Shown: piece after piece, positions 1-34,731 of the stretch
Layout of the letters: every line of letters starts with the position of its first letter
Numbering within the stretch: position 1 is the stretch's first letter
From: a virus
Length of the DNA: 34,731 nucleotides
Strand: one strand, 5' to 3'
IMG/VR virus record: IMGVR_UViG_3300038441_000486
Location: 1-34,731 of that record
Position numbers and translations under genes: made by a program
The notes under the pieces: generated by a model
What the model was told of the DNA's origin: nothing
The model's database searches: none
What the model saw: only the letters and a program-made list of their open reading frames with translations

Positions 1-2
1 AG

Positions 3-95
3 CGGTGGGAAGACCCCAAGAATAAGAAAGGAGTGCCCGGCGTCGGTACGTTCAACGTCATCAAGGTTAGTCTGACAAAGAAGAAAGGAAAGTAA
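3..95 (+). CDS. C-terminal end of an unknown protein (partial)
   Basis: Only the last 30 codons of this reading frame lie in the window. It runs open from the left edge to a TAA two bases before the next start codon, so the two genes are tightly spaced and probably in one operon. The visible tail is basic and ends in a lysine cluster (TKKKGK). Nothing in 30 residues identifies a family. I infer a DNA-metabolism gene only from its position upstream of the polymerase block. Confidence 0.6.
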   Translation, partial: RWEDPKNKKGVPGVGTFNVIKVSLTKKKGK

Positions 96-96
96 C

Positions 97-981
97 ATGG
101 CAAAGACTGCAACCAAAGGGCGCGCCGTTGCGCCTCGCAAATCAACGGAAGTCGCCGATTGGCGGGCGGGGATGGCCGAGAGCGCCAAGGCCGCAGTAGC
201 GAGCGAGGAGACCGCCGCCAGCGGTGGCGGGAAGTTCTTCAGCCTACGTGCTGGACAACTTAGCTTTGACGATGCGGCGCTGCCGGGCAACCAGATGGCG
301 TGCATAATCGTGGACAGCATCTTCGAAACCACGTACTACGAAGGCGACTTTGACCCCGAAAGCCCGCAGCCGCCGACGGCGTTCGCGTTCGGCCGCGACC
401 AAGCGGAGATGCGGTGGGACCCGGAACACTCGGACCCTGAGTTCGCCGGCAAGCTTTGCAGTGAGAGCGAAGTGTGTCAGTGGGGCAGCGCTGAGAAGGG
501 CAAGGGCAAGGCCGCCAAGGAGATTCGCCGCCTCGCCATCATCCCGGCTGGTACGTTCAAGCCTGTAGGAAAGGGCGGCGGGTTCGACCTGGAAATATTC
601 GACGAAGTTGAACCGTTCCGCACGGCCGACTTGGCCTACATGAAGGTTCCGGTGATGTCCGTCAAGGGCTTTGCCACGTATCTGAAGCAAGTGGCTGAGC
701 AGTTTGACCGGCCATTGTGGGGCGTCGTGACGCGCGTGTACCTTGAACCAGACCCCAAGTCGCAGTTCCGTGTGAAGTTCGAACTGCTGGAGGTCATCGA
801 GGACGAGGACATCCTAGAAACGCTGTTCAAGCGGCACAAGGAAGCCGAGAAGGAAATTGACTTCCCCTACCTGCCGCGCACGGACGACGATGCGCCAGCC
901 ACGCAGACCAAGGCCAAGGCGGGCGGCGGCAAGCTGGCGCGCAAGGGAGGCGCTAGCGCCAAGTCTGCTCGGAGGCGTTGA
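97..981 (+). CDS. Putative phage DNA-binding protein (hypothetical)
   Basis: A 294-residue soluble protein with a low-complexity basic start (residues 1-30), a mixed alpha/beta core, and a highly basic Ala/Gly/Lys tail ending KSARRR. The core has a Trp-Gly-Ser segment followed by a Lys-rich turn (WGSAEKGKGKAAKEIRRL, residues about 129-146), with two cysteines just before it, and an acidic stretch near 255-275. The start ATG follows AAAGGAAAG. It lies directly upstream of the DNA polymerase. I infer a replication-associated, possibly single-stranded-DNA-binding protein. It lacks the acidic C-terminal tip of classical SSBs, so this is a guess from context; hypothetical protein is the safe label. 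Confidence 0.55.
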   Translation: MAKTATKGRAVAPRKSTEVADWRAGMAESAKAAVASEETAASGGGKFFSLRAGQLSFDDAALPGNQMACIIVDSIFETTYYEGDFDPESPQPPTAFAFGRDQAEMRWDPEHSDPEFAGKLCSESEVCQWGSAEKGKGKAAKEIRRLAIIPAGTFKPVGKGGGFDLEIFDEVEPFRTADLAYMKVPVMSVKGFATYLKQVAEQFDRPLWGVVTRVYLEPDPKSQFRVKFELLEVIEDEDILETLFKRHKEAEKEIDFPYLPRTDDDAPATQTKAKAGGGKLARKGGASAKSARRR

Positions 982-986
982 ACGTG

Positions 987-1101
987 GCCCTGCCTGCCGT
1001 CGTTGGTTAGGGGACGACGCGCGTTTGCAGGGCTAAGGCTGTCGGAGTCAGCCCCCGCTAAACCGACAGTGCCAGCGGAGAACCGAGCCTCGCGGCTGGC
1101 A
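987..1101 (+). other. Structured leader with three successive stem-loops before the DNA polymerase
   Basis: The 142-base gap between 981 and 1124 is almost entirely inverted repeats. Stem 1 pairs 987-993 (GCCCTGC) with 1027-1033 (GCAGGGC) and contains an inner stem 998-1003 (CGTCGT) with 1014-1019 (ACGACG). Stem 2 pairs 1039-1045 (CTGTCGG) with 1063-1069 (CCGACAG). Stem 3 pairs 1070-1076 (TGCCAGC) with 1095-1101 (GCTGGCA), ten bases before the Shine-Dalgarno of the polymerase. No U-tract follows stems 1 or 2; only ACTTTTG follows stem 3. It may be an mRNA control or processing element. Confidence 0.5.
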
Positions 1102-1123
1102 ACTTTTGCTGAGAAGGAAGCAC

Positions 1124-3067
1124 ATGGCTAAGAAGAAAGCCCCGCCTGTCATAGGCATCGACTTTGAAACGAAGCCCATTGAGGACCTTCGCCCCGCCTA
1201 CCCGCCGATACCGACCAGCGTCAGTATCCAGTGGCCCGACGAGAAGGCGCCGAAGTTCTGGTGTTGGGGCCACCCGCGCGACAACAATACCACGCTTGAC
1301 CGCGTGAAGAAGGAACTAGGCCGGTGCGTCGCCGCTGCCAAGAAGCGGAAGGTGGCGCTGCTCTTCCACAACGCCAAGTTCGATTGGGAGATTATCTGCG
1401 ACCTGCTAGGGCTCAGCGTCTTTGAAGTGCCATGGGATATGATCCACGATACGCAGTACGTCCTATTCCTGGATAACCCGCACAGCCGGTCGCTGGAACT
1501 GAAGCCCGCCGCCGAAGTCGTACTTAACGAACCGCCTGAGGAGCGCGACGCCTTGCTGGAGTGGGCGCGGGAGAATATCCGCAAGTCCATCGGCCCTAAG
1601 AAGGTCGGCGAGTATATCCACGTTATGCCGGGCAAGGTAGTAGGGCCGTACGCCAACGGCGACGTCCGTAGGACGATTAAGATTTTCAATAAGCTATGGC
1701 CTACCATAGTGGCGCGAGGCATGGAGAGCGCTTACGACCGCGAGCGCGAACTAATGCCCATCTTTCTGCAGAACGAGCGGGAGGGTCTACGGGTGGATAT
1801 GGCCCTGCTGCGCCACGACATCAAGGCGTTCCAAGCCGAGCGCGACAAGGCTGACGCGTGGCTGCGCAAGCGGTTGAAGGCGCCGAAGATGAATATCAAC
1901 AGCAACGAGGAATTCGCAGAGGCGCTGGCGCAGGCCAAGCTGGTCGCTGACGAGGATTGGGTGATAAATAAGGACGGCACGCGCAGCGTGAGCAAGGCAA
2001 ACTTCACCGAGGACATGATCCGCGACAAGAAGGTTCACCAAGCGTTCGGCTACCGCAACCGGCTAGGCACCTGCCTCAATATGTTCATGGTGCCGTGGCT
2101 GGCCCAAGCGGAGATCAACGATGGTCGCATCACCACGCATTGGAACCAAGTACGCCAGCCGGGCGGCGGCACGCGCACTGGACGACCTAGTACCAACGCC
2201 CACAACTTCCTCAACCTAAGCAAGACATGGGATGATAAAGCCGATGGATATGTTCACCCGGAATTTCTTAAAGTTTTGGAACTCCCCTTGGTTCGCCGTT
2301 ACGTTCTCCCTGATGTCCGTAGTCTGTTCTGTCACCGCGATTATAATCAGCAGGAACTAAGGATCATGGCCCATTTTGAAGATGGGCCGCTGATGGCGGC
2401 GTACCAAGCCGACCTGCGAATGGACGTGCATGACAAGGTGAAGGCGCTAATCCTCGAAGTTACCGGCAACGACTGGGACCGCCGCCCGGTCAAGATCGCC
2501 AACTTCCGCGCATTGTACGGAGGCGGAGCTCCCGCCGCCGCTGCGGGGATTGGCTGTAGCCTAGCCGAGGCGAAGCAGCTACTGGACGCGCGCAGCCAAG
2601 CCCTGCCCGGCGAGAAGATGCTGAAGAAGGAGATCAAGGAACTCAGCGCTATGGGCAGCCCCATTATCACATGGGGCGGACGGGAGTACTACGTTGAGCC
2701 GCCGGGCTGGAGCGAGCGCTTTGGCCGACACATGACTTACGAGTACAAGCTGCTGAACTATTTGGTGCAGGGCAGCGCGGCGGACGCCACCAAGGAGGCG
2801 ATCCTGCGCTACCACAGACACCCCGGCAAGCGGGGCCGCTTCCTCGTTACGGTGTACGACGAAATTAACGTAAGCAGCGAGCCCGCCAGCACCGAGAAAG
2901 CAAGACGTGCGGCCGCAATTCACGAAATGGCCGTGCTGCGTGAGTGCATGGAAAGTATTGAATTCGACGTGCCATTGCTGACCGACGGCAAGTGGGGCGA
3001 TAATTGGGCCGACGTCAAGAAATTCCCCGAAGGCCCGTCTGTATGGGAGATCAAGAATGCCGCCTAA
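1124..3067 (+). CDS. DNA polymerase, family A (Pol I type) with 3'-5' exonuclease
   Basis: Replicative phage DNA polymerase, 647 residues. The start at 1124 is preferred over an upstream in-frame TTG (1106) because GAGAAGGAAG sits just before it. The N-terminal DEDD proofreading domain shows Exo I (GIDFETKP, D13/E15), Exo II (FHNAKFDWE, D87) and Exo III (YANGD, D180). The polymerase domain shows the TGRPSTNAHNFLNL palm motif, motif A (HRDYNQQELRIMAHF, D406), the O-helix motif B (RRPVKIANFRALYGGG, with K457 and F461 equivalent to E. coli F762) and motif C (VTVYDEI, D579/E580). Motif C has Tyr where most family A enzymes have His. No 5' nuclease domain is present, as in T7-like enzymes. The end overlaps the next gene by 11 bases. 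Confidence 0.97.
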   Translation: MAKKKAPPVIGIDFETKPIEDLRPAYPPIPTSVSIQWPDEKAPKFWCWGHPRDNNTTLDRVKKELGRCVAAAKKRKVALLFHNAKFDWEIICDLLGLSVFEVPWDMIHDTQYVLFLDNPHSRSLELKPAAEVVLNEPPEERDALLEWARENIRKSIGPKKVGEYIHVMPGKVVGPYANGDVRRTIKIFNKLWPTIVARGMESAYDRERELMPIFLQNEREGLRVDMALLRHDIKAFQAERDKADAWLRKRLKAPKMNINSNEEFAEALAQAKLVADEDWVINKDGTRSVSKANFTEDMIRDKKVHQAFGYRNRLGTCLNMFMVPWLAQAEINDGRITTHWNQVRQPGGGTRTGRPSTNAHNFLNLSKTWDDKADGYVHPEFLKVLELPLVRRYVLPDVRSLFCHRDYNQQELRIMAHFEDGPLMAAYQADLRMDVHDKVKALILEVTGNDWDRRPVKIANFRALYGGGAPAAAAGIGCSLAEAKQLLDARSQALPGEKMLKKEIKELSAMGSPIITWGGREYYVEPPGWSERFGRHMTYEYKLLNYLVQGSAADATKEAILRYHRHPGKRGRFLVTVYDEINVSSEPASTEKARRAAAIHEMAVLRECMESIEFDVPLLTDGKWGDNWADVKKFPEGPSVWEIKNAA

Positions 3068-3794
3068 ACTGACACGAGAAGCGCCGACGAAGCTGTTCTT
3101 CCCAAAGCTTGAGCCGGCGACGCTACCACTGCTCACGGCGTGGAGTTACACGCGGTACGCCGATTACAAGCGATGCCCCATGTTCTTCGCTTACAAGCAT
3201 CTCCTGCGAATCAAGGAGCCAGCCGGGCCAGCCATGCAACGCGGGCGGGACATACACAAGGAAGGGGAGGTCTACCTGTCGTCGCCGCGTAAGCCGCGCA
3301 AGGTGCCCGACAGCTACGGCCACTTCCGCGAAGAGATGGAGCAGCTACGCGGGCTGAACCCTAGCGTTGAGCAGCAATGGGGCTTCCGCCAGGACTGGAC
3401 CCCCACTGGATGGTTCGACAAGGACTGCTGGACGCGCAACGTGCTTGACGTCTGCGTGGTTTACGATGACCACACGGCCGACGTCATTGACCACAAGACT
3501 GGCAAGAAGTACGGCAGCAACGATGAACAGATGGAACTGTTCGGGCTGGTCACCTTCTGCAAGTTCCCGGAAGTCATTGAAGTAACGACGCGCCTGTGGT
3601 ACTTGGATATCGCCGACCCGCGCGAGAACAGGGTGGAGGCCGACTTCAAGAAAGCCGATGAAGCGGCCCTCAAGAAGGATTGGGCCAAGAAGGTCAAGCC
3701 CATGTTCATGGACCGCAAGTTTCCACCCCGGCCGAACGATAAGTGCAAGTGGTGCTTCCTGAGCAAGGAGAAGGGCGGGCCATGCAAGTTCTGA
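3057..3794 (+). CDS. PD-(D/E)XK nuclease, Cas4/AddB/RecB-like, with probable Fe-S cluster
   Basis: A 245-residue nuclease of the RecB/Cas4 superfamily. Visible motifs are the N-terminal SYTRYADYKRCP helix (C40), a GRDIH segment (H67), E105, D131, then D145 and K147 of the catalytic IDHKTGK motif, and a following Gln (Q158) of the QMELFGL helix. The C-terminus holds C230, C233 and C243 (KCKWC...GPCKF); with C40 this is the four-cysteine pattern that binds a 4Fe-4S cluster in Cas4 and AddB. The gene overlaps the polymerase stop by 11 bases, so the two are probably translationally coupled. A role in recombination, end processing or host DNA degradation is inferred. There are no cas genes nearby, so no CRISPR function is implied. 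Confidence 0.85.
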   Translation: MPPKLTREAPTKLFFPKLEPATLPLLTAWSYTRYADYKRCPMFFAYKHLLRIKEPAGPAMQRGRDIHKEGEVYLSSPRKPRKVPDSYGHFREEMEQLRGLNPSVEQQWGFRQDWTPTGWFDKDCWTRNVLDVCVVYDDHTADVIDHKTGKKYGSNDEQMELFGLVTFCKFPEVIEVTTRLWYLDIADPRENRVEADFKKADEAALKKDWAKKVKPMFMDRKFPPRPNDKCKWCFLSKEKGGPCKF

Positions 3795-4000
3795 ACCTTC
3801 TGCGCTACGATCTGCCGCGCGCTTTCGCCAAAGACTGGAAGCAGCTATGGTGCGATCATAAGTGGCGGCGCAGCGGCACCACGTACAGCACTGTCAAGAA
3901 TGGCCCCGGTGAATGGGACTTTATGGTCGGGAAGCCGTTAGCGAGCCATTTCTACTGCGAGAAGTGCGACAAGAGCAGGAGGGTGCCATGCCGCTTCTAA
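3782..4000 (+). CDS. Small zinc-ribbon-like protein
   Basis: A 72-residue protein starting at an ATG inside the end of the nuclease gene (13-base overlap), preceded by GGAGAAGGGCGG. It has C24 and H26 (WCDHKW) and, about 33 residues on, a CEKC pair (C59, C62) followed by C70, arranged like a single zinc ribbon. Three tryptophans and many basic residues suggest nucleic acid or protein contact. An in-frame start at 3743 would overlap the upstream gene further and lacks a better ribosome binding site. The function is unknown; its place suggests DNA metabolism. Confidence 0.65.
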   Translation: MQVLNLLRYDLPRAFAKDWKQLWCDHKWRRSGTTYSTVKNGPGEWDFMVGKPLASHFYCEKCDKSRRVPCRF

Positions 4001-4233
4001 GTTCAGAACCGAAGATTTATCCGCTTCTGCGATCCGGCCGAGCGCTGCGGGAATTGCGGCGACATGCCGAGCGCGTTCGCGGCCCTGATGTCCGGGTATT
4101 GTCATGCGAAGGGCCGTACGACGATACGCTTCTGTACATCACGGAAGGCTGGACCGTGGAGGCCGCCAAGGCGTACGCCAGGAATCTTGGATTTAAGCCG
4201 TTGTATATCGTCAACCTATGGAGGAAACCATGA
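3988..4233 (+). CDS. Hypothetical small protein
   Basis: An 81-residue protein. The ATG at 3988 is chosen because AGGAGG lies six bases upstream; longer in-frame starts back to 3913 have no such site. The N-terminal half is rich in Arg and Leu (SGRALRELRRHAERVR), the C-terminal half has a WTVEAAKAYARNLGF helix. Its end forms an ATGA overlap with the MazG-like gene, pointing to coupled translation. No family is recognised. Confidence 0.6.
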   Translation: MPLLSSEPKIYPLLRSGRALRELRRHAERVRGPDVRVLSCEGPYDDTLLYITEGWTVEAAKAYARNLGFKPLYIVNLWRKP

Positions 4234-4835
4234 AGAAGACCGCGTTACAGATTGCACGAGAAATGAAGCTGCCCGGTTACGCCGTGGCGGCGCTGGATTA
4301 CGAGCGCCATCCGCAGCAGCGAACGCTCGCGTTCCACCACTTGTTTGATGCGCCTGTGCGGAGCCAGCGCCCCGATCGCACATTCTCGCACATGGGGACC
4401 CAACGTGCCGCTTTTCGCGCAGCGTTCATTTTGTCGGAAGCCATAGAAATTCTGGAAAAGGGCTTCGGCTTGGAAGTAAGCCTTTCTGTCGCCGCCCCGA
4501 ACCGGCTGGCATACGAGGCGAAAGGAAGCTGCAACGCCGAACTCACGAATGCACTGCAGAGCGCTATGGCAGACAGTGGCAAGCGTGACATCGTCGAAGT
4601 CGTGGATGGGCTAGCTGATCTGAACGTCGTTGTCAACGGCTTTGCCATCGAACTCGGCGTGGACATGATGGCAGTGGACCAGGAGACATTAGCAAGCAAT
4701 CTCACAAAGCTTGGAGAGGACGGCCTCCCTATGGTCGCTGATGGCAGCGATCCTAAATGGCCCAAGGGGAAGGTTCTCAAGGGGCCGAATTTCGTGGAAC
4801 CGCAGATAGCAATGGTGCTAGGACTGGAGGACTAA
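4230..4835 (+). CDS. MazG-like nucleotide pyrophosphohydrolase
   Basis: A 201-residue all-alpha NTP pyrophosphohydrolase, predicted to hydrolyse (d)NTPs to (d)NMP and pyrophosphate. The family's ExxE...ExxD metal-binding pattern is visible at E70/E73 (SEAIEIL) and E113/D116 with D120 (VEVVDGLADLNVVVNG). After it come the SNLTKLGEDGLP turn and the KVLKGPNFVEPQI tail typical of phage MazG-like and HisE-like proteins. The ATG at 4230 has GGAGG five bases upstream and overlaps the previous stop. In a phage making modified pyrimidines this enzyme could remove an unwanted triphosphate such as dUTP or dTTP; the substrate cannot be read from sequence. Confidence 0.8.
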   Translation: MKKTALQIAREMKLPGYAVAALDYERHPQQRTLAFHHLFDAPVRSQRPDRTFSHMGTQRAAFRAAFILSEAIEILEKGFGLEVSLSVAAPNRLAYEAKGSCNAELTNALQSAMADSGKRDIVEVVDGLADLNVVVNGFAIELGVDMMAVDQETLASNLTKLGEDGLPMVADGSDPKWPKGKVLKGPNFVEPQIAMVLGLED

Positions 4836-4836
4836 C

Positions 4837-5070
4837 ATGGCGAAGTCAGAACCACAACCTGAAAAGCTGCCCGACATCCCCAATCTGGTGGAAGGAAAGC
4901 ACTCCTCTTCGGAGATGTCGTCCATCGCGGCGCGGTACATCAAGATATCGCGCGAGGATATTGAGCTGATCCTCGCCAGCGAAGGCGACGACGATACCAA
5001 GCTTATTCAGGAAATTCGCAGCCTTGCCGCCAGCGTGCTGAGCCAGGACGAAACGAAGGGCCAAGAATAA
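4837..5070 (+). CDS. Hypothetical small acidic protein
   Basis: A 77-residue soluble protein with ATG one base after the MazG-like stop and GGAGG nearby. It has a Pro-rich first 15 residues, then two predicted helices (SSIAARYIKISREDIELIL and IQEIRSLAASVL) and an acidic middle (SEGDDDTK). The stop shares bases with the next start (TAATG). No family recognised. Confidence 0.65.
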   Translation: MAKSEPQPEKLPDIPNLVEGKHSSSEMSSIAARYIKISREDIELILASEGDDDTKLIQEIRSLAASVLSQDETKGQE

Positions 5071-5621
5071 TGCGACATGTGATGCATGACCTTGAGACGT
5101 TGGGGCAGACACCGGGCTTCATAATCCTCAGTATCGGCGCTGTGGCGTTCGATGAAAACGAGATCGATGAACTCGGTTTCTACGCCGTGGTTCACCGGCC
5201 CACGTGTGAGGAAGTATTCCTACGAGAGGAGGAGGATACTAAGAAGTGGTGGGACCGTCAGGGCGAGGAGGCGCAGGCCGTTCTGCACCAGTCCCTGGAC
5301 CCCGAGCAAAGCGTGCCGCTAACTGCCGCCCTGCTAGCCTTCAACGCGTACCTTGGACGATATGGCGGCTGGCGGGACGTAAGACTTTGGGGCAACGGCA
5401 GCGACTTCGACAATGCCGGGATGTCCTGTGCCTTTGACGCAACAAAGATAAAACCGAATTGGGCTTTCTGGAACAATAGGTGCTATCGTACGTTAAAGGC
5501 GCAGGCACCTAGCATCAAGCTGGTGCGCGAAGGGACGTATCACAACGCACTGGATGACGCGAAGTCACAGGCGCGGCATCTGCAAGAAGTTCTCAGAAGC
5601 ACCAATCTGGCGCTCAACTGA
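5070..5621 (+). CDS. 3'-5' exonuclease, DEDDh (RNase T/ExoVIII-like)
   Basis: A 183-residue exonuclease of the RNase H-like DEDDh superfamily, close to phage exodeoxyribonuclease VIII-like proteins. Exo I is HDLETLG (D7, E9) followed by the typical ILSIGAVAFD strand; Exo II lies in WGNGSDFDNAG (D114 most likely); Exo III is HNALDDAKSQA with H158 and D163 at the canonical spacing. The length matches stand-alone single-domain members. It probably trims DNA or RNA 3' ends during replication or recombination. It is separate from the proofreading domain of the polymerase. The start overlaps the preceding stop. Confidence 0.88.
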   Translation: MRHVMHDLETLGQTPGFIILSIGAVAFDENEIDELGFYAVVHRPTCEEVFLREEEDTKKWWDRQGEEAQAVLHQSLDPEQSVPLTAALLAFNAYLGRYGGWRDVRLWGNGSDFDNAGMSCAFDATKIKPNWAFWNNRCYRTLKAQAPSIKLVREGTYHNALDDAKSQARHLQEVLRSTNLALN

Positions 5622-5629
5622 GAAAGCGA

Positions 5630-5647
5630 GGCGGGCGCGTTCCCGCC
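5630..5647 (+). other. Intergenic hairpin after the exonuclease gene
   Basis: A perfect six-base-pair GC stem (GGCGGG with CCCGCC) with a six-base loop lies nine bases after the exonuclease stop and just before the ribosome binding site of the next gene. No U-tract follows, so it is not a standard intrinsic terminator. Confidence 0.45.
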
Positions 5648-5664
5648 ATCATGGGAGTACTACC

Positions 5665-6093
5665 ATGACCGACAAGAAGAAGGAAGAAAAGGACACGGCC
5701 CGCGAAGAAGGCGGAACCGAGTTCACGCGCGAAGAAGCGGCGCAGGCTGGCGGCTACAATCTGCCGGGCGGCGCACCGCCAATCACACCGGAGACGGGCG
5801 AAGACGGCGAGCCGGTGGCTCAGCCAGTACTTGACCCCGGCGCGGCAGCGGGCAGCGACGATCCGGCAGTGTCCGGCGGCGTTGACCGTAAAGACCGCGA
5901 CCGCGTAACCACGCAGGGAGCGCGGGAAGCAGCCGGGCCGTTCACCGGTCAGGGGAACCAAGACGCTCTGCGCACGCAGGGACGGCAGGGTGCCAGCGAC
6001 GCCCATCACGCCGACCAGCGTACCAGCGGCGACGAGAGCGCTGTAGAAGGCGCCGAGCCCGATGCCAAGAAGTCCGATAAGAAGGGCTCGTAA
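5665..6093 (+). CDS. Disordered acidic hypothetical protein
   Basis: A 142-residue protein of almost pure low complexity: Lys/Glu at the start (TDKKKEEKD), then Gly, Pro, Ala, Asp, Gln and Thr with hardly any large hydrophobics, ending in AKKSDKKGS. The ATG at 5665 has GGGAG about nine bases upstream. The composition predicts intrinsic disorder. The frame is closed by a stop three bases before the nuclease gene, consistent with a real operon member, but no function can be named. Confidence 0.55.
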   Translation: MTDKKKEEKDTAREEGGTEFTREEAAQAGGYNLPGGAPPITPETGEDGEPVAQPVLDPGAAAGSDDPAVSGGVDRKDRDRVTTQGAREAAGPFTGQGNQDALRTQGRQGASDAHHADQRTSGDESAVEGAEPDAKKSDKKGS

Positions 6094-6095
6094 GC

Positions 6096-6461
6096 ATGAA
6101 GCCGCTCGAATCTAAAGTCGAGCGGGACGCATGCGGGGACGCGTTGAACAAACTTCGCGTCCCCAACATGAAGATGCTGCATACAGGGGGCGAAACGGGC
6201 TGGCCTGATAGGGTGTTCTTCATAGAAGGCGGGCGGCCACTGCTCATTGAATTTAAGAGGCCGGGTGAGAAGAACGATACATCGCCTCGGCAAGAGTACA
6301 TTCATTCTATCCTAAGGGAACTAGGGTATGACGTCCAAGTCCACGACAACAAAGACGAGGCGCTTGAAGCCGTCCGGTCCGCCAAAATGGACGCCGCACG
6401 GCTATCAAAAGCGAGCCATAAAATTCGCGCTCGAAAGGCAAGCCGCAGGGCTGCTTCTTGA
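6096..6461 (+). CDS. VRR-NUC domain nuclease
   Basis: A 121-residue stand-alone VRR-NUC (PD-(D/E)XK) nuclease. The core motifs are GWPDRVFFIEGG (D38) and LLIEFKRPGEK (E52, K54), followed by SPRQEYIHSILRELGYDV with Q66 and a final VQVHDNKDEALEAV strand-helix. Such small phage VRR-NUC proteins are usually next to a SNF2/DEAD helicase, as here, and are predicted Holliday-junction-type or flap nucleases. The last 45 codons, a basic tail beyond the core, overlap the helicase gene in another frame. Confidence 0.88.
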   Translation: MKPLESKVERDACGDALNKLRVPNMKMLHTGGETGWPDRVFFIEGGRPLLIEFKRPGEKNDTSPRQEYIHSILRELGYDVQVHDNKDEALEAVRSAKMDAARLSKASHKIRARKASRRAAS

Positions 6462-7821
6462 TCCAGGCTTAGGGAAGACCAGCATCGTCCTAGCGGCGTA
6501 CGACATACGTCGCAAGGCCAAGCTGGCCCGGAAGCTGCTGGTGATCGCCCCGCTGCGGCCCTGCTACATGGTCTGGCCCGCCGAGATAGAGGGCTGGCAG
6601 GACTTCAAGCATCTGCGCTACTCCGTTCTGCATGGCAAGCACAAGGCCAAGGCGCTGGAAGCCGACGCCGACGTGTACATCATAAACCCGGAAGGCTTGG
6701 ATTGGCTGATAGGGCAGTTCATGAAGGGTGGCCGCTTTGACCGCAGCGCGTGGATGAAGCTTGGCTTCACCGACTTGGCCGTTGATGAGCTCACGCGGTT
6801 CAAGCACAGCAAGGGCAAGCGGTTCAAGCTGCTGAAGAATATCCTTAGCCTGTTCCAGGTGAAGTGGGGCCTGACCGGCACGCCCGCGCCGAACGGCATG
6901 CAGGACCTCTTCGGTCAGATGTACGTGCTTGATGAGGGCAACGCTCTCGGCCGCTACATCACGCACTACCGCATGAACTACTTCTACAATCCTGACGGCA
7001 ACGGCTGGAAATGGGTGCCGCGCGCCGGGGCCGCTGAGCTGATCTACGAGAAGCTTAAGAACCTGTGCATCCGCATGCGGGCGGAGGACTATTTGGAGCT
7101 GCCCGAGATCACGCCCCTAAAGGTGATGCTGGATTTGCCGCCCGCCGCGCGCAAGACGTACGACCTTATGGAAGACGTCATGATTGCTAAGATGGAGGAC
7201 AAGCTGGTCGTCGCCAGTAACGCCGCCGCTGCGAGTACCAAGTGCCGCCAGATAGCGAACGGCGCAGTGTATGTGGACGACGACGTGGCTAGCATTGTTC
7301 GTGGAAGCACCGGGCGCAAGGTGCTAAACGTCCACGACGTAAAGGTGGAGGCTGTCAGTGAGCTCGTTGAAGAACTACAAGGCAATCCGCTTCTCCTTGC
7401 TTACGAGTTCAACCATGATCTGGACCGTCTCCTGGCCCATTTCGGTAAGGAGACTCCCTACATTGGCTCTGGGGTTAACGCAAAACGGAGTAAGGAGATT
7501 GAGTCAGCCTGGAATGCTGGAGAGATACCTTTACTCCTGGGTCATCCGGCCTCCATGGGACACGGGCTCAATTTTCAGAGAGGCGACGCCAGCCACGTAG
7601 GATGGTTCAGCATGTTCTGGGACCTGGAACTGTACGACCAATTCATCAGGCGCGTGTGGCGGCAGGGCAACAAGAGCCGACGCGTGTTCGTTCACCACTT
7701 TATGATGCGCGATACCTGCGACGAAGTCATATTCTTCGCACAGCGCCGCAAGGCACGCGGGCAGAACGCATTGGGCGAGGCGCTGGTTGAATTGCAGGGC
7801 ATGCGCGCCCGGCGGAAATAA
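6328..7821 (+). CDS. SNF2/superfamily 2 DNA helicase
   Basis: A 497-residue SF2 ATPase. It shows a Q-motif-like WTPHGYQ (about 21-27), Walker A DPGLGKTS (K50), motif Ia VIAPLRP, motif II VDELTRFKHSKGKR (D153/E154), motif III LTGTPAPNG (183-190), and motif VI QFIRRVWRQGN (438-448). The DELTRFK and TGTPAPN forms are typical of phage SNF2-like helicases. The 6328 ATG leaves 134 bases of overlap with VRR-NUC; a much later start is impossible because the helicase core begins by residue 21. It may act with the VRR-NUC protein in recombination or fork processing. Confidence 0.92.
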   Translation: MTSKSTTTKTRRLKPSGPPKWTPHGYQKRAIKFALERQAAGLLLDPGLGKTSIVLAAYDIRRKAKLARKLLVIAPLRPCYMVWPAEIEGWQDFKHLRYSVLHGKHKAKALEADADVYIINPEGLDWLIGQFMKGGRFDRSAWMKLGFTDLAVDELTRFKHSKGKRFKLLKNILSLFQVKWGLTGTPAPNGMQDLFGQMYVLDEGNALGRYITHYRMNYFYNPDGNGWKWVPRAGAAELIYEKLKNLCIRMRAEDYLELPEITPLKVMLDLPPAARKTYDLMEDVMIAKMEDKLVVASNAAAASTKCRQIANGAVYVDDDVASIVRGSTGRKVLNVHDVKVEAVSELVEELQGNPLLLAYEFNHDLDRLLAHFGKETPYIGSGVNAKRSKEIESAWNAGEIPLLLGHPASMGHGLNFQRGDASHVGWFSMFWDLELYDQFIRRVWRQGNKSRRVFVHHFMMRDTCDEVIFFAQRRKARGQNALGEALVELQGMRARRK

Positions 7822-7882
7822 TGCTTGCAAGTCATCTTTGCGGGGTTTAGAACTGCTCGCTGCTGAGGAAGGGGAACACTTC

Positions 7883-8641
7883 GTGGCACGGAAGCCAAAG
7901 ATAGTCAAGTCTGCGCACGTAGCGCCTAAGTCTCTGCCCAAGCTGCCGTTCAGCATGGGCGACCGGGGGCAGTATATCCGCAAGGCATGGGTCGCCGTCG
8001 CCCCAATGGGGAAGACCATCCTTGCGTGCCTGTACTACGAGTTCGCGTGGAACCGCGTGAACGTGGCCGCCGTTCCCATCAGCGAAATTAACACCGACCA
8101 CACGGGCACCAAGCCCTTCTTCGTGGATGGTCATCACACAGGGCTAGGGCCAACGGTCCTTGCTCAGAAAACTCACCTGCCATGGCTGAAGATTCAGGCA
8201 TTGCAGGGAGGCGCGACGCCGGACGCTATCCGGTATATGGGTCAGGTAATGAAGCTGACCAAGAATGAGGAGGCCGAAATGGCTAGCAGACTGAAGAAGA
8301 ACGCGGAAACACCTGCCAAGACGAAGCCCGTCGGCAAGGGCGGCAAGGTTGCCGGTGCCAAGAAGGGCGGAAACCCGGAAGCGCTCGAAAAGGCGCGCGA
8401 AGCTGCTGCAAAGCGGAATGCTGAGAACGCAGCCAAGAAGATCACGGTGCTGGTGAAGCCCGCTGATGTCAAGCTGCGCGGTGGTCGCAAGGCGAAGTTC
8501 GACTGGGTTGCCAAGAACAAGCCGAAGACTGTTGGCGACGCGATCGGCGTGGAAGTTACCGACGAAGAGGGCAACACTCACAAGATCGACATGGGCGCCC
8601 TCCGCGGCATGGAAAAGCGCGAGCACATTCGCATCGGCTAA
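7883..8641 (+). CDS. Unknown protein with H1-like basic linker
   Basis: A 252-residue protein I do not recognise. The GTG at 7883 is preferred because GAGGAAGGGG lies upstream; an earlier TTG at 7787 would overlap the helicase. Three parts are visible: a folded N-terminal region (about 25-130) rich in aromatic residues and with a DGHHTG turn; a Lys/Ala/Gly linker (about 145-195, including KKNAETPAKTKPVGKGGK) that resembles histone H1 tails; and a C-terminal domain (about 195-252) with alternating strands ending in GMEKREHIRIG. The linker suggests DNA contact. It sits directly before the base-modification genes, from which it is separated by a strong hairpin. Confidence 0.65.
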   Translation: MARKPKIVKSAHVAPKSLPKLPFSMGDRGQYIRKAWVAVAPMGKTILACLYYEFAWNRVNVAAVPISEINTDHTGTKPFFVDGHHTGLGPTVLAQKTHLPWLKIQALQGGATPDAIRYMGQVMKLTKNEEAEMASRLKKNAETPAKTKPVGKGGKVAGAKKGGNPEALEKAREAAAKRNAENAAKKITVLVKPADVKLRGGRKAKFDWVAKNKPKTVGDAIGVEVTDEEGNTHKIDMGALRGMEKREHIRIG

Positions 8642-8666
8642 TCCCCCTCGGCCCGGCTCCCCAAAC

Positions 8667-8701
8667 ATGGCCCCGTTGAGCATTCGGCTTGACGGGGCCA
8701 T
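8667..8701 (+). other. Strong 15-bp stem-loop before the glycosyltransferase gene
   Basis: ATGGCCCCGT at 8667-8676 pairs perfectly with ACGGGGCCAT at 8692-8701. The stem extends inward through two G-T pairs and three more Watson-Crick pairs to a five-base loop (ATTCG). TAGTACC follows rather than a U-tract. It lies between an unknown gene and the modification cassette, nine bases before the AGGAG of the next gene. It may be an mRNA processing or stability element, or a terminator that does not depend on a U-tract. Confidence 0.6.
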
Positions 8702-8722
8702 AGTACCACTAGGAGAACTGTC

Positions 8723-9523
8723 ATGCTCTTATACGTCCACAGCGCGGGGCGAGGTCATCTCCCCCTGCCTACGCTGGACACGCTGCTTGCCAGCAAGCAC
8801 GCGAACATCGTTAGGTTGGTCGTCCAGGCGGCCGAAGTGCGCAAGTACGCCCCGCACATTAACAAGCTGCCCGATACCGAGCAGTTGATCGTCCTACCGC
8901 CCAAGATAAAGCGCCTTAGCCCGACCCGGCAATGGCTGCTGGAAAATTGCCCAAGCAACAAGATGATATTGTTTGACGACGACCTCGCTTTCGCGGTTCG
9001 GCGCAAGGACGATATCACCAAGTTTCGCCCCGCTGAACCGGCGGACATTACCCGCATGATAGACATGCTGCACGATTACCTTGACAGGTACGTCCATGTC
9101 GGCCTAATGGCGCGGGAGGGCGGCAACCGCATCAAGACCGATGCCAAGGGCAAACCCGTCAAGCACTTGGAGGCGATTCGCATGATGCGCGTGCTTGGCT
9201 ACAACCGGGGAAATATGTGCGGCGCGCCCCGCTTTGACCGCCTGCCTACCAAGCAGGACTTCGACATGACCCTTCAGCTTCTCCGGACTGGCTACCCCAA
9301 CGCGGTCATCACAGAGTTCGTGCATAATCAGGCGGGCAGCAATACAGAGGGCGGCTGTAGCGCCTACCGCGACGAGGCGATGATGGCTAGGTCGGCCGAG
9401 TTGCTGCGCAAGCTTCACCCCGATTACGTCAAGGTCGTTACCAAGGAGACGAAGTCGGCTTGGGGCGGCGGCGAACGCGTGGACGTGCAGATATCCTGGA
9501 AGAAGGCATTGGCTAATGGGTGA
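8723..9523 (+). CDS. Glycosyltransferase of TET-associated (TAGT) type, probable DNA hydroxymethylpyrimidine glycosyltransferase
   Basis: A 266-residue GT-A-fold glycosyltransferase. The nucleotide-sugar/metal motif is a DDD triplet in KMILFDDDLAF (D85-D87). Downstream are REGGNR (131-136), the LPTKQDFDMTLQLLRTGYPN block (D179, D181), a GGCSAYRDEAMMARS segment and TKSAWGGGERVDVQISWKKA near the end. I recognise this set as the phage TAGT family, predicted to transfer sugars onto 5-hydroxymethylated pyrimidines in DNA. It has AGGAG before the ATG. The next genes include a pyrimidine hydroxymethylase, which would supply the acceptor group, so no TET dioxygenase is needed. Sugar donor and exact base are unknown. 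Confidence 0.8.
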   Translation: MLLYVHSAGRGHLPLPTLDTLLASKHANIVRLVVQAAEVRKYAPHINKLPDTEQLIVLPPKIKRLSPTRQWLLENCPSNKMILFDDDLAFAVRRKDDITKFRPAEPADITRMIDMLHDYLDRYVHVGLMAREGGNRIKTDAKGKPVKHLEAIRMMRVLGYNRGNMCGAPRFDRLPTKQDFDMTLQLLRTGYPNAVITEFVHNQAGSNTEGGCSAYRDEAMMARSAELLRKLHPDYVKVVTKETKSAWGGGERVDVQISWKKALANG

Positions 9524-9689
9524 CGAGGGGGCGAGGCTTTTGGCCGGTTGCTTGATACTGGCTGTGATTATGATGGCAATCCAATTATCAGGAGGCGCAG
9601 ATGCGTACGGCAGATTTAGCGAGATTTATTTGCGAGCGGGAGGCGGTTCGGATCAACAAGGAAACGGACAAGCCCAAGCCTTGGACTAG
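9516..9689 (+). CDS. Possible small membrane or secreted protein overlapping two genes
   Basis: A 57-codon frame begins inside the last codons of the glycosyltransferase gene (AAGAAGG lies ten bases upstream) and ends 89 bases into the following gene. It fills the otherwise unexplained 77-base gap. Its start reads like a signal or membrane segment: a charged MGDEGAR, then LLAGCLILAVIMMAIQL, then SGGADAYG, followed by a polar Gln/Gly tail. The C-terminal part is read in the overlap and may only reflect the other frame. It is plausible but unproven. Confidence 0.35.
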   Translation: MGDEGARLLAGCLILAVIMMAIQLSGGADAYGRFSEIYLRAGGGSDQQGNGQAQALD

Positions 9690-10464
9690 CGACCCAATTC
9701 TGCAGACCTACAGGTTCTGCAACGTACGGCGGGAGAACGACGCGGTCACGCGCTGGCTGCGGCGGCACTACTACCCGACCTTCGCTCAGGAGGACTACGT
9801 CGGTTTTGCCGCCGTAGTGGCTCGGCTGTTCAACCTGCCCGCTAGTCTGAACGATATAAAGGGCTTCGTCCTGCCGTTCAAGCCTGCCGCCATGCGCCGC
9901 GTTCTGGAGGATCGCAAGCGGGCGGGCGAGAAGAACTTCAATGCCGCCTACATCGTATCCACGAACGGCGTACCTATGGACAAGGTGCAGTATCTCATTG
10001 AGCGCGTACTCGGCCCGCTGTGGGCCAACCGCAAGGCGCTTCTCCCGATGCAATCCCTGGAGGAGTGGCACAAGCGGCTAATGGCGTTTGATGGGCTAGG
10101 CAGCTTCCTCGCTGCTCAGGTTATAGCGGACATGAAGTACATGCCGCCGCTGTACAAGGGGCGGAAGCCGACGAGCTATGCTACGGATTGGTGGACGTTC
10201 GCGGCCAGCGGCCCCGGCAGTCGCCGCGGTCTGAACCGCGTCTACAATTATCCGGTAGCCCAAAGCTGGAACGAGAAGGAATGGCGACAGCATCTTCTAC
10301 TTCTGCAGGAAGCGCTGAACAAGCTGCTTGATAAGAGCGACCTGTTCCGGGGCCACCCGCTTCACGCGCAGGACGTGCAGAACTGCCTGTGCGAGTTTGA
10401 CAAGTATGAGCGTATCCGCTTGGGCGAGGGTCGCCCGAAGCAACTTTATCCGGGAGCAGCATAA
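9601..10464 (+). CDS. Alpha-glutamyl/putrescinyl thymine pyrophosphorylase family protein (HMUDK helical domain)
   Basis: A 287-residue all-alpha protein of the aGPT-PPlase/5-hmdU DNA kinase helical-domain group. Signature blocks are FICEREAVRINKE (9-21), PWTSDPILQTYRFCNVRREN (27-46), a helix-hairpin-helix-like FDGLGSFLAAQVIADMKY (163-180), a conserved Asp-Trp-Trp (196-198) and GPGSRRGLNRVYN (204-216). In studied phages, relatives act on pyrophosphorylated 5-hydroxymethyluracil in DNA, replacing the pyrophosphate with an amine- or amino-acid-type group; others are fused to or paired with the kinase. No P-loop DNA kinase is visible in this window, so the partner must be elsewhere or the chemistry differs. 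The ATG follows AGGAGG. Specific substrate is inference. Confidence 0.82.
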   Translation: MRTADLARFICEREAVRINKETDKPKPWTSDPILQTYRFCNVRRENDAVTRWLRRHYYPTFAQEDYVGFAAVVARLFNLPASLNDIKGFVLPFKPAAMRRVLEDRKRAGEKNFNAAYIVSTNGVPMDKVQYLIERVLGPLWANRKALLPMQSLEEWHKRLMAFDGLGSFLAAQVIADMKYMPPLYKGRKPTSYATDWWTFAASGPGSRRGLNRVYNYPVAQSWNEKEWRQHLLLLQEALNKLLDKSDLFRGHPLHAQDVQNCLCEFDKYERIRLGEGRPKQLYPGAA

Positions 10465-10667
10465 TGGGAAGCGATATCGACCGATTGATAATGATTATCA
10501 ACGAAAACCAGAACGAAAGGCGCAGATGGAACGAGGACGCCCTTGCACAGAACTACGATGCTAATTACAAGCATCAAAAGGCGTCGGGCAAGGTGTACAA
10601 CGTCCTGCTCGTAAGGGCTTGCATAGAATTTTTGATACTTGTGGCGCTAATCGTAATCGCCCTGTAG
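10464..10667 (+). CDS. Small single-pass membrane protein
   Basis: A 67-residue protein whose start shares bases with the preceding stop (TAATG). The first 40 residues are strongly polar with many Asn, Arg and Glu (NENQNERRRWNEDA). The last 20 are hydrophobic (VRACIEFLILVALIVIAL), so it is probably a C-tail-anchored inner-membrane protein facing the cytoplasm. Function unknown. It lies between two base-modification genes, which may be chance. Confidence 0.6.
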   Translation: MGSDIDRLIMIINENQNERRRWNEDALAQNYDANYKHQKASGKVYNVLLVRACIEFLILVALIVIAL

Positions 10668-10678
10668 GAGAACAGATC

Positions 10679-11803
10679 ATGTCAACGTACGAAGCAAGAC
10701 ACCGCCCGTTCACGCAGAACATCAGCGTGCGCAACGTCAACGATGCGCTGGAGCATGCCCTGCGCTATCTGCCTTACAACAGCGAGGCCAGCGGCAGCCG
10801 AGCAGGCCGAGTAATGGTGAGCCACACTCCTGTGATCACCTGCTATGCTAACCCGTGCGAGCGCGTGCTGTTCAGCCCCATGCGGGACGCCAATCCGTTC
10901 TTCCACTTCATGGAAAGCCTGTGGATGCTAGCCGGGCGGGATGACGTCGCCTACCCGGTACTCTTTAACAGCACGTTCGGCCAGTTCAGCGATGATGGCG
11001 AACGGTTCTGGGGAGCGTACGGCTTCAGGTGGCGCAAGTGGTTCGGCTACGACCAGCTTAATCTGATCATCGAGGAGCTAAAGCGCGATCCCACAAGTCG
11101 GCGCTGCGTGCTGAGCATGTGGTCGCCCGGTTACATCGTGTTCCCAGACAGCGATACTACGGTTAACATGGTGCAGCCCGACCTGATGCAGGCACTAGGC
11201 GGCGGGAAGGACGTGCCGTGCAATACCAACGTCTTCTTCCGCGTGGTGGACGACAGCCTGGATATGATGGTCAACTGCCGGAGCAACGACGTGTTCTGGG
11301 GAGCGTACGGCGCGAATGCTGTGCATTTCAGTTTCTTGCTGGAATACCTTGCCAGCGCCATCGGCTGCAAGGTCGGGCGCTACTGGCAGAACAGCTTCAA
11401 CTTCCACGCCTACGTTGACAAGTTCCCCGAGGACAAATTCAACGCCTACAGCAACGACGCCCGCGCGCATAACCTGTACGAGACGGAGCAGCTTAAGCCG
11501 TTCCCGTTGATGGTCGGGCCGCGTGAAGACTGGGACCTGGACCTCTGCGTCTTCATGCGGTGGTCGGAAGTGGTAGGAATGGGGGACGACACGATGGCGA
11601 TCCCGCAATTCGACGAACCGTTTTTCAACGATGTAGCGGTGCCGATGCGACTGGCATGGATGAACCACAAACAGAAGGACTACGCCAGCGCCGACAGTCT
11701 CTGTAATCTCATCGCGGCAGAAGATTGGCGCGCCGCGTGCAAGGCTTGGATCACCCGCCGTTGGCAGCGGCACGCAAGAAAGGTAGACGGAAATGATCAG
11801 TAA
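10679..11803 (+). CDS. Thymidylate-synthase-fold pyrimidine hydroxymethylase, probable dUMP hydroxymethylase
   Basis: A 374-residue member of the thymidylate synthase/hydroxymethylase family. The nucleophilic cysteine is C181 in DVPCNTNVFFRV. A phosphate-binding Arg pair is TSRRCVLSMW (R141, R142); RSNDVFWG (201-208) matches the RSxD motif; GANAVHFSFLLEYLA carries N213 at the position where thymidylate synthases and dUMP hydroxymethylases have Asn, while dCMP hydroxymethylases have Asp; QNSFNFHAY follows. The length exceeds bacterial ThyA (264) and fits the phage clade. Given the neighbouring hypermodification genes, I infer dUMP to 5-hydroxymethyl-dUMP using methylene-tetrahydrofolate. Plain dTMP synthesis is the main alternative. 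The ATG follows AGGAG; an upstream frame start at 10619 overlaps the small membrane gene. Confidence 0.85.
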   Translation: MSTYEARHRPFTQNISVRNVNDALEHALRYLPYNSEASGSRAGRVMVSHTPVITCYANPCERVLFSPMRDANPFFHFMESLWMLAGRDDVAYPVLFNSTFGQFSDDGERFWGAYGFRWRKWFGYDQLNLIIEELKRDPTSRRCVLSMWSPGYIVFPDSDTTVNMVQPDLMQALGGGKDVPCNTNVFFRVVDDSLDMMVNCRSNDVFWGAYGANAVHFSFLLEYLASAIGCKVGRYWQNSFNFHAYVDKFPEDKFNAYSNDARAHNLYETEQLKPFPLMVGPREDWDLDLCVFMRWSEVVGMGDDTMAIPQFDEPFFNDVAVPMRLAWMNHKQKDYASADSLCNLIAAEDWRAACKAWITRRWQRHARKVDGNDQ

Positions 11804-13028
11804 GGAACTCCTACGTCAGCGGGTAGCGTTTATCCGTCAGGGCAGCGAAGTGGAGCGCTTCCACACAAAGCGCATGATACAGCGTAACGATGTCGGCCAT
11901 CACAGCTTCCACGTGGCTATGCTGGCCGACCTATTGGCGACCGCCGCTGGCCTGTCGGCCGGGATCAAGTACGACATCATGCGGGCGGCGCTCGCCCACG
12001 ACCTTGCTGAGCATATCGTGGGCGACATGCCCGGCGATGCAAAGCGGGAACTCGGCATCCGCGAGCAATTCGCTAGGTACGAGCAGGCCCGCTTTGATGA
12101 AGTAGGCATGGACTACGAGTGCATGCTTACTCCGGATGGCAGGCGCATCCTCAAGCTGTGCGACATGCTGGAAGGCGCGTTCTTCTGCGTTAGCGAGGCC
12201 AGCCTTGGCAACGCGCGCATCGGGCTGGTCTTCCGAAACTTCTGGGGATACATCCAGAAGTTCGCCCCGTTCAGCGAAGCGGAGCAAATTATCGTTGACT
12301 ACCTGCTGGAGCTGTGGAATCACTACGGCGTCAGCGATGCCCCGGCGTGGGGGCGGACCGCGCACAGCGAAGACTCATTAAAGGATGTAACCATCATGGG
12401 CCAAGACGAAGACGAACGCAGCGAGAGCATCACTTATCGGCCTAGCCCGCTGATGGATGTGCTGCGCACCGAAGAAGCCGAGGGCCGTGCTACTCCGCCG
12501 TCCATGTCCAATGCTCCTACGCTAGGGGGTGTGCCGGTGCCACAGCTACCCAAAGACGACACCAGCGACGATCGAGCGAGCCAGGATTTAACGACCGGGC
12601 CTCTGCATGCTCCGGCCAATGCCCGGCAGCACGGCGGGGACCACTACAAGGGCGTCGGGTACGAGCATTGGGATTTGGTGCTGGATACTAACATGAATTA
12701 TTTCCAAGGCTGCGCGACGAAGTACGTTACGCGGGCGCGGAAGCATGAGGCAGGATGCCGGCTCAATATCCTTAAGGCTATCCACTACGTTGATAAGCTG
12801 GGAGAGGCGGCCTTTGCCGGGCGTATCGGGCCAGCGAAGCGTACCGTGCCAGCGAACGCGGCCTATAGCAGCGAGCAGATAAACGAGTTCGCCGCTGCCA
12901 ATCAACTTAGCAACGGCGAACTCCAGATTATCAGGGACATTATCGCCTGGAGGCTTGATCAGGCGAGGGAGGGGCTGAAAGTGCTCTTGGGTGATTGTCC
13001 GGAGCAGGAACCACGAGCCGACCGCTAG
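11793..13028 (+). CDS. HD-domain 5'-deoxynucleotidase (YfbR-like) fused to DUF3310
   Basis: A 411-residue two-part protein. Residues about 20-190 are a YfbR-type HD domain: ERFHTKRMI, HHSFHVAMLADLL, then AALAHDLAEHIVGDMPGDAKRE, which gives the metal-binding histidines and the HD pair. Such enzymes dephosphorylate deoxynucleoside monophosphates. A polar linker (about 195-275) leads to DUF3310 (about 280-335: HYKGVGYEHWDL, FQGCATKYVTRA, NILKAIHYVDKL), a small phage domain of unknown biochemistry often annotated as nucleotide-kinase-like. Met202 (12396) has AAAGGA ten bases upstream and could start a separate 210-residue DUF3310 protein. In this pathway the nucleotidase could drain competing dTMP or dCMP pools. 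The gene overlaps the hydroxymethylase by 11 bases and the convergent gene by 89. Confidence 0.85.
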   Translation: MISKELLRQRVAFIRQGSEVERFHTKRMIQRNDVGHHSFHVAMLADLLATAAGLSAGIKYDIMRAALAHDLAEHIVGDMPGDAKRELGIREQFARYEQARFDEVGMDYECMLTPDGRRILKLCDMLEGAFFCVSEASLGNARIGLVFRNFWGYIQKFAPFSEAEQIIVDYLLELWNHYGVSDAPAWGRTAHSEDSLKDVTIMGQDEDERSESITYRPSPLMDVLRTEEAEGRATPPSMSNAPTLGGVPVPQLPKDDTSDDRASQDLTTGPLHAPANARQHGGDHYKGVGYEHWDLVLDTNMNYFQGCATKYVTRARKHEAGCRLNILKAIHYVDKLGEAAFAGRIGPAKRTVPANAAYSSEQINEFAAANQLSNGELQIIRDIIAWRLDQAREGLKVLLGDCPEQEPRADR

Positions 13029-13425
13029 CCACGAGTACGATGAACACCGACGCTATGATGGTCACAATAATGCCAGCTAACGTCGGCACGTAACGAACGA
13101 TCCAGGTCCAGGTCTGCGCCTTAGCGTCTACCTGGACCTGTTTCATTTTGATGTCGTTGACGTCCTTGCGTAGCTCGTTTAGCTCTACGCCAAACTGCGG
13201 CAGCGCCTCTATCCGTATAACGCGCTCCCGCACGTCAACGACCTGCCTAAGCGTCTCCTTCTGCTCTTCCTGGATGCCTACCATCGCGCGCTGCACCGTT
13301 TCTAGTACAGTCGTGTTGGCACGCATGGCCTCAACGAAGAACTGCATCGCAGCTTCAGAAACCGGAACGCCTTGACCTGCCATAATGAACTCCCCGGCAA
13401 ACATCTGAATCTTCTCATCGGTCAT
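12940..13425 (-). CDS. Coiled-coil protein with one membrane segment, lysis-region hypothetical
   Basis: A 161-residue protein, last gene of the leftward operon. It begins MTDEKIQMFAGEF after AAGGTG. Residues about 35-100 are heptad-like and charged (ETVQRAMVGIQEEQKETLRQ and ELNELRKDVNDIKMK), consistent with a coiled coil. A single membrane helix follows (YVPTLAGIIVTIIASVFIVL, 112-131) and a Pro/Ser-rich tail. The topology suggests a cytoplasmic coiled coil with a short periplasmic tail. Its position after the spanins suggests a lysis accessory or holin-like role, but I cannot name a family. The last 89 bases overlap the convergent HD-DUF3310 gene. Confidence 0.7.
   Translation of the reverse strand: MTDEKIQMFAGEFIMAGQGVPVSEAAMQFFVEAMRANTTVLETVQRAMVGIQEEQKETLRQVVDVRERVIRIEALPQFGVELNELRKDVNDIKMKQVQVDAKAQTWTWIVRYVPTLAGIIVTIIASVFIVLVASGRLVVPAPDNHPRALSAPPSPDQASRR
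13103..13140 (+). terminator. Putative terminator for the rightward operon, inside the opposing gene
   Basis: CAGGTCCAGGT (13103-13113) is a perfect 11-bp inverted match to ACCTGGACCTG (13130-13140). Within the 16-base loop, CGC and GCG can add a short inner stem. TTTCATTTTG follows on the plus strand. It lies 75 bases past the stop of the last rightward gene, within the coding sequence of the convergent gene. The interrupted T-run makes it a moderate, not ideal, intrinsic terminator for rightward transcription; on the minus strand no T-run follows. Confidence 0.55.
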
Positions 13426-13429
13426 GGTG

Positions 13430-13681
13430 TCACCTTGTGGGCGGTGGACAAACCCTCTCGTACGCTAGGTCGTGGGCCTTTACCTGCTCCACGGTCTCGG
13501 GCGTGTCATATTTGTTGGCAGCGTCCTCAGCCTGACCGGGCTTAATCTCGCTGTAACTGATGCCCGTTGCGATAAGGCAATAGTCGCTAACGGTTCGGAC
13601 AGTTTCTGTCGTACTTGTCGCACACGACATTAAGCTCGTCGCTAGTGGGATTGTTAACAGCGTCTTGAGCCTGCTTAACAT
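13430..13681 (-). CDS. Outer-membrane lipoprotein spanin (o-spanin, Rz1-like)
   Basis: An 83-residue predicted lipoprotein. A basic start (MLSRLK) and hydrophobic stretch lead to a lipobox LMSC with C20 as the acylated cysteine, leaving a mature chain of 64 residues that ends in a Pro-rich PPPTR. It begins inside the inner-membrane spanin gene in another frame (overlap 13587-13681), the classic Rz/Rz1 arrangement. It would sit in the outer membrane and fuse the two membranes with its partner at lysis. This implies a Gram-negative host. The ATG follows AAGGTGATCGAAG. Confidence 0.8.
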   Translation of the reverse strand: MLSRLKTLLTIPLATSLMSCATSTTETVRTVSDYCLIATGISYSEIKPGQAEDAANKYDTPETVEQVKAHDLAYERVCPPPTR

Positions 13682-13871
13682 CTTCGATCACCTTTCCTTG
13701 GCTTTCCGAGCGCTCCTTGGTTACGCCGGATTCTATGAGAATATTGTCGGCGTCCTGCTCAATCTGCTTGCAGCCGCGAACGCCAACAGTGATGGCGGCC
13801 ACAAGGGCAAGGGCGGCTAGGCCAACGACGACCCATCCCCAGATGCCAGTAAGCCCGAACGGTGGTCTCAT
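13587..13871 (-). CDS. Inner-membrane spanin (i-spanin, Rz-like)
   Basis: A 94-residue protein with one N-terminal membrane helix (WGWVVVGLAALALVAAITVG) and a short periplasmic domain of charged, helix-prone sequence (KERSESQGKVIEDVKQAQDA) ending with two cysteines. The start at 13871 is preferred to the ATG at 13877 because GGGAG is then seven bases away and the ATGA overlaps the endolysin stop. At 94 residues it is short for an Rz, but its embedded lipoprotein partner and position after the endolysin support the assignment. Confidence 0.75.
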   Translation of the reverse strand: MRPPFGLTGIWGWVVVGLAALALVAAITVGVRGCKQIEQDADNILIESGVTKERSESQGKVIEDVKQAQDAVNNPTSDELNVVCDKYDRNCPNR

Positions 13872-14575
13872 TTCCATGCTCCCTTGGTTAGCGCCTTCTC
13901 AAACTCCATGGCGTAGCCCGCCACTAGGTCGGCGCGATCGGTTCCATTGATGATGCGGCGCGCGTTGCGGTACTGCTCGCGCGTTGGATTATTGGGCAGG
14001 TAGTCCCGCAGCTTCTTGCCGGTGAACCATCCTTCCAGCATGCCGTTAAGCATGATTAGCGTACTTATCTTGGGGTCCAGGGCTTGGTCAGGATTGGCGA
14101 TTAAATCGACCTCCTCGTGGCCTAGCTCACGCAATCGCTGCGTTGCGAAGCGGTAGTTCTTCTCCCACGTTAGCTGCACTTCCCCGCGCCCGTACCACGG
14201 ATAATACCGCAGGTTCTTGCGCCGCCAAGCATCGCTGACATTCAAACCCTCCCGCACCGCCTCCATCGTCTTGGCCGTCTCGTGGTACTCCGTTGCCAAC
14301 GTGTAAGCGCACCACGACAAGGGAAGCTGTCCGGCTGCGCACGTCAGGGTCATCTGTATGCCGTCAAACTGGCTCTGCGTCATAGTGGGGAACAACTCCC
14401 CGGCCTCGCCGCGAATGTAGTCGTAAAACTCGCTTGGCAGCATCAATCCGATGCCGTCATCAACCGCGTGGGGGAGGACGCTAGGCAGCGGCTCGGGCTT
14501 CGGCGCACACGCAGCATCAATGAATATGCGTAAGTCGTCCAGAGCCTTCCGGGCGTCGGCGCAGTTGGTAATCAC
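13868..14575 (-). CDS. Endolysin, GH19 chitinase/lysozyme-like
   Basis: A 235-residue peptidoglycan hydrolase of the GH19-like phage endolysin group. The segment LFPTMTQSQFDGIQMTL leads into the catalytic region WCAYTLATEYHETAKTMEAV (candidate acids E96, E99, E105) and the substrate-groove motif YYPWYGRGEVQLTWEKNY (124-141). No signal peptide or membrane segment is seen, so it should depend on a holin for release. It follows the putative holin with an ATGA-type overlap and precedes the spanins, forming a full lysis cassette. Residues 1-55 precede the GH19-like core and are not recognised. Confidence 0.88.
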   Translation of the reverse strand: MITNCADARKALDDLRIFIDAACAPKPEPLPSVLPHAVDDGIGLMLPSEFYDYIRGEAGELFPTMTQSQFDGIQMTLTCAAGQLPLSWCAYTLATEYHETAKTMEAVREGLNVSDAWRRKNLRYYPWYGRGEVQLTWEKNYRFATQRLRELGHEEVDLIANPDQALDPKISTLIMLNGMLEGWFTGKKLRDYLPNNPTREQYRNARRIINGTDRADLVAGYAMEFEKALTKGAWK

Positions 14576-15105
14576 TTGATCTTATCCTTCTCGGGCAGTT
14601 CGCCCTCGCCGGTAGGGGCCGCGTCGGCTATCTGCTCGGCCTTGGCGTCAGCGGCTTCAGCGACCTTCTTGGCCCCGGCTGCGGCTGCGGCGGCCTCGCC
14701 ACCTGTAGCCATTTCGAACTCGTTGCCTAGCACCTTGCCCTTGATAATGCGGCTGCTGATAACCAAGCCAAGGGACAGCAGCACGACGATGATGCCAACG
14801 CTGTCCAGTTTGGAGTTCCACGTCAGGGAATCCACAATGGTCGTAAGTACGCGGGCGACGGCGTCGTTAACAGCGGAAGGCCGCTCCCGCAGCAACTCGG
14901 TTATCAGTCGGTCGGTCTGCTGGTTGAACTTGTCCGTCTGTATCCACTTCAGCAGGGTCAGCACCATGGCCCCGCCGATAGTAGCGATAAGCGCGATAAA
15001 GGCCAGGAGGTCTCGGTGGCCCCAAGGCGGAAGCTTCGCGTACCGTACGAGCATGTACAGCGCGATGACGGCTGCTAGGCCGCCTATAATCATCACAACG
15101 ATCAT
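14572..15105 (-). CDS. Putative holin, three membrane segments
   Basis: A 177-residue membrane protein. Hydrophobic helices are at about 2-20 (IVVMIIGGLAAVIALYMLV), 33-52 (LLAFIALIATIGGAMVLTLL) and 103-121 (VGIIVVLLSLGLVISSRII), followed by an Ala-rich charged cytoplasmic-type tail (EAAAAAAGAKKVAEAADAK). It sits immediately before the endolysin with overlapping stop and start, the usual place of a holin. It is longer than a typical class I holin, so a different membrane role is possible. The ATG follows GGAGGACGTCA. Confidence 0.6.
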   Translation of the reverse strand: MIVVMIIGGLAAVIALYMLVRYAKLPPWGHRDLLAFIALIATIGGAMVLTLLKWIQTDKFNQQTDRLITELLRERPSAVNDAVARVLTTIVDSLTWNSKLDSVGIIVVLLSLGLVISSRIIKGKVLGNEFEMATGGEAAAAAAGAKKVAEAADAKAEQIADAAPTGEGELPEKDKIK

Positions 15106-17348
15106 TGACGTCCTCCTGCTACAGTACGCGACGTTCCGGTAATGGCGGGCAGCGCGATAGCCCGGCTGATCTTCGCGGCGGTCTGCTTGCCGTAGCTGGC
15201 CTCCAGCATATCGATGAGCGTGTCAACCTGCTTCGGGTCTAGCGCCATCTTCACAATTTCTCCGGCCTCGTTATCGCGGACGCCGATGCTGCGCAGAACG
15301 TTCATCGCAGCTTGGCCCCAATTACCGGTCTTGATATGAACCGCTGCCTGTAGCATGTCGGCCGCAGCGGCGTCGTCGGCGCCCCTGACCGCCGTGGCGC
15401 TGCCGGTGTTCGGCGCTACCTGAGCGAGGTCCTTTAGCTGGCGCTCGCTAATAGCCATGGTTTTCTCAAGCGCCTCAGCGTTGATCGGGCCAAACGTCGC
15501 CACGTTGCGAACGTGCTGTTCCGGGCTAACCGCGATGCGGCGGGCGACGGACGGCGCGTTGGCGATGTTCTCGCCAGCGGCCTTCTGCACTTCTCGGCGC
15601 GCGCCCTGCATCATGCGCTGCTGATCGCTAGGCACGCCCGGAGCCGGGCTAGTACCATCCACCTTAGCGGCGCGATTTGCGAACTCGTCGGCCTTGTTTG
15701 TCGCCAGGAAGTCGCCGCCGACGTCAACGGCGTCCAGCGTCTTGGAAGTCTTGGCGTACTCTTCCATCGCCGTAGTATAACCGGGGGAGGCCGCTTTGGC
15801 TTCGTCTCTGATCTCGCGAGCAAAGCCCTTGAGCGCGCGGGCGGCGTCCTTATCACCTGCGTCGGCCAGCGCGTTGAACTTGCGGGCCAACCGGTCGGCG
15901 ATATCGACCGTCAAACCGCCGTCCTTGGTTATCTCGCCAATTATCTGGTCGCGCACCTTGGGCGGCATGCGCGGGTCGATCTTGCCGATCTCCTTGAGCA
16001 TGGCAGGCATGCGCTTCATCGCGTCCAGTGTGTCCTTGTCAGTGACTGTACGCATGGCCCGCGCGATGGCCCGCCTGCCGTCGGCGGTATCCAGAATCTC
16101 AACCATGCGCGGCGTGAACGGCACCGGGTCACCGCGAATCGGCAGCATGGCCGCTTCGATCTCAGCCGTGCGGGTTTCCCTAAGATCGTTTACGACGTCG
16201 TCCAATGGACGGTTCAGTTCGGCCTGTGTGGCAGTACGGGCGGGCGCGCCAACGGTTGAGCGATCAATCGCCTCGGCCATGTTCCGGTCAATGCGTTCCG
16301 GCATGCTCAGGCGGGCGGCGTCGTACGCCTGTGTCGCAGTCTCGCGTCCTGGCCCCGGCCTGCGCGCCATGGCTCCCACAAAGCCGCGACCGCTTTCGTC
16401 AATCGCGTTAGCCAGAACAGGGTCGTGGCCGGTGTCGCGGAATTCCTGCACGCGGGCGCGCATGGCGGCGGGGTCTTGCGGGATGCGCGCGGCCATAACG
16501 TCCACAGCGCCTTGCATGGTTGACTGCTCAGGGCTCTGGCCCATGATGCGTCGGCGCACCCAATCGCTGATGCCTAGCCGCTGGTCAACTCGGTTAGCCA
16601 AGCTGCCTGTCACGTTCGTCACGCCGGGCAGGATGCCGCCGATAAGGCCGCCTATTCCGGCCGCAGTACCAACGCCGTTCCAGCGGTCGTCTATGGGATT
16701 GCTAAGATAAGCGTTCACAGCACCTATGGGCGCGCCAGCCGCAGCCGTGCGCAGCGACGTCCCTAGCCAGTTAGCGCCCTGAAGAGCCTTTGTGCCGACA
16801 GCTAGCGGTATCGTGCTGACGACGCCGCCTGCTCGGCCAAGGTTGGTCGCCCAAGGATTCTCCTCGCTCAGCAGTTCACTGCGCTCCTCAAGGTTGCGCA
16901 TGTTCTGCCGGTACGTGCGGTCGGTGAACATAGCATCCACGCCAGCGGCCACTTCGTCAACGATTGGCGCAACAAAGTCCACCCCGTGATGCAGAGCCGC
17001 GGTCCATGGGCTGTCGGCCGCTTCCTCCTGCGCTACCGTGCGCTCGGGCTCCGCGTTCTCGCCCATGAACTTCAGGCTACGGTTCTGCGGGTCGGGCACG
17101 CCTGCCTTCTTGGCTAGCGCGCGGATTTGCGCTGTGGACGAACCGCGCGGCGCGCTGAACACGATGTTCTTGCCGCGAACCTGCGTCTGCCAGTTGTCCA
17201 TCGCCGGCTCGCTATCGGCCGGCTCAGCGTAGCTGGCAAACTCATTAACGACCGGCGCTGGCGCTGGCGGCGGGGGAGCCAGCTCCTCCTCTTCGGCGAC
17301 TGGCGCTGGCGCGCCGCGCGGCGCAAACTTCAGGAAGGGATTTGCCAT
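15102..17348 (-). CDS. Large DNA ejection (injection) protein
   Basis: A 748-residue virion protein by position and composition, the last of three consecutive ejection genes, like P22 gp7-gp20-gp16. It has a Pro/Ala/Glu-rich N-terminus (EEEELAPPPPAPAP), a Gly/Ala-rich amphipathic region with possible membrane-inserting stretches (GVGTAAGIGGLIGGILPG, about 225-245), and a long helical C-terminal half rich in Arg, Asp and Ala. No catalytic motif is seen. Such proteins leave the head with the DNA and form a conduit across the envelope. The start shares bases with the preceding stop (TAATG), with GGAGGAAAG upstream. Confidence 0.65.
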   Translation of the reverse strand: MANPFLKFAPRGAPAPVAEEEELAPPPPAPAPVVNEFASYAEPADSEPAMDNWQTQVRGKNIVFSAPRGSSTAQIRALAKKAGVPDPQNRSLKFMGENAEPERTVAQEEAADSPWTAALHHGVDFVAPIVDEVAAGVDAMFTDRTYRQNMRNLEERSELLSEENPWATNLGRAGGVVSTIPLAVGTKALQGANWLGTSLRTAAAGAPIGAVNAYLSNPIDDRWNGVGTAAGIGGLIGGILPGVTNVTGSLANRVDQRLGISDWVRRRIMGQSPEQSTMQGAVDVMAARIPQDPAAMRARVQEFRDTGHDPVLANAIDESGRGFVGAMARRPGPGRETATQAYDAARLSMPERIDRNMAEAIDRSTVGAPARTATQAELNRPLDDVVNDLRETRTAEIEAAMLPIRGDPVPFTPRMVEILDTADGRRAIARAMRTVTDKDTLDAMKRMPAMLKEIGKIDPRMPPKVRDQIIGEITKDGGLTVDIADRLARKFNALADAGDKDAARALKGFAREIRDEAKAASPGYTTAMEEYAKTSKTLDAVDVGGDFLATNKADEFANRAAKVDGTSPAPGVPSDQQRMMQGARREVQKAAGENIANAPSVARRIAVSPEQHVRNVATFGPINAEALEKTMAISERQLKDLAQVAPNTGSATAVRGADDAAAADMLQAAVHIKTGNWGQAAMNVLRSIGVRDNEAGEIVKMALDPKQVDTLIDMLEASYGKQTAAKISRAIALPAITGTSRTVAGGRQ

Positions 17349-19234
17349 TACTTTCCTCCTAGTACTCGCTTCGCAGCGCCATTGCCAAAGACAGCGTCAA
17401 ACTGCTGACGAGCAGCGGGCGACGGGTTCTTTCGCAGCAAGTCCTGCGCCTCGCGCGGGATGGCGACGTTGGAGCTAGCTGCTGACGCGCCTCCGCCTCC
17501 GCCCTTCTTGGTGCCGTTGCGGCGGTCAATGCGCCAAGCCCGATCGTAGCGCGCCCGTAGCTGCTTGGAATAATCCGCGATACGCTGGATATTCGCCTTA
17601 AGCTGCTGCGGTGACTGCCCCAAGTCCAGCGCATCAATGTTCTTCTGCAGCGTCTCCACTTCAAAGTTTGACACGTTGCCAAGCGCGCCACCTGTAGGCG
17701 ACATCTGGCGCATTTCGTCCAGGATGGTGAAACCGATCTGCGACTTCACCGCCTCCAGCTTCTTTTCGAAGTCGTAGGCATCGCCGCCGCGTAGGGACGG
17801 AATGTACGAGTTGACGCCGGTGGCTCGCTGGATGCCGGGATGCGACAGCAAGGCGCGGGCGGCCTCCTCCATGCGGATGGTCTTCTGCTTGATGCTTTCG
17901 AACGCTTGGTCCTGCTTCATCACCTTGTTCAGGTAGTTAGCGCCGCCGATAGGCTTGATCTCGCCCTTGACACGCTGCCAACGCACGCTCGGGCTAAGGC
18001 TCAGTTCCTCGACCTCTTCCCAAGTCAGCACGCTGCCGTCAGCGCCGCCCGCCGCTACCTTCTGCACGGGCGGAGTCTGGAAGTGCGTAACGACTCTTCC
18101 GGGGCCAGCCGCGCCGCCCTGTGGCGCTGGCGCGTTGCCTCCGACGACTCCACCGCCGCCGCCAATAACGCCCTTTAGATCATTTACGCGGTTCCGCCAC
18201 GCCTTAGCGTACCGCCCGTACTTCTTTGGGTCCTTCTGAACTAAGCGGTCGTGCCAGCCCTGCCGCAGCGCGAGATACTTGTTCGGATCACCGCCGCTGG
18301 CCTGCAAGAATTCCTTCGCGCGGGAGGGGTTGATGTAATACGTGTCGGCATGCACGGTCGCCAGCGGTCCGGGAAGATTGGCGGCCCCGCTCGGGTTCCA
18401 GTAGTCCTCCATATAAATCTGCTTAGCCTGCGCTTCCGTCAAGTCCTTAACATTCTGCGGCCAGCCGGGGCGCGGCCTGTACGATGCTTGGTTCACGCCG
18501 AAGTTGACAGGCGCACCATTGGCGTCGCTCGGCGCGTAGCCCCCCTCGTGCTGCCGCGTGAATTTCCAGGACGCTTCAACGTCCGACGGTGCTTGCATCG
18601 TATCCGGAACCGGGCCGGGCGCTGGCGCTGCGGTCGGCGCTGGCGTGGCTCCACCTTGCGGCTGACCGCCGTACGTGCGCGGCACGCTGATAACACTGCG
18701 GCCAGTCGCGTCGCTGCCCACCGACATGACCTGGTCAGCGTACGGGTTGCGGTAGACTTCGCGGCCACCCTTAACGATTGCGCTGCCGGGCGCGACCACC
18801 TGCATCTTCTCGTCGATATCATGCAGGATGGCGGGGTTGGCTATAATCATCTGCCGCCACTCGACGATCTCCTCGGGCTTCATGCCAAGGCCATCCACCA
18901 AGATGGGGGTCAGGGAATCGTACGCCGCGCCAAGCTTCTCCGGCGTCGAGTCCGGGGCCATGGCGGCGGGGCCGAGCAGACCGGTAACAGTCTTCAGAGC
19001 ATCCATCGCCTTGGCGCGCTGCGCTTCCTGCGCTGCTGTGGCGTCGGCCTGCACCTGACGGCGCATATTCCAGCCGATTACGGGGTCGACCTTGGTTACG
19101 CCTTCGATCGTGCCAGCCGGGTCCCGATCAAAGTTGACCATCGCCTGCGACAACTTCTTTTCTTTGCGTCGCTGGCGCCACGTATCGCCAAGAGCGATAG
19201 CGTTTTGTGCGAACGCCTCAAATCCATTAGGCAT
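17348..19234 (-). CDS. Ejection protein with internal GH108 lysozyme domain
   Basis: A 628-residue virion protein. Residues 1-195 are helical, followed by a Pro/Ala linker (about 195-215). A GH108-type muramidase domain spans about 222-353: FTRQHEGGYAPSD with catalytic E230 in the EGGY motif, GVNQASY, LTEAQAKQIYMEDYWNP, the Ala-Asp segment before YYINPSRAKEFLQ, and the closing RNRVNDL helix. A Gly/Pro linker and a helical C-terminal region follow. The arrangement suggests a virion-carried lysozyme that opens the cell wall during DNA entry, distinct from the GH19 endolysin used at exit. Its start overlaps the upstream gene by eight bases. Confidence 0.82.
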   Translation of the reverse strand: MPNGFEAFAQNAIALGDTWRQRRKEKKLSQAMVNFDRDPAGTIEGVTKVDPVIGWNMRRQVQADATAAQEAQRAKAMDALKTVTGLLGPAAMAPDSTPEKLGAAYDSLTPILVDGLGMKPEEIVEWRQMIIANPAILHDIDEKMQVVAPGSAIVKGGREVYRNPYADQVMSVGSDATGRSVISVPRTYGGQPQGGATPAPTAAPAPGPVPDTMQAPSDVEASWKFTRQHEGGYAPSDANGAPVNFGVNQASYRPRPGWPQNVKDLTEAQAKQIYMEDYWNPSGAANLPGPLATVHADTYYINPSRAKEFLQASGGDPNKYLALRQGWHDRLVQKDPKKYGRYAKAWRNRVNDLKGVIGGGGGVVGGNAPAPQGGAAGPGRVVTHFQTPPVQKVAAGGADGSVLTWEEVEELSLSPSVRWQRVKGEIKPIGGANYLNKVMKQDQAFESIKQKTIRMEEAARALLSHPGIQRATGVNSYIPSLRGGDAYDFEKKLEAVKSQIGFTILDEMRQMSPTGGALGNVSNFEVETLQKNIDALDLGQSPQQLKANIQRIADYSKQLRARYDRAWRIDRRNGTKKGGGGGASAASSNVAIPREAQDLLRKNPSPAARQQFDAVFGNGAAKRVLGGK

Positions 19235-19973
19235 TGAGGAGCTCCTTGTAATCTACTGACATGAAATTGCCGACCTTCGGGCCAAGCGCACGCGGCACCT
19301 TCTTGGCGATCTCCTGCGCCATGACACCAATGCGCTTCACGGCGGTGGAAGGTTCGCCCTTGTACCGATAGGCGTGCAAGCCGATAGTCTTGCCGTCTAC
19401 CTTTATGGAGCCGATGCGTTCCTTGTCCTTCTTTAGCCGCTCGTCGCTAGGAATAAGCCCGGCGACGCCAAGACCAAAGTTCAGGAAGTTGCCGACGCCG
19501 CTGGCTTTGCCCTCGGCCTTCTGCGCGCGTAGCTGACCGATCTGCTCGGACGAATTGTTGCTCGCGCCCATCAGGTTGCCCATGACGCCAGCGCCGATAC
19601 CGGCCGACTGTAGCAGGCGATCCATGTAGTTCTCGCGATACTTCATGGCGTTGTCCTGGCCCCACTGCGTGAGAGCCTTCAGGGTGGAGCCGCTGTTAAG
19701 CAGGCCCTTCGCCGCCATGTTCTGATTGATGGCTTCCATGCCCTGCTTCGTGGTGAACTCGTAGTCACCCGATTGCAGATACTTCTGGAAAGCATCCTCC
19801 TGGCCCGCGCCAGTCAGGAAGCTGTTGTAGCTATTGAACGCATCGCCGCCACCAGTGACCCAAGGCGTCGCCATCGCCTTGTTTTCTTTGTAGACATCCT
19901 TGGCGAAGTCAAGCGCCTTATCCATCTGCTTGCTCGAGCCGCCGCCAAACAGGTTATTAATGATACCGCCCAT
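19227..19973 (-). CDS. gp7-like ejection protein with S74-type C-terminal domain
   Basis: A 248-residue protein. The N-terminus is Gly-rich (GGIINNLFGGGSS), the middle helical and Asn/Gln/Ala-rich (GMEAINQNMAAKGLLNSG), like P22 gp7-type injection proteins. The last 70 residues resemble the peptidase S74/intramolecular chaperone fold: SDERLKKDKERIGSI, IGLHAYRYKG, RIGVMAQEIAKKVP, FMSVDYKELL. This domain is best known at the end of tail spikes, where it assists trimer folding and is often cleaved off; in ejection proteins its role is unclear. The ATG overlaps the preceding stop, with AAGGAGG upstream. Confidence 0.75.
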   Translation of the reverse strand: MGGIINNLFGGGSSKQMDKALDFAKDVYKENKAMATPWVTGGGDAFNSYNSFLTGAGQEDAFQKYLQSGDYEFTTKQGMEAINQNMAAKGLLNSGSTLKALTQWGQDNAMKYRENYMDRLLQSAGIGAGVMGNLMGASNNSSEQIGQLRAQKAEGKASGVGNFLNFGLGVAGLIPSDERLKKDKERIGSIKVDGKTIGLHAYRYKGEPSTAVKRIGVMAQEIAKKVPRALGPKVGNFMSVDYKELLNA

Positions 19974-20383
19974 CACTGGCCTCCTTCAAAGACAAAATGT
20001 TCTTGCTGCGTGTCGGAACCTAGGGACCGGAACCCGACTATCCTACATAACAAGCGGCACGCGCGCAACTGCAAGGGTATCGCCGCCACAATCTTAGACG
20101 CATCATAACGCTGCCGCAGGTCGTCCATGCACCACTTGATGGCTTTGCGGGCTATGCTGCCGCGCCCGTGCTTAAGGAACCCGACATGGATTTGGTAGAC
20201 GCCGGGGCGCAGCCCGACGAATATCACAATGCCGTGGCCGTCCTCACAAGCATATATCACGTTGTTCGGATTGCTCAGCAATTCCGCGGAGGACACGTAA
20301 TGATCCCCCTGCTCGATCGTGGGCCGCACGTCCGGGTGATTGGCTATGGCGTCAACCAGCTTATATGATCTTGTCTTGAACAT
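19973..20383 (-). CDS. GNAT-fold protein, P22 gp14/DUF2824-like
   Basis: A 136-residue protein resembling the N-acetyltransferase-like DUF2824 group found in P22-type phages. Visible elements are a central strand pair (NVIYACEDGHGIVIFVG), IHVGFLKHGRGSIARKAIKW, which resembles the acetyl-CoA pyrophosphate loop and helix, and LRACRLLCRIVGFRSLGSD at the end. It lies between the tail-fibre-like gene and the gp7-like gene, where P22 has gene 14. Enzyme activity is not proven; in P22 the gene product is linked to assembly or injection. The TGATG overlap with GGAGGG upstream supports the start at 20383. Confidence 0.65.
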   Translation of the reverse strand: MFKTRSYKLVDAIANHPDVRPTIEQGDHYVSSAELLSNPNNVIYACEDGHGIVIFVGLRPGVYQIHVGFLKHGRGSIARKAIKWCMDDLRQRYDASKIVAAIPLQLRACRLLCRIVGFRSLGSDTQQEHFVFEGGQ

Positions 20384-21291
20384 CAATTGCCCTCCGGACT
20401 ATTGATGCGGTACTTGCAGTTGATCTTATTCGCGAGTGTGTCGTTTGGCACGCGAATGTAAATCTTGTTCGTCGTCACGCGCAGATTGGTGTTGGCAGTT
20501 CTCGCGGACTTAGCGTCTATGCTATTAGCGCGGGACGAAATGCGATCATTGGAACCCGACTTCCCAAGATGAATAATCATCCTTATCTCATGCGCGCCGG
20601 ACTCAACTTGATTGACCGTGCCGCCGCTTATCGCGGTGCCAGCGCCGCCAATCGTATCGTAGCTGTACAGAACCCAATTGTTATCGTTCTGTATGACTGA
20701 CATATAACAATTGTTCACGTCAGGTGATATGGCGATCGCCATGTATTCAGTCGCGTCCCTGTCGCACTGCAAGACCATTTCTATCTTATCGGTGCCGGTA
20801 AGCGTTATGGATTCTGACGAAGCAAACCAATTACCGCTGTTCCACAGAGCAGAAGTAGTCGTGAAAGTCAGGTTTACCCAATCGCTGCCGCCGGAAGGAT
20901 CCTCCCAAGCCGGGTCCGCGCCAGCGTCATGCGTCGTGAGCACTTGCCCATCATCGCCGGGCGGCAGGCGTTCCCATTCGGTCGCACCGCGGAACAGAAT
21001 ATCGCCGTGGTCCGTGCCGACCATAAAGTCCAGCACTTCGGTCAATGTAAGCTGCTCAACGGGGCCAACGCCGCTGTCGTCACGGGCTATGATGCGAAAT
21101 TGGTCCACGCTCTGTAGCCCGGCATCTACTGCATCGTCGGTCGTAGCCTTCTCCTCCAGCAATTGCTGAAGCAACTGGATAAAGTACGGTGTCGGCGTGC
21201 CCGGCGTCTGTCCGTGCAGGCCGCCCGGCATGCCTTCCGCGTGGATAAGTGGCACGTCATGCTGAAGAGGGTTTAGTTTAGTCGTTGCCAA
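20383..21291 (-). CDS. Tail-fibre-like protein with TTG start
   Basis: A 302-residue structural protein. The start is set at TTG 21291 because GAGGAGGG lies five bases upstream; there is no ATG in frame near it. Residues about 80-130 contain the fibre-type motif VLDFMVGTDHGDILFRGA followed by TEWERLPPGDDGQVLTTHDA and DPAWEDPSGGSDW, seen in many phage tail fibres and adhesins. The C-terminal 170 residues are Ser/Thr/Asn-rich beta sequence and could be a carbohydrate-binding head. The gene overlaps the previous one by 14 bases. It occupies the place of the needle or spike gene in P22-like order. Confidence 0.7.
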   Translation of the reverse strand: MATTKLNPLQHDVPLIHAEGMPGGLHGQTPGTPTPYFIQLLQQLLEEKATTDDAVDAGLQSVDQFRIIARDDSGVGPVEQLTLTEVLDFMVGTDHGDILFRGATEWERLPPGDDGQVLTTHDAGADPAWEDPSGGSDWVNLTFTTTSALWNSGNWFASSESITLTGTDKIEMVLQCDRDATEYMAIAISPDVNNCYMSVIQNDNNWVLYSYDTIGGAGTAISGGTVNQVESGAHEIRMIIHLGKSGSNDRISSRANSIDAKSARTANTNLRVTTNKIYIRVPNDTLANKINCKYRINSPEGN

Positions 21292-22537
21292 CTTTACCCT
21301 CCTCTTCGCCAAGGTCCACGTCCAGCGCGTTGATGCGGCGGGTGTATCCAGTATCAATGATCTCGAATATCATACCGGGCTCGGTTATTTGGCCGAGGCC
21401 AACCCACGAAATGTCGTACACTTCGTCAATCTGGTCCATGACTAATTCGCCATGGTTAGTCCAGCTTAGGCCCTCGTCCACACTAGTCCGCAGGGTGATG
21501 CCCACGCCCGCGCTAGCTGGCGCGCCCTGAGCCACTGTAAGAGTCGCTCTGTAGCATCCTAGCGCGTTGCGCAGCCGCAACGGCAGCATGCCGCGAACGA
21601 CAGTGCGGATATTCGTGCGAGCCTCGATGCCACCACCGGAATCGTCGTCGCTACGGGCTTCTGGATCGATGTTCCACATAAGGCCCGCCGACAAATCCCC
21701 GCCAACATTTTCCTGTTCCCAGGCGAAGCCATCTATGGCGCGCCAGCCTTGGATAAACGGGCTCTTCCACGAACACCATTGCCGCGTGAGGCAGTCGAAC
21801 ACGATTGTCTTGCCGTTGCCTAAGTTCAGCACGTAGAAGTCGTGATCGTCCTGCGGGAAGTGCCATGCGCGGGCGCGCCGGTCATCCGCGCCAAACTTGA
21901 TAAGCAGACGCACAAGCGCCTGACTTAACTGCGCCTCCCCGAATGCACCGCCAGCCATAACACGGGCGCGCACCTGTGACGCCTGTGCTTCCTCGGCGGG
22001 GTAGCTGATCAGCGTGCGAACTCGCAGTTGGGACGCGCGCAGTTGCGCCGCCTCTTCGCCCAACAGCGTGCGGGCGCGGGCCTGCGTCAGTCGTATGTTT
22101 GCCGCCGTAAAGATGGTCCAGGTGCGAGTCTCGCCCGCCACCCACGCGGCCATCCCGCTTACCGACCATTTTTCGTGGTACGTTACGTCGTCGTCCGACC
22201 ACTCAATGAATATGTTACGCGGGTCTTCGCGCGCGCTGTCCGTGCGAACTGTGTAGACAACTTCCTGGATATCCTTTTCGTTGCCAGCGCCGAAGTCGTA
22301 CTTCCACCAATGCCCGCCGGAAGGCGGCGCGTTTCCGCCGGTGGTCCACATGGTCGCGCCGTTGTTATCTACGGCATTAGCGGCGGCGATGAACGCGGCG
22401 GAGGCGCTGGCCGTCCCCGAGCCGGTTAGGTCCGGCCCGGCTGGCGTTCCTCGCAGCTCAATTTCCATTGCGCCCATGTAGTCACCAGAAATAGTGGTGT
22501 CATTGGAACGCAATCTCCAGTAACGGTGGGCTACCAT
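21278..22537 (-). CDS. Chimeric tail protein: discoidin-like domain, 18-residue repeats, C-terminal half of gp10-like tail hub
   Basis: A 419-residue mosaic. Residues 1-145 look like an F5/8 type C (discoidin) carbohydrate-binding domain: HRYWRLRSNDT, MGAMEIELRG, GGHWWKYDFGAG, IFIEWSDDDVTYHEKW. Residues 152-213 are three full and one partial copy of an 18-residue Q-x-R-x-R repeat. Residues about 216-419 match the C-terminal half of the P22 gp10-type packaged-DNA stabilisation protein: RARAWHFPQDDHDFYVLNL, TIVFDCLTRQWCSW, GWRAIDGFAW, LRTSVDEGLSWTNHGE and a strand-rich end. The N-terminal half of that protein is encoded 2.2 kb upstream. A hub protein in two chains with adhesin domains is inferred. 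Confidence 0.72.
   Translation of the reverse strand: MVAHRYWRLRSNDTTISGDYMGAMEIELRGTPAGPDLTGSGTASASAAFIAAANAVDNNGATMWTTGGNAPPSGGHWWKYDFGAGNEKDIQEVVYTVRTDSAREDPRNIFIEWSDDDVTYHEKWSVSGMAAWVAGETRTWTIFTAANIRLTQARARTLLGEEAAQLRASQLRVRTLISYPAEEAQASQVRARVMAGGAFGEAQLSQALVRLLIKFGADDRRARAWHFPQDDHDFYVLNLGNGKTIVFDCLTRQWCSWKSPFIQGWRAIDGFAWEQENVGGDLSAGLMWNIDPEARSDDDSGGGIEARTNIRTVVRGMLPLRLRNALGCYRATLTVAQGAPASAGVGITLRTSVDEGLSWTNHGELVMDQIDEVYDISWVGLGQITEPGMIFEIIDTGYTRRINALDVDLGEEEGKVGND
21899..22084 (-). repeat. In-frame 18-residue (54-base) protein repeats
   Basis: Residues 152-169, 170-187 and 188-205 of the chimeric tail protein are aligned repeats beginning QARAR, QLRVR and QVRAR and ending in RAS, QAS and QLS; a fourth partial copy starts QALVR. 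DNA identity between copies is low, so these are old protein-level repeats. They lie exactly between the discoidin-like domain and the hub segment, as a spacer. Confidence 0.7.
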
Positions 22538-22540
22538 GAG

Positions 22541-23647
22541 TTATACCGTCCTATCAATCTCGAATAGCATGTCGTCAACTTCGCTAGGCGTCCATGCTGC
22601 CAACGTATCCGGCGAGATGTACGACTTGTCCCACCAATATGTGGAAGCGATAGTAATCGGCCTGTCATCGCCGGGGTCCCAATCGACGCCGTTAGGCGAC
22701 ACGCGCATCAGCACTTGGCAATCACCGCCGTCCGTCTTAACTAGGCGGCCAATGGGCATGACGGCTCGCACACTGATAACGTCCGGCGGCAGGTTGGTCA
22801 TGGTGAACACGGTTGGCGCGGGCAGAGTATTATCCGCGCTGATGTAATCGCTGTCTACCGGGCCGCTGTCGCCCTCGTCCACCAGATCGAAGCCGGTGCT
22901 GCCGGTGGACGGCGTCCAGCCAAGCGAATCGTCGCCATCCGGTATGATATCGTGCACGGCGACCGCTCCTTGGAAGTCGTTGATGTACGAGCCAGTGCCG
23001 TCCCAGAATACCACGTCCTTGTAATATACTTCGCGCCCGTTGACCTGCGTGCTCTCCGCAGCCTGCCCGATAGTACCGTTCGCTATGTCAGTCGCTCCCA
23101 AAGCCAGCCCGGAAAGGTTGACTTTCAAGATACCGTTGACCTTGATCTGTATCGTACCCGCGCTAGCGTGCCGCACGATCTTTGTCTCAACGTGGTTGTA
23201 GGCGTTGGCAATCACGGAATTTGGGTCGCTCGTGTAAAGCAGCGTTCCAGCAGCGTTGTAGACCAAGAACTGCCCGGAAGCTCCGACTTCCATGTAAGCG
23301 ACATAAGTGTTCGCCAGCGTCCTGAACGCCCAATGAGCGTTGCCCTTATTTGTGTCGCCGATCGGAAATTGGTTCAGCCACAGGCGGAAGGCTACGCCAG
23401 CGGTGGAAACGGCGGCCGGAAACGTCAAACGAGAAAATATGAGACTCCACGACCCAGTCGAGCTGCTCTGGTTAAACCTGAGAACACGACCGTTGGCGCC
23501 AATCGTGGGATCGGGGTCATTTACGATGGTTGTGAAATTGCCCGCGAATGCTCCTTCGTGCGCGGCCCAGATGCCGTTCAGCATATAGTCGCGGTTTGAA
23601 CCGTAAAGCCCTTTCTGCCCCGAGGGGAAATCTGCCCATATAAGCAT
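22541..23647 (-). CDS. Adhesin-like tail protein, paralogue 2
   Basis: A 368-residue protein, tandem paralogue of the gene just upstream. Both begin with the same 16 residues (MLIWADFPSGQKGLYG) and share a closely similar end of about 140 residues, from GTGSYINDFQG to TPSEVDDMLFEIDRTV. The middle, about 15-225, is diverged but of the same plan: a beta-rich LamG/concanavalin-like region with FRLWLNQFPIG, AYMEVGASGQFLVYN and NHVETKIVRHASAGTIQIKV. This pattern suits a surface-exposed binding module held between fixed attachment ends. Receptor recognition is inferred. The ribosome binding site AAGGAACGAAG is part of a repeat shared with paralogue 1. Confidence 0.72.
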   Translation of the reverse strand: MLIWADFPSGQKGLYGSNRDYMLNGIWAAHEGAFAGNFTTIVNDPDPTIGANGRVLRFNQSSSTGSWSLIFSRLTFPAAVSTAGVAFRLWLNQFPIGDTNKGNAHWAFRTLANTYVAYMEVGASGQFLVYNAAGTLLYTSDPNSVIANAYNHVETKIVRHASAGTIQIKVNGILKVNLSGLALGATDIANGTIGQAAESTQVNGREVYYKDVVFWDGTGSYINDFQGAVAVHDIIPDGDDSLGWTPSTGSTGFDLVDEGDSGPVDSDYISADNTLPAPTVFTMTNLPPDVISVRAVMPIGRLVKTDGGDCQVLMRVSPNGVDWDPGDDRPITIASTYWWDKSYISPDTLAAWTPSEVDDMLFEIDRTV

Positions 23648-23657
23648 CTTCGTTCCT
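23601..23657 (-). repeat. Direct repeat copy 2 (57 bases)
   Basis: It matches 24732-24788 with a single mismatch. It spans the ribosome binding site, start codon and first 16 codons of paralogue 2. Sequences beyond it differ at once, so this near-identity is much higher than in the rest of the paralogues. Confidence 0.9.
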
Positions 23658-24778
23658 TAAACTGTGCGGTCAATTTCAAACAGCATGTCGTCTACTTCGC
23701 TCGGCGTCCAAGCACCACTCGTGTCGGGCGATACGTACGACTTGTCCCACCAATACGTGTTCGCCACCGTGATAGGGCGATCATCACCGGGGTCCCAATC
23801 CACGCCGTTGGGGGAGACGCGCATTAAGACTTGGCAGTCGCCGCCGTCGGTCTTGACGAAGCGGCCAATGGGCATAACAGCCCTAACCGCGATAACGTCC
23901 GGCGGTAGGTCGGTCATGGTGAACACCGCTGGCGCTGGCAAGGTGTTATCCGCGCTGATGTAATCTGCGTCGTCTGGGCCAGTGTCGCCCTCGTCTACAA
24001 GGTTGAAGCCTGTCACGCCAGTGGAAGGCGTCCAGCCCATGGAATCATCACCATCTGGCACAATGTCGTAGACAGCGATGTTACCCTGGAAGTCGTTGAT
24101 ATAGGAGCCGGTGGTATCCCAGACCACGAGGTCCTTCCAATAGACCCCCATGCCAGTTCCGCCGCTGCCGTCAATGCCGCCCATTTGGAACTGCGCGATA
24201 TTGCTGGAGCTCAGCGCCAGCCCGCTAAGGTTCAAGTCGGCCACAGCCAGCCCGGCCACCTTAACCTGGAGAGCGCCCGTGCCCGCGCCCTTCGTGACCT
24301 TGAATTCCACTAGCTGCCAAGCATTCGCGGTCAATACTGGCGTAGAAGTTCCCAGCGGCGTGCCGTTCATGCCGTTGCTGTCCGCACCCGAAACGGCGAC
24401 AATCTGCCCGGTCGTTGACACGCGTAACGTGAGAATATCTGTGTTGTCGTTCTTGCGGAAGGATATGTAGGGACAGTGAGTAGAATCGACGGGTAGGGAG
24501 GACATCCAAAGCCGCACGCCGATACCAAGCGTTGTGACTTCAGCGGGCAGGGCAAACCGCGCGCCGGTGGACGAGTTGCCCGACGAGGAAGTGGATGCCG
24601 GGGTGTACAGGACGAAGCCGTCGCTGCCAATCTCCGGATCAGGGTCGGGCTGCAACCCGCTGGTGAACGGGTTGTCAGAAGCGGAGTAGAACTGCGCCCA
24701 GATGCCGTTCAGCATCTTAGACTCATCTTGGCCGTAAAGCCCTTTCTGCCCCGAGGGGAAATCAGCCCATATAAGCAT
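23657..24778 (-). CDS. Adhesin-like tail protein, paralogue 1
   Basis: A 373-residue protein with the same plan as its downstream neighbour: identical first 16 residues, diverged LamG-like middle (GIGVRLWMSSLPVD, LTLRVSTTGQIVAVSG, WQLVEFKVTKGAGTGALQVK) and a conserved end. It starts eight bases past the truncated hub gene. No signal, membrane or catalytic motif is seen. A trimeric fibre tip or decoration attached to the tail hub is the simplest model. Confidence 0.72.
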   Translation of the reverse strand: MLIWADFPSGQKGLYGQDESKMLNGIWAQFYSASDNPFTSGLQPDPDPEIGSDGFVLYTPASTSSSGNSSTGARFALPAEVTTLGIGVRLWMSSLPVDSTHCPYISFRKNDNTDILTLRVSTTGQIVAVSGADSNGMNGTPLGTSTPVLTANAWQLVEFKVTKGAGTGALQVKVAGLAVADLNLSGLALSSSNIAQFQMGGIDGSGGTGMGVYWKDLVVWDTTGSYINDFQGNIAVYDIVPDGDDSMGWTPSTGVTGFNLVDEGDTGPDDADYISADNTLPAPAVFTMTDLPPDVIAVRAVMPIGRFVKTDGGDCQVLMRVSPNGVDWDPGDDRPITVANTYWWDKSYVSPDTSGAWTPSEVDDMLFEIDRTV

Positions 24779-24788
24779 CTTCGTTCCT
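24732..24788 (-). repeat. Direct repeat copy 1 (57 bases)
   Basis: Partner of 23601-23657 with one mismatch, covering the same start region of paralogue 1 and reaching the last two bases of the truncated hub gene. Such a repeat allows homologous deletion, duplication or exchange of the whole upstream adhesin gene. Confidence 0.9.
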
Positions 24789-25665
24789 ACTCCAAGCCCT
24801 GCTGAGCGATAGCATCGCGGATCATCTCCGCGATACCGGGGTTGCTGATCGGTTCCGGGCCGCCCTTAACGTCGTACACCTTGCCGTCGGCCCCGACGAC
24901 AATAACGCTATCCTTGATCTTCACTGCCGTGCCGCCCCAGATACCGCGGTCGAACAGCCGCCCTTCGATACGCTGGAAGGGAGCGGCGGCGTTGCCTGTG
25001 TGACGCCACACTTCAGTCGTCTTACGGCCAAGGAGCCAGAATTGATCGCCAACGGTGCGAACCTGTAGCAGCCAGTCCGGCGATCTCTCAGCTTCAAAGA
25101 AGTTCAGCGGGTCAACGACTATTTCGCCGGGGTTTATCCAATAGCACCGCTGCGAGTTGCCCACGACGACAATCGTGTAGTGGTTGATAGAATCCAAGCT
25201 GACCGGCGGCACGTCGTCCGGCATAACGATACCGGCCAGCGCCGCCACGCCATCGGTCTGCAATAGCTGAACACCGTCAGCGATAAACACGCGCGGGTCA
25301 ATATTGCGAATGCAGATGTCCGGCACCGACATGGGGTCGTCGAACGCGATGAGACCCGGGATGAGCGTGACCTGGTCAGCTAGCTGCGTGCCAGTCACCG
25401 GGTCGTACTGCTTCGCGACACGGAACAATTCCTCGCCGGATATCACAAAGGCGTCGTTTCCAAAGCACCCTTCTTCGTACGTGCCTTTGCGCCAAGGGCC
25501 AGTTCCGATCTCCGTGCGGTAGCGCAACGCCGGGCGCAGCAACAGCGAGACATTTTCGATCAGGTTAGTTGGGTTCTGCTCAAAGAACAGATTTTCAATG
25601 ATAATCTCCGGCTCCTGCCCGCGATTGCGGCGGAAGGCGTCAATGGCGAGGCGTATCTTCGTCAT
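24787..25665 (-). CDS. N-terminal half of gp10-like tail hub / DNA stabilisation protein
   Basis: A 292-residue protein that resembles only the first part of P22 gp10 (472 residues), the hub that seals the packaged head. Visible are IIIENLFFEQNP, RPALRYRTEIGTGPWRKG, then beta-propeller-like strands, WLLQVRTVGDQFWLLGRKTTEVW, FDRGIWGGTAVKIKDSVIVVGADG and ISNPGIAEMIRDAIAQQGLE. In P22 the chain continues after the equivalent of that last helix; here a stop follows, and the missing part is found at the end of the gene at 21278-22537. The two parts sum to about 496 residues, close to full length. The start overlaps the gp4-like stop (TAATG). Confidence 0.78.
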   Translation of the reverse strand: MTKIRLAIDAFRRNRGQEPEIIIENLFFEQNPTNLIENVSLLLRPALRYRTEIGTGPWRKGTYEEGCFGNDAFVISGEELFRVAKQYDPVTGTQLADQVTLIPGLIAFDDPMSVPDICIRNIDPRVFIADGVQLLQTDGVAALAGIVMPDDVPPVSLDSINHYTIVVVGNSQRCYWINPGEIVVDPLNFFEAERSPDWLLQVRTVGDQFWLLGRKTTEVWRHTGNAAAPFQRIEGRLFDRGIWGGTAVKIKDSVIVVGADGKVYDVKGGPEPISNPGIAEMIRDAIAQQGLE

Positions 25666-26414
25666 TAGCTCATCCACAAATCGCTGCGCGGGGCCGGGCC
25701 TTCGTCGTCCCAACCACGCCTGCCGGTATCGCTCATACGCAGGACCGCCTCAGGCGCTCGTACGTTGCGCTTCTGCCTGTAAGTGGCCCGCAACTTGGCA
25801 AGGCTGTCCTGAAGAGTGTTAGCCGTCTCCGGCTTCACACTGCGGCCATAGCGGGGATTAAGTCGCATCGCCAGCGCCGTCTCAAAGTAATCATCAAATT
25901 CAATAGGAAACGGCAGCTCGTCGTCCGCCTCCAGCAGCGTCAGGCGCACCCATTCTCCCAAGTCGCTGCGATACATCCACGTCAGGTTGGCGTTGTCCAT
26001 GTTAACGACCAGGAACTCGGCCCCCTCAATGCGCTTGCCGCCAGCGTGCAGCGTGATGGGGAAGGTTGCCATTGTGCCCTTCAAGTCCACCAGCCCGATG
26101 CGTGCGCCATTGTCCGGCCAAACGGGCAAGTTGATCGTTTGTGTGGACTCGTCGGTAACCATCAGCCGCACATTGGGCGGCGGGCTTTGCCAATCAGACG
26201 ACGACCAGTTGGCTGAAACCGAGCTAACGCCCTCGGTTCCGACGGGGAACTCAAACAGCTTGGTTCCCACCTTGTTGCCGAAGACACCGGCGATCAAACT
26301 ATTCAGCTTTGCCAACCCCTCCGCTTGCTGTTCCGCGTTGAGCGTCGCCGTGGCAAGAGCAAGAAGGTTGCTCTCGCGCAAAGCGCCCCGTATGATCGCC
26401 AGTGCCGTCGTCAT
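25665..26414 (-). CDS. gp4-like head completion / tail accessory factor
   Basis: A 249-residue protein in the place of P22 gene 4, between coat-associated genes and the hub. It starts with a helical segment (AIIRGALRESNLLALATATL, then EGLAKLNSLIAGVFG), has a beta-rich middle, and ends with helices (ALAMRLNPRYGRSVKP, TLQDSLAKLRATYRQKR) as in P22 tail accessory factors. It would bind under the portal and connect it to the hub. The assignment rests on pattern and gene order; sequence similarity is modest. Confidence 0.68.
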   Translation of the reverse strand: MTTALAIIRGALRESNLLALATATLNAEQQAEGLAKLNSLIAGVFGNKVGTKLFEFPVGTEGVSSVSANWSSSDWQSPPPNVRLMVTDESTQTINLPVWPDNGARIGLVDLKGTMATFPITLHAGGKRIEGAEFLVVNMDNANLTWMYRSDLGEWVRLTLLEADDELPFPIEFDDYFETALAMRLNPRYGRSVKPETANTLQDSLAKLRATYRQKRNVRAPEAVLRMSDTGRRGWDDEGPAPRSDLWMS

Positions 26415-26420
26415 TGCCGG

Positions 26421-26885
26421 TTACTCCGCTACGCCAACGGCGTCCTTGAGAAGGTCGTAAAGCTTCTCCTTGCGCCAGCTGGGATTGTGAACGATCTTGC
26501 GGGTGTTCAACTGCGAGATAATCCACGTTTTCTCGGCCTTTTCCAGCGATGGGAGCGAGAGGATATTGGTATTGTCCACCGGCTGGCCCAACTCGCCGCC
26601 CGTGGTTCCGCCGCCATCAACGTCGGCCGTCTCCGGCGCGCCACGGTTGATATTCTCGTCGCCGCCTAGCGTGTGGTCGGCTGCAACAGTGCCAGCGTTC
26701 TCAGTGAGGACCGTGGGCCTGCTATCGCGCGGGTTTGACCAATTCGTCGGCCGGTCCTTAGCCGCCAGCTTGTTCGGGTGATCCACCCAACCTTCAGGCA
26801 CTTCTTCCTCGTGCTGGAAGATTTCTGCCTGCCTGCCGGGGCCGTACCGCCACGAAGGCCATTCCTGATGTTCGTACTTTGGCAT
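26421..26885 (-). CDS. Hypothetical virion-region protein
   Basis: A 154-residue hydrophilic protein. The first 40 residues are aromatic-rich (YEHQEWPSWRYGPG, EEVPEGWVDHP), the middle is low-complexity Asp/Gly/Thr/Asn, and the end is a charged helical segment (KTWIISQLNTRKIV, WRKEKLYDLLKDAV) that resembles a small Rho-N/SAP-type helix-turn. The ATG follows CAGGAGATTGAA. Its location between the coat and tail accessory genes suggests a head decoration or head-tail protein, unproven. Confidence 0.6.
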   Translation of the reverse strand: MPKYEHQEWPSWRYGPGRQAEIFQHEEEVPEGWVDHPNKLAAKDRPTNWSNPRDSRPTVLTENAGTVAADHTLGGDENINRGAPETADVDGGGTTGGELGQPVDNTNILSLPSLEKAEKTWIISQLNTRKIVHNPSWRKEKLYDLLKDAVGVAE

Positions 26886-26905
26886 TTCAATCTCCTGTTC
26901 CCCTT

Positions 26906-26929
26906 GTTCCGCGCCTCAGCACGCGGAAC
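26906..26929 (-). other. Intergenic hairpin
   Basis: GTTCCGCG (26906-26913) pairs perfectly with CGCGGAAC (26922-26929) around an eight-base loop. It lies in the 54-base gap between the 62-residue and 154-residue genes. Neither strand has a U-tract after it. It may act in mRNA processing or stability. Confidence 0.5.
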
Positions 26930-26939
26930 TCGGGCCGCC

Positions 26940-27128
26940 TTAAGCGGCTTTCATGATACCAGCGGTGATAAGAGCATCACGCGTGGCCGTAGCATCCGGC
27001 GCGGCGGCATAGGCCACCTGATTTTCCGGACGCAGTAACTTGCCGCCGCTGCCGTTATCGTGATAACGGGGCGGGGAGTTGACTGCGTACGCAGCGCCTA
27101 GAGTCTGCAGGGCTAGCTGAGCACCCAT
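26940..27128 (-). CDS. Small head-region protein (62 residues)
   Basis: The ATG at 27128 follows a strong AAGGAGACGTCCA, so this start is well supported; a longer frame reaching to 27437 would overlap the coat gene and is rejected. The protein starts MGAQLALQTLGAAYA, has an Asn/Gly/Pro-rich middle and ends in a helix (TATRDALITAGIMKAA). No family recognised. Its place right after the coat gene suggests a decoration or minor head protein. Confidence 0.6.
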   Translation of the reverse strand: MGAQLALQTLGAAYAVNSPPRYHDNGSGGKLLRPENQVAYAAAPDATATRDALITAGIMKAA

Positions 27129-27146
27129 TGGACGTCTCCTTCTAAA

Positions 27147-27201
27147 TTCCCCTTTGGTAGGCGAGGGCTGGTAGGAAGGGGAACTCGACCCGCCAGCCCT
27201 C
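27147..27201 (-). other. Possible H-type pseudoknot after the coat gene
   Basis: On the leftward transcript, segment A1 (27201-27193, GAGGGCTGG) is the exact complement of A2 (27171-27163, CCAGCCCTC), and B1 (27183-27176, TTCCCCTT) of B2 (27154-27147, AAGGGGAA). The order is A1-B1-A2-B2, so the two stems interleave. Stem lengths are 9 and 8 bp with connecting loops of 9, 4 and 8 bases. It starts 12 bases after the coat stop and ends before the ribosome binding site of the next gene. Confidence 0.5.
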
Positions 27202-27213
27202 CAACGACTCGGC

Positions 27214-28446
27214 TTACGCCGTGCCGCTGAGACGAGCACCCAGTCGCGGATCGACGTTGGTCGTTCCGAACAAGATATCCCACCTGTGCAGGTGAGTATC
27301 GTTCGTTCCGTCCGAGGTCTCCCAGTACCGGATGCTGATGCCGGTTTCCTTGTCCGTGCTGTAGGCAGCCCGGCCGGAGCGCGGCATGACCAGCTTCGCG
27401 AACGTAAGCTGCAACGCCGACTTGTGGAAGACAGCATTCTGGCGATACGACGTGCTGGCAGTACCCATGAAGGACACAGCCGCGCCGTCGGCCGGTGCCG
27501 CGTTCACGGTGGCGTACGCGCCACCAAGAATCATCGGGCACTGGACCTTGAGCGCCGCAATCGCGCCGCCAACGTCAGCCGTCGCATCCTCAAGTACCGT
27601 CATCTGGTACAGGAAGGACTGCGGGGCTTTCGTCCGCGGGTTGATTGCGTACACGTCAGCAATCGACAGCACTTCGCCGGCCTTGATAGTGTGGCCTGCG
27701 GTCATTCCGTCAATCGACAGCTCCTGAGTGAAGTCGTCCTTGACGGCGTCGTACGTAACAACCTGATTGGCGCCGTTGATAACGGCAGCGCCGGTCGCGG
27801 CGCGAGTGCCGGTGGTCAGGTTAATAGCCGACTGCGTCATGTAGGCGTTGGTTCCGCCGATGAGAGGCAGCTCGGCGTCTTCGATCGCAGTACGCGCGAT
27901 GTCGGACGACGACGGGTGGAAGTTCAGCGAGTTGGACAAAGCCCAATGGTCGTCGACCGAAAGGACGCCAGCCCGGTTGACACGCGGGATGGCAAGGTTG
28001 TCAAGACGCTGCGGACCTGCGCTGTAGTCCGTAACCGAGTCGATGAGCTGACCGGGGGTTCCCACCCAATTCGGGAACTCGATGATCTCTTCCATAATCG
28101 CCGTATCGACGTACTGCGCCAACGTCGCCGCGTTGGACTGCATGATGGCATCATCAAGCAGCTCATCAACGGTGAGCGTTTCTTCGATCGAGGTGAACTC
28201 GATGTCAACACCGGCCTGCCGGTCCAGCGTGACCTCGACTTCGCCTTCCAGCACCGGCTGGACCGCAGCTACCCGACCTTCGCGGACCAGGAACTGCGGT
28301 GGACGCCGCGCGAAGATTTTGTCGTTCTTCTTGCGGAATTCATTCTTGAAGGTCGTGGACACCAACTTGCCCATGACCAAGTTGTTCTTCAACAACTTGA
28401 GCATGGTGTTGGCGTAGACCTTCGGGGTCAGTAACGCATTAGGCAT
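27214..28446 (-). CDS. Major coat protein, P22 gp5-like
   Basis: A 410-residue capsid protein of the P22 coat family. The start MPNALLTPKVYANTMLKLL, LVSTTFKNEF, the DKIFARRPPQFLVREG strand, and DRQAGVDIEFTSIEETLTVD match the N-terminal pattern of that family, and the length is near P22 gp5 (430). It follows the scaffold gene and would form the shell with it. The AAGGAGG of its start sits in the loop between two GGCC tetramers (GGCC TAAGGAG GGCC), which could expose or hide the ribosome binding site. No signs of truncation. Confidence 0.93.
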   Translation of the reverse strand: MPNALLTPKVYANTMLKLLKNNLVMGKLVSTTFKNEFRKKNDKIFARRPPQFLVREGRVAAVQPVLEGEVEVTLDRQAGVDIEFTSIEETLTVDELLDDAIMQSNAATLAQYVDTAIMEEIIEFPNWVGTPGQLIDSVTDYSAGPQRLDNLAIPRVNRAGVLSVDDHWALSNSLNFHPSSSDIARTAIEDAELPLIGGTNAYMTQSAINLTTGTRAATGAAVINGANQVVTYDAVKDDFTQELSIDGMTAGHTIKAGEVLSIADVYAINPRTKAPQSFLYQMTVLEDATADVGGAIAALKVQCPMILGGAYATVNAAPADGAAVSFMGTASTSYRQNAVFHKSALQLTFAKLVMPRSGRAAYSTDKETGISIRYWETSDGTNDTHLHRWDILFGTTNVDPRLGARLSGTA

Positions 28447-28475
28447 TTAATCGGCCCTCCTTAGGCCAGTGGCTC

Positions 28476-29531
28476 TTAACGAGCCTTCTTGCGACGCAGG
28501 TGACGATCGGCCCGCTTCTCGAAGTCACTAAAGTCATCGGTTGCCGGGTCAATTTCGTTCACAGCACTTCCACCCTTTGCCCGTGGCGGGGGAGGAGGCG
28601 CTCCTGGTGCGCGTTGCGGGACAGCCTCGTCGCCGCCTTCGCCCTTGCGGGCTTTAGCTGCGAGTTCAGCCTTGTACTCAAGTCTGCCAAATTCACGTGC
28701 CTGATCCAGAGGAGGCAGCATGGCAATTCTCCGCGACTCCTCTTTGTTGCTCGCCAAGTCCATAGCGATTGCGGGGCCGTACTCCGATGTCTTGATCCCT
28801 AGGGTCATTAGATGCGAGCAGAACCACTTGGGTTCACCCGTAGTAGGATCAGGATTGGCTCCTTGTACCACGACTTCGTCGTAGTCAGGGTACAGCTCCT
28901 TCGCTTCCTCGACGCGAGCATCGTGCGCTTTCTGAACTTCCGTAACCTGACGCTTTATTTCGTCGGTGGCTACTCGTTCGTCGTAACGCTTGTCCGCCTC
29001 GTACCTTGCCAGATCAGCAATGTACTGCGCGTCGGTGTCTCCGTAATGATAATTCGCAGGGTCAGGTCGCCCTGCATCATCCGGAGGGATGTCACCCTGA
29101 GGCTGGTTCACGGGAGTACCATCCTCATTAAGGGTTCCATCCGCGCGGCCACGCCAGTACGCGATATCAGCCGCATCCTGTTTACGCTGCTCTTCTAGAG
29201 CGGCGAGGCGTGCCTCGGTTGCGTCAGGCTTAGGTTCCGCAGGTTCGGGCGGCGCTGCGCCCTCCTCGCCATCGGCTCCGTCTTCCGATAACGAATCATC
29301 CCCTGCGTCGGATGGCTGACGATCATCCACAAACTCCCCGCCATCATCATCAGTGATGACAGCGTCGTTAACTTCGCTTCCGTCCTTGCTGCCGCCAGCG
29401 GGCGGTTCAGCGACTGCGGTGCCGCCACCGTCGTCACCGTGGCCATCCGGAGCGCGCATATAGCGCCCGGCTGCGGTTTCGGCGGCGGTCATTGCTAGAA
29501 GGCTTGTGCCAATCATAAGGCGACGGGTCAT
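28476..29531 (-). CDS. Scaffolding protein
   Basis: A 351-residue, strongly acidic and mostly disordered or helical protein between portal and coat, the standard place of the scaffold. It has a long Asp/Glu/Gly/Pro-rich region (residues 25-105), helical charged stretches (ATEARLAALEEQRKQDAADI and YIADLARYEADKRYDERVAT), and a short basic C-terminus (KRADRHLRRKKAR) of the kind that binds the coat protein in P22. It should direct procapsid assembly and exit before packaging. The start overlaps the portal stop (ATGA). Confidence 0.82.
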   Translation of the reverse strand: MTRRLMIGTSLLAMTAAETAAGRYMRAPDGHGDDGGGTAVAEPPAGGSKDGSEVNDAVITDDDGGEFVDDRQPSDAGDDSLSEDGADGEEGAAPPEPAEPKPDATEARLAALEEQRKQDAADIAYWRGRADGTLNEDGTPVNQPQGDIPPDDAGRPDPANYHYGDTDAQYIADLARYEADKRYDERVATDEIKRQVTEVQKAHDARVEEAKELYPDYDEVVVQGANPDPTTGEPKWFCSHLMTLGIKTSEYGPAIAMDLASNKEESRRIAMLPPLDQAREFGRLEYKAELAAKARKGEGGDEAVPQRAPGAPPPPPRAKGGSAVNEIDPATDDFSDFEKRADRHLRRKKAR

Positions 29532-31669
29532 TGCTTGTTCCCCTTACTCTGCTTCTTGGGCCGGGCTGCGCGCCGGGGTGCGCCAGAACGATTTTGATTA
29601 CCAGAAGGCCGTTCTGGTTGCTGAGCCTTCTTGAGAACTTCTGCTGCGTGAACATCCGGGAACGCTTCGGCTTCCAACTCGGCCTTCTCGGCTTCGGACT
29701 TGGCGCGGTCGGCGTCGGCCTCCGCCTTGTCGGCGTCGCTGACAGCCTTGCGCAGTTCCTGCTCTTCCTTCTTGAGCTGGAGCTGAAGCTGCTGGCCCTG
29801 CGCCGACTGCATGAACTCCGCCAGCACCGACTGCTTGATCTGCTCGACCATTTCGGGCGGAATCTGCTGGCCGCCTTCTTCGTCGCCGACATCAACGCCC
29901 TTGGCCTTCATAGCCTTCTTCAAGCGCTCGGCGATCTCGATGGCACCCGGGAAGTCCTGATACTTGGCAATAAGGTCGGCCGCCAGCCCCATGATGTCCG
30001 GCGCAACCTTGATCATCTCCATCATGGCCTGCGCGCCTTCTTGGCGCTGCGTGGTGAACGACGGGCCAGTTTCAACGACCGCGGTGTACTTACCCTTGGA
30101 TAGATCGATACTTTCCGGATTAGCCGGGTTATTCACTTCAACGAGGCTGTCCTTGTCGGCTTCGTCGATAGACAATAGCTGGCGAATAGTGTCGTAGCAG
30201 ACACTAAGAAGCTGGTTGACGACGTCACCAGTCTCCGCGATGGCCGCGTTGTGATTGTCATGGTATATGACCGTCGCAACGTCGCCCTCAACCTTGCGCG
30301 CGTTGATGGCGCGGCCGGAGACTTCGTTGCTGCGGATGCCGAGGCTAGCGTCGTGGATACCCGACACGTCCTTCATGTCCTGCGCGCACGCCAGTTCCTG
30401 ATTGATGGCAGCAGCGTTGACCCTCGGCGGCTCAATGCGCTTCGGCTCCTTCATGCCCTGCTTGTATCGCAGCAGCGGGTCCTGCGACAGGTGGGCATTG
30501 CGGAAGTCTTCTTGGTAGTCCTCTACCGCTGCGTCCTCGGCCAGCCAGTACGCCTTCGGGGCCATGGCGAGCTCTTCGATCACCACAGCGCGCATATAGC
30601 AGCGGTTGCGGATCGGGTCCTTCATCCAACGGGTGAGGCTGTAGCGGTAGCGGTCGTCGCCGACGTTGACGATGCGGCCCTCGGCCCGAATAATGGGGAG
30701 GCGATTGATCGGCAGTTCGTACGGCCCGGCAAGGATGTTTGTGCCGGTGACAAGATGCATGCAAGCGTACTTGATGCGCGCTTCTCGGATTAGGGGCTCG
30801 CCGGTGCGCGGGTTGATCATAATCTTGTTTTCGGCGACCAGTTGCTCCTTGTTCTCCTCGGTCACCTCAATTATCTGGCCCAAGACATTCAGCGCAACGG
30901 TCTTGACGCGCGTCTTCATCTCCCAGAACTCGCATACGCGGGTGGCGTTGTTCTCGTACCAGCCCGCACCGGCCAGCCCTAGCTCGTCAACTAGGGATAG
31001 GTCCGGCTTTGCCTTGGGCCATTGCTTCTCGAACTGCGAGTCCGGCATAATGTCTTGAACAAAGACGTGGTCTGCATCGCGGCCCGTTGGTTCAAACGAG
31101 AAGCGATCCCAAAGAACCGCCAACGGGTTCGGGATGCCGCCGATGAATATGTCTTGTTCGAAAACGTCGTCCTCTGCGTAGTCAAGATAGACCCTCCAGT
31201 TTCCAATGCCACATGAAACCTGATTATCCAAGCCTTGATCGTAAACGCGGTCCGCCTTGCTGCGATACTCAATGCCCTTGATGATGCCAGCGCGTATCTG
31301 CGCCTCTTTGGCCGTCGCATCCTTGGCCGGGCGCAGCTTGATGGACGTCTTATTCATCCGGCGGTCGCCAATAACCTGCCCGATGTACTGCGGCAGCGTA
31401 TTGATCTTCGGGCACGGGCGGCCCTCGCGGGCGGCCTCCACGGCGGGGTCCCAAATCTCGCCGGCGATGAACTTAAGATCGTCCAGCGCCATGTCGCGGT
31501 TTTCTTTGTCGTAGTCGTAATCATCCTGGTACGTCTTGCGGACGTATTCCAGATAATCCTCTACAGTCTTGAAGCCTTCCGGCACGTACAACGGATCGAC
31601 AGCCTCCTCAGGGTTGTCGTCGTCAACGATTGGGGCCAAGTAGCCGTCTTCTTTGTATGCACTAGCCAT
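29528..31669 (-). CDS. Portal protein, P22 gp1-like
   Basis: A 713-residue portal, close to P22 gp1 (725). Near the N-terminus it has YVRKTYQDDYDYDKENRDMA and LKFIAGEIWDP, and further on PKINTLPQYIGQVIGDRRMN, DNQVSCGIGNWRVYLDY, VWAE-like and GIHDASLGIRSNEVSGRAI blocks typical of P22-type portals; the C-terminus is a long Gln/Glu/Ala coiled-coil barrel (QGQQLQLQLKKEEQELRKAV) and a basic tail. ATG 31669 follows AAGGG and overlaps the previous gene by eight bases. It forms the dodecameric DNA gate. Confidence 0.93.
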   Translation of the reverse strand: MASAYKEDGYLAPIVDDDNPEEAVDPLYVPEGFKTVEDYLEYVRKTYQDDYDYDKENRDMALDDLKFIAGEIWDPAVEAAREGRPCPKINTLPQYIGQVIGDRRMNKTSIKLRPAKDATAKEAQIRAGIIKGIEYRSKADRVYDQGLDNQVSCGIGNWRVYLDYAEDDVFEQDIFIGGIPNPLAVLWDRFSFEPTGRDADHVFVQDIMPDSQFEKQWPKAKPDLSLVDELGLAGAGWYENNATRVCEFWEMKTRVKTVALNVLGQIIEVTEENKEQLVAENKIMINPRTGEPLIREARIKYACMHLVTGTNILAGPYELPINRLPIIRAEGRIVNVGDDRYRYSLTRWMKDPIRNRCYMRAVVIEELAMAPKAYWLAEDAAVEDYQEDFRNAHLSQDPLLRYKQGMKEPKRIEPPRVNAAAINQELACAQDMKDVSGIHDASLGIRSNEVSGRAINARKVEGDVATVIYHDNHNAAIAETGDVVNQLLSVCYDTIRQLLSIDEADKDSLVEVNNPANPESIDLSKGKYTAVVETGPSFTTQRQEGAQAMMEMIKVAPDIMGLAADLIAKYQDFPGAIEIAERLKKAMKAKGVDVGDEEGGQQIPPEMVEQIKQSVLAEFMQSAQGQQLQLQLKKEEQELRKAVSDADKAEADADRAKSEAEKAELEAEAFPDVHAAEVLKKAQQPERPSGNQNRSGAPRRAARPKKQSKGNKQ

Positions 31670-31823
31670 GAAGCGCCCTTTCGTCGCCATCGCGCTCAAG
31701 CCGGGCGATCTCAGCCTCAATCATCTTCACATTCTGGGCATAGCCGGGAAGCGACTTCCCCTTGCCGTCTGTGCGGGCCTTGAGCATGCCCTTCAGTTCT
31801 TCGATCCGACCTTCGCCCGCCAT
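31662..31823 (-). CDS. Small hypothetical protein between terminase and portal
   Basis: A 53-residue protein from ATG 31823, one base after the preceding stop. It is helical and charged (GRIEELKGMLKARTDGKG, VKMIEAEIARLERDGDE). The upstream in-frame start would overlap the previous gene by 50 bases. A short coiled-coil virion or packaging accessory is possible. No family recognised. Confidence 0.5.
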   Translation of the reverse strand: MAGEGRIEELKGMLKARTDGKGKSLPGYAQNVKMIEAEIARLERDGDERALHG

Positions 31824-31824
31824 G

Positions 31825-32319
31825 TTACCGATTCCCAAACATTGACATAAGTTGACCGAACATGCCAGCCCCGTCACCGGCTGGCACTCGGGCGCGCTGC
31901 TGCTCCAGCGCCTGGAGTTCGGCGTCGCTCATGGCCCCCATGCCGCCGCCCTGTCCGCTGCCGCGAAGATTGCCCTGTGCCGCGCGCTGCTTCTGCATCT
32001 CCCGCATGCGGTTGAGATATTGCAGCTTCTGGTTCACGCCATCCCAGCCATTGCCGCCCGGCATGCCGCGCCGCTGCATCTCCTGCATCTCTTGATCGCT
32101 CATAGCGCCGAGGCCGCCACCGGGGCGCGGTACGTCAGCTCCGCCGTAGGGAGGAGGTCCGCCGGGCATGCCGCCGCCCGGCAACGTCATTTCCGGCGGA
32201 AGCATGGCGCCAACGTCGTAGCCGACTGAGCGCAGCCACTCCAGCACCTGCTTCTCGTGATTGGGGTCCTGCACCAATCCGGCTCCGGCCGGTGCATTCA
32301 TGTAATTTCCTGGCATCAT
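31825..32319 (-). CDS. Gly/Met/Gln-rich hypothetical protein
   Basis: A 164-residue protein whose ATG overlaps the terminase stop (ATGATG). An N-terminal helix (EKQVLEWLRSVGYDVGAML) precedes a Gly/Pro/Met-rich low-complexity stretch. Two copies of GAMSDxExQ (GAMSDQEMQEMQ and GAMSDAELQALE) flank a basic helix (QKLQYLNRMREMQKQRA). The end is GMFGQLMSMFGNR. Function unknown; the repeats and its place between terminase and portal hint at an assembly factor. Confidence 0.6.
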   Translation of the reverse strand: MMPGNYMNAPAGAGLVQDPNHEKQVLEWLRSVGYDVGAMLPPEMTLPGGGMPGGPPPYGGADVPRPGGGLGAMSDQEMQEMQRRGMPGGNGWDGVNQKLQYLNRMREMQKQRAAQGNLRGSGQGGGMGAMSDAELQALEQQRARVPAGDGAGMFGQLMSMFGNR

Positions 32320-33920
32320 GCTACCATCCACCCTGCTGAGGCCGACCGCGCTACGCGGGCAGCTCGTGTTGAACGCTCACGGTATCCCTTGATTGATTCC
32401 GGCACCTTCTCAAACACCGGGGCCGCAAATGTGAGAGCGACGGCGTCCCATTCGTCAGGGCTGCGCACGCCGCGCTTCATCATGCTCTCCTTCGACTCCA
32501 GCAGGAGCCGTTGCTGCATGTCATACTTGAACGAGGGGCCGCAGGCATCGGCTTGAATGCTGTCGCGGTCGGGGACATCGGCGCCGCCCTCCGCCTTTAG
32601 CCACTCACGGCTCCTCAACCACATTTCTGCGCGGCGGTTCTTAGGGCCAGGACGAGTCGTTCCATCTTCCATAATGATGTCAGGCTCTAACGGCTCGCTG
32701 CCGAAATTGACCGCCGCGCAGACCTTGCTATAGGGCGGACCCCACGAGACAAGGATGTCGTAGATGCCGGCTCCCTGACCGCCAACGTCGATGAAGACCT
32801 TAGCCGGGTGCTCAGTATCGATAAGTTGCTTGACCCAGGTCGCGCCCGCCACCGTGTCAAGCTTGTTCTTGCTATCAATGCTCGGAACGCAGCGGCCCTG
32901 CCGCCGCGCAACGCTGAACCTATCCTTGCCGAACCGGCTAGGGTCAACGCCGAAGATCAATGGGCCGTGCGGCTCCAGCTTATTCTTGCGAGCGCGCAGT
33001 ACGTCGGCCGGTTTGATGAAGGAATCGTGTCCAGTGGTCTGGAATGCCTCGGCCGCCGACGCCGGGTACTCCTGCATGAATAGCTGCGGGTCCTTGAGCT
33101 CCGCCATCTTGGCCCTTCGCCAAGCCATCTGGCTCAAATCAAGGTCGTACATTTCCATGTACTCGGCTTCACTCGGCGCGCCGTCGGCTCCGCGCTCGTA
33201 GCTCAGCTCAAATCCATCGGGAACGGGGCGGCGATACTCGTCTGACCAGTACCACGGGACGAAAATGGCAATATAGTCACCAATTCCCGCCTCGGCCTGC
33301 TGCCAACGCTCGTGAAACTCCCCGCCTATTCCGTTGGCGGTGCTTTCGAGGATGATTTCTGTGCCCGGTTCGTCCGGAATCGCCTGAACCACGCCTGCAA
33401 AGTGGTCGGAGGCGTTAGGCCAGAAGGCGCACTCGGAGCCGTGGAAGAGGAAGACGGTTTTCGATCGGCCAACCGCCTTGCTTCCCGCCGTGCCAACAGC
33501 GTATCCGCCATCAAGCTTCGGAAAATAGAGCTCTTTAGCATTGGCCTTCCCCGTTTCCGGCTTGAGTGGGGAGTGGTCGTGGTAGCGGCCGACCATCGCG
33601 AAGAGATTGTCTGTCGCACCCTGTTCGTGCGTCAGGATATAGGTGTTCGTACCGGGGCCAAGGCTCGTCTTCTGGTAGAACCTGCCGCCAATATACGTGG
33701 AGAACCCCTGCTGCCGCGCCTTGAGCAGCAACGCCCGAACCTTGCCGGTCTTGGCGAGCTGCTCTTCCAGGCGGGAGTGGACGTAAAGCTGCGCCTTGTT
33801 CAGCTGTAGCGGGATGATGGCCTTGTTCTTGGCCTTGATCTTAAGGCACTTCGGCGCGTAGTACAGGAAGTCGCTCTTCAAGCGCGCCAGTTCCCGAAGG
33901 GTTGTCTCCAGGCTGCTCAT
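32316..33920 (-). CDS. terL: Terminase large subunit
   Basis: A 534-residue DNA-packaging motor. The ATPase domain has a deviant Walker A KARQQGFST (67-75), a Walker B-region TVFLFHGSECAFW with E163, and the coupling motif LESTANG (191-197). The RNase H-like nuclease domain has D326 (LIFGVDPSRFG), D378 (KVFIDVGGQG) and a late Asp in EWDAVALTFA. The ATG at 33920 is chosen over an in-frame TTG at 33944. It cuts and translocates concatemeric DNA into the procapsid through the portal. Confidence 0.95.
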   Translation of the reverse strand: MSSLETTLRELARLKSDFLYYAPKCLKIKAKNKAIIPLQLNKAQLYVHSRLEEQLAKTGKVRALLLKARQQGFSTYIGGRFYQKTSLGPGTNTYILTHEQGATDNLFAMVGRYHDHSPLKPETGKANAKELYFPKLDGGYAVGTAGSKAVGRSKTVFLFHGSECAFWPNASDHFAGVVQAIPDEPGTEIILESTANGIGGEFHERWQQAEAGIGDYIAIFVPWYWSDEYRRPVPDGFELSYERGADGAPSEAEYMEMYDLDLSQMAWRRAKMAELKDPQLFMQEYPASAAEAFQTTGHDSFIKPADVLRARKNKLEPHGPLIFGVDPSRFGKDRFSVARRQGRCVPSIDSKNKLDTVAGATWVKQLIDTEHPAKVFIDVGGQGAGIYDILVSWGPPYSKVCAAVNFGSEPLEPDIIMEDGTTRPGPKNRRAEMWLRSREWLKAEGGADVPDRDSIQADACGPSFKYDMQQRLLLESKESMMKRGVRSPDEWDAVALTFAAPVFEKVPESIKGYRERSTRAARVARSASAGWMVA

Positions 33921-33954
33921 GGACGAATTCCGTCTGCTGTGCAATAGGTTCGCG

Positions 33955-34098
33955 CTAGGACAAGAGGATCGAAAGCACCCAGAACGCGAGGCCCGCAGCG
34001 GTCAAATTGATGTTGCGCTTGGCGATAATGACTTGGCTGTTCACCGCGCCGAGTACGAACAACAGTAAAGCCACGATGAGAAGGATTGTGATCAGCAT
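33955..34098 (-). CDS. 47-residue membrane protein
   Basis: A short gene in the 417-base gap upstream of the large terminase. The ATG is preceded by AAGGAG at seven bases, one of the best ribosome binding sites in the window. The protein has two hydrophobic segments, ITILLIVALLLFVLGAV (3-19) and LTAAGLAFWVLSILL (32-46), around a short polar loop with AKRN. A two-helix hairpin in the inner membrane is predicted. Function unknown; it would be the first product after the putative promoter and leader hairpin. Confidence 0.65.
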   Translation of the reverse strand: MLITILLIVALLLFVLGAVNSQVIIAKRNINLTAAGLAFWVLSILLS

Positions 34099-34131
34099 TT
34101 CTCTGCTCCTTGGTTATCTCGGCCTCTTGGC

Positions 34132-34171
34132 GGCTCAGCCGGGCGGGAGGAAGCATTAACCCGGCTGAGCC
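34132..34171 (-). other. 12-bp leader stem-loop
   Basis: GGCTCAGCCGGG (34132-34143) pairs perfectly with CCCGGCTGAGCC (34160-34171) around a 16-base loop. On the leftward transcript the loop reads TTAATGCTTCCTCCCG, which contains an anti-Shine-Dalgarno-like CTTCCTCC. It lies just downstream of a putative promoter and 25 bases before the AAGGAG of the small membrane gene. No U-tract follows, so it is more likely a 5' leader structure than a terminator for the gene upstream. Confidence 0.55.
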
Positions 34172-34192
34172 ATGAGTGACCGTCGATGGTCG

Positions 34193-34221
34193 AATATTTT
34201 TATCCAGGGGTACCTCGTCAA
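34193..34221 (-). promoter_or_regulatory. Putative sigma70-type promoter for the virion operon
   Basis: On the minus strand TTGACG (34221-34216) is a five-of-six match to a -35 box and AATATT (34198-34193) a four-of-six match to a -10 box, with a 17-base spacer. Transcription would start near 34186 and enter the leader hairpin at once. The AT-rich patch is isolated in a GC-rich region. A heptamer repeated ten bases apart lies about 40 bases upstream. Confidence 0.4.
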
Positions 34222-34256
34222 GGCCGCCCTCGCCGCGCGCCGCAACCCCCACCCCC

Positions 34257-34273
34257 CATGACCGGGCATGACC
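34257..34273. promoter_or_regulatory. Heptamer direct repeat upstream of the promoter
   Basis: CATGACC occurs at 34257-34263 and 34267-34273, one helical turn apart, with a G/C tract beside it (34252-34257 Cs and neighbours). The spacing and place upstream of the -35 box suit an activator or repressor site; no family can be named. Confidence 0.25.
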
Positions 34274-34337
34274 CGACGGAGAGAGAAAGACACGCCGAAG
34301 ACCCCGAGAGGCGAGGCGACAGAGACTGAAGTATAGA

Positions 34338-34700
34338 TCAAGCATTGGTCTCGGCCTCTTCGCTAACCACAATGTAATCCGTGTCTACAATCGGAGTATT
34401 ATCGCGCTCGGCCAGCTTAAGTAGTAAGTCTTCAAGTCCCTCTCCAGGGTTAACACTTACGTCCTTCGGTATTAGGCGCGCCCATATCTTGTAGAACTCT
34501 GTCCTGTTCTTGCGCCCCCAAGTAACCAAGCCATTCACATCCCCGAGCCGAGTAAAGGCTTCTTCAAGGTTGGCTTTGGCCTGCTTGGATACTTTGTTCC
34601 TAGTACCAAGTGCTCGGCCACCGAGACGCTGTCCTCGGCGGGGAACAATAGCTGTCCCGGGCTGCTTAGATTTACTTGGAGTCTTAGGTCTGGTCGCCAC
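34338..34700 (-). CDS. Putative terminase small subunit (start uncertain)
   Basis: A 120-residue basic-to-acidic protein upstream of the large terminase. It has a Lys/Pro/Arg-rich start (TRPKTPSKSKQPG), GGRALGTRNKVSKQAKANLE, then VTWGRKNRTEFYKIWARLIP, a block seen in many small phage proteins next to terL, and an acidic end. GTG 34700 is the first start in the frame, but the frame stays open to the right edge, so the true start may lie outside. DNA recognition for packaging is inferred from position. Confidence 0.55.
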   Translation of the reverse strand: MATRPKTPSKSKQPGTAIVPRRGQRLGGRALGTRNKVSKQAKANLEEAFTRLGDVNGLVTWGRKNRTEFYKIWARLIPKDVSVNPGEGLEDLLLKLAERDNTPIVDTDYIVVSEEAETNA

Positions 34701-34731
34701 TTTGTTCTTCGCTTCCCTGCTGACAAAGTTC

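What the first reader, a model, noticed from the sequence alone, without database searches (positions are those of the whole stretch)
21278..25665. Tail hub (gp10) gene split in two by an inserted adhesin cassette
The 292-residue product at 24787-25665 matches only the first part of the P22 gp10 family and stops after its ISNPGIAEMIRD helix. The rest of the family pattern reappears about 2.9 kb away as residues about 216-419 of the 21278-22537 gene. The parts sum to about 496 residues, against 472 in P22, and the join is clean. Between them lie two tandem adhesin-like genes, a discoidin-like domain and repeats. The hub may thus be made of two chains, with host-binding modules inserted at one surface loop.
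Basis: partly seen in the sequence, partly recalled or inferred. Interest (0 to 1): 0.8.

Follow-up and report, generated by a model that had tools for sequence, protein, structure and literature searches.

The report
Phage tail hub built from two genes
In a whole lineage of short-tailed phages the normally single gene for the tail-hub protein (P22 gp10) has been permanently cut in two at one precise spot, and changeable, surface-binding-like genes sit in or are fused onto the cut, so the DNA gate of the tail appears to be assembled from two chains that may double as a mounting point for host-recognition parts.

Summary
Window 24787-25665(-) matches only positions 24-280 of the gp10/Hc3 profile (phrog_578). 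Residues 218-304 of 21278-22537(-) continue it from 285. The window has no other copy. AlphaFold models of each half independently retrieve the same six gp10 structures first.

It is not a one-off. Among 172 loci, 75 hold both halves as separate genes and 83 one intact gene. The break always replaces the same linker, median 9 residues in intact genes. The split genes form one clade, support 100/99. Both halves are under purifying selection; 18 phage records and a Sphingomonas genome hold one of each and no intact copy.

Between the halves lies usually one ConA/laminin-G-like gene (two here). In several relatives an unrelated module is fused to the C-half; in one, Ig-like repeats are fused to the N-half. 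So 'a two-chain hub with modules at one loop' is well supported by genomics. That the chains assemble and that the modules are displayed on the hub is inferred. The break probably falls between blades 5 and 6 of a seven-bladed propeller. New variant of a known kind.

The parts
24787..25665 (-). gp10/Hc3 N-half gene (292 aa): part of the platform and, on the AlphaFold model, five four-stranded blades and a C-terminal helix
   Evidence: phrog_578 24-280/486; AF2 pLDDT 90, pTM 0.84; Foldseek top hits Pan3, Pam1, P22, Sf6 hubs
23657..24778 (-). first middle gene (373 aa), phrog_2448 adhesin-like family, start MLIWADFPSGQKGLYG
   Evidence: phrog_2448 E 8e-13; family member in L076 hits Laminin_G_3 weakly
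22541..23647 (-). second middle gene (368 aa), tandem paralogue of the first
   Evidence: 62% identity, same start motif; phrog_2448 E 2e-13
21278..22537 (-). C-half gene (419 aa): discoidin domain + short repeats + gp10 C-half
22115..22531 (-). discoidin-like (F5/8 type C) domain at the N-end of the C-half chain, approx. residues 3-141
   Evidence: PF00754 E 2.5e-8 (residues 43-124), PF22633; phrog_11660 tail protein E 5e-16
21893..22099 (-). about four ~18-residue repeats (IRLTQARARTL / LRASQLRVRTL / AQASQVRARVM / AQLSQALVRLL), approx. residues 147-215
   Evidence: read from the sequence; similar repeats precede the gp10 part in most relatives
21281..21892 (-). gp10/Hc3 C-half proper, residues 216-419: predicted two blades and the rest of the platform
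   Evidence: phrog_578 285-371; pLDDT about 90 over residues 221-410; Foldseek top six hits all gp10
25665..26414 (-). upstream neighbour, probable gp4-like adaptor, fixing the late-operon context
   Evidence: phrog_637 head-tail adaptor Ad3, weak, E 8e-4

Best explanation
The hub gene was broken once, in the common ancestor of this lineage, in the short linker between two blades of the hub's beta-propeller (blades 5 and 6 of seven, by counting predicted strands). Since then it has been inherited as two genes that are translated separately and fold together into one hub subunit: the N-chain gives part of the platform and five blades, the C-chain two blades and the rest of the platform. The break leaves a free C-end and a free N-end on the hub. 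Those ends, and the gene space between them, are used to carry exchangeable surface-binding modules: usually a separate ConA/laminin-G-like gene, sometimes a module fused to the C-chain, once Ig-like repeats on the N-chain, and here also a discoidin domain reached through a short repeat stalk. Shown: the split, its single origin, its conservation, purifying selection, complementary structure matches and the variety of modules. Inferred: assembly of the two chains in trans, display of the modules on the virion and a role in host recognition.
For: Complementary profile and PDB matches. Independent AF2 models of each half retrieve the same six gp10 structures first. 75 split loci (plus 11 with the N-half only) against 83 intact among 172. 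One clade, UFBoot 100 / SH-aLRT 99, and the C-half tree agrees, SH-aLRT 94. Same break site in all: intact linker median 9 residues (7-18); split N-halves stop a median 11 residues after the profile end; 746-3907 nt lie in between. dN/dS 0.01-0.20 in both halves for close pairs where dS could be estimated. N- and C-half identities correlate (Spearman 0.82), N-half and middle gene only 0.42; L039/L051 keep N 82% and C 77% with middle 22%. One N and one C and no intact copy in 19 records including a 2.9-Mb Sphingomonas genome. A second Sphingomonadaceae genome has the N-half followed by a fused module + C-half gene. Fused/separate changed at least four times on the tree. Middle family beside 60 split and 0 intact genes. 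T7 and SU10 nozzles have seven blades of four strands and carry modules in inter-blade openings (PMC6702177, PMC9509320).
Against: No complex of the two chains could be modelled here (no multimer tool) and no virion data exist. The blade count rests on predicted strands of two separate models. The stalk and discoidin parts of the C-chain model have low confidence (pLDDT below 50 over most of residues 1-211). The middle genes belong to a family also found free-standing in unrelated phages, so they need not be attached to the hub. The window is a linear contig of unknown completeness.
Confidence: 0.8

Rival explanations
1. The middle gene is a passenger: adhesin genes landed in the break because it tolerates insertion, and their products are ordinary soluble or separately attached tail proteins, not displayed at the break.
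For: phrog_2448-like genes occur free-standing in tailed phages without this hub (Tetraselmis viridis viruses, Mesorhizobium phage). In most relatives the middle gene is a separate ORF.
Against: Unrelated modules are fused in frame to the C-half in several unrelated families, and to the N-half in L050. The middle family is next to 60 split genes and 0 intact ones. Short repeats precede the C-half in most relatives with a separate middle gene.
Confidence: 0.3
2. The halves are rejoined after transcription or translation (self-splicing intron, split intein or trans-splicing), so the virion contains one full-length gp10.
For: The break is clean and the parts sum to a normal length.
Against: No Rfam family, introns included, anywhere in the window. 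The N-half stops a median of 11 residues past its profile end, with no room for an intein half. The insert consists of complete genes with their own starts, in some relatives fused in frame to the C-half. Pfam finds no intein in either half.
Confidence: 0.04
3. Domain redistribution: the N-half alone forms the working hub and the C-half has become merely the anchor of an adhesin.
For: The N-half is predicted with high confidence on its own, and the C-half always sits at the end of the module-carrying chain.
Against: The propeller would lack two blades and most of the platform. Both halves are under similar purifying selection and their divergence runs in parallel. The C-half keeps the gp10 fold.
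Confidence: 0.1
4. Artefact or decay: assembly error, frameshift or a dying gene with an intact copy elsewhere.
For: The window is a metagenome contig.
Against: Same arrangement in L001 and in 53 dereplicated lineages from many samples, in two Sphingomonadaceae genomes, with low dN/dS and no intact copy.
Confidence: 0.01

Closest known systems
P22 gp10 tail hub (head closure Hc3, phrog_578; PDB 8u10, 8eap, 9jg6; Sf6 7sg7)
   Same: Both chains together cover the profile and the fold; same place in the late operon after portal, scaffold, P22-type coat and probable adaptor
   Different: One continuous gene there, two genes here, with a cassette in the break
Cyanophage Pan3 and Pam1 hub / needle-head protein (PDB 9vyg_M, 7eeq_1)
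   Same: Closest solved relatives, about 28% identity; linker at the break site is directly alignable
   Different: Intact 442-446 aa gene, no insert
Nozzle proteins of T7 (gp12) and SU10
   Same: Seven-bladed propeller whose inter-blade openings carry extra domains (nozzle tip; Ig-like nozzle domains between blades 2 and 3; fibre-dock loop on blade 1) (PMC6702177, PMC9509320)
   Different: Single chains; domains are continuous insertions, no chain break, and at other blades
PhiGT1-type podoviruses with two tubeA genes (PMC10386132)
   Same: A two-gene variant of a hub ring in a P22-like lineage
   Different: Two whole adaptor (tubeA) paralogues, not one tubeB/gp10 gene cut in two
phrog_2448 adhesin-like family (for example Tetraselmis viridis virus S20, Mesorhizobium phage Cp1R7A-A1)
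   Same: Homologous to the middle genes
   Different: There not inside a gp10 gene

Membership tests
P22 gp10 / head closure Hc3 (phrog_578) | Sequence profile covered | tested here: met
   24-280 by the N-half, 285-371 by the C-half; the profile extended on relatives covers the rest
P22 gp10 / head closure Hc3 (phrog_578) | gp10 fold | tested here: met
   Foldseek top six hits of both models are gp10 chains
P22 gp10 / head closure Hc3 (phrog_578) | One continuous polypeptide | tested here: not met
   Two ORFs 2.2 kb apart, gp10-homologous parts 2.9 kb apart, no other copy; hence a variant
P22 gp10 / head closure Hc3 (phrog_578) | Late-operon position after portal, scaffold, coat and adaptor | tested here: met
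   Portal, scaffold, P22_CoatProtein, weak adaptor match, then the N-half
P22 gp10 / head closure Hc3 (phrog_578) | Hexameric ring below the adaptor in the virion | not testable with these tools
   Needs virions
Discoidin / F5/8 type C domain | Curated profile score | tested here: met
   PF00754 34.5 bits against cut-off 28.2
ConA-like / laminin G lectin fold (middle genes) | Curated profile score | tested here: inconclusive
   No Pfam hit for the window's two genes; below cut-off in L076, above it in L024, L055, L089
Split-intein or intron-interrupted gene | Intein halves or intron RNA at the break | tested here: not met
   No Rfam or Pfam match and no room for an intein

The most novel reading that the evidence does not exclude
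A phage lineage has permanently nicked its DNA-gating hub between two propeller blades and uses the free ends as a universal socket: lectin-like, discoidin, Ig-like or propeller-like receptor-binding modules are swapped on and off the gate itself, so that receptor binding could act directly on the blades that hold the DNA in.
Probability: 0.4. Interest if true: 0.82.

Novelty: new variant of a known kind. Interest (0 to 1): 0.7.

Why it matters
[quoted passage not shown] A one-time, stable break through its propeller, kept in a diverse clade, is a natural split-protein system in a gate that must not leak. It marks a site on the hub where foreign modules are tolerated, which makes the open question of how receptor binding is transmitted to the hub testable in environmental phages.

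Tried and rejected
Assembly error, frameshift, pseudogene with an intact copy elsewhere, intron and intein: each tested and rejected. Pfam does not recognise either half as gp10; PHROGs does. Searches of isolate phages with both halves found only intact gp10 among the records inspected. Single-sequence scans of viral contigs found almost nothing; an alignment-based scan found the clade. Literature searches gave no report of a split gp10/nozzle in the open-access library; absence there is not proof. The discoidin/stalk region did not fold confidently. One search failed because of a wrong frame.

Full report
WHAT IS THERE. The window is an IMG/VR virus record of 34,731 bases with portal, terminase large subunit, scaffold, P22-type coat protein and ejection-protein matches: a P22-like short-tailed phage. 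The 292-aa ORF at 24787-25665(-) matches phrog_578 (head closure Hc3, the gp10 family) from position 24 to 280 of 486 and then stops. Residues 218-304 of the 419-aa ORF at 21278-22537(-) match the same profile from 285 to 371. The two matches abut without overlapping. The solved Pan3 hub 9vyg_M is matched up to residue 259 by the first and from 273 by the second. phrog_578 finds no further copy in the window. Between them lie two paralogous ORFs of 373 and 368 aa, and the C-half gene itself begins with a discoidin domain and about four short repeats.

STRUCTURE. AlphaFold2 on an alignment of 87 relatives gives the N-half at pLDDT 90, pTM 0.84. On 77 relatives it gives residues 221-410 of the C-chain at about pLDDT 90, with the discoidin and repeat part poorly defined. 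Foldseek against the PDB puts the same six gp10-family chains first for both models: Pan3, Pam1, P22 (three entries) and Sf6. Grouping the predicted strands in fours gives five blades plus a C-terminal helix in the N-half, and two blades followed by a beta-sandwich in the C-half. T7 and SU10 nozzles have seven blades, with a platform to which both ends of the chain contribute (PMC6702177, PMC9509320). I infer that the break lies between blades 5 and 6 and that neither chain can make a complete propeller or platform alone.

RELATIVES. An alignment-based scan of IMG/VR fetched 80 relatives. A second scan, started from intact homologues, fetched 80 listed loci, nearly all of them new to the session. 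Classifying all 172 loci with iterated profiles of each half gave 75 split, 83 intact and 11 with the N-half only (mostly because the fetched DNA ends); some loci are overlapping copies of the same contig. Counts after 85% dereplication are 53 split and 41 intact, N-half-only loci whose frame closes before the contig end being counted as split. In intact genes the two profiles are separated by a median of 9 residues (7-18). In split genes the N-chain ends a median of 11 residues after its profile, and 746-3907 nt intervene before the C-half. The site is therefore the same throughout.

ONE ORIGIN. In a careful maximum-likelihood tree of the N-halves all 53 split sequences are one side of a branch with 100/99 support, in all 200 bootstrap trees checked. 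A quick tree agrees, with intact lineages on both sides of the midpoint root. The C-half tree, made independently, also separates them with one change, SH-aLRT 94. The root is not inferred, but intact genes in every outgroup, including cyanophage and Vibrio-type phage hubs, make the split the derived state.

FUNCTIONAL, NOT DECAYING. dN/dS is 0.01-0.20 for both halves in close pairs with measurable dS. Eighteen viral records of 35-51 kb and the 2.9-Mb Sphingomonas segetis genome each hold one N-half and one C-half and no intact copy; one of those viral records is that genome's own prophage contig. A second Sphingomonadaceae genome, one 4.36-Mb contig, has an N-half directly followed by a gene with a module fused to the C-half; most of the other matching genomes among 399 of that family have gp10 in a single frame of 450-510 aa. 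Records of isolated phages that were inspected show only intact genes.

THE CASSETTE. In 34 of 42 dereplicated loci the first gene after the N-half belongs to one family (phrog_2448-like; ConA/laminin-G-like in several members); the other eight fall into six unrelated groups. That family is present beside 60 split loci and beside none of the intact ones within the fetched flanks. In L018, L027, L039, L044, L051, L060 and L088 the module is fused in frame to the C-half; in L050 Hoc-like Ig repeats are fused to the N-half; in L052 the C-half is duplicated. Fused and separate forms need at least four changes on the tree. N-half and C-half divergence run in parallel (Spearman 0.82) while the middle gene runs apart (0.42); L039 and L051 share 82% and 77% of their halves but 22% of the module. 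This is the pattern of a fixed two-part hub with a changeable part at the break.

HOW IT MOST LIKELY WORKS. Shown: one hub gene became two at one site, once, and both remain under selection; varied surface-binding-like modules occupy the break. Inferred: the two chains assemble into one subunit of a hexameric hub, and the free ends or the neighbouring gene place binding modules on its surface. The weakest link is attachment of the separate middle protein, which could be an ordinary tail protein encoded there. In the window the C-chain itself carries a discoidin domain on a short repeat stalk, so at least that module is covalently part of the hub chain if the hub assembles.

NOVELTY. No paper found describes a split gp10 or nozzle (open-access library only). 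The nearest precedents are extra domains inserted in inter-blade openings of single-chain nozzles (SU10, T7) and a doubled adaptor gene in PhiGT1-like phages (PMC10386132). It is a new variant of a known kind, with high interest for tail structure.

Noticed in passing
L076:8001-9263 and most split relatives; L024 and L089 middle genes: Most split N-halves (not the window's, L014 or L134) carry a ~110-aa insertion about where the window's first blade has its third-to-fourth strand turn. The same module turns up in other genes of these phages, including ~715-740-aa ORFs that are the middle genes of L024 and L089: a module shuffled within the phage. No Pfam name.
   Followed up: partly
L052:12116-13653: The gp10 C-half is present twice in tandem (327 and 184 aa), the first copy with a different N-terminal extension.
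   Followed up: no
window 22541-24778; L040, L071: Tandem duplication of the middle gene: in the window 62% identical with the same start motif and nearly the same leader; two middle genes also in L040 and L071.
   Followed up: partly
window 20383-21357: Gene after the C-half, probably starting near 21290, resembles a needle or fibre with an N-terminal PTPYFIQLLQQL motif, also seen in L092 (TPFFQQMIQQL).
   Followed up: no
window 19227-19976: Ejection-protein-like N-part (phrog_598) joined to a C-terminal chaperone-of-endosialidase domain (Peptidase_S74, E 2e-6), an unusual partner; L092:14101-14823 looks similar.
   Followed up: no
window 1106-13028 against 13868-34372: Replication genes (DNA polymerase, helicase) on the + strand and structural genes on the - strand.
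   Followed up: no
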